Assembly: GCA_963971285.1 (NCBI GenBank)
Contig: OZ020247.1
Span: 15,334,614-15,398,613 of the forward strand
Length of the DNA stretch: 64,000 nt
From: Astropecten irregularis
Lineage: Eukaryota > Echinodermata > Asteroidea > Paxillosida > Astropectinidae
Direction of reading: 5' to 3'
Made by a program: the position numbers and the translations under genes. Positions 1-64,000 of this stretch are shown piece by piece. Positions within the stretch are counted from its first letter, which is position 1. Every line of letters begins with the position of its first letter. Below the pieces are notes generated by a model that saw nothing but the letters and a program-made list of their open reading frames with translations, was not told the DNA's origin and made no database searches.

Positions 1-324
1 GTTGGTCAGTCCATCAAGCCTCAAGCCATTATCAAAATATCAACATCACACTTTGTGCTCCATTTCTTTATTTGCTATCAACATAAAGGCATCTGTCTCA
101 AGGACGAGGGCAAAAGACTTGCTTAATTGGGAATGAAGGCCTATACGATTCATCAAGTGCTTTCACAAACAAACTTCAGAAGAACCCAAGTACGAGAAAT
201 TGAATTAAAACTAGGCGCTAAGTAATGCACTTGCCACTCGTGGCCAGAATCAAGTTTAATTCGCAAAATTATCTTGTTGTGATCGGTGTGTTGCATGAAG
301 AACACCCGCGCTAGAGTCTGGACC
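1..324. other. inter-gene spacer of the receptor array
   Basis: Noncoding spacer that precedes type A receptor copies. The same sequence recurs near 24949, 47020 and 48355, so it is part of the duplicated unit. I see no convincing gene in it. Confidence 0.7.
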
Positions 325-331
325 TATAAAA
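325..331 (+). promoter_or_regulatory. TATA box, type A receptor promoter
   Basis: TATAAAA in the context GACCTATAAAATG. The same block recurs at the same distance (about 310-330 bp) upstream of the receptor genes at 18572, 25588 and 41013, and about 460 bp upstream of the one at 49148. Transcription would be expected about 30 bp downstream, near 355. The start site is inferred. Confidence 0.6.
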
Positions 332-415
332 TGTCATCCCCAATATTGAGCAAGTTTGGATCGCAGCACTAGCCTCTTGATCTAGGAAACTACGAGCTGA
401 ACGAAGTCGAGCTAA

Positions 416-499
416 ATGCCACAGTGTGGGGAATTCCATCCATTTAGAGTATCGATGCTTGGCCGGCGAGGACCCGTTTTTTCACCGGTGTGTTTTTAG
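416..499 (+). CDS. upstream ORF (27 codons) in type A leader
   Basis: The first ATG after the inferred start site opens a 27-codon reading frame that ends before the receptor ATG. The same frame, with the same length and stop, is kept at 18330-18413, 40787-40870 and 48777-48860. It is lost at about 25350, where ATG is ATT; that downstream receptor is itself a pseudogene. It could lower translation of the receptor. Conservation may only reflect recent duplication. Confidence 0.35.
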   Translation: MPQCGEFHPFRVSMLGRRGPVFSPVCF

Positions 500-654
500 G
501 ATCGCCACTGGCAAACTCACTAAAGCCAGACTTTTTATTTATGTGAGACTTCTAAAGCTTCATTTTCTTGCAATTTCAAAACATTTTTCCAAAACGAAAA
601 CGCAGTATAAACATCGTGGACTGGATTTCTGGTCTTTCAAGAAGCTAATCCATC

Positions 655-1815
655 ATGGGATCAGGCATAACTTCAGGTGAGTGCAGTGAAGAGAACACTA
701 TTAACATCACCGAGGAGACAGTTTCTGAGTGGCTGTATACTTCAACTGATGTCACGATCACAACCATCGTCATGCCGATTATTTGGTGTTTTGGTATCCT
801 CACTAACTCGTGTTTTCTCTTTGTCGTGTGCCGTGTGCCCATAGTGCGGACAGAGACTGGTATATACTTGGCAAACTTGGCAGTCGCTGATATACTCTAT
901 CCGAGTTTATCCGCTATGAGACATATCTGGAGATATGTAGTATCGCCAGTGGTGTCCCACTATCCATTCGTGAATTCGGCAGAATGTGTCAGTTATTGGC
1001 TTCCTATGCATGTCTTATACTACTTTGGCATTGCATTGGTAACCATGGTCACATATGAGAGGTATCTTGCACTGTGTTATCCCATTAAACATCTTCAAAT
1101 CCGTGGACGACAACGAACCTGTAAAATGGTTGCCATCTGCTGGCTGGCGGGGTTCGTATGTGGAGGATCACTAATTCCTGCTTTTGGTAAACTAAACTTG
1201 ACGTGTCTGCGATGGCCTAAAAACAAAAATTCAGGATTACCGTCATCTTATGCAAACTGTGGGTTCGTACAGCCGTGGGTTGTGTATTACTATGTTCCAC
1301 TGGATAACATTTTCTGGCTGATTGCATTGGTATATAACGTGTACATGTACATCCACATCGTACAAACATTACGCAAGCGAAAGAAATTGCATTGCAGAAA
1401 TGAAAAGAAGCAATCAGGCCAAGTTGCCAAGATGTTGGTAGTCAATGGTGTTGTATTCTTCCTATGCCAGGCCCCATATTACTTCATATATCTTACTGCC
1501 TGGATCTGTGACGTAGCCCAAATACCTAATCCAATCACTGCTGCGCTGGGAAATTGGTCTACAGCTTCTTTGATTGGCCTAGCACCTCTGTATTTGAATT
1601 CGATGGTGAATCCATTGATATACAATGCAATGAGTTCACAATGTCGAGCTGCGTTTCGTCAAGCATTCCAGCGAAGGAGGCGACAGAAACAGCCAGGTTC
1701 CACTGATCGTCCTCCTTCATCCATCAGTCAAGAAAGAAACCAAAGTGTTACCATGGAAACTGCAGGAAGATCGACTGAAGACATTGAGAACATCAACTGT
1801 TCATTAATGATTTAG
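655..1815 (+). CDS. rhodopsin-class GPCR, array copy 1 (type A)
   Basis: Intronless 386-residue seven-helix receptor of the plasma membrane. The ATG has a strong context (A at -3, G at +4). The N-terminus has a sequon at N17 (NIT). TM1 is about 33-58 with GILTN (N51). TM2 is about 70-90 with the conserved D79. C111 starts TM3, which ends in ERY (135-137). TM4 has W163. TM5 is about 208-238. TM6 is about 258-282 with FFLCQAP (268-274), where Q272 sits at the usual toggle Trp. TM7 has NPLIY (319-323), followed by an amphipathic RAAFRQAF segment and a basic, Ser/Thr-rich tail. The TM7/helix-8 pattern resembles TRH- or FMRFamide-type peptide receptors, but the ligand cannot be inferred. Residues around 61-70 (VPIVRTETGI) match the copy at 49148 rather than its other neighbours, suggesting gene conversion. 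Confidence 0.95.
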   Translation: MGSGITSGECSEENTINITEETVSEWLYTSTDVTITTIVMPIIWCFGILTNSCFLFVVCRVPIVRTETGIYLANLAVADILYPSLSAMRHIWRYVVSPVVSHYPFVNSAECVSYWLPMHVLYYFGIALVTMVTYERYLALCYPIKHLQIRGRQRTCKMVAICWLAGFVCGGSLIPAFGKLNLTCLRWPKNKNSGLPSSYANCGFVQPWVVYYYVPLDNIFWLIALVYNVYMYIHIVQTLRKRKKLHCRNEKKQSGQVAKMLVVNGVVFFLCQAPYYFIYLTAWICDVAQIPNPITAALGNWSTASLIGLAPLYLNSMVNPLIYNAMSSQCRAAFRQAFQRRRRQKQPGSTDRPPSSISQERNQSVTMETAGRSTEDIENINCSLMI

Positions 1816-3311
1816 AGTTAGACTGCACAGTCATACACCGATCAGAGGTACTGTATATCTATCGGTAAAGTTGCTTGGATTCTTGTTTATCAAATTGATA
1901 GAATGATTATCACAGGTATTAAAATAATCATAGTCTTAATATTTGAGAAATTGAGATACACGTGTAGGCCTACCTCCGTAGCGATTTGAAAGTGTTTATT
2001 GTGTTTGAAGGCTACTTTATGCACTTATTAGACAAAGAACAAACTGCAAAAGAATGCACTGCTGTGTTAACCATTATATCAATACGTCTTTATAATAAGA
2101 TACATTTCCTCCTGCCTAAATTCTGATTCCATGACCTGACCCTGGTGCGCATGATCCATGACCTGACCCTGGTGCATGATCTTTGTCGTCTTGGTCGTGG
2201 CATCTCTCGTTCTTTTAGGAGAAGTATTATTTCGGTCAGTACGAATTCTCTCACCATGTTTGTTGGGCGTATTGATCAAGTTCAGATATACACCTTCATG
2301 GGCTATACTGTGTCCATATGAGGCAGCTATTTGTCTCATGTATATCCTTGCCATATGTGACCACTAGTCAGAACGTGAATTTCCTGAAAATGCTTAAATA
2401 TTTAAAAGTAGAATCAAGGGCCCGCGTCTTCATCCTTTCTTCGCCATTTTGGACAAGATGTTGGCACTGAGTTGTCTTCATGTACTTAGGCATGCAACTT
2501 AATTTCAACTCATCCTCAGAATACATTCCGTTGGTAGTAGGTTCGACTCCCGCTTCTGTAAGCTCTCATTGGGAACCTTTAAAATGACTACATTCAATGT
2601 GGTTTGCTAATTTCCCCTGTGATTGATTTCATGATATGTATTTTATGTTGAATAATGATTGAAACAGATGAAGGTTTTCAATAATCACTCTGTCGGTTGA
2701 TGATGGTCAAAATGGTCTCAGTATCCTCCTGTGAAGGTTAACAGTGTAGAGACTCTCCACAATAATGCTACACAGCGCTTTAGCATTATAGTGGAGAGTC
2801 GTTTTATACAATGCATGCAACGGAGTTGAAGTTTGTCGCATTATACACGAATCCGACGAGCAATTCGTGTAGTTAGCCCTGCGGTGTATCCCCCATAGTA
2901 ATAGTGGGGCGTAGCCTTAATTCTTTTGTTGCCACACAAAAGGCGGACGGGGACACCGCAGTAATGGTGGATGGTTTGTCGCACCGTCTGATCGGTGTAT
3001 ACCATCTGATTGCGATTTCACGAGAGAGTAGACAATGATTAGTTATAATAATATACAGCTTGGAAGCTCCTTTTGATTAAAGGACAGAAACTGTCAATGT
3101 GAATCAAGTCATCATTTCCAGCCCAAAAACCTCGCTTTTTCCATCCTCAATATAATTATATAAACATCCCACTGACTCTTCTTGATTATATTTACACTGG
3201 AAACAGAACTTCATCTCCCACATAAAAAAAGTTCCCCCTTTTTCATGCAATTCGGCCATTGCCGAGCATTTTTCATTAGTAAATGATCCAGTCATGTACA
3301 GATTGTGTGCG
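1816..3311. other. spacer between receptor copies 1 and 2
   Basis: Noncoding. It contains about two copies of a 27-bp repeat (about 2126-2180), a short perfect hairpin at 2751-2800, and about 0.7 kb that recurs upstream of the copies at 7340 and 27151. No supported gene. Confidence 0.6.
2751..2800. repeat. 50-bp hairpin element
   Basis: GACTCTCCACAATAATGCTA is followed 10 bp later by its reverse complement (one A/T mismatch). Related hairpins lie at 6376-6412 (loop shortened) and 26174-26223. The last marks the breakpoint of a truncated receptor. Confidence 0.75.
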
Positions 3312-3318
3312 TATAAAG
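3312..3318 (+). promoter_or_regulatory. candidate TATA box, type B receptor promoter
   Basis: TATAAAG about 390 bp before the copy 2 ATG. It recurs at 6949-6955 and 26760-26766 at the same distance before the other type B genes. The distance to the ATG implies a long leader or an unseen 5' exon. Confidence 0.4.
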
Positions 3319-3702
3319 ATATGTACCAACAAGTCAGGTTTATTGTGCAGTATCTTTGTGTCTTCGTCCACTCATAGTCTTGAGAACGTTGATGCCTTCT
3401 GATGTTTTAATCTTCAAAATTCGGGAAAATTAATTTCTGTGAAGCCAGAAAATAAATTCTCCTGAGAGGTGTGAATCACGTGAGATCAAAACGCAGCTAT
3501 AATATGATATATTAGAAGATGTAACTTGGATGCCTACATCCAAACATTATTTTGAAGGAAGATGTTGGTGTAGCTCCAAAACTTTCCATGTACCATTCTG
3601 TGTGCTATCTTCAAACTGGAGGACTGAGCTAAACTACCCATCCAGCAGTTCGTTAACACTGTCAATCGGAATTGTGTATTTCTTTCAATACTTTAATCCA
3701 CC

Positions 3703-4851
3703 ATGGGATCAGGCATAACATCAGGTGAGTGCAGTGAAGAGAACACTATTAACATCACCGAGGAGACAGTTTCTGAGTGGCTGTATACTTCAACTGAAGT
3801 CAAGATCATAACCATCGTCATGCCGATTATTTGCTGTCTTGGTATCCTCACTAACTCGTGTTTTCTGTTTGTCGTGTACCGTGTACCTTCAGTGAGATCA
3901 GAGACTGGTATATACTTAGCAAACTTGGCAGTCGCTGATATACTCTATCCGAGTTTATACGCCATGAGAGATATCTGGAGATATACAGTATCGCCAGTGG
4001 TGTCCCACTATCCATTTGTGAATTCGGTGGAATGTGTCAGTTATTATCTCCCTGTTTACTCTTTATATAACGTTGGTATTGCATTGGTAACAATGGTTAC
4101 CTTTGAGAGGTATCTTGCGTTGTGCCATCCCCTTAAACATCTTCAAATCCGTGGACGACAACGAACCTGTAGAATGGTTGCCATCTGCTGGCTGGTGGGG
4201 TTCATATTTGGAGCAGCTTTGTTTCCAGCTTTTGCTAGAGTAGAGTGGTCGTGTCTGCGATGGCCTGAAAACAAGAAATATTCAGGATTTCCATCAGCTT
4301 ATGGATACTGTGGATTATTACAGCCATGGGTTGTGTATTACGATATACCGGTTGAATGTATTCCCTGGCTGCTTGCAGTGCTAGCTAACGTATGCATGTA
4401 TATCCGAATCTTAAAAACATTAAGTAAGCGAACGAGATTTAATCGCAGTCAAGAATACAAGAAGACGAGCCAACAATCAAACCAAGTTGCCAAAATGCTG
4501 GTAGTCAATGGTGTTGTATTCTTCCTATGCCAGACCCCATATTACGTTATATTTGTCACACGCTGGATCTGTGACGTATCCCAAATACCTAATCCAATCA
4601 CTGCTGCGCTGGGAGATTGGTCTACAGCTTCTTTGATTGGCCTAGCACCACTGTATTTGAATTCGATGGTGAATCCATTGATATACAATGCAATGAGTTC
4701 ACAGTGTCGAGCTGCGTTTCGTCAAGCATTCCAGCGAAGGAGGCGACAGAAACAGCCAAGTTCCACTCATCGTCCTCCTTCATCCATCAGTCAAGCAAGA
4801 AACCAAAGTGTTACCATGGAAACTGCAGAAAGACCACATGAAGACATTTGA
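3703..4851 (+). CDS. rhodopsin-class GPCR, array copy 2 (type B)
   Basis: Intronless 382-residue receptor with the same frame and landmarks as copy 1: GILTN in TM1, LANLAVAD in TM2, ERY after TM3 (here FERY), FFLCQTP in TM6 and NPLIY in TM7. It has a distinct extracellular loop 2 (WSCLRWPENKKYSG) and a longer intracellular loop 3 with a TSQQSN insert, a feature otherwise seen in type C copies. The tail ends HEDI. The first about 90 codons are almost identical to every other copy although its upstream region is unrelated to type A. It is intact and probably functional. Confidence 0.95.
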   Translation: MGSGITSGECSEENTINITEETVSEWLYTSTEVKIITIVMPIICCLGILTNSCFLFVVYRVPSVRSETGIYLANLAVADILYPSLYAMRDIWRYTVSPVVSHYPFVNSVECVSYYLPVYSLYNVGIALVTMVTFERYLALCHPLKHLQIRGRQRTCRMVAICWLVGFIFGAALFPAFARVEWSCLRWPENKKYSGFPSAYGYCGLLQPWVVYYDIPVECIPWLLAVLANVCMYIRILKTLSKRTRFNRSQEYKKTSQQSNQVAKMLVVNGVVFFLCQTPYYVIFVTRWICDVSQIPNPITAALGDWSTASLIGLAPLYLNSMVNPLIYNAMSSQCRAAFRQAFQRRRRQKQPSSTHRPPSSISQARNQSVTMETAERPHEDI

Positions 4852-5181
4852 GTCATTTTGCAGATTTTACTCGATCTGTTTAATTATGATGTACCATTAG
4901 ACTCTGCACAGTCATACACCGATCAGAGGTATATCTATTGGTAAAGTTGTTTGGATTCTTGTTTATCAAATAGAATAATTATCACAGGTATCAAATTATA
5001 CTCTTAATATATGAGAAATTGAGATACACGTATAGGCCTTCCTCCGTAGCAATTTGAAAGTGTTCATTGTGTTTGAACTTTTCTTCTTTATGCACTACAT
5101 GTATAGACAAAGAACAAACAAAGAATGTACCGCTGTGTTAAGCATTATGTACATACGTCTTTATAATAAGATATGTCATCC

Positions 5182-5631
5182 GGGTGCAGACCAGTAAATA
5201 AATTCCCATAGGCTCCCATGCTGAATTATTAAAAATACTCAGAAGTTTCTCAGACACTCAAGCTATACACCAAAATGAAGCTGAAAACTTCAATTTTCAT
5301 TTTCATTTCAATTTTCTATAGGGTAACCAATGACTTTTTGAGGAAAATCCATCCAAAGGAAAATACCCTGAAAACGGCCATGTTGACTGGTGCCAGACTA
5401 AAAAAATGTACCCCTCCTCTACATGCCCAAGTAGAGCGAGTTTAGGGCCAGAATTCATCCAAACAGCTCAAAGTTGCAAGTCCAAACTCTGGCGACCGGG
5501 TTCCATCCATTTTCTCTGCAAGACTTCCCATGTAGGGCCCAGCAAATGATTTTATAAAAAAGATTTTGAGGGTATACACAAAATTAATGAGCTCCGCGGA
5601 CTGATCTGGACCTATTTACTGGTCTGCACCC
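5182..5631. mobile_element. MITE-like insertion with 19-bp terminal inverted repeats
   Basis: The 450-bp segment starts GGGTGCAGACCAGTAAATA and ends with its reverse complement. It is absent from the equivalent place after copy 1 (about 2098), where flanking sequence continues directly into CCTCCTGCCTAAATTC. There is no coding capacity. The target duplication is not clear. Confidence 0.75.
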
Positions 5632-5653
5632 CTCCTGCCTAAATTCTTATTCC

Positions 5654-5763
5654 ATGACCTGACTCTGGTGCGCATGATCCATGACTTGACCCTGGTGCGC
5701 ATGATCCATGACCTGACTCTGGTGCGCATGATCCATGACTTGACCCTGGTGCGCATGATCCCA
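5654..5763. repeat. 27-bp tandem repeat
   Basis: About four units built on CATGACCTGACTCTGGTGCG, followed by ATGATC. The unit is a multiple of three, so it reads open on the minus strand as a 9-residue repeat. Only about two units exist at the paralogous site near 2126-2180, so the array has expanded or shrunk since duplication. Confidence 0.8.
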
Positions 5764-7339
5764 TCCTGACCCTGGTGCATGATCTTTGTCGTCTTGGTCG
5801 TGGCATCTCTCGTTCTTTTAGGAGAAGTATTATTTCGGTCAGTACGAATTCTCTCACCATGTTTGTTGGGCGTATCGATCAAGTTCAGATATACACCTTC
5901 GGGGGATATCCTGTGTCCATATGAGGCAGCTATGTGTCTCCTATATGGATGACATACCCTTGCCACATGACATCTGACCACTAGTCACGGAACGTGAATT
6001 TCCCGAAAATACTTCAAAATATTTAAAAGTAGAATCAAGGGCCCGCGCCTTCATCCTTTCTATCGTAGCCATTTTGGACAAGATATTGGCACTGAGTTGT
6101 CTTCATGTACTTAAGCATGTGTAACTTGATTTAAACTCATCCCCAGAATACATTCCGGTGGTAGTAGGTCCGACTCCCGCTTCTGTAAGCTTTCATTGGG
6201 CACCTTTAAATGACTACATTCAATGTGGTTTGCTAATTTCCCCTATGATTGATTTCATGATAGCATCGATTTTATGTTGAATGATTGAAACATATGAAGG
6301 TTTTCAATAATCACTCTGTCGGTTGATGATGGTCAAATGGTCTCAGTATGATCCTGTGAAGGTTAACAGTGAAGAGACTCTCCACAATTAGTTAGCATTA
6401 TAGTGGAGAGTCGTTTTATACAATGCATGCAATATAATGGAGTTGAAGTTTGTCGCATTATACACGAATCCGACGAACAATTCGTGTAGTTAGCCCTGCG
6501 GTGTATCCCCCACAGTAATAGTGGGGCGTAGCCTTAATTCTTTTGTTGCCACACAAAAGGCGGACGGGGACACCGCAGTAATGGTGGATGGTTTGTCGCA
6601 ACGTCTGATCGGTGTATACCATCTGATTGCGATTTCACGAGAGAGTAGACAATGATTAGTTATAATAATACAGCTTGGAAGCTCCTTTTGATTAAAGGAC
6701 AGAAACTGTCAATGTGAATCATTTCCAGCCCAAAAACCTCGCAATTTCCGACCTTAATATAATTATATAAACATCCCACTGACTCTTCTTGATTATATTT
6801 ACACTGGAAACAGAACTTCATCTCCCATAGAAAGAGAAAGGAAAATAACTACAACGAATATTCCCCTTTTCATGCAAGACTGCCATTACCGACTTAGCAT
6901 TGTCACATAAGTATTTGATCCAGTCATGCATGCACATTATTGTGGGCATATAAAGATCTGTACCAACAAGTCACGTTTATTGTGCAGTATCTTTGTGTCA
7001 TCGTCCACTCACAGTATTGAGTACGTTCATGCCTTCTGATATTTTAATCTTCAAAGAGCAAGAAAATTATTTTCGGTGAAGCCAGAAAATAAGTTCTCCT
7101 GAGAAGTGTGAATAACGTGAGATCAAGACGCAGCTATAATATGATATATTAGAAGATGTAACTTGGATGCCTACATCCAAACATTATTTTGAAGGAAGAT
7201 GTTAGTGTAGCTCCAAAACGTTCCATGTACCATTCTGAGTGCTATCTGCAAACTGGAGGACTGATCAAAACTACCCATCCAGCAGTCCGTTAACACTGCC
7301 AACCGGAATTGTATATTTCTTTAAATACCCAAATCCATC
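5764..7339. other. spacer and 5' region of receptor copy 3
   Basis: Paralogous to 2180-3702. It holds the shortened hairpin 6376-6412, the type B TATA at 6949-6955 and an AT-rich leader. No supported gene. Confidence 0.6.
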
Positions 7340-8473
7340 ATGGGATCAGGCATAACATCAGGTGAGTGCAGTGAAGAAAACACTATTAACATCACCGAGG
7401 AGACAGTTTCTGAGTGGCTGTATACTTCAACTGATGTCACGATCATAACCATCGTCATACCGATTATTTGCTGTCTTGGTATCCTCACTAACTCGTGTTT
7501 TCTCTTTGTCGTGTACCGTGTACCTTCAATGAGATCAGAGACTGGTATATACTTAGCAAACTTGGCAGTCGCTGATATACTCTATCCGAGTTTATCCGCT
7601 ATGAGACATATCTGGAGATATACAGTATCGCCAGTGGTGTCCCACTATCCATTTGTGAATTCGGTGGAATGTGTCAGTTATCTTCTTTTTGTTTATATCT
7701 TGTACTACGTTGGCATTGCATTGGTAACCATGGTCACATATGAGAGATATCTTGCACTGTGTTATCCCATTAAACATCTTCAAATCCGCGGACGACAACG
7801 AACCTGTAAAATGGTTGCCATCTGCTGGCTGGCGGGGTTCGTATATGGAGGATCGCAAATTCCTGCATTTGGTAAACTAAACTTGACGTGCCTGCGATGG
7901 CCTAAAGACAAAGATTCAGGATTACCGTCATCTTATGCATACTGCGATTTGGTTCAGCCGTGGGTTGCGTATTTCTATATTCCACAGGAAATCATTTTCT
8001 GGCTGATTGCAATGGTATATAACGTGTACATGTACATCCGCATCATACAAACATTAAGCAAGCGAAAGAAATTGAATTGCAGAAAAGAAAAGAAGCAATC
8101 AAGCCAAGTTGCCAAAATGCTGGTAGTCAATGGTGTTGTATTCTTCCTATGCCAGGCCCCATATTACTTCATATCTCTTACTGCCTGGATCTGTGAAGTA
8201 GCCCAAATACCTAATCCAATCACTGCTGCGCTGGGAAATTGGTCTACAGCTTTTTTTAGTGTCCAAGCACCACTGTATTTGAATTCGATGGTGAATCCAT
8301 TGATATACAATGCAATGAGTTCACAATACCGAGCTGCGTTTCGTCAAGCATTCCAGCGAAGGAGGCGACAGAAACAGCCAGGTTCCATTCATCGTCCTCC
8401 TTCATCCATCAGTCAAGCAAGAAACCAAAGTGTTACCATGGAAACTGCAGGAAGATCACATGAAGACATTTGA
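7340..8473 (+). CDS. rhodopsin-class GPCR, array copy 3 (type B)
   Basis: Intronless 377-residue receptor with all class A landmarks: sequon NIT, TM2 LANLAVAD, ERY, FFLCQAP and NPLIY. Extracellular loop 2 reads LTCLRWPKDKDSG. TM7 differs from its neighbours at FFSVQAPLY. It is almost identical to the copy at 27151: I see a single residue difference, A versus T in the TM2 LANL(A/T)VAD stretch. The two therefore arose in a very recent segmental duplication. Confidence 0.95.
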   Translation: MGSGITSGECSEENTINITEETVSEWLYTSTDVTIITIVIPIICCLGILTNSCFLFVVYRVPSMRSETGIYLANLAVADILYPSLSAMRHIWRYTVSPVVSHYPFVNSVECVSYLLFVYILYYVGIALVTMVTYERYLALCYPIKHLQIRGRQRTCKMVAICWLAGFVYGGSQIPAFGKLNLTCLRWPKDKDSGLPSSYAYCDLVQPWVAYFYIPQEIIFWLIAMVYNVYMYIRIIQTLSKRKKLNCRKEKKQSSQVAKMLVVNGVVFFLCQAPYYFISLTAWICEVAQIPNPITAALGNWSTAFFSVQAPLYLNSMVNPLIYNAMSSQYRAAFRQAFQRRRRQKQPGSIHRPPSSISQARNQSVTMETAGRSHEDI

Positions 8474-9581
8474 GTCGTTTTTACAGATTTTGCATGAACT
8501 GTTTAATTATGATTTACCATTGGACTCTGCACAGTCATACACCGCTCAGTGGTATGTCTCTATCGGTAAAGTTGCTTGGATTCAAATTGATAGAATGATT
8601 ATCACAGGTATTAAATCATAGTCTTAATATTTGAGAAATTGAGATACACGTATAGGCCTACCTCCGTAGCGGTTTGAAAGTGTTTATTGTGTTTGAACTT
8701 TTTTTCTTTATGCACTATATAGACAAAGAACAAACTGCAAAAGAATGTACTGCCGCAGGCTGTGTTAACCATTTTGTACGTACGTCTTTATATCGACCAC
8801 TTGGTTTCTCTTTGACCCGAATTGGACTCGGTTCCGCACCGCCCAATGCACGTAGCGTCATCAAGATTCAATTAATGTGGAACAAGCCAACATGCATAAA
8901 TACGGCATTTCTCCCTGTTCTGTGTGGAGCTTTGGGAATGTTTTTACCAGTTAGATGTGACCCATTTTTAATGCAAAACACAAATATCCATTTCCGTCCC
9001 TGGCTCTAACGGGCAACTGTAACTCTTCACCTTGAGTGGCTTTCGGCCTTATTTAGGGCAATTTTCCGCGCATTATGGAGGAAAACAAAATTAATATCGT
9101 GCAGGCTGGACAGTGTAGGCCTGCTATACTGACAGTGTCTCAGGAATTGAAGATCATTCAATACTGCATGACTGTCTTGAGAACTGCGAACGAATATTAT
9201 CCATGCAGATGACGCAGTTAAGAGTGAATTGAAGCTTGATACACGTTTAGATAGCGTCGGCTTCGAGAGAGGTATGTTTTCCAAATCGTCATAGTTGCAG
9301 GGAAGACTGTGTGAACAAACTGTTTGGTTTTATATTTTGATTTGACGAATACTGGAAATAACGTTTGCCGATCAGTAGTTCAAGCAGTTCCAAAAATGTT
9401 AAGATGCAGTAACGCAATTCGGCATTTGAACCGTATTTCTAAGAAAGACACACGCGGAGCTTGGTCTTATGAAAGCTTTATTTTTGCTGATTGAGAGGAA
9501 ACAAACGTTCATACCAATAAGAAGGAATAACGTGAAGACTTGGTACTGTAATTGTGTGCATTTTCAAGACGCTAATCCATC
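8474..9581. other. 3' region of copy 3 and type C upstream region
   Basis: Noncoding. The first half is shared with the 3' regions of other A/B copies. The second half (about 9010-9575) is the type C upstream region, repeated before 20812, 29382 and 43256. I see no clear TATA box. Confidence 0.55.
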
Positions 9582-10737
9582 ATGGGATCAGGCATAACAT
9601 CAGGTGAGTGCAGTGAAGAAAACACTATTAACATCACCGAGGAGACAGTTTCTGAGTGGCTGTATTCTTCAACTGATGTCAAGATCATAACCATCGTCAA
9701 ACCGATTATTTGCTGTCTTGGTATCCTCACTAACTCGTGTTTTCTCTTTGTCGTGTACCGTGTGCCTTCAATGAGAACGGAGACTGGTATTTGCTTAGCA
9801 AACTTGGCACTCGTCGATGCAGTCTATCCGGGTTTATCCGCCTCGAGGCATATCTGGAGATAAATTATGCAGTATCGCCAGTGGTGTCCCACTATCCATT
9901 TGTGAATTCGGCAGAATGTTTTAGTTATCTTCTTGGCGTTTACTCTATATACAACATTGGCATTGCACTGGTGACCGTGGTAACATATGAAAGATATTAT
10001 GCATTGTGCCATCCCATTCAACATCTTCAAATCCGTGGACGTCGACGAACCTGGAGAATGGTTGCCATCGGCTGGCTTTTGGGATTCATCACTGGTGTCG
10101 TTCTGTCCCCTGCTTTTGGTAAATCAGCATGGTCGTGTCTACGGTGGCCTGAAAACAACAAATATTCGGGATTTCCATCAGCTTATGCGTACTGTGGATT
10201 GGTACAGCCGTGGGTTGTGTACTACGAAGTACCTCTTGACAGTATAACGTGGCTGGTTGTAGCAGTATCTAACGTGTACATGTACATACGGATCATGGGA
10301 ACATTAAACAAGCGAAAGAAATTAAATTGCAGAAAAGAAAACAAGAAGATGAGCCAACAATCAAACCAAGTTGCCAAGATGCTGGTAGTCAATGGTGTTG
10401 TATTCTTCCTATGCCAGACCCCATATTACTTCATATCTGTCACTGCGTGGATCTGTGACATAGTCCAGATACCCAATCCAATCGATTCTGCACTGGGAAA
10501 TAGGTATACAGCTTCTTTCATTGGTCTAGCACCACTGTATATGAATTCAATGGTGAATCCATTGATACCGCTTTAAGTTCACAATACCGAGCTGCGTTTC
10601 GCCAAGCATTCCTCATGCGAAGGGGGCGACAGATACAGCCAAGTTCTACCGTCTTCTTTAATCAGTCAAGCCAAGCAAGACAACATAGCGTTTCAATGGA
10701 TACTTCCAGACCTCGCGAAGAAAATTGCGTTGGTTAA
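9582..10737 (+). pseudogene. rhodopsin-class GPCR, array copy 4 (type C), broken
   Basis: The reading frame matches the type C receptors but is broken twice. Near 9860 a small insertion and change (AGATAAATTATGCAG against AGATATACAG) creates a stop after about 93 codons. Near 10566 a 4-bp loss within GATTTACACC removes the NPLIY segment and ends the second frame at 10576. Downstream sequence up to 10737 still aligns with the intact type C tail, so the gene decayed recently. It is unlikely to give a full receptor. Confidence 0.9.
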
Positions 10738-10771
10738 TAAGTTGAAGTATAGTCGTGTGTTACACATACGT

Positions 10772-10966
10772 ATGGTGACTTTAAAGGGACATCGCAAACA
10801 AATATTGACGCCAATATTGACGCCAATATTCGCGACTTTTACCCCAAGTCGCAAATATGTACGTCAATATTCAGACGCCAATATTTACGACATGGCCTCA
10901 AGTCGCGAATATTGGCGTCAATATTTGCGTCAATATTTGTTTGCGATGTCCCTTTAAAGCCACCAT
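10772..10966. mobile_element. palindromic MITE in the type C 3' region
   Basis: Long inverted repeat whose ends read ATGGTGACTTTAAAGGGACA and the near reverse complement. The interior has repeated GACGCCAATATT words. The same insertion lies after each type C gene: 22001-22196 (full), 30554-30723 (shortened) and 44445-44518 (cut off). It was therefore present before the array duplicated. Noncoding. Confidence 0.85.
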
Positions 10967-11915
10967 ACATACGAGATAACTGAATTAGTGTGTAACAGTT
11001 TAACGGCTTCTGGTTACCATTTCAAGTAAGTTGGGGCAATTGTAATGGACATGAAACGATTTTCTTTTTTCCTTTGGAGCATTTATATCTTGGACAGTGA
11101 TATGCAGCTTAGCTATATATTTTGTGATCATTTTTGAAAAATAGCCAAATCATTGCGATCGTTCAGAATGTGTCATTCATGGTTATAATGTAAACAATTT
11201 CAAATTTTGTTTCAAACTTGTTTTAAATTTTATTAGATTATTTTGCCACGATACAGCTTGCAGGACAGCCATTGAAAGTAATCAATCTATATCTGAAATA
11301 TTGCACAAGTTGTATTCATTCAAATTCAATGCCAGCACTTACTTTTTTAAGGTATAATACACGATTGGTAAAGGTCAGAGAACAGCGCTCATTACTTTGT
11401 CTAATCCAACATGTACATGTACTGTCCTAAATTAACACATGCACCTGTGCAAACTTTGAGCTTAATGGGACATCTGAGCTTCGGGAACATAGCGAAAAAA
11501 AACTTACTAAATTTTTCTGATAAAACATAATGAATGGTTTTGATCTTACCCAAAGATGAAACTTGTTTTCGGTCTTTGTTTTACTGGAAAAATACACGGG
11601 CAAATTAATACTTTAATGGTTTGTTTCCACCATCACCACCTTCATATCCTGAAAGTTATATGTAAATCTGTGAACATTTCTGTTTGGGTATACATGTATT
11701 ACCAATCCTGTACTGTACCTGCATGTAATATACTAGAACCTTTTATTAATCTTATTGAACTATGATTGATTTAGTCTTAATCCGTTGAGCTTGTTTAAAT
11801 AAATTAATGATTTTTTTTATATGTTTGAATCTATTTTTACACTTATCTATCCCAAAGTAGGTTATGACATCATTGATTTAGCTCCTCATTTACATATGAC
11901 CTTTGTGCGGCAAGG

Positions 11916-11928
11916 TGACGTTACGTCA
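11916..11928. promoter_or_regulatory. CRE-like palindrome
   Basis: TGACGTTACGTCA is a 13-bp palindrome made of two CREB/bZIP-type half sites. It is kept in all four flank copies. Whether it works as an enhancer for the receptor array is unknown. Confidence 0.3.
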
Positions 11929-12361
11929 GTCAGTAATTGATGAAATAGGGGCCATATTTTTGACACATCTTTGTAGAATTTCACTTTGTAATTATGTCAA
12001 TTTCTATAAATACTACGTGTAAATATCTAATTTTACATAATTAGCCATGTCCCGGCCGGGACACGGTAACCAGTCTATGTTGAGCACTTGCCTTGTCACT
12101 CTTACACTTAAGTGTAATTGGTATTCATACGACAAAATCTAGTACCGGTTGTGACTATCTATTTTCATCAATCCGGTCAATAATGCATTCTTTTTGGATA
12201 TTACGTTGTACAAATTATAAATGTAATTTTGACATTTTTATTTTTGTTTAATAACGCCCTAAAATAATTTTAGGGAAGTTGTTGTCAGTAAAAGTTTAAT
12301 ATCGTTGCGCGAGGAACTCCGCCGTGGCCAGCGCGCGCAACTAGCTCTGCCTTTCTTGCAG

Positions 12362-12382
12362 CATATTTCGCGTGGCATGGAC
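12362..12382 (+). other. candidate 21-nt micro-exon
   Basis: A pyrimidine tract and TTGCAG precede a 21-nt segment containing ATGGAC, followed directly by GTAAGT, an excellent donor. The arrangement is kept at 23712-23732, 32206-32226 and 45798-45818. It could be a tiny 5' exon of the next receptor or of an unseen transcript. It could also be chance preserved by duplication. Confidence 0.3.
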
Positions 12383-13428
12383 GTAAGTTTACTTTCTCTA
12401 CAAATTGTCAACTATCTTCCGTCATGAAAAAGATGGACACCGTCATGTATTCTGTGTTATTGTAGACCATTACTCACCTCTGATCATTTTGAGTGCGCTA
12501 TTTGGGTGGCAGGTAATTACAATCTGTCATTTGGAATGATTTTAGTCGTTCTATTCAGCACCTTACGTTTTCGTATTAAGAAACTTTTCGTGATCAACGG
12601 CCGTTTTATGTGTCAACTCAACGTTTTTTTTTTAATGTTAGCTTTCAGTTTTCACTGTAACGATATCGATTAAGCCATTTGATAAGGGGAACCCAGTGAA
12701 CCCACTTGTTAACTGGTTGGAGTAATGTGGTATGTATACAGGTACGTTGGGGTCAGTCACGCGGCCTAGCAAAGCGGCCGGTCAGTCAGCCTTGCGGTAG
12801 ATCATATCCTGGGAAAGAGACGCAGACTAATTAAGAAGACTCAATCGATGTGAACAATAATTTGAAGGTTTTTTTTATACTTATCAGTGTCGTGTAATTA
12901 CTAATTCTTAGCTGTTAAGTACAGCTACTGCTGCCCATGCTGTCAACCTAGGGCCAATACTAAATAGTATATTTCGTGAATTCCATTGATAGTCTGGGTT
13001 CAATTTTTGTGAGCGCCAAGGCAAGAGGCAGCTCTCTTTCCGTAACATGTTCAAACTATGTTTTTGCCATGGTACTTCGAAGTATATATCAGAAAAATAA
13101 TATGAACTGTGAATCGCAGTTTAAAATAAGTTTCACTGTTTCAAAATGTTTCCTTTGATTATAATCATCTAGGTTTAATAGAAAATCCAATCAGTTAATA
13201 AATCACTGTGGCAATCAATGCGATGTTATTGGTTATACTGGTGTGATTCTTTCTTAAGCTGCAGCCATTTCTTTGTGATCCTCCTTCACCGTACTGCATG
13301 GTGGAAATCTTTATCAAGTTAAAATCTAATCCAATGAACAAAAAAATATTCCAATTTCAAATGGTCTGATTTTATCATTTGCATCAGAACTTGGAATTGG
13401 GGCGCAATTTTATCGCTTGGCCTCGGGC

Positions 13429-14504
13429 TTGATGAAGGAGATCTCGCATCCAGCGATGACCGTGACCGGGTCGTGGCGCGATTCAAAGCAGAGCGGTCAA
13501 TATACTCGCTGCCGGCTGATCTCGAATTCCAAGTATCTGAGTCTGGAGATTTGTGGGTCAAGTGGGGTCGTGACTGGAAACTCTTGACATGGAAGAATGA
13601 TCTAACAAAGTTTCTGAGCAGTTCTTCAATCGAGAGATATGGGGTACTCTTGGCCCGAGCCTTGGGAGTGACGCCTGATGGTGCCCCGCAGTCCCGTGAT
13701 ATTCTCGATGAACTGATTAACTCTGCAGAAAAGGCCGATGCGGCTGTCCAAGCAAGCGCCGATGACACTGATAAGAGCGTTGATAATCTCAGTATGTCAA
13801 TTGAGTCAATTACCGCAGAAGACATCCTGCCCCTTAGAGACCTTCTAGGACTCGACAGAGCTCTGAGAGATTTGCGTGGCACAAAAGCGGTGCAAGAGAG
13901 CAAAAAGGTTTCTCTCCAACAGGCAATCGCGGATCTTCGCAACGAACTTGAGCGCCCTGGGACGTCTGAACGAGCTGATCAAATCGAGCGTGAAATCCAA
14001 AAGGCTGAAGAGCAGCTCGCAGCAACCCAAGAAAGCATCGACACCCTCAACCTACAACTCCGATCGCAGGTCCGCCAAATCCGAGAGACTATAACAAGGG
14101 TCTTAGACAAAAACACAAGCCTGGCCGAGCGGCTGCGGACTCTGTTCCGCGAGCAGGGCGTCACCATAGCCAGCATTATAACTGCGCTTGGCTTCATCAT
14201 CAGCACTCTGATCCTTGCCTTGACTGGCGGGTCCGGGGTTGCACCACCTCCCACACCTCCCACGCCCCCAAATAAGTAGGGGATAAAAGAGTGGGCAAAA
14301 AAGCACTTGCAAGCTCTCGGGCACACATTAGCCCAATTGGCTGGAAAGGCCGCAGCCGCGCTACCCGGCATCATCGGAAGCATTATATCTTGGCTCCTCA
14401 ACCTCTTGAGTAAAACTGCCGGCTGGCTTGCAGAAAACCTGTGGGCACTCGTGGTTGCCATCGGCGGCCTGTTGATCGTGATTGTGCGAGAGCGGCTAGC
14501 GTAG
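13429..14504 (+). pseudogene. cluster ORF A: coiled-coil membrane protein, nonsense-broken
   Basis: Open from the cluster edge without an in-frame ATG, so its 5' end is probably lost. It reads in order: a short beta-rich segment (around SIYSLPADLEF and WKLLTW), an acidic linker, a long heptad-type coiled coil (about 13850-14110), a hydrophobic helix (TIASIITALGFIISTLILAL), a Pro-rich PPTPPTPP hinge, then a second Gly/Ala-rich amphipathic region with a further membrane segment (LWALVVAIGGLLIVIV). A TAG at 14277-14279 cuts it after the Pro-rich hinge. The copy at 33276 has GAG there, so this is a point mutation in copy 1. Function unknown. Confidence 0.65.
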
Positions 14505-14714
14505 AGCAAGCCAACCCAGGCCAACAGCTACACCAACAACAACCAGTGCGGTGAGTCCGTCGTAGTGGGCTTGCACCTCCGGTTGTATTGCAACGTGTGG
14601 GACCGCCTCGACTGGTGTTGCAACGGGCGCCTTGACTGGATGCAGCTGTGTTGTCGGTTGTATCGCAACGGGTGCCTCTACTGGCTGTGCTGGCCCTGCA
14701 GCTGGCCCCTCCAT
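14496..14714 (-). CDS. cluster ORF B: small Pro/Ala-rich single-pass membrane protein
   Basis: 72 residues. The N-terminal 50 are rich in Pro, Ala, Val and Gln with repeated PVxAPVA and AIQP words, and a single C-terminal membrane helix (LTALVVVGVAVGLGWLAL) follows. It is intact in both cluster copies, differing at one residue by my reading. Its stop overlaps the end of ORF A tail to tail by 9 bp, and it starts 12 bp after the stop of ORF C/D on the same strand. No family recognised. Confidence 0.5.
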   Translation of the reverse strand: MEGPAAGPAQPVEAPVAIQPTTQLHPVKAPVATPVEAVPHVAIQPEVQAHYDGLTALVVVGVAVGLGWLALR

Positions 14715-14726
14715 ATCGTACGACTG

Positions 14727-16026
14727 TTATTGAGTCGAGACGTTTATGTTGGTGTTGATACCTATTTTTTGCCCCGGTTCTGCGACAACTATCTCATTGT
14801 TGTAGTCTTGAATGGTTCCAATATGAAGCTCCATGTCGCCGGGAGCCATATACAACCCGACCCCAAAGACGAAGTTTACCTTAGAGCGGGCGTATCGAAG
14901 CTTGTCCTGGTAGCGCGCTATCGCACTCGGGAGGTCCACGGGACTCGCGATTGCATCTTCAACGTTCGCCAAGAACTGTTTCTGGGCGTCAAATGCGGTG
15001 CCAGTGCCGATGATGCTCGTGCGGGTCTGGCCTTCCCCCCCTAGGATGGCCCAGACATATGTGCGGATAGAGTCGTTGATTCTTTCAACCCCGACCTGGG
15101 TAAACCCTTCCGTCTTGCCGAGTATAAAGGTCCTCCATGCCGTTTCTCCAACATCACCTTGGTCTATATAGTCTATAGTATATGGGTTTCCTGCGACACC
15201 AGATGCTGAAAATGACATGAGGTCTTTCCGATATGTGTTTGACGTCAGATGTTTGCTTGGTTCAAGGATCTTTCTGAGCATGTCACTCACTTGTTTGATA
15301 GGTCGCATCTTTCCATAATACCAGTGATATAGCGTTCCAAGCCCATTATTTTCGCTAAGTTTTTGTCGCCAGTCGGTGTGTGGAGAGACACCCAGTGGCG
15401 TCGCCAAGGGGGGGCCAGGGGGGGCACGTGCCCCCCAGGAAAACCTCGTGCCCCCCCCTCGTGCCCCCCCCCCATTTGAGATTTGGGTTGGCGAAAAAAA
15501 TATAATATATATTATTGTAGTGCCCCCCCCCCCAACAATTGCTAGTGCCCCCCTTGTGCCCCCCCAGACTCAAAAGTCTGGTGACGCCACTGGAGACACC
15601 AAACTCCGCGCAGATGCGTTCATACGCCCTCTGGTTGTATGGGGTGTCAAAGGCATCCCACATGTCGTCCTGTGGGAGCGGCACTTGCATCTCTTCAAGA
15701 ATCCTGCGGATTTGGTAGTACACATGGAAACGATAGAGCGATCGCACCATCGGGGTCTCAGAGTTAATATGGTCCTCTGTAGAGACACCGCACCCTGTGG
15801 TAGCACACCACACTGCAAAGTTGACCTTGTTTTGCCAAAATTTCATCGGGCTTGAATTCCAAGCCTGGACAACTTTGTCTGAGGTCACCCGCGGCAGACG
15901 ATATTTTTTTAAGACGTCGGGGTACTGCGCTTCGAACCATTCGTCGAACTCGCCGGGAATGCTCGATCGTATCTGAACGCGGGCTTCGACGAGTTGTGGC
16001 ACACTCTTTGCGCCGGTACTGCGCAT
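14727..16026 (-). pseudogene. cluster ORF C/D: unknown structural-type protein, split by a MITE
   Basis: Two minus-strand frames (start near 16026, stop at 14727) in different phases meet at the hAT-like insertion 15393-15592. Insert plus duplicated target is 208 bp, which is 1 modulo 3 and exactly accounts for the frame change, so one ORF of about 360 codons existed before. The upstream part is rich in Trp and aromatic residues (WCATTGCGVS, SLYRFHVYYQIRRIL). The downstream part has TSIIGTGTAFDAQKQF and a Gly/Asn-rich end. The size and beta-rich look suggest a capsid or other structural protein, which is inference only. The cluster copy at 33276 has lost this gene. Confidence 0.6.
15393..15592. 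mobile_element. hAT-like MITE with 8-bp target duplication
   Basis: 200 bp with ends CAGTGGCGTCGCCA and TGGTGACGCCACTG, flanked on both sides by GAGACACC (15385-15392 and 15593-15600). The interior is runs of C and G. Terminal CAGTG and an 8-bp duplication are hallmarks of the hAT superfamily. Non-autonomous. It interrupts ORF C/D. Confidence 0.92.
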
Positions 16027-16071
16027 CGCTATTAAACTGAAACGGTGACGCCATAATATAATCTGGCTATC

Positions 16072-16759
16072 ATGTATCAGACGATATTCATAACACTGAC
16101 TCAACTTCAAAATGGAGAGGCCACGACTCTACAATCGGTTGTAGATAATACAGGCGGCAAGCTCTATATCGCCCTCCGAGAACTCCATTATGAGGTTGGC
16201 TATCACAACATGGGTTCATCGTCTGAAATTTTGTGGCGCTCTGAGTCTACTCATGGAGCTCGGAGGATTATGGTTCCGCCTGGGTTATATACCATTGAAC
16301 ACCTATCGACATTTTTCATGGAAGTGATTCCTGGTTTAACATTCAATATATCCAAGGCAACTGGTGTGATCACGCTCAATATCCCAGGGTCTGATGGCGA
16401 GATAAGACTCAGTAGTGATTTACGCCGGATTTTGGGCATTGACGAAAAGGGTTGGTTTGGTGGGATATGAGGGAGACAACCCGGTACAATTTATTCCCCA
16501 CAAGTGGTTTTATATTTATCTTGACCAACTCTCAACTAGCTCTAATCATGTTGATGGTGCTCCCTCGACCCTGTTTGCGATAGTCCCAGCCGCAGCTGGT
16601 GGTACTGTAAACATAACCCCTCCATACCCCATGTATAAAAAATTACAAATTGGACATATCCATCAATTAAATATACGTGTGTTAGATGAAAAAGGTGTGG
16701 TAGTGAAAAACCATCAGATACCCATCACCGCAGTTCTTGAGATTCGAGAAAATGCCTAA
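16072..16759 (+). pseudogene. cluster ORF E: capsid-accessory-like protein, frameshifted
   Basis: The ATG at 16072 lies 45 bp from the divergent start of ORF C/D. The first frame (to 16470) shows PPGLYTIEHLSTFF, a beta-rich stretch, and SSDLRRILGI. The second frame (to 16759) continues with YEGDNPVQFIPHKWFYIYLD and a beta-rich C-terminus. They are out of phase around 16465, and the copy at 38723 is out of phase at the same place by a different amount. The PG-Y...L then LRRILG layout recalls minor capsid or penton-like proteins of virus-derived invertebrate elements. This is a weak resemblance. Confidence 0.5.
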
Positions 16760-17401
16760 GCTGCCAACAGCGCCGCCAGTCGAGACGACTGAAATAGAGT
16801 CGATATATCCTAAGCTCGATCCACCCGGGTCGCAACAAGACGAGGGGTCTAGCTTTCGTCTGACTGAAATCCGCGACCTAGAGCGCCGCCTAGAGCACGA
16901 GAGAGCTGAAAGAGCCAAGCTATACAAAAAATACCGCAGAGCTATCAACGTCGTTGATGGTGTTGACACAGTATTGGTCGCATCTAGTATTGGAATGGGT
17001 GCGGCGGGTGTGGGCCTGCTCTCCACGATCATAGCCGCACCCGTTGTCGTTGCACTCGAGGCGGCTGCTCTCGTTTGTGGTCTGACCGGTATTGCCGGGA
17101 AATACGTCTCACGGCGGCTCCTAGTAAAAGCCGAAAACGCGACGAGATTCGCATTCTCGCCCTATCTAAGCTCAACAGCATAACGGATGTGATCATAACG
17201 GATGGGCACATCTCCCAATCCGAGTTCAAGCTCGTATTCGAGGAGGTAGAAAAATATAGCCAAATGAAGGCTGATATTCAGAAAAAATCTCGCAAAGCTT
17301 ACACCGCTCAAGGGAGCGAAGTGGCAAAAAACGAGCTCATGGCCGAGGCCCTAGCCTTACTAATGAAAGAGCTCGCTGCCAAGCAACCGACATCGAAATA
17401 A
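16752..17401 (+). pseudogene. cluster ORF F/G: coiled-coil plus glycine-rich membrane protein, frameshifted
   Basis: The ATG at 16752 overlaps the ORF E stop by 8 bp. The first frame (to 17183) has a charged coiled coil (LERRLEHERAERAKLYKKY), then a Gly/Ala-rich hydrophobic hairpin (MGAAGVGLLSTIIAAPVVV), then RRLL. The second frame (open by 17075, to 17401) carries a helical charged domain (DEIRILALSKLN, HISQSEFKLVFEEVEKY). The join needs a one-base shift at an A run near 17140. The same shift is in the second cluster copy, so it predates the duplication or reflects frameshifting. Function unknown. Confidence 0.6.
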
Positions 17402-17711
17402 AATGTGGTTGCTTCAAACTTGTTTATACATCGCGCACATCCCCTGATCGCCCGCCGCCATATTGCAACCCGCCGTAGCCTGCGTCAGTAGCTGGCCCTG
17501 CCCAACCGTTTAATGTGAGCCTTTTAATCGGTTGGCAGTACAACCGTTTCTGTTTTGCACACACGCCTTAATGATTAACACCAAGGCTGGTGCCAATCAT
17601 CAACCCGGCACGCGCCACAGAGTGACCTTTGGACCGCTACAACCAACCACACGCCTGGGCTAGCGAGTGGCAAGGGCGGGTGCGCCAGAACCCCCATTTT
17701 TTATACTACTT
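17402..17711. other. noncoding right part of the cluster
   Basis: GC-rich. It contains an inverted repeat CCAACCG ... CGGTTGG (about 17501-17537). About 140 bp of it (17569-17710) reappears inverted at about 47250-47392 next to a LINE fragment, so it may be a terminal or mobile piece. Confidence 0.5.
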
Positions 17712-18071
17712 TATATAACACCTTAGTAGATCCTTGTCATTTGATTGGAGGATTGTATGTCACGTGATATTTGATAAATAGACCAATTCATGGCTTACGT
17801 CACAGCCGTTAAAATTTGTTCCATCCACCGTGTATTTTTGGTTCCATCCGATTTGTACCATTGTACGCCAGGGACTCTAATACGTGATTGGTCAAGCGGC
17901 GTTCCATTTATTTGTCACTGCGTGCGCGCGTACGCGTTGGTGTGCAACGCGCGTTACTGTAATTAGAGCATATAGTTTGCCAAGATTTTAAGCTTTTTTT
18001 GTCTCGCGAGCTCTTAAAATGTTATCCTCCAATCAAAATCAAATGACAAAGATCTACTTAGATGTTATATA
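17712..18071. repeat. inverted-repeat element (about 40-bp arms)
   Basis: The left arm TATATAACACCTTAGTAGAT (17712) and the right arm ending GATCTACTTAGATGTTATAT (18071) are near reverse complements, both extending inward through ATTGGAGGAT. Noncoding. Repeated at 40169-40528. Confidence 0.75.
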
Positions 18072-18072
18072 A

Positions 18073-18208
18073 AACAAATAATGAATGTTTCACATTCGTA
18101 GAATGGAAAAAATAATTTCATTCGGCTTCGCCTCGTGAAATGGAACAGTCCATCTGTCACCTCATGAAATTATTTTTACCATTCCACTCATAAACATTCA
18201 TTATTTGT
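18073..18208. repeat. palindromic MITE-like element
   Basis: The ends ACAAATAATGAATGTTT and its reverse complement enclose a second inverted pair around AATAATTTCA / TGAAATTATT. 136 bp, noncoding. Repeated at 40530-40665. It borders the restart of the receptor block. Confidence 0.8.
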
Positions 18209-18236
18209 ATAGAGGAACACCGCTAGAGTCTGGACC

Positions 18237-18243
18237 TATAAAA
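18237..18243 (+). promoter_or_regulatory. TATA box, type A (copy 5)
   Basis: TATAAAA in the same context as 325. The sequence immediately upstream is now the cluster-end palindrome instead of array spacer, so only about 25 bp of the original upstream region is kept. Confidence 0.55.
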
Positions 18244-18571
18244 TGTCATCCCCAATATTGAGCAAGTTTGGATCGTAGCACTAGCCTCTTATATTCTAGG
18301 AAACTACGAGCTGAACGAAGTCGAGATAAATGCCACAGTGTGGGGATTTATATCCTTTCAGAGTATCGATGCTTGGCCGGCGAGGACCCGTTCTTTCACC
18401 GGTGTGTTTTTAGGATCGCCACTGGCAAACTCACTAAAGCCAGACTTTTTATTGATGTGAGACTTCTAAAGCTTCATTTTCTTGTAATTTCAAAACATTT
18501 TCCAAAACGAAGACGCAGTATAATTAAACATCGTGGACTGGATTTCTGGTCTTTCAAGAAGCTAATCCATC

Positions 18572-19702
18572 ATGGGATCAGGCATAACATCAGGTGAGTG
18601 CAGTGAAGAGAACACTATTAACATCACCGAAGAGACAGTTTCTGAGTGGCTGTATACTTCAACTGATGTCACGATCACAACCATCGTCATACCGATTATT
18701 TGGTGTCTTGGTATCCTCACTAACTCGTGTTTTCTCTTTGTCGTGTACCGTGTACCTGCAATGAGATCAGAGACTGGTGTTTACTTAGCAAACTTGGCAG
18801 TCGCTGATATACTCTATCCGAGTTTATCCGCTATGAGACATATCTGGAGATATACAGTATCGCCAGTGGTGTCCCACTATCCATTCGTGAATTCGGCAGA
18901 ATGTGTCAGTTATTTGCTTCCTATGCATGTCTTATATTACTTTGGCATTGCATTGGTAACCATGGTCACATATGAGAGATATCTTGCACTGTGTTATCCC
19001 ATTAAACATCTTCAAATCCGTGGACGACAACGAACCTGTAAAATGGTTGCCATCTGCTGGCTGGCGGGGTTCGTATGTGGAGGGTCACTTATTCCTGCTT
19101 TTGGTAAACTAAACTTGACTTGTCTGCGATGGCCTACAAACAAAAATTCAGGATTACCGTCATCTTATGCACGCTGTGGGTTCGTACAGCCGTGGGTTGT
19201 ATATTACTATGTTCCACTGGATAACATTTTCTGGCTGATTGCATTGGTATATAACGTGTACATGTACATCCACATCGTACAAACATTACGCAAGCGAAAG
19301 AAATTGAATTGCAGAAATGAAAAGAAGCAATCAAGCCAAGTTGCCAAGATGTTGGTAGTCAATGGTGTTGTATTCTTCCTATGCCAGGCCCCATATTACG
19401 TCATATCTCTTACTGCCTGGATCTGTGACGTAGCCCAAATACCTAATCCAATCACTACTGCGCTGGGAAATTGGTCTACAGCTTCTTTGATTGGCCTAGC
19501 ACCTCTGTATTTGAATTCGATGGTGAATCCATTGATATACAATGCAATGAGTTCACAATACCGAGCTGCGTTTCGTCAAGCATTCCAGCGAAGAAGGCGA
19601 CAGAAACAGCCAGGTTCCACTCATCTTCCTTTATCCATCAGTCAAGCAAGAAACCAAAATGTTACCATGGAAACTGCAGGAAGACCACATGAAGACATTT
19701 GA
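18572..19702 (+). CDS. rhodopsin-class GPCR, array copy 5 (type A)
   Basis: Intronless 376-residue receptor with a complete set of class A landmarks (TM1 GILTN, TM2 LANLAVAD, ERY, FFLCQAP, NPLIY). Closest to the copies at 655 and 41013, sharing extracellular loop 2 LTCLRWPTNKNSG and a loop 3 of RKRKKLNCRNEKKQSSQ. The tail is slightly shorter (LPLSISQ) and ends HEDI. The upstream leader has the 27-codon uORF at 18330-18413. Intact. Confidence 0.95.
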   Translation: MGSGITSGECSEENTINITEETVSEWLYTSTDVTITTIVIPIIWCLGILTNSCFLFVVYRVPAMRSETGVYLANLAVADILYPSLSAMRHIWRYTVSPVVSHYPFVNSAECVSYLLPMHVLYYFGIALVTMVTYERYLALCYPIKHLQIRGRQRTCKMVAICWLAGFVCGGSLIPAFGKLNLTCLRWPTNKNSGLPSSYARCGFVQPWVVYYYVPLDNIFWLIALVYNVYMYIHIVQTLRKRKKLNCRNEKKQSSQVAKMLVVNGVVFFLCQAPYYVISLTAWICDVAQIPNPITTALGNWSTASLIGLAPLYLNSMVNPLIYNAMSSQYRAAFRQAFQRRRRQKQPGSTHLPLSISQARNQNVTMETAGRPHEDI

Positions 19703-20811
19703 GTCGTTTTTACATTATTTTACACGATCTGTTTAATTATGATTTACCATTAGACTCTGCATAGTCATACACCGCTCAGTGGTATGTATCTATCGGTAAA
19801 GTTGCTTGGATTCAAATTGATAGAATGATTATCACAGGTATTAAATCATAGTCTTAACATTTTTTGAGAAATTGAGATACACGTAGGCATACCTTCGTAG
19901 CAGTTTGAAAGTGTTTATTGTGTTTGAACTTTTCTTCTTTATGCACTATATAGACAAATAACAAACTGCAAAAGAATGTACTGCCGCAGGCTGTGTTAAC
20001 CATTTTGTACGTAACGTCTTTATATCGACCACTTGGTTCCTCTTTGACCCGAATTGGACTCGGTTCCGCACCGCCCAATGCACGCAGCGTCATCAAGATT
20101 CAATTAATGTGGAACAAGACAACATGCATTAAATACGGCATTTCTCCCTGTTCTGTGTGGAGCTTTGGGAATGTTTTTACTAGGTATAGATGTGACCCAT
20201 TTTTAATGCAAAATACAAATATCCATTTCCGTCCCTGGCTCTAACGGGCAACTGTAACTCTTCAACTTGAGTGGCTTTCGGCCTTATTTAGGGCAATTTC
20301 CCGCGCATTATGGAGGAAAACAAAATTAATATCGTGCAGGCTGGACAGTGCATAGGCCTGCTATACTGACAGTGTGGCAGGAATTGAAGATCATTCAATA
20401 CTGCATGACTGTCTTGAGAACTGCGAACGATGACAGCAGATGACGCAGTTCAGAGTGAATTGAAGCTTGATTCACGTTTAGATAGCGTCGGCTTCGAGAG
20501 AGATATGTTTTCCAAATCGTCATAGTTGCAGGAAAGACTGTGTGAACAAACTGTTTGGTTTTATATTTTGATTTGACGAATACTGGAAATAACGTTTGCC
20601 GATCAGTAGTTCAAGCAGTTCCAAAAATGTTAAGATGCAGTAACGCAATTCGGCATTTGAACCGTATTTCTAAGAGAGACACACGCGGAGCTTGGTCTTA
20701 TGAAAGCTTTATTTTTGCTGATTGAGAGGAAACAAACGTTCATACCAATAAGAAGGGATAACGTGAAGATTGGTACTGTAATTGTGTGCATTTTCAAGAC
20801 GATAATCCATT
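19703..20811. other. 3' region of copy 5 and type C upstream region
   Basis: Noncoding and paralogous to 8474-9581 and 42144-43255. No supported gene or clear core promoter. Confidence 0.55.
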
Positions 20812-21966
20812 ATGGGATCAGGCATAACATCAGGTGAGTGCAGTGAAGAACACACTATTAACATCACCGAGGAGACAGTTTCTGAGTGGCTGTATTCTTC
20901 AACTGATGTCAAGATCATAACCATCGTCATGCCGATTATTTGGTGTCTTGGTATCCTCACTAACTCGTGTTTTCTCTTTGTCGTGTACCGTGTGCCTTCA
21001 ATGAGAACGGAGACTGGTATTTGCTTAGCAAACTTGGCACTCGTCGATGCAGTCTATCCGGGTTTATCCGCCTCGAGGCATATCTGGAGATATACAGTAT
21101 CGCCAGTGGTGTTCCACTATCCATTTGTGAATTCGGCAGAATGTTTTAGTTATCTTCTTGGCGTTTACTCTTTATACAACATTGGCATTGCACTGGTGAC
21201 CGTGGTAACATATGAAAGATATTATGCATTGTGCCATCCCATTCAACATCTTCAAATCCGCGGACGTCGACGAACCTGGAGAATGGTTGCCATCGGCTGG
21301 CTTTTGGGATTCATCACTGGTGTCGTTCTGTCCCCTGCTTTTGGTAAATCAGCATGGTCGTGTCTACGGTGGCCTGAAAACAACAAATATTCGGGATTTC
21401 CATCAGCTTATGCATACTGTGGATTGGTACAGCCGTGGGTTGTGTATTACGAAGTACCTCTTGACAGTATAACGTGGCTGATTGTAGCAGTATCTAACGT
21501 GTACATGTACATTCGGATCATGGGAACATTAAACAAGCGAAAGAAATTAAATTGCAGAAAAGAAAACAAGAAGATGAGCCAACAATCAAACCAAGTTGCC
21601 AAAATGCTGGTAGTCAATGGTGTTGTATTCTTCCTATGCCAGACCCCATATTACTTCATATCTGTCACTGTGTGGATCTGTGACATAGTCCAGATACCCA
21701 ATCCAATCGATTCTGCACTGGGAAATAGGTCTACAGCTTCTTTCATTGGCCTAGCACCACTGTATGTGAATTCAATGGTGAATCCATTGATTTACACCGC
21801 TTTAAGTTCACAATACCGAGCTGCGTTTCGCCAAGCATTCCTCATGCGAAGGGGGCGACAGATACAGCCAAGTTCTACCGTCTTCTTTAATCAGTCAAGC
21901 CAAGCAAGACAACATAGCGTTTCCATGGATACTTCCAGACCTCGCGAAGAAAATTGCGTTGGTTAA
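20812..21966 (+). CDS. rhodopsin-class GPCR, array copy 6 (type C)
   Basis: Intronless 384-residue receptor. Class A marks: GILTN, TM2 LANLALVD, ERY (YERYYALCHP), FFLCQTP, and NPLIY with TALSSQYRAAFRQAF. Type C features are QHLQIRGRRRTWRM in loop 2, loop ECL2 SAWSCLRWPENNKYSG, a loop 3 with NKKMSQQSNQ, and a tail ending EENCVG. Nearly identical to the copy at 43256. Intact. Confidence 0.95.
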   Translation: MGSGITSGECSEEHTINITEETVSEWLYSSTDVKIITIVMPIIWCLGILTNSCFLFVVYRVPSMRTETGICLANLALVDAVYPGLSASRHIWRYTVSPVVFHYPFVNSAECFSYLLGVYSLYNIGIALVTVVTYERYYALCHPIQHLQIRGRRRTWRMVAIGWLLGFITGVVLSPAFGKSAWSCLRWPENNKYSGFPSAYAYCGLVQPWVVYYEVPLDSITWLIVAVSNVYMYIRIMGTLNKRKKLNCRKENKKMSQQSNQVAKMLVVNGVVFFLCQTPYYFISVTVWICDIVQIPNPIDSALGNRSTASFIGLAPLYVNSMVNPLIYTALSSQYRAAFRQAFLMRRGRQIQPSSTVFFNQSSQARQHSVSMDTSRPREENCVG

Positions 21967-22000
21967 TAAGTTGAAGTATAGTCGTGTGTTACACATACGT

Positions 22001-22196
22001 ATGGTGACTTTAAAGGGACATCGCAAACAAATATTGACGCCAATATTGACGCCAATATTCGCGACTTTTACCCCAAGTCGCAAATATGTACGTCAATATT
22101 CAGACGCCAATATTTACGACATGGCCTCAAGTCGCGAATAATTGGCGTCAATATTTGCGTCAATATTTGTTTGCGATGTCCCTTTAAAGCCACCAT
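22001..22196. mobile_element. palindromic MITE (as 10772-10966)
   Basis: Same ends and interior as the element after copy 4, about 35 bp after the stop codon of the receptor. An orthologous insertion carried by duplication. Confidence 0.85.
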
Positions 22197-25100
22197 ACAT
22201 ACGAGATAACTGAATTAGTGTGTAACAGTTACCATTTCAAGTAAGTTGGGGCAATTGTAATGAACATGAAACGATTTTCTTCTTTCCTTTGGAGCATTAA
22301 TATCTTGGACAGTGATATGCAGCTTAGCTATATATTTTGTGATCAGCTTTGAAAGATAGCCAAATCATTGCAATCGTTCAGAATGTGTAATTCATGGTTA
22401 TAATGTAAACAATTTCAAATTTTGTTTCAAAATTGTTTTAAATTTTATTAGATTATTTTGGCACGATACAGCTTGCAGGACAGCCATTGAAAGTAATCAA
22501 TCTATATCTGAAATATTGCACAAGTTGTATTCATTCAATACCAGCACCTACTTTTTAAAGGTATAATACACGATTGGGAAAGGTCAGAGAACAGCGCTCA
22601 TTACTTTGTCTAATTCAACATGTACTGTCATAAACACAATCATGCAGCTATGTAAATTTTGAGCTCAATGGGACATCTGAGCTTCGAGAAAATAGCGAAA
22701 AAAACATAATGAATGGTCTTTATCTTACCCCGAGATGAAACTTTTTTCGGTCTTTGTTTTACTAATTTCTGAAAAAATACACCATTTCAGGCGGATATAT
22801 TTTAACGGTATGTTTCTATCAGCACCATCTTCATACCCTGAAAGTTATACGTAACATTGAGTATGTTACCAATCATGTAGTATTGTGCCCTTAATAATGA
22901 TTTCCAAAGTTTGACACACATTTAGGAGAAACGCCTCTGGGAGATGTTCTATGAATAGGTTGAGTCCGATGCAGCGTCATCACTTAAATGGTATGTTTCC
23001 ACCATCACCATCTTCATGTCCTGAAAGTTATATGTAAATCTGTGAACATTTCTGTTTGGGTTTATTACCAATCCTGTACTGTACCTGAAATATACTGGAA
23101 CCTTTGATTTATCTTATTGAACTATGATTGATTAAGTCTAAATCCGTTGAGCTTGTTTAAATATATTAATGTTTTGTAATGTATAATGTTTGAATCTATT
23201 TATACACTTATCTATCTCAAAGTAGGTTATGACATCATTGATTAAGCTCCTCATTTACATATGACCTTTGTGCGGCAGTGTGACGTTACGTCAGTCAGTA
23301 AGTGATGAAATAGGGGCCATATTTTTGACACATCTTTGTAGAATTTCACTTTGTAATTATGTCAATTTCTATAAATACTACGTGTAAATATCTAATTTTA
23401 CATAATTGGCTATGTCCCGGCCGGGACACGGTAACCAGTCTATGTTGAGCACTTGCCTTGTCACTCTTACACTTGGTATTCATACGACAAAATCTAGTAC
23501 CGGTTATGACTATCTATTTTCATCAATCCGGTCAATAATGCATTCTTTTTGGATATTACGTTGAACAAATTATAATGTAATTTTGCCATTTTTAATTTTG
23601 TTTGATAACGCCCCAAAATATTTTTAGGGAAGTTTTTGTCAGTAAAAGTTTAATATCGTTGCGCGAAGAACTCCGCCGTGGCCAGCGCGCGCAACTCTGC
23701 CTTTCTTGCAGCATATTCCGCGTGGCATGGACGTAAGTTTACTTTTTCTACAAATTGTCAACTATCTTCCCGTGAAAAAGATGGACACGGTAATGAATTC
23801 TGTGTTATTGTAGACCATTACTCACCCCTGATCATTTTGAGTGCGCTATTTGGGTGACAGGTAATTACAATCTGTCATTTGGAATGATTTTAGTCGTTCT
23901 ATTCATGCACCTTACGTTTTCGTATTAAGAAACTTTTCGTGATCAACGGCCGTTTTATGTGTCAACTCAACGGTTTTTTGTTTATTGTTAGCTTTCAGTT
24001 TTCACGGTTACGATATCGATTAAGCCATTTGATAAGGGGAACCCAGTGATTTTGTGTGAACCCACTTGTTAACTGGTTGGAGAAATGTGGTATAAATTAT
24101 AATAATTACGTTGGGGTCTGTCACGCGGCCTAGCAAATTAAAGCGGCCGTTAGTCAGCCTTGCTTTAGATCATATCCTTGGAAAGAGACGCAGACTAATT
24201 AAGAAGTCTCAATCGATGTGAACAATAATTTGAGGTTTTTTTTTTTTTTTTTAATACTTATCAGTGTCGTGTAATTACTAATTCTTAGCTGTTTAGTACA
24301 GCTATACTGCTGCCCATGTTTTCAGCCTAGGGCCAATAGTATTCTTCATGAAGTCCATTGATTGTCTGGGTTCCATTTTTGTCAGCGTCAGGGCATGCAA
24401 GAGCTAGGCAGCTCACTTTCCATAACATGTTCAAACTATGTTTTTTGTCATGATACTTTGAACTGTATATCAGAAAAATTATGTGACATGTGAATTGTAT
24501 ATAGTTAAAATTCTGAGTTTCACTTTTTCACTTTTTTTCCTTTGATTATCATCTAGGTTTAATAGGAAATCCAATCAGTTAATAAATCACTGTGGCAATC
24601 AATGCGATGTTATTGGTTATACTGGTGTGATTCTTTCTTATAAGCTGCTGCCATTTCTCTATGATCCTCCTTCAATGGTGGAAATCTTTATCAAGGTATT
24701 GGAAATCTAATCCAATGAACAAAAAAATATTCCAATTTCAAATGGTCTGATTTTATCATTTGCATCAGAATCGCAATTTTATCGCTTGGCCTCAGGCGCC
24801 GTTTTCCTTTGCTAATGTAGGCCTACGTACGTCGCTGATAACAAGACAGTGTGAGGGGGAGGTGGATCACGCACTGCAAACGTGCGTCATCACCACTTGA
24901 AGGGCATTACTAGAGGCAGACTTATCATGGTAATTGCAAGAAGTTGGTCAGTCCATCAAGTCTCAAGCCATTATCAAAGTATCAACATCACACTTTCTGC
25001 TCCATTTCTTTATTTGCTATCAACATAAAGGCATCTGTCTCAAGGACGAGGGTAAAAGACTTGCTGAATTGGGAATGTAGGCCTATACGATTCATCAAGT

Positions 25101-25263
25101 GCTTTCACAAACAAACTTCAGAAGAACTCAAATACGAGTAATTGAATTAAAACTAGGCGCTAAGTAATGCACTTGCCACTCGTGGCCAGAATCGAGTTTA
25201 ATTCGCAAAATTATCTTGTTGTGATCGGTGTGTTGCATGAAGAACACGGCTAGAGTCTGGACC
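22197..25263. other. conserved flank and array spacer, block 2
   Basis: Paralogue of 10967-13428, followed at 24797 by about 450 bp of spacer that block 1 and block 3 lack because the gene cluster sits there. Contains the splice-flanked 21-nt segment (23712-23732) and a poly-T run near 24240. About 22735-23040 includes an internal near-tandem duplication, and part of it also recurs inverted near 51190-51345. No gene. Confidence 0.6.
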
Positions 25264-25270
25264 TATAAAA
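25264..25270 (+). promoter_or_regulatory. TATA box, type A (copy 7)
   Basis: TATAAAA in the conserved type A context. The downstream receptor is truncated, and the uORF start is lost here (ATT for ATG). Confidence 0.5.
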
Positions 25271-25587
25271 TGTCATCCCCAATATTGAGCAAGTTTCGAT
25301 CGCAGCACTAGCCTCTTGATCTAGGAAACTACGAGCTGAACGAAGTCGAGCTAATTGCCACAGTGTGGGGAATTCCATCCGTTTAGAGTATCGATGCTTG
25401 GCCGGCGAGGACCCGTTCTTTCACCGGTGTGTTTTTAGGATCGCCACTGGCAAACTCACTAAAGCCAGACTTTTTATTGATGTGAGACTTCTAAAGCTTC
25501 ATTTTCTTGCAATTTCAAAACATTTTTTCAAGACGCAGTATAAACATCGTGGACTGGATTTCTGGTCTTTCAAGAAGCTAATCCATC

Positions 25588-26172
25588 ATGGGATCAGGCA
25601 TAACATCAGGTGAGTGCAGTGAAGAGAACACTATTAACATCACCGAGGAGACAGTTTCTGAGTGGCTGTATACTTCAACTGATGTCACGATCACAACCAT
25701 CGTCATACCGATCATTTGCTGTCTTGGTATCCTCACTAACTCGTGTTTTCTCTTTGTCGTGTGCCGTGTACCTTCAATGAGATCAGAGACTGGTATATAC
25801 TTAGCAAACTTGGCAGTCGCTGATATACTCTATCCAAGTTTATCCGCTATGAGGCATATCTGGAGATATACAGTATCGCCAGTGGTGTCCCACTATCCAT
25901 TCGTGAATTCGGCAGAATGTGTCAGTTATTGGCTTCCTATGCATGTCTTGTACTACTTTGGCATAGCATTGGTAACCATGGTCACATATGAGAGGTATCT
26001 CGCATTGTGTTATCCCATTAAACATCTTCAAATCCGTGGACGACCACGAACCTTTAAAATGGTTGCCATCTGCTGGCTGGTGGGGTTCGTATGTGGAGGA
26101 TCACTAATTCCTGCTTTTGGTAAACTAAACTTGACGTGTCTGCGATGGCCTAAAAACAAATATTCAGTTTAG
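25588..26172 (+). pseudogene. rhodopsin-class GPCR, array copy 7 (type A), 3' truncated
   Basis: 194 codons match type A receptors through TM4 and into extracellular loop 2 (LTCLRWPKNK), then stop within two codons of a breakpoint at about 26168. From 26174 the sequence is the 50-bp hairpin and type B spacer matching about 6376-7339. TM5-TM7 are absent. The layout implies one deletion joining copy 7 to the spacer before the next type B gene and removing a copy 2 equivalent. It cannot give a working receptor. Confidence 0.92.
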
Positions 26173-27150
26173 AGGCTCTCCACAATAATGCTACACAGTA
26201 CGTTAGCATTATAGTGGAGAGTCGTTTTATACAATGCATGCAATATAATGGAGTTGAAGTTTGTCGCATTATACACGAATCCGACGAACAATTCGTGTAG
26301 TTAGCCCTGCGGTGTATCCCCCATAGTAATAGTGGGGCGTAGCCTTAATTCTTTTGTTGCCACACAAAAGGCGGACGGGGACACCGCAGTAATGGTGGAT
26401 GGTTTGTCGCACCGTCTGATCGGTGTATACCATCTGATTGCGATTTCACGAGAGAGTAGACAATGATTAGTTATAATAATACAGCTTGGAAGCTCCTTTT
26501 GATTAAAGGACAGAAACTGTCAATGTGAATCATTTCCAGCCCAAAAACCTCGCAATTTCCGACCTTAATATAATTATATAAACATTCCACTGACTCTTCT
26601 TGATTATATTTACACTGGAAACAGAACTTCATCTCCCATAGAAAGAGAAAGGAAAATAACTACAACGAATATTCCCCTTTTCATGCAAGACTGCCATTAC
26701 CGACTTAGCATTGTCACATAAGTATTTGATCCAGTCATGCATGCACATTATTGTGGGCATATAAAGATCTGTACCAACAAGTCACGTTTATTGTGCAGTA
26801 TCTTTGTGTCATCGTCCACTCACAGTATTGAGTACGTTGATGCCTTCTGATATTTTAATCTTCAAAGAGCAAGAAAATTATTTTCGGTGAAGCCAGAAAA
26901 TAAGTTCTCCTGAGAAGTGTGAATAACGTGAGATCAAGACGCAGCTATAATATGATATATTAGAAGATGTAACTTGGATGCCTACATCCAAACATTATTT
27001 TGAAGGAAGATGTTGGTGTAGCTCCAAAACGTTCCATGTACCATTCTGAGTGCTATCTGCAAACTGGAGGACTGATCAAAGCTACCCATCCAGCAGTCCG
27101 TTAACACTGCCAACCGGAATTGTATATTTCTTTAAATACCCAAATCCATC
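26173..27150. other. type B upstream region after the deletion junction
   Basis: Begins with hairpin 26174-26223, then tracks 6412-7339 closely, including the TATAAAG at 26760-26766. Noncoding. Confidence 0.6.
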
Positions 27151-28284
27151 ATGGGATCAGGCATAACATCAGGTGAGTGCAGTGAAGAAAACACTATTAA
27201 CATCACCGAGGAGACAGTTTCTGAGTGGCTGTATACTTCAACTGATGTCACGATCATAACCATCGTCATACCGATTATTTGCTGTCTTGGTATCCTCACT
27301 AACTCGTGTTTTCTCTTTGTCGTGTACCGTGTACCTTCAATGAGATCAGAGACTGGTATATACTTAGCAAACTTGACAGTCGCTGATATACTCTATCCGA
27401 GTTTATCCGCTATGAGACATATCTGGAGATATACAGTATCGCCAGTGGTGTCCCACTATCCATTTGTGAATTCGGTGGAATGTGTCAGTTATCTTCTTTT
27501 TGTTTATATCTTGTACTACGTTGGCATTGCATTGGTAACCATGGTCACATATGAGAGATATCTTGCACTGTGTTATCCCATTAAACATCTTCAAATCCGC
27601 GGACGACAACGAACCTGTAAAATGGTTGCCATCTGCTGGCTGGCGGGGTTCGTATATGGAGGATCGCAAATTCCTGCATTTGGTAAACTAAACTTGACGT
27701 GCCTGCGATGGCCTAAAGACAAAGATTCAGGATTACCGTCATCTTATGCATACTGCGATTTGGTTCAGCCGTGGGTTGCGTATTTCTATATTCCACAGGA
27801 AATCATTTTCTGGCTGATTGCAATGGTATATAACGTGTACATGTACATCCGCATCATACAAACATTAAGCAAGCGAAAAAAATTGAATTGCAGAAAAGAA
27901 AAGAAGCAATCAAGCCAAGTTGCCAAAATGCTGGTAGTCAATGGTGTTGTATTCTTCCTATGCCAGGCCCCATATTACTTCATATCTCTTACTGCCTGGA
28001 TCTGTGAAGTAGCCCAAATACCTAATCCAATCACTGCTGCGCTGGGAAATTGGTCTACAGCTTTTTTTAGTGTCCAAGCACCACTGTATTTGAATTCGAT
28101 GGTGAATCCATTGATATACAATGCAATGAGTTCACAATACCGAGCTGCGTTTCGTCAAGCATTCCAGCGAAGGAGGCGACAGAAACAGCCAGGTTCCATT
28201 CATCGTCCTCCTTCATCCATCAGTCAAGCAAGAAACCAAAGTGTTACCATGGAAACTGCAGGAAGATCACATGAAGACATTTGA
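27151..28284 (+). CDS. rhodopsin-class GPCR, array copy 8 (type B)
   Basis: Intronless 377-residue receptor, nearly identical to copy 3 (7340): LANLTVAD here replaces LANLAVAD in TM2, next to the conserved Asp. ERY, FFLCQAP, FFSVQAPLY and NPLIY are all present. The flanks on both sides are also nearly identical, placing both genes in one recent duplication. Intact. Confidence 0.95.
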   Translation: MGSGITSGECSEENTINITEETVSEWLYTSTDVTIITIVIPIICCLGILTNSCFLFVVYRVPSMRSETGIYLANLTVADILYPSLSAMRHIWRYTVSPVVSHYPFVNSVECVSYLLFVYILYYVGIALVTMVTYERYLALCYPIKHLQIRGRQRTCKMVAICWLAGFVYGGSQIPAFGKLNLTCLRWPKDKDSGLPSSYAYCDLVQPWVAYFYIPQEIIFWLIAMVYNVYMYIRIIQTLSKRKKLNCRKEKKQSSQVAKMLVVNGVVFFLCQAPYYFISLTAWICEVAQIPNPITAALGNWSTAFFSVQAPLYLNSMVNPLIYNAMSSQYRAAFRQAFQRRRRQKQPGSIHRPPSSISQARNQSVTMETAGRSHEDI

Positions 28285-29381
28285 GTCGTTTTTACAGATT
28301 TTGCATGAACTGTTTAATTGTGATTTACCATTGGACTCTGCACAGTCATACACCGCTCAGTGGTATGTCTCTATCGGTAAAGTTGCTTGGATTCAAATTG
28401 ATAGAATGATTATCACAGGTATTAAATCATAGTCTTAATATTTGAGAAATTGAGATACACGTATAGGCCTACCTCCGTAGCGGTTTGAAAGTGTTTATTG
28501 TGTTTGAACTTTTTTTCTTTATGCACTATATAGACAAAGAACAAACTGCAAAAGAATGTACTGCCGCAGGCTGTGTTAACCATTTTGTACGTACGTCTTT
28601 ATATCGACCACTTGGTTTCTCTTTGACCCGAATTGGACTCGGTTCCGCACCGCCCAATGCACGTAGCGTCATCAAGATTCAATTAATGTGGAACAAGCCA
28701 ACATGCATAAATACGGCATTTCTCCCTGTTCTGTGTGGAGCTTTGGGAATGTTTTTACCAGTTAGATGTGACCCATTTTTAATGCAAAACACAAATATCC
28801 ATTTCCGTCCCTGGCTCTAACGGGCAACTGTAACTCTTCACCTTGAGTGGCTTTCGGCCTTATTAAGAGCAATTTTTCGCGCATTATGGAGGAAAACAAA
28901 ATTAATATCGTGCAGGCTGGACAGTGTATAGGCCTGCTATACTGACAGTGTGGCAGGAATTGAAGATCATTCAATACTGCATGACTGTCTTGAGAACTGC
29001 GAACGATCCATATGCAGTTCAGTGTGAATTGGAGCTTGATTCACGTTTAGATAGCGTCGGCTTCGAGAGAGATATGTTTTCCAAATCGTCATAGTTGCAG
29101 GAAAGACTGTGTGAACAAACTGTTTGGTTGTATATTTTGATTTGACGAATACTGGAAATAACGTTTGCCGATCAGTAGTTCAAGCAGTTCCAAAAATGTT
29201 AAGATGCAGTAACGCAATTCGGCATTTGAACCGTATTTCTAAGAAAGACACACGCGGAGCTTGGTCTTATGAAAGCTTTATTTTTGCTGATTGAGAGGAA
29301 ACAAACGTTCATACCAATAAGAAGGAATAACGTGAAGACTTGGTACTGTAATTGTGTGCATTTTCAAGACGCTAATCCATC
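28285..29381. other. 3' region of copy 8 and type C upstream region
   Basis: Noncoding. Close paralogue of 8474-9581. A single segment near 29005 is altered or shortened relative to the other copies. No gene. Confidence 0.55.
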
Positions 29382-30539
29382 ATGGGATCAGGCATAACAT
29401 CAGGTGAGTGCAGTGAAGAAAACACTATTAACATCACCGAGGAGACAGTTTCTGAGTGGCTGTATTCTTCAACTGATGTCAAGATCATAACCATCGTCAT
29501 ACCGATTATTTGCTGTCTTGGTATCCTCACTAACTCGTGTTTTCTCTTTGTCGTGTACCGTGTGCCTTCAATGAGAACGGAGACTGGTATTTACCTAGCA
29601 AACCTGGCAATAGTTGACGTAGTCTATCCAAGTTTATCCGCCTCGAGGCATATCTGGAGATATACAGTATCGCCAGTGGTGTTCCACTATCCATTTGTGA
29701 ATTCGGTGGAATGTTTTAGTTATCTTCTTGGCGTTTACTCTATATACAACATTGGCATTGCACTGGTGACCGTGGTAACATATGAAAGATATTATGCATT
29801 GTGCCATCCCATTCAACATCTTCAAGTCCGCGGACGTCGACGAACCTGGAGAATGGTTGCCATCGGCTGGCTTTTGGGATTCATCACTGGTGTCGTTCTG
29901 TCCCCTGCTTTTGGTAAATCAGCATGGTCGTGTCTACGGTGGCCTGAAAACAACAAATATTCGGGATTTCAATCGGCTTATGCATACTGTGGATTGGTAC
30001 AGCCGTGGGTTGTGTATTACGAAGTACCTCTTGACAGTATAACGTGGCTGATTGTAGTAGTATCTAACGTGTACATGTACATTCGGATCATGGGAACATT
30101 AAACAAGCGAAAGAAATTAAATTGCAGAAAAGAAAACAAGAAGATGAGCCAACAATCAAACCAAGTTGCCAAAATGCTGGTAGTCAATGGTGTTGTATTC
30201 TTCCTATGCCAGACCCCATATTACTTCATATCTGTCACTGCGTGGATCTGTGACGTAGTCCAGATACCAAATCCAATAGATTCTGCACTGGGAAATAGGT
30301 CTACAGCTTCTTTCATTGGCCTAGCACCACTGTATATGAATTCAATGGTGAATCCATTGATTTACACCGCTTTAAGTTCACAATACCGAGCTGCGTTTCG
30401 CCAAGCATTCCTCATGCGAAGGGGGCGACAGATACAGCCAAGTTCCACCGTCTTCTTAAATCAGTCAAGCCAAGCAAGACAACACAGCGTTTCCATGGAA
30501 ACTCCCAGACCTCGCGAAGAAAATTGCGTCGGTAAATAA
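29382..30539 (+). CDS. rhodopsin-class GPCR, array copy 9 (type C)
   Basis: Intronless 385-residue receptor with type C features: RRRTWRM, SAWSCLRWPENNKYSG, loop 3 KKMSQQSN, and NPLIYTALSSQ. The TM2 stretch differs from the other type C copies (LANLAIVDVVYPSLSA), a cluster of changes that could be a conversion tract. It ends EENCVGK, one residue longer than copies 6 and 11. Intact. Confidence 0.95.
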   Translation: MGSGITSGECSEENTINITEETVSEWLYSSTDVKIITIVIPIICCLGILTNSCFLFVVYRVPSMRTETGIYLANLAIVDVVYPSLSASRHIWRYTVSPVVFHYPFVNSVECFSYLLGVYSIYNIGIALVTVVTYERYYALCHPIQHLQVRGRRRTWRMVAIGWLLGFITGVVLSPAFGKSAWSCLRWPENNKYSGFQSAYAYCGLVQPWVVYYEVPLDSITWLIVVVSNVYMYIRIMGTLNKRKKLNCRKENKKMSQQSNQVAKMLVVNGVVFFLCQTPYYFISVTAWICDVVQIPNPIDSALGNRSTASFIGLAPLYMNSMVNPLIYTALSSQYRAAFRQAFLMRRGRQIQPSSTVFLNQSSQARQHSVSMETPRPREENCVGK

Positions 30540-30553
30540 GTTGAAGTATACGT

Positions 30554-30723
30554 ATGGTGGCTTTAAAGGGACATCACAAACAAATATTGACGCCAATATT
30601 GACGCCAATATTCGGGACTTTTACCCCAAGTCGCAAATATGTACGTCAATATTCAGACGCCAATATTTACGACATGGCCTCAAGTCGCGAATATTGGCGT
30701 CAATGTCCCTTTAAAGCCACCAT
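30554..30723. mobile_element. palindromic MITE, internally shortened
   Basis: Same element as 10772-10966 with the inner part of the right arm missing (AATATTGGCGTCAATGTCCC). Confidence 0.8.
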
Positions 30724-33275
30724 ACATACGAGATAACTGAATTAGTGTGTAACAGTTACCATTTCAAGTAAGTTGGGGCAATTGTAATGAACATGAAACG
30801 ATTTTCTTCTTTCCTTTGGAGCATTAATATCTTGGACAGTGATATGCAGCTTAGCTATATATTTTGTGATCGCTTTGAAAAATAGCCAAATCATTGCAAT
30901 CGTTCAGAATGTGTAATTCATGGTTAATGTAAACAATTTCAAATTTTGTTTCAAAATTGTTTTAAATTTTATTAGATTATTTTGTCACGATACAGCTTGC
31001 AGGACAGCCATTGAAAGTAATCAATCTATATCTGAAATATTGAACAAGTTGTATTCATTCGATACCAGCACTTACTTTTTAAAGGTATAATACACGATTG
31101 GTTAAGGTCAGAGAACAGCGCTCATTACTTTGTCTAATCCAACATGTACTGTCATAAACACAATCATGCAGCTATGTAAATTTTGAGCTCAATGGGACAT
31201 CTGAGCTTCGAGAAAATAGCGAAAAAAACATAATGGTATGTTTCCACCATCACCATCTTCATGTCCTGAAAGTTATATGTAAATCTGTGAACATTTCTGT
31301 TTGGGTTTATTACCAATCCTGTACTGTACCTGCAATATACTGGAACCTTTGATTAATCTTATTGAACCATGATTGATTAAGTCTAAATCCGTTGAGCTCG
31401 TTTAAATATATTAATGTTTTGTAATGTATAATGTTTGAATCTATTTATACACTTATCTATCTCAAAGTAGGTTATGACATCATTGATTAAGCTCCTCATT
31501 TACATATGACCTTTGTGCGGCAGTGTGACGTTACGTCAGTCAGTAAGTGATGAAATAAGGGCCATATTTTTGACACATCTTTGTAGAATTTCACTTTGTA
31601 ATTATGTCAATTTCTATAAATACTACGTGTAAATATCTAATTTTACATAATTAGCCATGTCCCGGCCGGGACACGGTAACCAGTCTATGTTGAGCACTTG
31701 CCCTGTCACTCTTACACTTGGTATTCATACGACAAAATCTAGTACCGGTTATGACTATCTATTTTCATCAATCCGGTCAATAATGCATTCTTTTTGGATA
31801 TTACGTTGTACAAATTATAAATTTAATTTTGACATTTTTATTTTTGTTTAATAACGCCCTAAAATAATTTTAGGGAAGTTTTTGTCAGTAAAAGTTTAAT
31901 ATCGTTGCGCGAAGAACTCCGCCGTGGCCAGCGCGCGTACCTGGGCCCTTTTCCAAACCTCGGCTCCGGCTCAGGCTCCGGCTCCGGCTCCATTTCGTGA
32001 ACCCATTCTAAAATAACGGGTAGCAAAATAGAGACTTTTGGCTATGGTGTGGAAGTAGATACTCTGGTTTGAACCAGAAAACAGAGATTCAGCTTCAATA
32101 AAAAGCCACAAGCTATATTTTCAGCATATGGATGACAGCGCTGGAGCCGGAGCCTGAGCCGGAGCCGAGATTTGGAAAAGGGCCCTAGCTCTGCCTTTCT
32201 TGCAGCATATTCCGCGTGGCATGGACGTAAGTTTACTTTTTCTGCAAATTGTCAACTATCTTCCGTCATGAAAAAGATGGACACCGTCATGTATTCTGTG
32301 TTATTGTAGACCATTACTCACCCCTGATCATTTTGAGTGCGCTATTTGGGTGACAGGTAATCACAATCTGTCATTTGGAATGATTTTAGTCGTTCTATTC
32401 AGCACCTTACGTTTTCATATTAAGAAATTTTTCTTGATCAACGGCCGTTTTATGTGTCAACTCAACGATTTTTTTTTAATGTTAGCTTTCATTTTTCACG
32501 GTAACGATATCGATTAAGCCATTTGATAAGGGGAACCCAGTGAACCCACTTGTTAACTGGTTTCTAGTAATGTGGTATGTATACAGGTACGTTGGGGTCA
32601 GTCACGCGGCCTAGCAATTAAGCGGCCGTCAGTCAGCCTTGCGGTAGATCATATCCTGGGAAAGAGACGCAGACTAATTAAATCTCAATCGATGTGAACA
32701 ATAATTTGAGGTTTTTTTTAATACCTATCAGTGTCGTGTAATTACTAATTCTTAGCTGTTTAGTACAGCTACTACTGCCCATGCTGTCAGCCTAGGGCCA
32801 ATACTGAATAGTATTTTTCATGAAGTCCATTGCATGATAGTCTGGGTTGCATTGTTGTCAGCGCCAGGGCAAGAGGCAGCTCTCTTTCCGTAACATGTTC
32901 AAACTATGTTTTTGCCATGGTACTTCGAAGTATTATCAGAAAAATTATATGAACTGTGAATCGCAGTTTAAAATTAGTTTCACTTTTTCAAAATGTTTCC
33001 TTTGATTATAATCATCTAGGTTTAATAGAAAATCCAATCAGTTAATAAATCACTGTGGCAATCAATGCAATGTTATTGGTTATACTGGTGTGATTCTGTC
33101 TTAAGCTGCAGCCATTTCTTTGTGATCCTCCTTCACCGTACTGCATGGTGGAAATCTTTATCAAGTTAAAATCTAATCCAATGAACAAAAAAATATTCCA
33201 ATTTCAAATGGTCTGATTTTATCATTTGCATCAGAACTTGGAATTGGGGCGCAATTTTATCGCTTGGCCTCGGGC
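30724..33275. other. conserved flank, block 3
   Basis: Paralogue of 10967-13428 with a 243-bp MITE inserted (31943-32185). Keeps the 16-bp palindrome and the 21-nt splice-flanked segment (32206-32226). No gene. Confidence 0.6.
31943..32185. mobile_element. MITE with GGGCCCTTTTCCAAA ends
   Basis: The inverted ends GGGCCCTTTTCCAAACCTCG and near reverse complement carry repeats of GGCTCC. The interior has TTCTAAAATAACGGG and CTCTGGTTTGAACCAGAAAA. Absent at the same site in the other three flank copies, so it inserted after duplication. A diverged relative in opposite orientation lies at 53529-53759. Confidence 0.88.
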
Positions 33276-34352
33276 TTGATGAAGGAGATCTCGCATCCAG
33301 CGATGACCGTGACCGGGTCGTGGCGCGATTCAAAGCAGAGCGGTCAATATACTCGCTGCCGGCTGATCTCGAATTCCAAGTATCTGAGTCTGGAGATTTG
33401 TGCGTCAAGTGGGGTCGTGACTGGAAACTATTGACATGGAAGAATGATACAACAAAGTTTCTGAGCAGTTCTTCAATCGAGATATATGGGGTACTCTTGG
33501 CCCGAGCCTTGGGAGTGACGCGCTGATGGTGCCCCGCCGTCCCGTGATATTCTCGATGAACTGATTAACTCTGCAGAAAAGGCCGATGCGGCTGTCCAAG
33601 CAAGCGCCGATGACATTGATAAGAGCGTTGATAATCTCAGTATGTCAATTGAGTCAATTACCGCAGAAGACACCCTGCCCCTTAGAGACCTTCTAGGACT
33701 CGACAGAGCTCTGAGAGATTTGCGTGGCACAAAAGCGGTGCAAGAGAGCAAAAAGGTTTCTCTCCAACAGGCAATCGCGGATCTTCGCAACGAACTTGAG
33801 CGCCCTGGGACGTCTGAACGAGCTGATCAAATCGAGCGTGAAATCCAAAAGGCTGAAGAGCAGCTCGCAGCAACCCAAGAAAGCATCGACACCCTCAACC
33901 TACAATTCCGATCGCAGGTCCGCCAAATCCGGGAGACTATAACAAGGGTCTTAGACAAAAACACAAGCCTGGCCGAGAGGCTGCGGACTCTGTTCCGCGA
34001 GCAGGGCGTCACCATAGCCAGCATTATAACTGCGCTTGGCTTCATCATCAGCACTCTGGTCCTTGCCTTGACTGGCGGGTCCGGGGTTGCACCACCTCCC
34101 ACACCTCCCACGCCCCCAAATAAGGAGGGGATAAAAGAGTGGGCAAAAAAGCACTTGCAAGCTCTCGGGCACACATTAGCCCAATTGGCTGGAAAGGCCG
34201 CAGCCGCGCTACCCGGCATCATCGGAAGCATTATATCTTGGCTCCTCAACCTCTTGAGTAAAACTGCCGGCTGGCTTGCAGAAAACCTGTGGGCACTCGT
34301 GGTTGCCATCGGCGGCCTGTTGATCGTAATTGTGCGAGAGCGGCTAGCGTAG
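33276..34352 (+). pseudogene. cluster ORF A, copy 2, frameshifted
   Basis: Same protein as at 13429 (beta-rich start, coiled coil, membrane helix, PPTPPTPP hinge, Gly/Ala-rich membrane tail). A one-base insertion near 33522 (GACGCGCTGATGG against GACGCCTGATGG) shifts the frame after the beta-rich segment. From 33642 to 34352 the frame is open through the hinge and tail, with GAG where copy 1 has TAG. The two copies thus carry different lesions. Confidence 0.65.
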
Positions 34353-34562
34353 AGCAAGCCAACCCAGGCCAACAGCTACACCAACAACAACCAGTGCGGT
34401 GAGTCCGTCGTAGTGGGCTTGCACCTCCGGTTGTATTGCAACGTGTGGGACCGCCTCGACTGGTGTTGCAACGGGCTTCTTGACTGGATGCAGCTGTGTT
34501 GTCGGTTGTATCGCAACGGGTGCCTCTACTGGCTGTGCTGGCCCTGCAGCTGGCCCCTCCAT
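34344..34562 (-). CDS. cluster ORF B, copy 2
   Basis: 72 residues, as at 14496-14714, with one visible difference (VKKPVA for VKAPVA). Intact with the same C-terminal membrane helix. The only cluster ORF open in both copies. Its partner gene upstream on the minus strand has been deleted here. Confidence 0.5.
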   Translation of the reverse strand: MEGPAAGPAQPVEAPVAIQPTTQLHPVKKPVATPVEAVPHVAIQPEVQAHYDGLTALVVVGVAVGLGWLALR

Positions 34563-34783
34563 ATCGTACGACTGTGATGGAGTCGAGGGTTCATCGTCTG
34601 AAATTTTGTGGCGCTCTGAGTCTACTCATGGAGCTCGGAGGATTATTAGTAACCCTATATTAGGGTTCATCTGTGAAAAAATTTTATGAAAAGGTTTTTC
34701 AACTGATTTGAGTAGGTATGGGTGTCAACATTTACCAAAAAAAAGTTAGGTGGGGTAGGGGGTGGGGAAAGTACTTTTTCTCG

Positions 34784-34803
34784 AGGTCAAAGGTCATTGA
34801 CCT
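34784..34803. promoter_or_regulatory. composite nuclear-receptor-like site in the TIR
   Basis: AGGTCAAAGGTCATTGACCT combines a direct repeat of AGGTCA spaced by 1 and an inverted repeat spaced by 1. Repeated at 34946-34965 and, inverted, at 38394-38413 and 38556-38575. Binding is not shown by sequence alone. Confidence 0.4.
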
Positions 34804-35764
34804 TTTCTAATAGCACTAACACCTGTAACTAGGCAATTAAATATAGTATAAGGGTGATATTGGTTTCAAAATGCAGAGAATCACACCGGAAGGTGACCCA
34901 AAATAAAATTTGAAATCTACGATGAAACCCTGACCTTCCAATTTGAGGTCAAAGGTCATTGACCTCTTGTAATACCACCGAAAACTGTAATTATGCAATG
35001 AAACATAGTACATGAATGAGATTTGTGCCAAAAACAGGGAATCCTAAACAATCTATCATATTTTGAACTTGCTTCATAGGTGTAGGCCTTACATAATGCC
35101 AATACTTAGGCATAAGTGATGGATAATAACTACTACGCATTAGCTTGTGTCAAGGTCATTCACTAGAAACTGTATCTGAACAGCAATATCTATGTGTACA
35201 AACCTCAAAATACACACATGTCATTTGTCATAATGTTCTTATGCACCGCATTGTACCGCAAAATGATGAATGTCCACTTTTACTATGAACTTAACATTGA
35301 CCCTCAATTAAGAGGTCAAAGGTTAAATAATATAATAGGTGTATAACCAGACTAAATTCATGTGCAGCTGATGTGAATTTAAAAGACATGCATCTCTGCT
35401 CGCGAAGATGAAATACATATTAAATTTAGATTATTAATGCCATATGCATAACATTGTACTGCAAGAATGCAAACATACAAGATTGTAATTGTCCCTAAGA
35501 ATCGTTTGATCTCCTCTATAGGTAAAATGGAACGTTCTTTTTGTTTAGGAGGGCCTGAATCGTTTAGATCCTAATAAATCTTTATCGAAGGCTAAATGAC
35601 AAGAGGACAAGAAGAAATGGGGCTGGGGAACTGGGATCAACAAGGTAACTATGGGGTATCAGAAAGAGGACTAGGGAAGATGGAGAATGAGGTGCCGCCC
35701 AACAAGTTCGCTTGGGGTTTGAATTAAAATGAAAAGGAGACAACAAATAAATAATTTAATAATA

Positions 35765-36085
35765 ATAATAATTTGGGAGGCTAATCGTCCTTACTCGCAG
35801 TCATGCATGGGGTGCTGAATTGCGAAGGATGCGACATAAACATGATCGAGTAGCGGGCTTTCCTGGGTACCCTTGGCTGCCAGCAACATCAACCCATATG
35901 ATCACGGAGCACAGCCTGAGATCAAAAGGGTAACATTTTTTTGAAGGGAGGAAACCCGAAAACCCCGGAGAAAAACTCTTATAGCATAGGAGAGAACCAA
36001 CACACAACTCTACTTTCATATGACCCAAGCCGGGATTGAACCCGGGCCGGGCCATGTTGGTGAGCGGCGAGTGCTCCCTATGTTA
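35765..36085 (-). mobile_element. tRNA-derived SINE-like fragment
   Basis: On the minus strand GGGTTCAATCCCGGC matches a Pol III B box. The adjoining CCCGAAAACCCCGGAG stretch is typical of tRNA-type SINEs seen in marine invertebrates. An A box is not evident. It sits between an ATA-type microsatellite (about 35745-35772) and the LINE relic. Confidence 0.5.
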
Positions 36086-36261
36086 CTCAAATTTCCTTCC
36101 TGGATGTTTAGGCCATGGGGTTGAATGTCCGCAGAGTTTTCATCCGTACTTTCTCGCTGCTTAGATGGACCAAGTCTCTGCGGTGGCCAAGTGAATCAGT
36201 GCCCTGTAAGATCATATCAGATATTATGTGGTTAGACAGATTGAAGTGGAGACCCACTGAT

Positions 36262-37565
36262 CTCTAGTCCACGCGGGACGTCGTGTCGGACGAGGCTCTC
36301 AATGCCACCCAGGAGCTGCCAGTGCTGGACGCCAGACCAACTGAGGAGGAGCTGAGCAAGGCTATTGACTCTCTGTCGACTGGACCGGCCAGGCTCCAGG
36401 AGAGGAAAGCATACCCCTTGAGGTCATCAAGAGCGGGAAGGATGCACTGCTGCAGGACCAGCATAAGCTGCTCTGCCTGTGCTGGAGGGATGAGGTCTCT
36501 GTGCCGAGGGACATGCATGACACCAGGATTGTGACTTTCAATAAACACAATTGCATCTGCAGTGGTTGTAACAGCTACAGGGGTATCTCCATACTCAACA
36601 TTATCGGCAAAGTCTTTGCAAGAGTCGTCCTGGCCCGACTGCAGGTCCCACCAGTGCGAGTCTACCCTGAGTCTGACACAGTGCGGGTTCAGGGCATGAA
36701 AATCTACTACCCACATATTTTTCCATAAGACAACAACAGGAGAAATGTCGCAAACGGATCAAGCCTCTCTACCTCACCTTCATCGACCTGATGAAAGCCT
36801 TTTACCTTGTCAGCAGAAGCGGACTGTTCAGCATCCCGTAGAAGGTTGGCTGTCCCCAGCCCCGGAGACTGCTTACTATCGTGGAATCCTTAAAGAGCAC
36901 TGTTTTCTTCAACTGAGGAGTATCTGAGCTGTTTCCCGACGATCAGCAGTAGAGTAAAGCAGGGCTGAGTGCTCACTCCGACACTCTTCTGGATCTTCTT
37001 CTCCACGTTCCTGTCCTATGCCTTTCGAAAAATGACAATGGTGTGTAAACCTGCACACGTCTGATGGGCACCTCCTCAACCTCGCCAGACTCTGGGCAAA
37101 GACCTAGGTCCGAAGCGTCACCATTAGGGAAGCCATATTTGCTGATGATGCAACCCTAGCGACCCACATCGTCCCAATGGAATTTGGTCTCACCATCAAT
37201 TTAGAGACAAAGGTGATGACCCAGGGCACTGACTCACCTCCATCCATCCACATCGGGGACTACATCCTGAACCCAGTCAGCCAGTTACAGTACCACGGCT
37301 CAACGATCGCATCAAACCTGTCGCCGGAGCCAGAGATCACCGCCAGGATCTCCAAGGCAGTGGGGGTGATGTACGAGCTCCAAAAGAGGGTGTGGTCGAA
37401 CAACAACTTGACTGACCACACCAAGATGCAGGTTTACAGAGCATGCGTTCTCAGCACCCTGCTCTACTCAAGTGAGGCTTAGACACTCTATGCAATTCAG
37501 GAGAGGATCAAGGCTCAACAGTTTTCACATTCGCTGCCTCAGGATCGGATCCCCTCCACCGAAGT
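36262..37565 (+). pseudogene. degenerate LINE reverse transcriptase
   Basis: Fragments in shifting frames: EELSKAIDSLSTGPA, then NSYRGISILNIIGKVFARVVLARLQ, VYPES, FIDLMKAF, later a fragment with ADDATL (FADDA-like), then IHIGDYILNPVSQLQYHGSTI and VWSNNNLTDHTKMQVYRACV. The order and wording are those of a non-LTR reverse transcriptase and its C-terminal region (RTE/jockey-like type of animals). Many stops and shifts make it dead. It lies inside the long-TIR element, so it either inserted there or was captured. Confidence 0.85.
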
Positions 37566-38127
37566 GCTTGAGCATGCAGGCAGTGGTCGATTTCACAAAG
37601 ATTTACAATTAACCTTTTTATATGAGTTGTACCCGTTTCCATAGTAACTAGCATTGTGATATCGTGCTTAGCAATTAATATTGATATGCCCAGGACTGCC
37701 ATCTATCTTTGCCCTCCTGACCCAGAGCCGCTTGCCTCTTGCATCCCAAAGAATCTGCTCTACGGTGAGCTCGCGGTCTTCCCCCACCGCTTCAAAGATT
37801 CCTGCAAATGTAACTTGAGAGGTGTGGGAATGGGAATGACTCGCTGAGGACCATGGAGCCTGGAAGTCAGCCGTTCGAAGCAGGGACAAACCATTATTAC
37901 CATCCTCCAGTAGAAGTTCCATAGACCCATGGAGCAGCCACAGCCTTCGTCTGCCCATCCTGTTACACGGACTGTCATTCCTGCATCAGCCTGTACGTAC
38001 AGCTGCAGCAGGAGATGCAGCACCTAACAGTGACTCTCAAAGAGTGCATCCATTGTCTTATAGGAATATAAAGAAGCAAGGAGGCCAACGCCGACAATGA
38101 GAGTTCTGTGCACTAGTACAGTACAAA
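37566..38127. other. unidentified interior of the long-TIR element
   Basis: The start (about 37583-37680) resembles the GATTTCACAAAG MITE found at 54844-54993. The rest has a minus-strand open stretch (37668-37958) that I do not recognise and do not call a gene. Confidence 0.4.
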
Positions 38128-38722
38128 GGACAAATGACATGTGTGTATTTTGAGGTTTGTACACATAGATATTGCTGTTCAGATACAGTTTCTAGTGAAT
38201 GACCTTGACACAAGCTGATGCGTAGTAGTTTAATATTATCCAGCACTTATGCCTAAGTATTGGCATTATGTAAGGCCTACACCTAAGAAGCAAGTTCAAA
38301 ATATGATTGTTTAGGATTCCCTGTTTTTTGGCACAAATCTCATTCATGTACTATGTTTCATTGCATAATTACAGTTTTCGGTGCTATTACAAGAGGTCAA
38401 TGACCTTTGACCTCAAATTGAAGGGTCAGGGTTTCATCGTAGATTTCAAATTTTATTTTGGGTCTCCTTCCGGTGTGATTCTCTGCATTTTGAAACCAAT
38501 ATCACCCTTTTACTATATTTTATTGCCTAGTTACAGGTGTTAGTGCTATAAGAAAAGGTCAATGACCTTTGACCTCGAGAAAAAGTACTTTCCCCACCCC
38601 CTACCCCACCTAACTTTTTTTTGGTAAATGTTGACACCCATACCTACTCAAATCAGTTGAAAAACCTTTTCATAAAATTTTTTCACAGATTGGCTACAAA
38701 AGTGGCTAATTTCGGGTTACTA

Positions 38723-39216
38723 TATGGTTCCGCCTGGGTTATATACCATTGAACACCTATCGACATTTTTCATGGAAGTGATTCCTGGTTTAACATTCAA
38801 TATATCTAAGGCAACTGGTGTGATCACGCTCAATATCCCAGGGTCTGATGGCGAGATAAGACTCAGTAGTGATTTACGCCGGATTTTGGGCATTGACGAA
38901 AAGGGTTGGTTTGGTGGGATTATGAGGGAGACAACCCGGTACAATTTATTCCCCACAAGTGGTTTTATATTTATCTCGACCAACTCTCAACCAGCTCTAA
39001 TCATGTTGATGGTGCTCCCTCGACCCTGTTTGCGATAGTCCCAGCCGCAGCTGGTGGTACTGTAGACATAACCCCTCCATACCCCATGTATAAAAAATTA
39101 CAAATTGGACATATCCATCAATTAAATATATACGTGTGTTAGATGAAAAAGGTGTGGTAGTGAAAAACCATCAGATACCCATCACCGCAGTTCTTGAGAT
39201 TCGAGAAAATGCCTAA
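38723..39216 (+). pseudogene. cluster ORF E, copy 2, 5'-less and frameshifted
   Basis: Lacks the first about 60 codons: part deleted, part left at 34588-34646. The frame to 39038 passes LRRILGI. The YEGDNPVQF frame (38906-39142) then ends because of an extra TA near 39130. Compared with copy 1 there is one more T in GGGATTATGAGG. Dead. Confidence 0.65.
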
Positions 39217-39858
39217 GCTGCCAACAGCGCCGCCAGTCGAGACGACTGAAATAGAGTCGATATATCCTAAGCTCGATCCACCCGGGTCGCAACAAGACGA
39301 GGGGTCTAGCTTTCGTCTGACTGAAATCCGCGACCTAGAGCGCCGCCTAGAGCACGAGAGAGCTGAAAGAGCCAAGCTATACAAAAAATACCGCAGAGCT
39401 ATCAACGTCGTTGATGGTGTTGACACAGTATTGGTCGCATCTAGTATTGGAATGGGTGCGGCGGGTGTGGGCCTGCTCTCCACGATCATAGCCGCACCCG
39501 TTGTCGTTGCACTCGAGGCGGCTGCTCTCGTTTGTGGTCTGACCGGTATTGCCGGGAAATACGTCTCACGGCGGCTCCTAGTAAAAGCCGAAAACGCGAC
39601 GAGATTCGCATTCTCGCCCTATCTAAGCTCAACAGCATAACGGATGTGATCATAACGGATGGGCACATCTCCCAATCCGAGTTCAAGCTCGTATTCGAGG
39701 AGGTAGAAAAATATAGCCAAATGAAGGCTGATATTCAGAAAAAATCTCGCAAAGCTTACACCGCTCAAGGGAGCGAAGTGGCAAAAAACGAGCTCATGGC
39801 CGAGGCCCTAGCCTTACTAATGAAAGAGCTCGCTGCCAAGCAACCGACATCGAAATAA
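39209..39858 (+). pseudogene. cluster ORF F/G, copy 2, same frameshift as copy 1
   Basis: Essentially identical to 16752-17401 including the phase change at the A run (near 39597). The break therefore existed before the two clusters separated, or the protein is made by frameshifting, or it is two proteins. Confidence 0.6.
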
Positions 39859-40168
39859 AATGTGGTTGCTTCAAACTTGTTTATACATCGCGCACATCCC
39901 CTGATCGCCCGCCGCCATATTGCAACCCGCCGTAGCCTGCGTCAGTAGCTGGCCCTGCCCAACCGTTTAATGTGAGCCTTTTAATCGGTTGGCAGTACAA
40001 CCGTTTCTGTTTTGCACACACGCCTTAATGATTAACACCAAGGCTGGTGCCAATCATCAACCCGGCACACGCCACAGAGTGACCTTTGGACCGCTACAAC
40101 CAACCACACGCCTGGGCTAGCGAGTGGCAAGGGCGGGTGCGCCAGAACCCCCATTTTTTATACTACTT

Positions 40169-40665
40169 TATATAACACCTTAATAGATCCTTGTCATTTG
40201 ATTGGAGGATTGTATGTCACGTGATATTTGATAAATAGACCAATTCATGGCTTACGTCACAGCCGTTATAATTTGTTCCATCCACCGTGTATTTTTGGTT
40301 CCATCCGATTTGTACCATTGTACGCCAGGGACTCTAATACGTGATTGGTCAAGCGGCGTTCCATTTATTTGTCACTGCGTGCGCGCGTACGCGTTGGTGT
40401 GCAACGCGCGTTACTGTAATTAGAGCATATAGTTTGCCAAGATTTTAAGCTTTTTTTGTCTCGCTAGCTCTTAAAATGTTATCCTCCAATCAAAATCAAA
40501 TGACAAAGATCTACTTAGATGTTATATAAAACAAATAATGAATGTTTCACATTCGTAGAATGGAAAAAATAATTTCATTCGGCTTCGCCTCGTGAAATGG
40601 AACAGTCCATCTGTCACCTCATGAAATTATTTTTACCATTCCACTCATAAACATTCATTATTTGT
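40169..40665. repeat. inverted-repeat element plus palindromic MITE, copy 2
   Basis: Paralogue of 17712-18208: first element about 40169-40528, second 40530-40665, with the same arms. Marks the right edge of the cluster copy. Confidence 0.75.
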
Positions 40666-40693
40666 ATAGAGGAACACCGCTAGAGTCTGGACC

Positions 40694-40700
40694 TATAAAA
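40694..40700 (+). promoter_or_regulatory. TATA box, type A (copy 10)
   Basis: TATAAAA in type A context. The uORF follows at 40787-40870. Confidence 0.55.
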
Positions 40701-41012
40701 TGTCATCCCCAATATTGAGCAAGTTTGGATCGTAGCACTAGCCTCTTATATTCTAGGAAACTACGAGCTGAACGAAGTCGAGATAAATGCCACAGTGTGG
40801 GGATTTTCATCCTTTCAGAGTATCGATGCTTGGCCGGCGAGGACCCGTTCTTTCACCGGTGTGTTTTTAGGATCGCCACTGGCAAACTCACTAAAGCCAG
40901 ACTTTTTATTGATGTGAGACTTCTAAAGCTTCATTTTCTTGCAATTTCAAAACATTTTTCCAAAACGAAGACGCAGTATAAACATTCTGGTCTTTCAAGA
41001 AGCTAATCCATC

Positions 41013-42143
41013 ATGGGATCAGGCATAACTTCAGGTGAGTGCAGTGAAGAGAACACTATTAACATCACCGAGGAGACAGTTTCTGAGTGGCTGTATACTT
41101 CAACTGATGTCACGATCACAACCATCGTCATGCCGATTATTTGGTGTTTTGGTATCCTCACTAACTCGTGTTTTCTCTTTGTCGTGTGCCGTGTACCTTC
41201 AATGAGATCAGAGACTGGTATATACTTAGCAAACTTGGCAGTCGCTGATATACTCTATCCGAGTTTATCCGCTATGAGACATATCTGGAGATATACAGTA
41301 TCGCCAGTGGTGTCCCACTATCCATTCGTGAATTCGGCAGAATGTGTCAGTTATTGGCTTCCTATGCATGTCTTATATTACTTTGGCATTGCATTGGTAA
41401 CCATGGTCACATATGAGAGATATCTTGCACTGTGTTATCCCATTCAACATCTTCAAATCCGTGGACAACGACGAACCTGTAAAATGGTTGCCATCTGCTG
41501 GCTGGCGGGGTTCGTATGTGGAGGATCACTAATTCCTGCTTTTGGTAAACTAAACTTGACGTGTCTGCGATGGCCTACAAACAAAAATTCAGGATTACCG
41601 TCATCTTATGCACGCTGTGGGTTCGTACAGCCGTGGGTTGTATATTACTATGTTCCACTGGATAACATTTTCTGGCTGATTGCATTGGTATATAACGTGT
41701 ACATGTACATCCACATCGTACAAACATTACGCAAGCGAAAGAAATTGAATTGCAGAAATGAAAAGAAGCAATCAAGCCAAGTTGCCAAGATGCTGGTAGT
41801 CAATGGTGTTGTATTCTTCCTATGCCAGGCCCCATATTACTTCATATCTCTTACTGCCTGGATCTGTGACGCAGCCCAAATACCTAATCCAATCACTACT
41901 GCGCTGGGAAATTGGTCTACAGCTTCTTTGATTGGCCTAGCACCTCTGTATTTGAATTCGATGGTGAATCCATTGATATACAATGCAATGAGTTCACAAT
42001 ACCGAGCTGCGTTTCGTCAAGCATTCCAGCGAAGAAGGCGACAGAAACAGCCAGGTTCCACTCATCTTCCTTTATCCATCAGTCAAGCAAGAAACCAAAA
42101 TGTTACCATGGAAACTGCAGGAAGACCACATGAAGACATTTGA
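41013..42143 (+). CDS. rhodopsin-class GPCR, array copy 10 (type A)
   Basis: Intronless 376-residue receptor, very close to copy 5 with all class A landmarks. In intracellular loop 2 it reads YPIQHLQIRGQRRTCKM where other type A copies have YPIKHLQIRGRQRTCKM. The IQH and RR bases look imported from type C (IQHLQIRGRRRTW), a short candidate conversion tract at about 41443-41475. Tail ends HEDI. Intact. Confidence 0.95.
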   Translation: MGSGITSGECSEENTINITEETVSEWLYTSTDVTITTIVMPIIWCFGILTNSCFLFVVCRVPSMRSETGIYLANLAVADILYPSLSAMRHIWRYTVSPVVSHYPFVNSAECVSYWLPMHVLYYFGIALVTMVTYERYLALCYPIQHLQIRGQRRTCKMVAICWLAGFVCGGSLIPAFGKLNLTCLRWPTNKNSGLPSSYARCGFVQPWVVYYYVPLDNIFWLIALVYNVYMYIHIVQTLRKRKKLNCRNEKKQSSQVAKMLVVNGVVFFLCQAPYYFISLTAWICDAAQIPNPITTALGNWSTASLIGLAPLYLNSMVNPLIYNAMSSQYRAAFRQAFQRRRRQKQPGSTHLPLSISQARNQNVTMETAGRPHEDI

Positions 42144-43255
42144 GTCGTTTTTACATTATTTTACACGATCTGTTTAATTATGATTTACCATTAGACTCTG
42201 CACAGTCATACACCGCTCAGTGGTATGTATCTATCGGTAAAGTTGCTTGGATTCAAATTGATAGAATGATTATCACAGGTATTAAATCATAGTCTTAACA
42301 TTTTTTGAGAAATTGAGATACACGTAGGCATACCTTCGTAGCAGTTTGAAAGTGTTTATTGTGTTTGAACTTTTCTTCTTTATGCACTATATAGACAAAG
42401 AACAAACTGCAAAAGAATGTACTGCCGCAGGCTGTGTTAACCATTTTGTACGTAACGTCTTTATATCGACCACTTGGTTCCTCTTTGACCCGAAGTGGAC
42501 TCGGTTCCGCACCGCCCAATGCACGCAGCGTCATCAAGATTCAATTAATGTGGAACAAGACAACATGCATAAATACGGCATTTCTCCCTGTTCTGTGTGG
42601 AGCTTTGGGAATGTTTTTACTAGGTATAGATGTGACCCATTTTTAATGCAAAATACAAATATCCATTTCCGTCCCTGGCTCTAACGGGCAACTGTAACTC
42701 TTCAACTTGAGTGGCTTTCGGCCTTATTTAGGGCAATTTCCCGCGCATTATGGAGGAAAACAAAATTAATATCGTGCAGGCTGGACAGTGCATAAGCCTG
42801 CTATACTGACAGTGTGGCAGGAATTGAAGATCATTCAATACTGCATGACTGTCTTGAGAACTGCGAACGAATATTATCCATGCAGATGACGCAGTTCAGA
42901 GTGAATTGAAGCTTGATTCACGTTTAGATAGCGTCGGCTTCCAGAGAGATATGTTTTCCAAATCGTCATAGTTGCAGAAAAGACTGTGTGAACAAACTGT
43001 TTGGTTTTATTTTGATTTGACGAATACTGGAAATAACGTTTGCCGATCAGTAGTTCAAGCAGTTCCAAAAATGTTAAGATGCAGTAACGCAATTCGGCAT
43101 TTGAACCGTATTTCTAAGAAAGACACACGCGGAGCTTGGTCTTATGAAAGCTTTATTTTTGCTGATTGAGAGGAAACAAACGTTCATACCAATAAGAAGG
43201 GATAACGTGAAGATTGGTACTGTAATTGTGTGCATTTTCAAGACGATAATCCATT
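42144..43255. other. 3' region of copy 10 and type C upstream region
   Basis: Noncoding. Paralogue of 19703-20811. No gene. Confidence 0.55.
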
Positions 43256-44410
43256 ATGGGATCAGGCATAACATCAGGTGAGTGCAGTGAAGAACACACT
43301 ATTAACATCACCGAGGAGACAGTTTCTGAGTGGCTGTATTCTTCAACTGATGTCAAGATCATAACCATCGTCATGCCGATTATTTGGTGTCTTGGTATCC
43401 TCACTAACTCGTGTTTTCTCTTTGTCGTGTACCGTGTGCCTTCAATGAGAACGGAGACTGGTATTTGCCTAGCAAACTTGGCACTCGTCGATGCAGTCTA
43501 TCCGGGTTTATCCGCCGCGAGGCATATCTGGAGATATACAGTATCGCCAGTGGTGTTCCACTATCCATTTGTGAATTCGGCAGAATGTTTTAGTTATCTT
43601 CTTGGCGTTTACTCTATATACAACATTGGCATTGCACTGGTGACCGTGGTAACATATGAAAGATATTATGCATTGTGCCATCCCATTCAACATCTTCAAG
43701 TCCGCGGACGTCGACGAACCTGGAGAATGGTTGCCATCGGCTGGCTTTTGGGATTCATCACTGGTGTCGTTCTGTCCCCTGCTTTTGGTAAATCAGCATG
43801 GTCGTGTCTACGGTGGCCTGAAAACAACAAATATTCGGGATTTCCATCAGCTTATGCATACTGTGGATTGGTACAGCCGTGGGTTGTGTATTACGAAGTA
43901 CCTCTTGACAGTATAACGTGGCTGATTGTAGCAGTATCTAACGTGTACATGTACATTCGGATCATGGGAACATTAAACAAGCGAAAGAAATTAAATTGCA
44001 GAAAAGAAAACAAGAAGATGAGCCAACAATCAAACCAAGTTGCCAAAATGCTGGTAGTCAATGGTGTTGTATTCTTCCTATGCCAGACCCCATATTACTT
44101 CATATCTGTCACTGTGTGGATCTGTGACATAGTCCAGATACCCAATCCAATCGATTCTGCACTGGGAAATAGGTCTACAGCTTCTTTCATTGGCCTAGCA
44201 CCACTGTATGTGAATTCAATGGTGAATCCATTGATTTACACCGCTTTAAGTTCACAATACCGAGCTGCGTTTCGCCAAGCATTCCTCATGCGAAGGGGGC
44301 GACAGATACAGCCAAGTTCTACCGTCTTCTTTAATCAGTCAAGCCAAGCAAGACAACATAGCGTTTCCATGGATACTTCCAGACCTCGCGAAGAAAATTG
44401 CGTTGGTTAA
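43256..44410 (+). CDS. rhodopsin-class GPCR, array copy 11 (type C)
   Basis: Intronless 384-residue receptor, nearly identical to copy 6. Visible differences are SAARHIW for SASRHIW, a Ser/Ile change in TM3 (VYSIYNIG) and QHLQVRG for QHLQIRG. All class A motifs present; tail ends EENCVG. Intact. Confidence 0.95.
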   Translation: MGSGITSGECSEEHTINITEETVSEWLYSSTDVKIITIVMPIIWCLGILTNSCFLFVVYRVPSMRTETGICLANLALVDAVYPGLSAARHIWRYTVSPVVFHYPFVNSAECFSYLLGVYSIYNIGIALVTVVTYERYYALCHPIQHLQVRGRRRTWRMVAIGWLLGFITGVVLSPAFGKSAWSCLRWPENNKYSGFPSAYAYCGLVQPWVVYYEVPLDSITWLIVAVSNVYMYIRIMGTLNKRKKLNCRKENKKMSQQSNQVAKMLVVNGVVFFLCQTPYYFISVTVWICDIVQIPNPIDSALGNRSTASFIGLAPLYVNSMVNPLIYTALSSQYRAAFRQAFLMRRGRQIQPSSTVFFNQSSQARQHSVSMDTSRPREENCVG

Positions 44411-44444
44411 TAAGTTGAAGTATAGTCGTGTGTTACACATACGT

Positions 44445-44518
44445 ATGGTGACTTTAAAGGGACATCGCAAACAAATATTGACGCCAATATTGACGCCAAT
44501 ATTCGCGACTTTTACCCG
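44445..44518. mobile_element. palindromic MITE, left arm only
   Basis: Same start as 10772 but cut after GCGACTTTTACCC and joined to sequence equivalent to about 11350. About 0.5 kb of flank is deleted in this block. Confidence 0.8.
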
Positions 44519-44587
44519 ATTTACAATCGATTTACACGATTGGTAAAGGTCAGAGAACAGCGCTCATTACTTTGTCTAATCCAACAT

Positions 44588-44858
44588 CAGGGCTCGAAAT
44601 ATCCACTAGACCGTGGACCGAGTCTAGTGATTTCAGCGTTGGTCTAGTAAAGTGTGTACCGCACTAGTCCGGCTGTCTAGTGATTTTCTTTCCTTGCACA
44701 AATAAAATGGTTGATGATTTTTGACACAATACTGCATACAATTTTGGTTTTCCTATGTACATTAATGTCACAGGTCTAGTGAAAAAAGTTCTGGCCTAGT
44801 AATGCTTCAGTTACTAGACCTGCTGTCCAGTGCTTTTTTTAACGAAATTCGAGCCCTG
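44588..44858. mobile_element. MITE with CAGGGCTCGAA ends
   Basis: 271 bp starting CAGGGCTCGAAAT and ending AATTCGAGCCCTG, flanked by AACAT on both sides. Absent in other blocks, where CCAACATGTAC is continuous. The interior is rich in CTAGT words. The CAGGG ends suggest hAT, although only 5 bp of duplication are visible. Confidence 0.85.
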
Positions 44859-47247
44859 AACATGTACATGTACTGTCCTAAATTAACACATGCACCTGTG
44901 CAAACTTTGAGCTCAATGGGACATCTGAGCTTCGAGAACATAGCGAAAAAAAACTTACTAAATTTTTCTGATAAAACATAATGAATGGTTTTGATCTTAC
45001 CCAAAGATGAAACTTGTTTTCGGTCTTTGTTTTACTGGAAAAATACACGGGCAAATTAATACTTTAATGGTATGTTTCCACCATCACCACCTTCATATCC
45101 TGAAAGTTATATGTAAATCTGTGAACATTTCTGTTTGGGTATACATGTATTACCAATCCTGTACTGTACCTGCATGTAATATACTGGAACCTTTTATTAA
45201 TCTTATTGAACTATGATTGATTTAGTCTTAATCCGTTGAGCTTGTTTAAATAAATTAATGATTTTTGTATATGTTTGAATCTATTTTTACACTAACCCCA
45301 AAGTAGGTTATGACATCATTGATTTAGCTCCTCATTTACATATGACCTTTGTGCGGCAGGGTGACGTTACGTCAGTCAGTAATTGATGAAATAGGGGCCA
45401 TATTTTTGACACATCTTTGTAGAATTTCACTTTGTAATTATGTCAATTTCTATAAATACTACGTGTAAATATCTAATTTTACATAATTAGCCATGTCCCG
45501 GCCGGGACACGGTAACCAGTCTATGTTGAGCACTTGCCTTGTCACTCTTACACTTGGTATTCATACGACAAAATCTAGTACCGGTTGTGACTATCTATTT
45601 TCATCAATCCGGTCAATAATGCATTTTTTTTGGATATTACGTTGTACAAATTATAAATGTAATTTTGCCATTTTTATTTTTGTTTAATAACGCCCTAAAA
45701 TAATTTTAGGGAAGTTTTTGTCAGTAAAAGTTTAATATCGTTGCGCGAGGAACTCCGCCGTGGCCAGCGCGCGCAACTAGCTCTGCCTTTCTTGCAGCAT
45801 ATTCCGCGTGGCATGGACGTAAGTTTACTTTCTCTACAAATTGTCAACTATCTTCCGTCATGAAAAAGATGGATACCGTCACGTATTCTGTGTTATTGTA
45901 GATCATTTATACTCACCCCTGATCATTTTGAGTGCGCTATTTGGGTGACAGGTAATTACAATCTGTCATTTGGAATGATTTTAGTCGTTCTATTCAGCAC
46001 CTTACGTCTTCGTATTAAGAAACTTTTCGTGATCAACGGCCGTTTTATGTGTCAACTCAACGTTGTTTTTTTAATGTTAGCTTTCAGTTTTCACGGTAAC
46101 GATATCGATTAAGCCATTTGATAAGGGGAACCCAGTAAACCCACTTGTTAACTGGTTGGAGTAATGTGGCATGTATACAGGTACGTTGGGGTCAGTCACG
46201 CGGCCTAGCAATTAAGCGGCCGGTCAGTCAGCCTTGCGGTAGATCATATCCTGGGAAAGAGACGCAGACTAATTAAGAAGACTCAATCGATGTGAACAAT
46301 AATTTGAAGGGTTTTTTTTATACTTATCAGTGTCGTGTAATTACTAATTCTTAGCTGTTAAGTACAGCTACTGCTGCCCATGCTGTCAACCTAGGGCCAA
46401 TACTAAACAGTATATTTCGTGAATTCCATTGATAGTCTGGGTTCAATTTTTGTGAGCGCCAGGGCAAGAGGCAGCTCTTTTTCCGTAACATGTTCAAACT
46501 ATGTTTTTGCCATGGTACTTCGAAGTATATATCAGAAAAATAATATGAACTGTGAATCGCAGTTAAAAATTAGTTTCACTTTTTCAAAATGTTTCCTTTG
46601 ATTATAATCATCTAGGTTTAATAGAAAATCCAATCAGTTAATAAATCACTGTGGCAATCAATGCGATGTAATTGGTTATACTGGTGTGATTCTTTCTTAA
46701 GCTACAGCCATTTCTTTGTGATCCTCCTTCACCGTACTGCATGGTGGAAATCGTTATCAAGTTAAAATCTAATCCAATGAACAAAAAAATATTCCAATTT
46801 CAAATGCCGTCTGATTTTATCATTTGCATCAGAACTTGGAATTGGGGCACAATTTTATCGCTTGGCCTCGGGCGCCGTTTTCCTTTGCTAATGTAGGCCT
46901 ACGTACGTCGCTGATAACAAGACAGTGTGAGGGGGAGGTGGATCACGCACTGCAAACGTGCGTCATCACCACTTGAAGGGCATTACTAGAGGCAGACTTA
47001 TCATGGTAATTGCAAGAAGTTGGTCAGTCCATCAAGCCTCAAGCCATTATCAAAGTATCAACATCACACTTTCTACTCCATTTCTTTATTTGCTGTCAAC
47101 ATAAAGGCATCTATCTCAAGGACGAGGCTAAAAGGCTTGCTGAATTGGGAATGTAGGCCTATACGATTCATCAAGTGCTTTCACAAACAAACTTCAGAAG
47201 AACTCAAATACAAGAAATTGAATTAAAACTAGTCGCTAAGTAATGCA
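44859..47247. other. conserved flank and spacer, block 4
   Basis: Paralogue of about 11400-13428, then from 46871 the about 450-bp spacer seen in block 2. Keeps the 21-nt splice-flanked segment (45798-45818) and the 16-bp palindrome. No gene. Confidence 0.6.
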
Positions 47248-47249
47248 CT

Positions 47250-47392
47250 AGTAGTATAAAAATGGGGGTTCTGGCGCACCCGCCCTTGCCACTCGCTAGC
47301 CCAGGCGTGTGGTTGGTTGTAGCGGTCCAAAGGTCACTCTGTGGCGCGTGCCGGGTTGATGATTGGCACCAGCCTTGGTGTTAATCATTAAC
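47250..47392 (-). repeat. inverted piece of the gene-cluster right end
   Basis: The reverse complement matches 17569-17710 almost base for base. It stands at the start of a foreign insert (47248 to about 48350) in otherwise duplicated spacer. It could be a cluster terminus captured with the LINE, or a LINE 5' leader shared by both. Confidence 0.8.
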
Positions 47393-48345
47393 ATCTACCC
47401 CCCACGCTCGCCCGGGCGTGCGGTTAATTGTAACGGTCCTGGTTAAATCCCTGATGTATCGACCAGAGCGTCTCCAGATCTTGAAGCATGCAAAATCTTC
47501 CCTGATCAACACCAGCATGTTTGTACTGCAAGATTTACCAGCCGCAGATCTCTCTCTGAGAGACATTATGAAAAAGGCATATGACTCAGGGAACAAGGTC
47601 GTATTCCGTAACGGCGATCTCTTCATTGATGGCAAAAAACACACCACCATGTCTGCTAAATCGTCATCTACGTAAACTTTAATTCTGCGCTGAACCAGTC
47701 TTCATGTCTTCGTGGACAATTTGAACAGTTGTTACTTGTTAAATATAATTACAATTTCTTGTGATTTCTTCTTATGAGTTGTGAATTCAATTGCACATTT
47801 TGGTACCTATATTTTGTTTTTTTCTCGTAATGTACATGTACCTCGATGTTTTTCACTGTGGTTGTTCTTTGTTTACTGTCGTCATGGATACTTATACTAC
47901 CCTGGTCTCTAAGCTTATTAGCGGCATAAATCCTACAGCTGTAGAGTTACCTTTCAAGGATCGTTTAACACTCTCAATTGATTCCCTTCCCATATACTAT
48001 GATTGGTATGTGTGAAATGTGTCATCAACGCAATCTGTGTTTTCAACATGTGTTACCGTTTAATCACTTGAGTGACGATCAAGATTTCTTTTTAGCCCTT
48101 CTTGAATTGAAAACTGATCACAGAATAGATAGTCTGAGGCTCTTAAACATGCGCTTTAATCCTCTCATTTTCAACAACCATTTTGCCGATGACTCCGACA
48201 TTGATCCTGACTCTAACTTTTACTCCAACATCCAGAACTCTTCTTCGGGCTACTTATTTTGTGACCAATTTAATAAAATGCATAAGGATAAAGGTACTAA
48301 TCAAAGCAGCTTCTCTACCTTTCATCTGAATGCTAGAAGTTTTTT
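47393..48345 (+). mobile_element. LINE (non-LTR retrotransposon) 5' fragment
   Basis: A first frame to 47675 has RPERLQILKHAKSS, LPAADLSLRDIMKKA and VVFRNGDLFIDGKKH, the layout of the RNA-binding end of LINE ORF1-type proteins. A second frame (about 48007-48345) has CEMCHQRNLCF, FNPLIF, DIDPDSNFY and SFSTFHLNARS, the region just before the endonuclease of CR1-like ORF2. It stops abruptly there, followed by a T run and a second copy of the spacer beginning GCAAGAAGTTGG. Endonuclease and RT are missing, so it is inactive. Confidence 0.75.
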
Positions 48346-48683
48346 TTTAATGCAAGAAGTTGGCCAGTCCATCAAGCCTCAAGCCATTATCAAAATATCA
48401 ACATCACACTTTCTGCTCCATTTCTTTATTTGCTGTCAACATAAAGGCATCTGGCTCAAGGACGAGGGTAAAAGACTTTGCTGAATTGGGAATGTAGGCC
48501 TATACGATTCATCAAGTGCTTTCACAAACAAACTTCAAAAGAACCCAAATACGAGAAATTGAATTAAAACTAGGCGCTAAGTAATGCACTTGCCACTCGT
48601 GGCCAGAATCGAGTTTAATTCGCAAAATTATCTTGTTGTGATCGGTGTGTTGCATGAAGAACACCCGCGCTAGAGTCTAGACC
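48346..48683. other. array spacer, second copy in block 4/5
   Basis: Repeats 47012-47247 and continues to the type A promoter. Noncoding. Confidence 0.65.
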
Positions 48684-48690
48684 TATAAAA
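48684..48690 (+). promoter_or_regulatory. TATA box, type A (copy 12)
   Basis: TATAAAA in type A context; uORF at 48777-48860. The leader then carries about 110 bp of unrelated sequence (about 48897-49050) before rejoining the shared sequence. Confidence 0.5.
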
Positions 48691-49147
48691 TGTCATCCCC
48701 AATATTGAGCAAGTTTGGATCGTAGCACTAGCCTCTTATATTCTAGGAAACTACGAGCTGAACGAAGTCGAGATAAATGCCACAGTGTGGGGATTTTCAT
48801 CCTTTCAGAGTATCGATGCTTGGCCGGCGAGGACCCGTTCTTTCACCGGTGTGTTTTTAGGAGGATCGCCACTGGCAAACTCGCTAAAGCCAGACAATGC
48901 CCAGCTAATGTTTAATACGAGATATAATTATTATACATTTTGGAGTAGCGTGGCTCACGACTTGACATAGCCCCCGAAATGAAAATGTGCTGTTAGAGGT
49001 TAGTGATCAAGTTATTTCAAAGAACATCAGACTGCAGATGTGACACTGCTTAAGCTTCATTTTCTTGCAATTTCAAAACATTTTCCAAAACGAAGACGCA
49101 GAAACATCGTGGACTGGATTTCTGGTCTTTCAAGAAGCTAATCCATC

Positions 49148-50293
49148 ATGGGATCAGGCATAACATCAGGTGAGTGCAGTGAAGAAAACACTATTAACAT
49201 CACCGAGGAGACAGTTTCTGAGTGGCTGTATACTTCAACTGATGTCAAGATCATAACCATCGTCATACCGATTATTTGCTGTCTTGGTATCCTCACTAAC
49301 TCGTGTTTTCTCTTTGTCGTGTGCCGTGTGCCCATAGTGCGGACAGAGACTGGTATATACTTGGCAAACTTGGCAGTCGCTGATATACTCTATCCGAGTT
49401 TATCCGCTATGAGACATATCTGGAGATATACAGTATCACCAGTGATGTCCCACTATCCATTTGTGAATTCGGTGGAATGTGCGAGTTTTAGCATTGCAAT
49501 GCGTGGTCCATACTACGTTGGCATTGCATTGATAACCATGGTTACATATGAGAGGTATCTTGCATTGTGCCACCCCATTAAACATCTTCGAATCCGCGGA
49601 CGACAACGAACCTGTAAAATGGTTGCCATCTGCTGGCTGGTGGGGTTGACATTTTCTCTAGCTGCGGTGTTTGCTTTTGCTAAGTCAACATGGTCGTGTC
49701 TGCGGTGGCCTAACGATGATCAATATTCAGCATTTCCATCTTCCTTCGGACACTGCGACGCCTTACTGCCATGGGTTACTCACTACGTCACACTGCTTGA
49801 TATCATTCAGTTTGCGATAGCAGTTTCTTCAAACCTTTACATGTACATCCGAATCATCCAAACACTGTACAGACGCAGGGAATCCTATGGCAGAAAAGAC
49901 AAGCAAAAGAGAGATCTGCAAGTAGCTCAAATGCTGGTTGTGAATGGCGTCGTCTTTTTCCTCTGTCAGGCTCCGTGGGTCATCAAATACCTCAATGACT
50001 GGATATGTGACATTGCCAAAATACCCAATCCGCTAACTACTGCACTGCAGACAACTGCAGTCAGATGGGTTTCCAACGTTCCCCTGTATATCAACTCAAT
50101 GGTGAATCCGTTGATTTATGGTGCAATGAGTTCCCAATACCGAGCTGCGTTTCGTCAAGCGTTCCAACGAAGGTGGCTTCACCGGGTACATCCTGTGTCT
50201 GCCAATCAAACTTCACCTATCAGTCAAGCAAGGAGAACCAATCTTACCATAGCAACTGTAAAACCGGAAGATGAACCACGTCGTGACGTTTGA
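49148..50293 (+). CDS. rhodopsin-class GPCR, array copy 12 (last, most divergent)
   Basis: Intronless 381-residue receptor. The first about 110 codons match the other copies almost exactly, and VPIVRTETGIY matches copy 1. After that the protein diverges strongly: SFSIAMRGPYYVG in TM3, GLTFSLAAVFAF in TM4, a changed loop 2 and TM5 (LLDIIQFAIAVSSN), loop 3 YRRRESYGRKDKQKRD, and APWVIKYLNDW after TM6. ERY, FFLCQAP and NPLIY remain, and TM7-helix 8 is again conserved. The mosaic implies conversion of the 5' end by neighbours. Tail ends PRRDV. Intact; the array ends here. Confidence 0.95.
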   Translation: MGSGITSGECSEENTINITEETVSEWLYTSTDVKIITIVIPIICCLGILTNSCFLFVVCRVPIVRTETGIYLANLAVADILYPSLSAMRHIWRYTVSPVMSHYPFVNSVECASFSIAMRGPYYVGIALITMVTYERYLALCHPIKHLRIRGRQRTCKMVAICWLVGLTFSLAAVFAFAKSTWSCLRWPNDDQYSAFPSSFGHCDALLPWVTHYVTLLDIIQFAIAVSSNLYMYIRIIQTLYRRRESYGRKDKQKRDLQVAQMLVVNGVVFFLCQAPWVIKYLNDWICDIAKIPNPLTTALQTTAVRWVSNVPLYINSMVNPLIYGAMSSQYRAAFRQAFQRRWLHRVHPVSANQTSPISQARRTNLTIATVKPEDEPRRDV

Positions 50294-50479
50294 ATGACGC
50301 AATCCTGAAAACCTGAGGATCGAATGTTTGTGCTTGCATGGAGGTAGAAATGGTGCATGGTTTTGACAGCTTGGAGTATGTGGCCAAAGATTTTATCACC
50401 ATTCTCACTATTTTATCACTATCTTTATTTTATCACTCTTTGGCCTTAGTAATTATACATTTAAATGTTCATCACAAAT
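50294..50479. other. 3' region of copy 12
   Basis: Noncoding. Not shared with the other receptor 3' regions. Nothing recognisable. Confidence 0.5.
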
Positions 50480-51160
50480 TAATACAAACGGCAAGGGGTA
50501 CGTGTACCCCTTGTCGTTTTTGTAATTTATGGTCCAAAATTGACTTTTCCCAAAGTGTTCCAAATCATCCCAATAGGTGTCTCAGATCGCAATTAAGAAC
50601 CCATTTCTTGTACAAAAAACATGTTTATTTCTCATCTGGGAGTAGAATTTAATCTTTTTAAGAACATTTGATTTTTCATCAAAAATTGAAAAAACGGCAA
50701 AGGGTACTCCTTGTCGTTTTTTCATTATAAGTTGGCCCAAAGTTTTTTTTTCTCAAAGTGTTCCAAAGCATCCTAATAGGTGTCTCTGAAAATTTCTAGT
50801 TTAAAAACAGGTCTATTTGGCATATGTGTGAGTAGAATTGAATCCATTTCAGAACATTTGATTATTCATCAAAAAATGAAAAAACGGCCAAGAAAAACGT
50901 TTTTGTCATTTTTTCCCGAAATTGTACTTTTTCCCAAAGTGTTTAAAACCATCCTAATAGTGTCTTAAGAGTTTTTCTAATAGGAAATACGTATGTTTGT
51001 CATCTATGAGAAGAATTGAATCACTTCGGAACATTAGATATTTTATCAAAAATTGAAAAAAACGGCAAGGGACCCTTTGTCCCTTTTTTTCATTTTTGGC
51101 CCAAAATTGACTTTTTCCCAAAGTGTTCCAAATCATCCTAATAGGTGTCTCTGAGCAATT
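50480..51160. repeat. four diverged repeats of about 180-205 bp with a central hairpin
   Basis: Each unit has CCCAAAGTGTTCCAAA (about 50549, 50752, 50933, 51117) and a palindrome built on AAACGGCAAGGG / CCCTTGTCGTTT. The first hairpin (about 50489-50519) is nearly perfect. The units are diverged, so the array is old. Confidence 0.8.
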
Positions 51161-51184
51161 CTAGTTGAAATGTTGTATCATACT

Positions 51185-51345
51185 TTGGTAAGAGACCAAA
51201 ACAGAAATGTTCACAGATTTACGTATAACTTACAGATTATGAAGATGGTGCTGGTAGAAACATGCTGTTAAAATGTTTCCGCCTGAAATGGTGTATTTAT
51301 CCAGAAATTAGTAAAACAACGACCGAAAATCTGTTTTCACTTTTA
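51185..51345 (-). repeat. inverted copy of array-flank repeat
   Basis: The reverse complement matches about 22735-22860 (and 11555-11690), including CGGTCTTTGTTTTACT and the TTTCCACCATCACC region. This shows that part of the array flank is a dispersed repeat outside the array. Confidence 0.65.
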
Positions 51346-53283
51346 AAAGATCAAAAATAAAAGAGAAAACACTTAAGAAATACTGTGGCCGTTTTTCGCT
51401 GTTTTCCCAAAAAGTGGGTGGGACTGAAATTTTCACAGATTACTTTTACTGTATCTTCCTTGATATTTTTACCCACGAATCTGTATTTCTTTGACAAAAA
51501 CCAAAGTATGATACTACCTTTAAAAACACCTATTATATTAGTATTAATATTAACATTGTACAACACTAGGAGCCTGTATTGTGATTGATGTCTTAACCTA
51601 ATAAATGTCAGCCAGTCACTTGAGAATTGATCACTCATTTCATCGTTCTTTATTTTTAAAACTCTCCACAATTACACAATAACCAGAAACAACAATCATT
51701 AATATATTATACCTTATTCTACAAATTTAGTCTCTACGTGAGAAATTATTACAGAAATTGAATTAAAAACTTTAAAAGTTTTGTCTACTGGTGTGAAAGG
51801 AATAAAAATAGAGGCCATTGGGCTTAATTGTGTATTCTACTCTATGGCAAGGGAATTGTGGTAAATATTGTTTGTATTTCCTAATCTTTTGTTGTGAAAT
51901 GAATGTTAATTAATTAATTTTAATTGTGTGCATTTGTCATATATTCTATCTAACAGACTATAATTTAAAAGAATATATCATTCTTTAAGTTTCAGTGAAT
52001 TTGATAAGAAGCACAATAAATGCACCATGCATGCTATTAAATAGAAACTAACCTCAGAAAATGATGTTTTAAATTCCACTCAGTGAAATGTAAATGTTTA
52101 TCAATTTGAAAAATGTGCATGGCCTAGAAGAATCAGTTTACAATTAGTCCACGCTGGGATGGGTGCATTTTTAAGGATATACAGCAAGTGTTTTCATTTC
52201 ACACTGAGGAAAGCACCAGTGTTAAAGGTTTGCTGTAATCAAATTTGGGAAGTGCTTTAAAATTATTGCTTAATACATAATTAATGAGTATATAAATTTA
52301 CATTTTTATGTAAAGTGCTTAATTTTGACAAAAAAGTTACAAAATCAGTACATGCATGCCCCACCTCTCTAAAATAAATCCCCCTTGGAACCAATCCAGG
52401 CAACAATGCATGTGACATCACCTACAGAACTAGTAAAGGCTCGGATCACAGTATACTGTGCGGCATTCTGCATATGATGTCAGCAAGCCTGCGAAAAGTG
52501 GGGTGCTTAAATATGGGTCTGAAATACCGCCTTTTTCTAATTAACAATGGTTTTTAGCACAAACCATGATAGACAGGTTGAGTTTTTGAACAATGATGTA
52601 TTTAACTTCATATGAGTTTTGATTTCAGTAAATCTTTAAGTTGTCAAGAAAATTGTGCTTTCAAGATTAAGTATGCACAATGAATATTAACTTTGCTGGG
52701 TTAATCATAACCTCTACGTAATCCAGAATGTGAACATCTGTGTACACAATATTCATTCTCGCATTTCAGCATGTTAAAAGCATTGTCAGTCTGGTGTTGT
52801 CAAAACTTTCTGCTCTGATAAAACTGTTCCTGTAACTGTTATAATTATTGTAATTTGTAATGCCACTGCAAAATCAATCAAACATATTTTGTAAAACGAC
52901 TATTTCACTGCCCTAAACTTTCTATACACATGGAAACCAATGGACTATACCCATAGCAACGAGCAAACTGCAGAGTACAGTATCTACATCAAAATATATG
53001 TGAGTTGTAATAGGGGATAATACTGACTGCCTAACTATAGGTTAAGTTGAAGTAACATAGCTTTACTTGGTTGTTTCATAAAGGGCTTCACAAGCAACAC
53101 TGAGAGTTCTGTTTGCAATCAGGTCCCAAACTTTCTCAGGGGTCTAGGTTTGTGGTCACAATTGCTAGCAAACAATATTTCATACTGTTGAGCTGTTGGC
53201 TCAGATTTCTGAATCTAAGCATTGGAACAAAAACACTTCAACCATTCAACATCAGCTGCATCGATTAATTTAACGTTCTCGAC
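51346..53283. other. AT-rich noncoding region
   Basis: About 1.9 kb between the array and the serine racemase gene. I see no open frame, RNA gene or strong repeat. Confidence 0.5.
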
Positions 53284-56200
53284 CTAGAGCCATTTCTTCA
53301 GCGAGTCGAGATCAATGTTGCCTCCGCACAAAACCACTCCTACATTCTTGATGTCGGGCGACATGGCTTTGAATTTCTCTGACATCACGGCTGCTACACC
53401 TACTCCGGCTGAGGGCTCAATGCACAGCTTCATGTACTGCCACACAAGTGTAGTACTCGCCTGCAAATTGTGCCGGAGAAAAAATAAAAAGAAAGAGCAC
53501 TCTCTGTTGAAACTAAGCATTGAAACAAGGGGCCTTTCTCAAAGCTCTGCTCAGGCTCCGACTACGTCTCTGTAATCCATATGCTGAAAATATAGGTTGC
53601 AGTTTCTCATTGAAGATGAAGCTCTGTTTTCCTTTTCAAACCAGAGAATCTGCTTCTGAACTGTAGCCAAACGTCTCTATTTTGAGACCTGTTATTTTAG
53701 AATGGATTCATGAAATGGAGCCAGAGCCTGAAGCTGAGCCTCCGTCTTTTAAACCCCCTAAGTGCGTGGGTGCTTACCTGAAAGTTGTGGCCCCAAAAAT
53801 ATAACGAAACACAAAGACCAAAAACCAAACAATAATGAAATAGCGGCAGAGCGCCCTCTCTTGAATATGAGCAGGTCAATGTGTATGATGTCATTTGATA
53901 GCATTAAATATGCGCCATACACCCATTCAGAGAGGCATTGATGTGATGGAAGAATCGTTATGGTTTGACATAATGCATAAACACAAACCTTGATTTCTTC
54001 CTCTGTCACTGTGATGACATCATCGACCAGGTCACGTACGATTGGCCAGGCCACTTCGCCGAGTGAAATCCTCAAGCCGTCGGCGACCGTGTCCGGATAG
54101 TGATCCTGTGGGATGTGTTTCTTGGCGACGAATGACCGGTAACAATCATTGGCCAACTCGGGCTCCGCTGCAAATACCTTGATGCCCGGATGTAAAGTCT
54201 GCCAAGGCACACATCACAAGTTAGAATTATAACAATGTGGGTTTATGATTGTGCATACAAATGCGTTTAGTTGCCTTGCACTTTAATTCTGGAAAAAGAA
54301 TTCGAGCAAATCGAGCAAAAATCCCTCTTTTGAAAGTGGTTGCATCAGATGGATCGTTATTTTGCTGGGATGGGGATTGGTCGCGTGGCTGCCTGGGGGA
54401 TGGCCATCAGGAGACTGAAGGAGAACTGCTCGAAGAAAAGACTTTAGAAAATGCTCTCACTGATTGATTAATTTACAAGTTGACATACTACCGATGAATA
54501 CAGCCCAAATATTCTGACAGAGAGAGAGAGAGAGAGTGATGTTATTTACCTTAGCTGCCACTAGGATTCCTGACAGCATTCCTCCTCCTCCTACAGGCAC
54601 CACAATTGCATCCAACTTGTTCTCTGTCTAAAAACAAAAGGGATAAAGTCTCCACTCTCAGAGATCGCAGGTCTTCATCCAGTTGATGAGAGCATAAGTG
54701 GCCTGGGATCGTTTTCACAACGCCCTGCGATTGATCATAACTCAAGTTACGATGGATAACCCATCGTATCCTACTTATCCTACGTAGGGTTTCAATGCAT
54801 CATAAGTCCTACGCTTATGATGAGTTGGGTGAAATCGACCCCTGGGGCTGATTTCACAAAGCACTAAAGATTTATCTTAAGATGAGTTGTTCAGTATCAC
54901 CATAGTGATTTGTATTGTGACATCACATGTTGCTTAGCAATTAAGATGAATTCACACTTAAGATCAATCTTAATGCTTTGTGAAATCGGCCCCTGATGTC
55001 AGAGAATGAGTGAAGAGTTGGCCAGGACTTGTGCTGCCATCAAAACACAGAATTGCTAAGCACATATTAAGCTTTGCTTGGGAAACACAAGTTAGCAACC
55101 AAAATGTAATGTAATGTATATTCATTGTAACTGGTCCCAGCTGATATTTGCTTAACTCTAGGGCATCGTTGCCTACACAGTTGGAAAGGTTTTGTTCCAG
55201 TATCCCTGCTCATTCCCAGTTGTAGAAACTAAAATTTGTATGATTGTTCCCACCTGTATTTTGAGCAAAGTTTATAGCCACGCCTAGGATGTCTAGGAGT
55301 TAGGGTGGGGCTTGGCTGGGACTAGACACACCTGTTCAAGAAGCTCGGTGCAAATAGTTCCTTGTCCTGCCATGATGTCATGGTGCTGGGAGGATGGAGC
55401 ATACACTGCACCTTTCTCCTTAACGACGACGTCTTTAGCAGCAATACGGCCCTGCAAATGAACAGCGATGCACAGGGCAGTTGTTATTCAGTGTCTGAAC
55501 ATTCCCTTCCTTCGTTGCCTTACATGATAAAGAAGTTCATTATGACGTACTTGGGCATGAGGGTCTAGGATGTTGCCCCACACCCACCTGTTCTGTGGGC
55601 GTACACAGTATGAGCTCAGCTCCGTACCCCTTGACTGCATCCTGCTTGCACTGTGGTGCAATGTTTGGCATGACGACGTACGCCTTGACGTCCAGGAGAC
55701 TGGACGCAAGAGCCAGACCCTGGGCGAAGTTGCCGCTGCTGTGAGTGGTGACACAAGGCCGAGGTCCATCCTTTGCCTTCTCTAGGAGCTTGGACAAGAA
55801 GTTGACTGCCCCACGAAACTAGACAAAGGAGGATGAAAGAGGATGAATTGAATGAAGTTCAGTCAAAACTGGGTGAGGAATAGAACAACTTATGGCTGCC
55901 TCAAGGGAATACTATCCACTCTGCTTCTGTCAAACTTCAATATTCATGTCATGAAACCTGAAGGAACTCCACCTGCCAGCTACAAGAATCCTTGCAAGTG
56001 AACTATTCCGTCCCTACAGCTACCTTACGTAGTTGTTTTCTCACAGGAGAATACAGAAATTGGGTATCATCTATCAACTGTGCCTGCATGGGACATCCCA
56101 GTTTGTAGCAATTCTTTCAACTCTGCCAGCCTGGGTTCGAGTCCCACTTGGTCCACAGGTGGATCGGGTTTTCAATCCCGACTTGAGTCCGTGGGTTTTG

Positions 56201-56861
56201 CCAAGAATATCACATCGTCGTTTTGACATCGTACCTCTGTAGCTGTACCTTCTTCTGCTCATCTTTCCATATAGGTTTCATCATACTTTCATTGAACAGT
56301 GCCTGAGGTGCTTTTTGAGGAATCATTGGATTCATTACCAAGAATCAGGTCTGGTCAGCTGGGATCCAAGACCGAGGCAGTCTCAGCGATCGAATTACAG
56401 TTTGTATACCATCTTAATGTCAAATCAAGCAACCTGTGCGGCACTTAGAGAATGCATTTCTTACTCAAGCAGGAAGATGTATTTCTTCCTCTTGTTCCTT
56501 CAACACAATGGACCCTTCCGGCCCGTCAATCAAACTGTGCGCATTGACCGATTGGGAACGCCTTTTTATCAGATGGCAATGAAAGCCTCGGTCAAACTCT
56601 GTCACATGTGGAATGTAAAACACACACGAAGAGCAAAGCCGCCAGAACAGTCCATTAGGCATTAAGAAGAGCAACATACACTACCTTAAAAGATCCGGTT
56701 CGCTGGAAGAGCTCACACTTGAAGAACAGATTTCGGCCAGCCTTGACATCCATGTGATTTGACGTCATGACAGGGGTCTTGATGGCGAGGCTCTTGATTC
56801 GCCCTTCTGCCTCCTTGATGTCATCGATGGTGAATCTTTTCTCTGACGATGGAAGTCCCAT
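53284..56861 (-). CDS. serine racemase-like PLP enzyme, six exons
   Basis: Racemises L-serine to D-serine and can eliminate water to pyruvate, using PLP in the cytosol (family knowledge, fold type II). Exons: 56685-56861, 55588-55818, 55332-55451, 54550-54627, 53989-54198, 53284-53460. All have consensus GT/AG ends and every intron is phase 0, giving 330 residues against about 340 in vertebrate SRR. FFKCELFQRTGSFK carries the Schiff-base Lys59 as the last codon of exon 1. Exon 2 has the SSGN loop (then FAQG where vertebrates have HGQA). Exon 3 has APSSQHHDIMAGQGT. Exon 4 has the GGGGM phosphate loop. Exon 6 has EPSAGVG and VLCGGNID, with Cys where vertebrate SRR has Ser near the PLP ring nitrogen. 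Aspartate racemase or threonine/serine dehydratase activity is an alternative. The start ATG is the first one ahead of the conserved domain. Confidence 0.93.
53529..53759. mobile_element. MITE in intron 5, relative of 31943-32185
   Basis: The ends GGGGCCTTTCTCAAAGCTCT and the opposite arm near CTTTTAAACCCCC, together with interior CAAACCAGAGAATC and TTATTTTAGAATGG, match the reverse complement of the 31943 element with many substitutions. Confidence 0.75.
54844..54993. mobile_element. MITE with GGGGCTGATTTCACAAAGC ends, intron 3
   Basis: 150 bp with the right end GCTTTGTGAAATCGGCCCC. The interior has paired ATCTTAAG words. A fragment of the same family lies near 37583-37680. Confidence 0.8.
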
Positions 56862-58195
56862 GTCGACTGTAAATCCTGATGCCTAGTACATGTACAAGTC
56901 GTTGGCTGTACCACGAAGTGACGTATATGATATTTTGAGGATTTTTATATTTTTTCAGATTTTAGTAATCGGAGTTAAAAGCTACCATTTTATCAAACTT
57001 GACTACAACATGAGTCTTAATTAGGAAGTTATGTTAATTAATATTTCTTCTCGGTGTGACAAAATTGGTAATGTGTGTTTCACGAACTGTCGTATCAACA
57101 TACGTCAGTTCGTGAAATAATTGTATTAACATACGTTGCATTCACGATATGGCGTACATATTGTCACGTGTCTAAAAAGTTTGTGAAAATGTTGATTAAA
57201 GCTTTAATTTCTGGTTTTCCTTTCCTAATTAAATATCCGAAGTAAGATTCTGATACTTACAATTTTGCGAAACCTTAAAACAAAAAGTGTTTGACATGAC
57301 ACAGCGAAAAACAAAACCGTTCAAAGCGCGCCCTCATTCGGCGAAGTGGAGAAATGCTCCAAAATGGACGCTTGTCGCGGCAGTCTTTGCCCCTCCACCT
57401 TGTCCACTAGTTCATAGAAAATAGTGAGTATAAAATCGTTATATATATATATTACCTATATATTGAGACATCATTTTTAATTTCTTAAGTTACATCAAAC
57501 TTTTATATCGTGAGCCAATGGTTGTTTCATTCAGTAGGCGTACTGGGGAGCACACTGACTCGTGCACTGCATGTAGGCCTACAGAATTAGGATGCCTTAG
57601 TCAAGCTCAACACATTACTGGCGTAAGCCTAGCACAGGCCTAAACCTAGGTCTAGGCCAACTCGGCTTGCTAAGGAAAGGCATTCAAGCGCTGAAACAAC
57701 TATGTGTCCAACACATTTGTTTTTGAATCCCCATTGATCCATTAAGGTTACATTCTCATTAAGCATGTTAAACTGCATTTTGAAAATAATTTGTATTGAT
57801 TTTAATAAGCCTATTATTATACCGCTAATCATCATTAGGCCCAACTACTACCACTAGTACTAGTAGGCCTAGTACTATTATCATCAAAATAAATTTAGTC
57901 ACATATAGTAGGCCTATGCACATTGTAGAATAAAATACGATATTCTGGGTTTCATCATAAAATGACTTTTGCACAATCATCCAAACACAAATGTTAAGTT
58001 CAAAATTATGACCAGTATAAATAAACATGTTGTCATTGTGAGACATTTATTTTGTATTTGTATGGAAATCAAAGTGGACCAAATTAATATTAAAGGAATC
58101 ATGTTGTTAGAAAGATTGATATAATTAACATGCTTCACTAGCTTACAACAACTGAAAAATTTCAATTTTTTTTTTCTTTGCTTAGGGATCCAGAA
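56862..58195. other. intergenic region between divergent genes
   Basis: AT-rich except for a GC-richer patch at about 57300-57420 that could hold a start region for one or both genes. ATAGTGAGT at about 57420 is a possible donor for a 5' noncoding exon of the downstream gene. A TA run lies near 57440 and dense TAGGCCTA words at 57570-57930. No gene supported. Confidence 0.45.
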
Positions 58196-60293
58196 ATGGA
58201 TTTGTTAATTGAGTGGTCTGATGGCAGTAGAAATGTGGTCGCAGAGAGTGAGGTTAAATTTCGCAAACCACTGAAGATAAACCGGCTTGTGAAAATGAAG
58301 TGGGGAGCCACATGGTGGAGGGGCAAGGTTGTGGACTTTGAAGATGGTGGTAAGTATTCGTCTTACAGTCACACTTACAAATGTTTGTTAAACATCATCC
58401 TACACTTCTATTCTGTAAAAGTGAATTGGACAGCAGCACATTCACGATTCTTGAAGGTTGTAGCTAGGCAATGGACATAATTGTCAATCAATGTATTTAA
58501 AAAAAATTCCCAATAGCTAAGATGAACCTACACAGAGTACTTTATGTATCAGTAATGTTTATGCAACACAATACTAAGGACATTGGACAAGGTTCTGTTG
58601 AGTGTGGAGGTTTTGACCTTTCCCTATTGTCTTTTGTTTTCAGCATCAGTGCCTTTGACATCAGAAGATAGTTCTGATGTTGAAATACCTCTAGCACAAC
58701 TTCAGAAAACTCCCAAAACAGTTGACAATGGTGAGTAGAGTAGACAAAAAAGTAAATACTTAGAACATGACTATGCTTGAAGCAGATTTTGTTAAGCCAG
58801 TTTAATATATTCATAAAATGTCTGGATTCCTGTTGAAATCAAGTTATTTATTCCGTACCCTTTTTGTAAGGGTTTTAGGTTGTTTCTGTATTACATTCCA
58901 TATTTAGCACCTTGAACAACATATGGTTCTATTGAATGTGGAGATGTTGACATTTCATTCTTATATGTTTTCTTTTTTTTCAGCATCAGTGCCTTTGAGA
59001 ACAGAAGATAGTTCGGACGATGAAATACCTCTAGCACAACTTCAGAAAACTCTCAGAACTGCTGGCAATGGTGAGTAGAGTAGACAGGAGCATGGCAGGA
59101 AGTACCGAGTACTGAGTAAAGTTAATACATAGAACATGACCATGTTTGAAGTAGATTTTGTAAAGCCAGTTTGACATTTCATTCTTATAGGCCTATGTTT
59201 TTTTTTCAGCATCAGTGCCTTTGAGAACAGAAGATAGCTCTGATGATGAAATACCTCTGGCACAACTTCAGACAACTCCAAAGCCTGTTGGCAATGGAGT
59301 ACACAAAATTTCATACATAGAGCTTAACCATGTAGATAGCTTGTTCAAACTAATCTGAATTTTGTTTATCCAGTCTTCATCCATTTATATTCATACTTAC
59401 ATTTTATTAATTGCAGTTGACCAAACTTGTAGTGAGCAGGCAGTGATCCCATCTTTGACACAAGGTACGTTTGATTATTTTAACTTATTTCTACATTCTC
59501 TTGTGTTAGTCTTATCACCAATAATTGAGTTTATAAACACATCTAGAAAGCTGTACAGTATATCTTTAGAAATAGAAGGATGTATCAACCCCCCTCTTTG
59601 CATCTATCTCTACTGACTATTCCCTTCCCATTTCTGCATTTTTTATTTGCAGATCAAACAGCCTCTATACCTGGCGAAAAAACAAGTTTGTCTCATCAAC
59701 AAGCCAACTCTGGAGACGTCAGTGCAAACATTCCCCAGCTTTGCTCAGACTTCAACTGCAATGAGGACATATTTGCAGCCTGTGAGAGCTGCCTGTGTTT
59801 GTTGTGTTTTGAACATTTCATCAGTGATGACAACTCATGCATAAATCATAATGAGTTTTTTAATCTTTTGAATGTAGTTGATAGACCAGGATCCAGTATC
59901 ACTTCTAGTGATGCAGACCCAGCACGTGTAGTAATAGAGCAAGTATGTGGGCAACCAGTTGGTGCCACTGTTGAGATTGATTTTCATGAAATGGATAATT
60001 ATGAAGTTGATGACATGTGCTTAGTGGCAGATATAGTTCAAGAATGTGCTAGTGAAAATGTTGAAGAGAGTAATACAGATGAATTACATTATTCACAGTC
60101 CCAAGATCAAAGGCCTGAAGAATACCATGTTGAGGGGGAACCACGCATAGAATCAAATACACAACCCAGGAGAAAATTCCAGTTGAATCCCATTGAATGG
60201 GATCCCATTGGGATCCCATTTAATGGGACCCAACATGGAATTTGGGACTTTTCAATGGGATCCCATTATACGGGATCCCATTGGTCCCATTGA
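58196..60293 (+). CDS. unknown six-exon gene with triplicated exon and Cys/His-rich module
   Basis: Exons 58196-58349, 58644-58730, 58984-59070, 59210-59296, 59417-59464 and 59653-60293 keep one frame (367 residues). All internal joins are phase 1. The ATG at 58196 has a good context, but an acceptor-like TTGCTTAG precedes it, so a 5' noncoding exon is likely. Exon 1 reads LLIEWSDGSRNVV then KMKWGATWWRGKVVDFEDG, possibly a small SH3/Tudor-like fold. Exons 2-4 are copies of one 29-residue unit (ASVPLRTEDSSDDEIPLAQL). Exon 6 has a zinc-finger-like CNED...CESCLCLLCFEHF...CINH and an acidic region. Its end reads into the minisatellite, so the true 3' end may differ. The donor of exon 4 is damaged. 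No function assigned. Confidence 0.6.
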
Positions 60294-61075
60294 CAGAATT
60301 CTATTGGTCCCATTGGCAGAATCCCATTGGTCCCATTGGCAGAATCCTATTGGTCCCATTGGCAGAATCCTATTGGTCCCATTGGCAGAATCCAATTGGT
60401 ACCATTGGCAGAATCCAATTGGTCCCATTGGCAGAATCCTATATTGGTCCCATTGGCAGAATCCCATTGGTCCCATTGGCAGAATCCCATTGACAGAATC
60501 CCATTGGTCCCATTGGCAGAATCCAATTGGTCCCATTGGCAGAATCCTATATTGGTCCCATTGGCAGAATCCCATTGGTCCCATTGGCAGAATCCCATTG
60601 GTCCCATTGGCAGAATCCCATTGGCAGAATCCCATTGGTCCCATTGGCAGAATCCTATATTGGTCCCATTGGCAGAATCCAATTGGTCCCATTGGCAGAA
60701 TCCTATATTGGTCCCATTGGCAGAATCCCATTGGTCCCATTGGCAGAATCCCATTGGCAGAATCCCATTGGCAGAATCCCATTGGTCCCATTGGCAGAAT
60801 CCCATTGGCAGAATCCCATTGGTCCCATTGGCAGAATCCCATTGACAGAATCCCATTGGTCCCATTGGCAGAATCCCATTGGTCCCATTGGCAGAATCCC
60901 ATTGACAGAATCCCATTGGTCCCATTGGCAGAATCCCATTGACAGAATCCCATTGGTCCCATACTCCCATTGGCAGAATCCCATTGGTCCCATTGGCAGA
61001 CTCCCGTTGGTCCCATTGACAGAATCCAATTGGTCCCATTGGCAGAATCCAATTGGTCTCATCGATGGAAACCAA
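60185..61075. repeat. minisatellite built of 9-bp and 14-bp modules
   Basis: Modules ATTGGTCCC (9) and ATTGGCAGAATCCC (14, variant ATTGACAGAATCCC) alternate, mostly as 23-bp units, across about 0.9 kb. 23 bp is 2 modulo 3 and contains no stop in most frames, so all three forward frames and most of the reverse stay open. The predicted proteins there are by-products. Unit order is irregular, typical of unequal exchange. Confidence 0.95.
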
Positions 61076-61243
61076 TCTGTACATAAATCCTACTAGCACT
61101 CTGAATGGGCCCAATTCCAAATGCAAAGGGGAAGAGGGTGGAGGGGGAGTAATGGACAATTGACTTGTGAACATTTTGAAGAACAAAGGAGACAATACTA
61201 TAAATATACTGTTCATTATGTATATTGAATTCTGCAGATATCG
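61076..61243. other. spacer between minisatellites
   Basis: Short noncoding stretch with a GA-rich patch (about 61120-61150). Confidence 0.4.
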
Positions 61244-61700
61244 CACATCAAGAAATACATTTCATTGTAACGGTGGTTTTTAAGTGTCTCTGAGCAAGAA
61301 CTGGAAATTGCGTCACACATCAAGAAAAACATTTCATCGTAACGGTGGTTTTTAAGTGTCTCTGAGCAAGAACTGGAAATTGCGTCACACATCAAGAAAA
61401 ACATTTCATTGTAACGGTGGTTTTTAAGTGTCTCTGAGCAAGAACTGGAAATTGCGTCACACATCAAGAAAAACATTTCATTGTAACGGTGGTTTTTAAG
61501 TGTCTCTGAGCAAGAACTGGAAATTACAGCACACATCAAGAAAAACATTTCATTGTAACATTGGTTTTTAAGTCTCTGGGCAAGAACTGGAAATTGCGTC
61601 ACACATCAAGAAAAACATTTCATAGTAACTGGTTTTTAAGTGTCTCTGGGCAAGAACTGGAAATTGCAGCACACATCAAGAAAAACATTTCCTTCAGTTC
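61244..61700. repeat. 72-bp tandem repeat, about six units
   Basis: Units start GTAACGGTGGTTTTTAAGTG and contain AAGAACTGGAAATTGCGTCA. The 72-bp period keeps a single minus-strand frame (24 residues, NEMFFLMCDAISSSC-like). The array is in frame with the gag-like ORF that begins at 61898 minus in the last unit, suggesting the unit was amplified from that gene. Confidence 0.92.
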
Positions 61701-61898
61701 CTCGCTGAGGAGATACCGATCTATCTTCCGGATGAGGGCCGTTGTGCTATCCTCTGTGTACTGGATCTGGACGTGTTTGCACACCTCAAGTAGTGAAGCC
61801 TGGGGAAGGTAACTGCCCTCCCGCATCAGTAGCTGGCACAACTCCTGGGTTCCCTCTGCCATCTCGTCTAGTAGGGCAATTGATTTCTTCAGGCCCAT
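61620..61898 (-). pseudogene. gag-like fragment of an LTR retrotransposon
   Basis: 92 codons. MGLKKSIALLDEMAEG...LLEVCKHVQIQYTEDSTTALIRKIDRYL resembles the SAP-like helical start of Gypsy-type gag proteins. It then runs into the 72-bp repeats. No protease, RT or integrase follows. It fits with a primer-binding site and LTR remnant upstream (62085 and beyond). Confidence 0.45.
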
Positions 61899-62084
61899 CT
61901 CAACTGGATGGTCCTCAGGTCCCTCTCTCCTGGCGATCTCGAATACCCTCGGCTGTACCCGGTATCTAGCTGAAGGTTGTCTTGTCCCCCTTGGCTTACC
62001 ACTCTCCCATACTGCTCGGGTTCATTGAGTCACTGGACAGGCATTGTCGTTTGTCACTGTATGGTAGCAAGGACGAACACACCT

Positions 62085-62102
62085 GTCCCGTCGGAGGTGC
62101 CA
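62085..62102 (-). other. candidate retrotransposon primer-binding site
   Basis: On the minus strand TGGCACCTCCGACGGGAC directly follows ...GTAACATT, the form expected for a tRNA primer site after a 5' LTR. The gag-like frame lies downstream in the same orientation. Confidence 0.4.
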
Positions 62103-62104
62103 AA

Positions 62105-63180
62105 TGTTACTTACACCCCAGGTAAATCCAATCGAGTTACCAATTAAAGGTGATCATTTAATGATTCTGTAAAAAGGATGACACAAAAACCTCTAGTGAG
62201 TAGGAGAAACGTTAAATACAGTGTTCAATCTCAGCCATCCAGAGCAAGAATCGTTGAGCTTTCTGGTTTAAAGAAAAAACATTAACTCAAAATGCCTCTT
62301 TCTGGCCCAGAACTAGTCCAGTGGGTCTGGACATGGTCTGGAGTAGAATAAACAACCAGTCTCCCTATAATCCTGCCTAGCTTGGCACTTGTCTCTCAGC
62401 TAAGAAACCACAGGGAAACCTATACAAGCTGTACTGTGTGTACAACAAGAGGCTCTATCCCAAGCTATCCTACTACTACCAGTCCTCATGCCCTAGGGCT
62501 TGGTGTTAATTGGCCTTCTAGGAATGTCCACACAGGAACTCCATTGTTCTAAGACCACATGGCCTAAAGTGCATAGCAGTATGTATGATACATGTACAGT
62601 ACATGGGAAATGGTCTATACAGTAAAAGTTACAAGTTAAATCTACAATGACTTTTCCTTCGTAAAATACGTACATGTAGGTGGAAAGGTTGTAAAAAGCC
62701 AATCTTAGTATAAATCATATCTATTAAGTCTAAACTTTCAGAAACACAAATCAATAAATCAAAATGTCATGAGGAAAAGGAAAATACTCCTTGAATAAAA
62801 CACAGCTTTGTAAGGCAATCTATAGTGTCCATGCCACAAGTATGCCACACACTTGATCAAAGCATGGAGGTGGTACCTCCATGATCAAAGTTGTTCAAAG
62901 TCCCACAACTTTACAACCAAAAATACTTTCACCAATAAGCCAAAAATCAAAACAGAATAACAGAAAGGCAATCTATATAAATCTGATAAAGTAACATAGA
63001 ATTCAATCAAATTCAACATACCTGTAAAAAGGATGACAAAGAAACCTCTAGTGAGTAGGAGAAACGAAACTTTCACACAGTGTTCAATCTCAGCCATCCA
63101 GAGCAAGAATGCCTGTATTAGAGTGACCACATGGCCAACTCACCAGGGCTCTGTGTCTGGAGTCAAATTACAGCTGTTCT
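62105..63180 (-). mobile_element. probable LTR remnant
   Basis: About 1.1 kb upstream of the candidate primer site with no genes. It contains an about 90-bp direct repeat (62168-62258 and about 63022-63112, with CCTCTAGTGAGTAGGAGAAA and GTTCAATCTCAGCCATCCAG). The outer LTR end is not defined. Otherwise nothing is seen here. Confidence 0.35.
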
Positions 63181-63289
63181 TGGATGAGCTATTGAATTTT
63201 TAGAGGGGGGGGGGAGATAATTTCCAGAGGGGGCATATACATGTAGCACAAGACTTTAACCTGGTTGCTACATATGTAGTCATATACTG

Positions 63290-64000
63290 TATATCCCATA
63301 GGTCCCATTGCATCTCTTATGTGAACCTGTGTATGTAATCCCATTGGAGCCCAGTACATGTACTGTATATCCCATGTAGGTCCCATATAATAGCATCTCT
63401 TATGTGAACCTGTGTATGTAATCCCATTGGAGCCCAGTACATGTACTGTATATCCCATAGGTCCCATTGCATCATGTGTATTTAATCCCATTGGAGCCCA
63501 GTACATGTACTGTATATCCCATAGGTCCCATTGCATCTCTTATGTGAACCTGTGTATGTAATCCCATTGGAGCCCAGTACATGTACTGTATATCCCATAG
63601 GTCCCATTGCATCTCTTATGTGAACCTGTGTATGTAATCCCATTGGAGCCCAGTACATGTACTGTATATCCCATAGGTCCCATTGCATCTCTTATGTGAA
63701 CCTGTGTATGTAATCCCATTGGAGCCCAGTACATGTACTGTATATCCCATACTGTAGGTCCCATTGCATCTCTTATGTGAACCTGTGTATGTAATCCCAT
63801 TGGAGCCCAGTACATGTACTGTATATCCCATAGGTCCCATTGCATCTCTTATGTGAACCTGTGTATGTAATCCCATTGGAGCCCAGTACATGTACTGTAT
63901 ATCCCATATAGCATCTCTTATGTGAACCTGTGTATGTAATCCCATTGGAGCCCAGTACATGTACTGTATATCCCATGTAGGTCCCATTGCATCTCTTATG
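63290..64000. repeat. 76-bp minisatellite, about nine units, runs off the window
   Basis: Units contain TCTTATGTGAACCTGTGTAT and GGAGCCCAGTACATGTACTG. Most are 76 bp (starts near 63544, 63620, 63696 and so on), with indel variants. It opens with a G run near 63203. The minus-strand frames that stay open are by-products. Confidence 0.93.

What the first reader, a model, noticed from the sequence alone, without database searches (positions are those of the whole stretch)
13429..17711. Compact virus-like gene cluster of unidentified class embedded in a receptor array
Seen: a GC-richer block with at least five ORFs on both strands, a 9-bp tail-to-tail overlap (14496-14504), an 8-bp start/stop overlap (16752-16759), a 45-bp divergent start region, and a 12-bp gap between same-strand genes. 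This density is foreign to the host genes around it. Proteins: coiled-coil plus membrane plus Pro hinge (A), small Pro/Ala membrane protein (B), large aromatic/Gly-rich structural-type protein (C/D), beta-rich PG-Y/LRRILG protein (E) and coiled-coil glycine-rich membrane protein (F/G). No polymerase, integrase or transposase is visible, and I cannot place it in Polinton, adintovirus or any named group. Inference: the structural half of a virus or virus-like transposon.
Basis: partly seen in the sequence, partly recalled or inferred. Interest (0 to 1): 0.8.

Follow-up and report, generated by a model that had tools for sequence, protein, structure and literature searches.

The report
Maverick-type virus remnant with new proteins
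In an animal genome, inside a row of duplicated receptor genes, lies the decayed right end of a virus-like element that carries a capsid corner-protein gene beside genes of unknown families, so it matters mainly as a pointer to an undescribed set of virus particle proteins.

Summary
Block 13429-17710 holds four broken genes, not five or more: A (+), B+C+D as one gene (-), E (+), F/G (+). It ends in a 143-bp terminal repeat. The same repeat occurs inverted at 47250-47391, exactly where another array unit departs from the element-free unit; the ends read AGTAGT...//...ACTACT, the commonest end motif reported for vertebrate Mavericks. E looks like a viral penton (capsid vertex protein): the confident third-to-half of the model of a relative resembles mavirus and adenovirus pentons and an EhV-201 capsid chain. 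C/D belongs to a conserved family (141 homologues); a confident model of a relative found no convincing match among PDB or viral models, and 38 of 47 long members end in a hydrophobic segment. F/G is a second conserved family (145 homologues) with hydrophobic segments; A is a coiled coil with hydrophobic segments. Best reading: truncated right end of a Maverick/Polinton-type endogenous virus carrying a penton and a membrane-associated module without a counterpart found here. Replication genes and a major capsid gene are not in the fragment, so full membership stays open.

The parts
13429..17710 (.). Right-end piece of the element, copy 1; left edge is a junction with host DNA, right edge is the element's terminus
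13429..14504 (+). Gene A, broken: 5' part missing at the junction, one in-frame stop at 14277-14279; coiled coil, hydrophobic segments, Pro-rich hinge
14496..16054 (-).
15391..15594 (.). Short inverted-repeat element (MITE-like, ends CCAGTGGCGTCGCCA / TGGTGACGCCACTGG) inserted in C/D
16072..16759 (+). Gene E, penton-like, broken by a frame change near 16465
16752..17401 (+). Gene F/G, broken by a frame change near 17126-17138; hydrophobic hairpin
17568..17710 (+). Right terminal repeat, ends ...TATACTACT
47250..47391 (-). The same terminal repeat inverted (left end of an element, AGTAGTATAAAAA...), in another array unit at a host break point
33276..40167 (.). Second copy in a tandem duplicate of the array unit; body of C/D and start of E deleted, about 4.1 kb inserted in E (34647-38722)

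Best explanation
This is the right end of a dead endogenous virus of the Maverick/Polinton type that inserted into a unit of a receptor-gene array and was later duplicated with it. Shown: a terminal inverted repeat with the AGTAGT//ACTACT ends; beside it a gene whose relative is modelled with a penton-like domain; three further genes, two of them shown here to belong to conserved families. Inferred: the intact element integrated through its ends, replicated its own DNA and made particles whose five-fold corners are built from E. The other three products carry hydrophobic segments (C/D at its C-terminus, F/G as a hairpin, A up to three), so the likeliest job of the module is a vertex or core complex that ties the capsid to a membrane, or breaches one, with C/D as the large folded part held by its tail. 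The copy here cannot work: all four genes are broken, and the left part, where polymerase, integrase, ATPase, protease and major capsid genes would be expected, is missing from it.
Confidence: 0.72

Rival explanations
1. Accessory cassette of an otherwise ordinary Maverick: the missing left part carries the usual penton and major capsid genes, and this end block is variable cargo in which E is a second penton-like protein and A, C/D and F/G serve host interaction, lysis or egress.
For: [quoted passage not shown] the block lies directly at the terminus and no major capsid gene was found beside E.
Against: C/D, E and F/G families are conserved at 41-90% identity over their hits, more than expected of changing cargo; E and F/G recur together on three contig lengths.
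Confidence: 0.2
2. A virus lineage of its own that has lost the double-jelly-roll major capsid protein and builds its shell from C/D or a C/D-E assembly, keeping Maverick-type ends.
For: No major capsid gene beside the penton; C/D is large, conserved and confidently modelled without a convincing known match. Replacement of a hexon by another protein has been proposed for Xeno-class adomaviruses (PMC11071296, passages).
Against: The left part is missing, so a normal major capsid gene may simply be lost; the C-terminal hydrophobic segment in 38 of 47 long C/D members suits an anchored minor protein better than a shell protein.
Confidence: 0.12
3. Ordinary host genes that happen to lie between receptor genes.
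For: The block lies among host receptor genes; no Pfam model passes its cut-off for any of the four genes.
Against: Terminal inverted repeat, an element-free unit in the same array, overlapping compact genes, penton-like fold, many relatives.
Confidence: 0.02

Closest known systems
Mavericks/Polintons of animals (polintoviruses; PX = penton, PY = major capsid protein)
   Same: Terminal inverted repeat with (AGT)2//(ACT)2 ends; length 143 bp within the reported 46-1,447 bp; penton-like gene; intronless genes on both strands.
   Different: The penton's neighbours here are C/D and F/G, with no major capsid gene in the fragment, whereas PX lies beside or one gene from it (PMC4028283). Core replication genes not seen. 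Relation of F/G or C/D to the unassigned PW, PZ or PM genes not tested.
Virophages and polinton-like viruses (mavirus, Tetraselmis viridis virus S1)
   Different: Resemblance is structural at 10-14% identity; no other shared gene was detected.
Adintoviruses, adomaviruses and other MELD viruses (Cah and Macc protein classes)
   Same: Penton plus coiled-coil and holin-like hydrophobic proteins, as described for Cah and Macc classes (PMC11071296); a MELD 'putative penton' is among E's model hits.
   Different: C/D found no match among viral models; the classes are defined by general fold only, so this is likeness in kind, not membership.

Membership tests
Maverick/Polinton | terminal inverted repeats of tens to over a thousand bp | tested here: met
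   142 of 143 bases, inverted; the two ends lie in different array units
Maverick/Polinton | end motif 5'-(AGT)2//(ACT)2-3' or a variant | tested here: met
   AGTAGT at 47250, ACTACT ending at 17710; motif from PMC8097293
Maverick/Polinton | 6-bp target site duplication | tested here: inconclusive
   no copy keeps both flanks; the right end abuts another inverted-repeat element
Maverick/Polinton | penton (PX) gene | tested here: met
   by predicted fold of about 100 residues of a relative only; no sequence match
Maverick/Polinton | double-jelly-roll major capsid protein (PY) | tested here: inconclusive
   none in the fragment; left part missing
[quoted passage not shown]
   no Pfam match in the fragment's ORFs or ten other window ORFs; left part missing
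Adintovirus | OTU-type PolB and recognisable hexon sequence | tested here: inconclusive
   neither is in the fragment; definition from PMC11071296
Adomavirus | circular genome with superfamily 3 helicase, candidate penton and Cah gene | tested here: inconclusive
   an integrated copy with terminal repeats argues against; no helicase in the fragment; definition from PMC11071296

The most novel reading that the evidence does not exclude
A Maverick-lineage animal virus whose particle contains a membrane: its vertex is a penton (E) joined to a tail-anchored protein of possibly new fold (C/D), a membrane hairpin protein (F/G) and a coiled-coil membrane protein (A), and C/D may even stand in for the major capsid protein. 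It would be an undescribed virion architecture with relatives in many public genome records.
Probability: 0.15. Interest if true: 0.82.

Novelty: new variant of a known kind. Interest (0 to 1): 0.56.

Why it matters
Maverick genes include several without an assigned role (PW, PZ and PM in PMC8097293). C/D and F/G are well conserved families in public protein data for which no Pfam model passed its cut-off, and C/D has a confident model without a convincing known match. Linking them to a penton-like gene and Maverick-type ends makes their role testable: long relatives exist (47 of the 120 listed C/D hits have 400 aa or more; 60 of the 120 listed F/G hits have 195-235 aa), so gene content, particle proteins and structure can be studied directly.

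Tried and rejected
Host-gene reading: Pfam gave only hits below the curated cut-offs (best MAP65_ASE1 E 4.9e-4 for the coiled coil of A, best for F/G relatives DUF4781 E 7.4e-4, none for four C/D relatives); PHROGs gave for A one family of unknown function (E 2.3e-5) and a tape measure family (E 8.6e-4), read as coiled-coil likeness, and nothing at or under 0.1 for the others; sequence search of PDB gave nothing for C/D and for E phage tail tube proteins at E 0.12-0.48 and others, read as chance.

No homologue search was made for A in the protein database (three searches used for C/D, E, F/G).

Contig-length matching between the listed hits was done by eye: E and F/G share 46067, 37763 and 14351; C/D and E share none; C/D and F/G share 1034 and 1204, too short or from different sources, not counted. 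Equal length is only a proxy for the same contig.

Stretch 47392-48350 as more of the element: its two longest ORFs gave no Pfam hit; I suspect LINE pieces from recalled patterns only and did not use it.

Literature: seven searches listed no paper that, by title and start of abstract, describes this gene set. Repbase and most subscription papers were not searchable, so a catalogued consensus with unnamed ORFs may exist. Seen: PMC4028283 part 1 of 4; PMC8097293 passages and section 7; PMC11071296 outline and abstract, sections 14 and 16, passages; PMC11071308 passages. Others: search listings only.

Full report
WHAT THE WINDOW IS. An animal genome segment with a tandem array of rhodopsin-type receptor ORFs (7tm_1, E 2.9e-30 for the ORF at 18572; 12 related ORFs of 140 aa or more, two of them short). 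The units also share intergenic DNA, which gives internal controls: units with and without the block. The species is not known to me.

THE BLOCK AND ITS EDGES. Stretches 23366-24797 and 45447-46873 match the unit of the finding up to 13428 and then go on differently, while sequence from 18212 matches other units again. A duplicate of the whole arrangement lies at 33276-40167 (stretches of 97.1% and 98.6% identity); there the body of C/D and the start of E are deleted and about 4.1 kb with inverted ends of about 565 bp (96.6% identical) is inserted in E. The right edge is a terminal repeat: 17568-17710 recurs inverted at 47250-47391 with 142 of 143 bases identical. At 47249/47250 that unit departs from the element-free unit precisely at the first base of AGTAGTATAAAAA. 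The two termini therefore read AGTAGT...//...ACTACT. A target duplication cannot be tested: the right end abuts an inverted-repeat element (17711-18073), and the left end survives in a different unit. That both ends stem from one insertion is inference.

THE GENES. Four, all broken. A: truncated at 13429, one stop at 14277-14279; the other copy runs through that place but has its own break upstream. In the window the D part aligns at 87% and the C part at 57% to P0001, with an inserted inverted-repeat element between, a frame change near the N-terminus and a stop before the tail. E: two frames, 81% and 88% identical to P0121. F/G: two frames, 90% and 73% identical to P0139. The frame change of F/G lies at the same place in both copies and that of E fits the same place, so they probably predate the duplication; the stop in A, and the deletion, insert and a further frame change of E in copy 2, are private to one copy.

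DISTRIBUTION. C/D: 141 hits among 154 candidates, 120 listed, 43-87% identity, 109 of 120 with source 'ena' by my count. E: 18 of 21 candidates, 43-81%. F/G: 145 of 342, 120 listed, 41-90%. Many hits lie on contigs of hundreds of kilobases to megabases, which fits eukaryotic genomes; organisms are not named, so 'animal' for the relatives is inference. No relative turned up in viral contigs or genome contigs. Three contig lengths are shared by E and F/G hits, none by C/D and E.

COMPARISON. Vertebrate Mavericks: commonest ends (AGT)2//(ACT)2, repeats of 46-1,447 bp, 6-bp target duplications, a module with integrase, minor capsid, PW, major capsid and protease, accessory regions at the flanks (PMC8097293). 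Polinton PX is the penton and lies beside or one gene from the major capsid gene (PMC4028283). The ends and the penton-like gene fit; the neighbours of the penton do not include a major capsid gene. A and F/G resemble the coiled-coil Cah and holin-like Macc classes of MELD viruses (PMC11071296): likeness, not membership.

MECHANISM AND ODDS. Shown: ends, penton-like fold, hydrophobic segments, conservation. Inferred: integration through the ends, self-replication, particle formation, and a vertex or core module that joins or breaches a membrane. Odds: 0.72 for a Maverick/Polinton-type element whose right end carries this module; 0.2 for an accessory cassette; 0.12 for a lineage without the usual major capsid protein; 0.02 for host genes. 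The first three overlap somewhat, so they sum above one.

LIMITS. Models are of relatives, not of the broken window proteins. The host genome could not be searched (eight identical requests unanswered). Gene order in other genomes is not shown. Repbase was not available.

Noticed in passing
34647-38722: About 4.1 kb insert with inverted ends of about 565 bp (96.6% identical) inside E of the second copy; an ORF at 37108-37479 has a weak DUF6451 hit (E 0.0039, below cut-off), often next to reverse transcriptases as far as I recall.
   Followed up: partly
17711-18208: Two inverted-repeat elements back to back (37-bp arms at 17710-17746/18037-18073, 17-bp arms at 18074-18090/18192-18208) directly at the right end of the element.
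   Followed up: partly
53761-56882: Minus-strand pieces of a pyridoxal-phosphate-dependent enzyme (PALP; 53761-54213 E 1.3e-10, 55543-55818 E 2.9e-15, 56658-56882 E 7.8e-6 below cut-off), looks like exons of a host gene of the serine racemase/threonine dehydratase kind (kind recalled).
   Followed up: partly
60190-61250: Tandem-repetitive stretch with long ORFs on both strands (HWQNPIGPIGRI... and its reverse).
   Followed up: no
47011-48590: In the unit with the inverted terminal repeat, about 240 bp of host sequence occur twice (47011-47249 and 48351-48590, 95%), flanking the remnant.
   Followed up: partly
window: The octamer TAGGCCTA occurs 12 times, against about 1 expected from base composition by my own estimate.
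   Followed up: no
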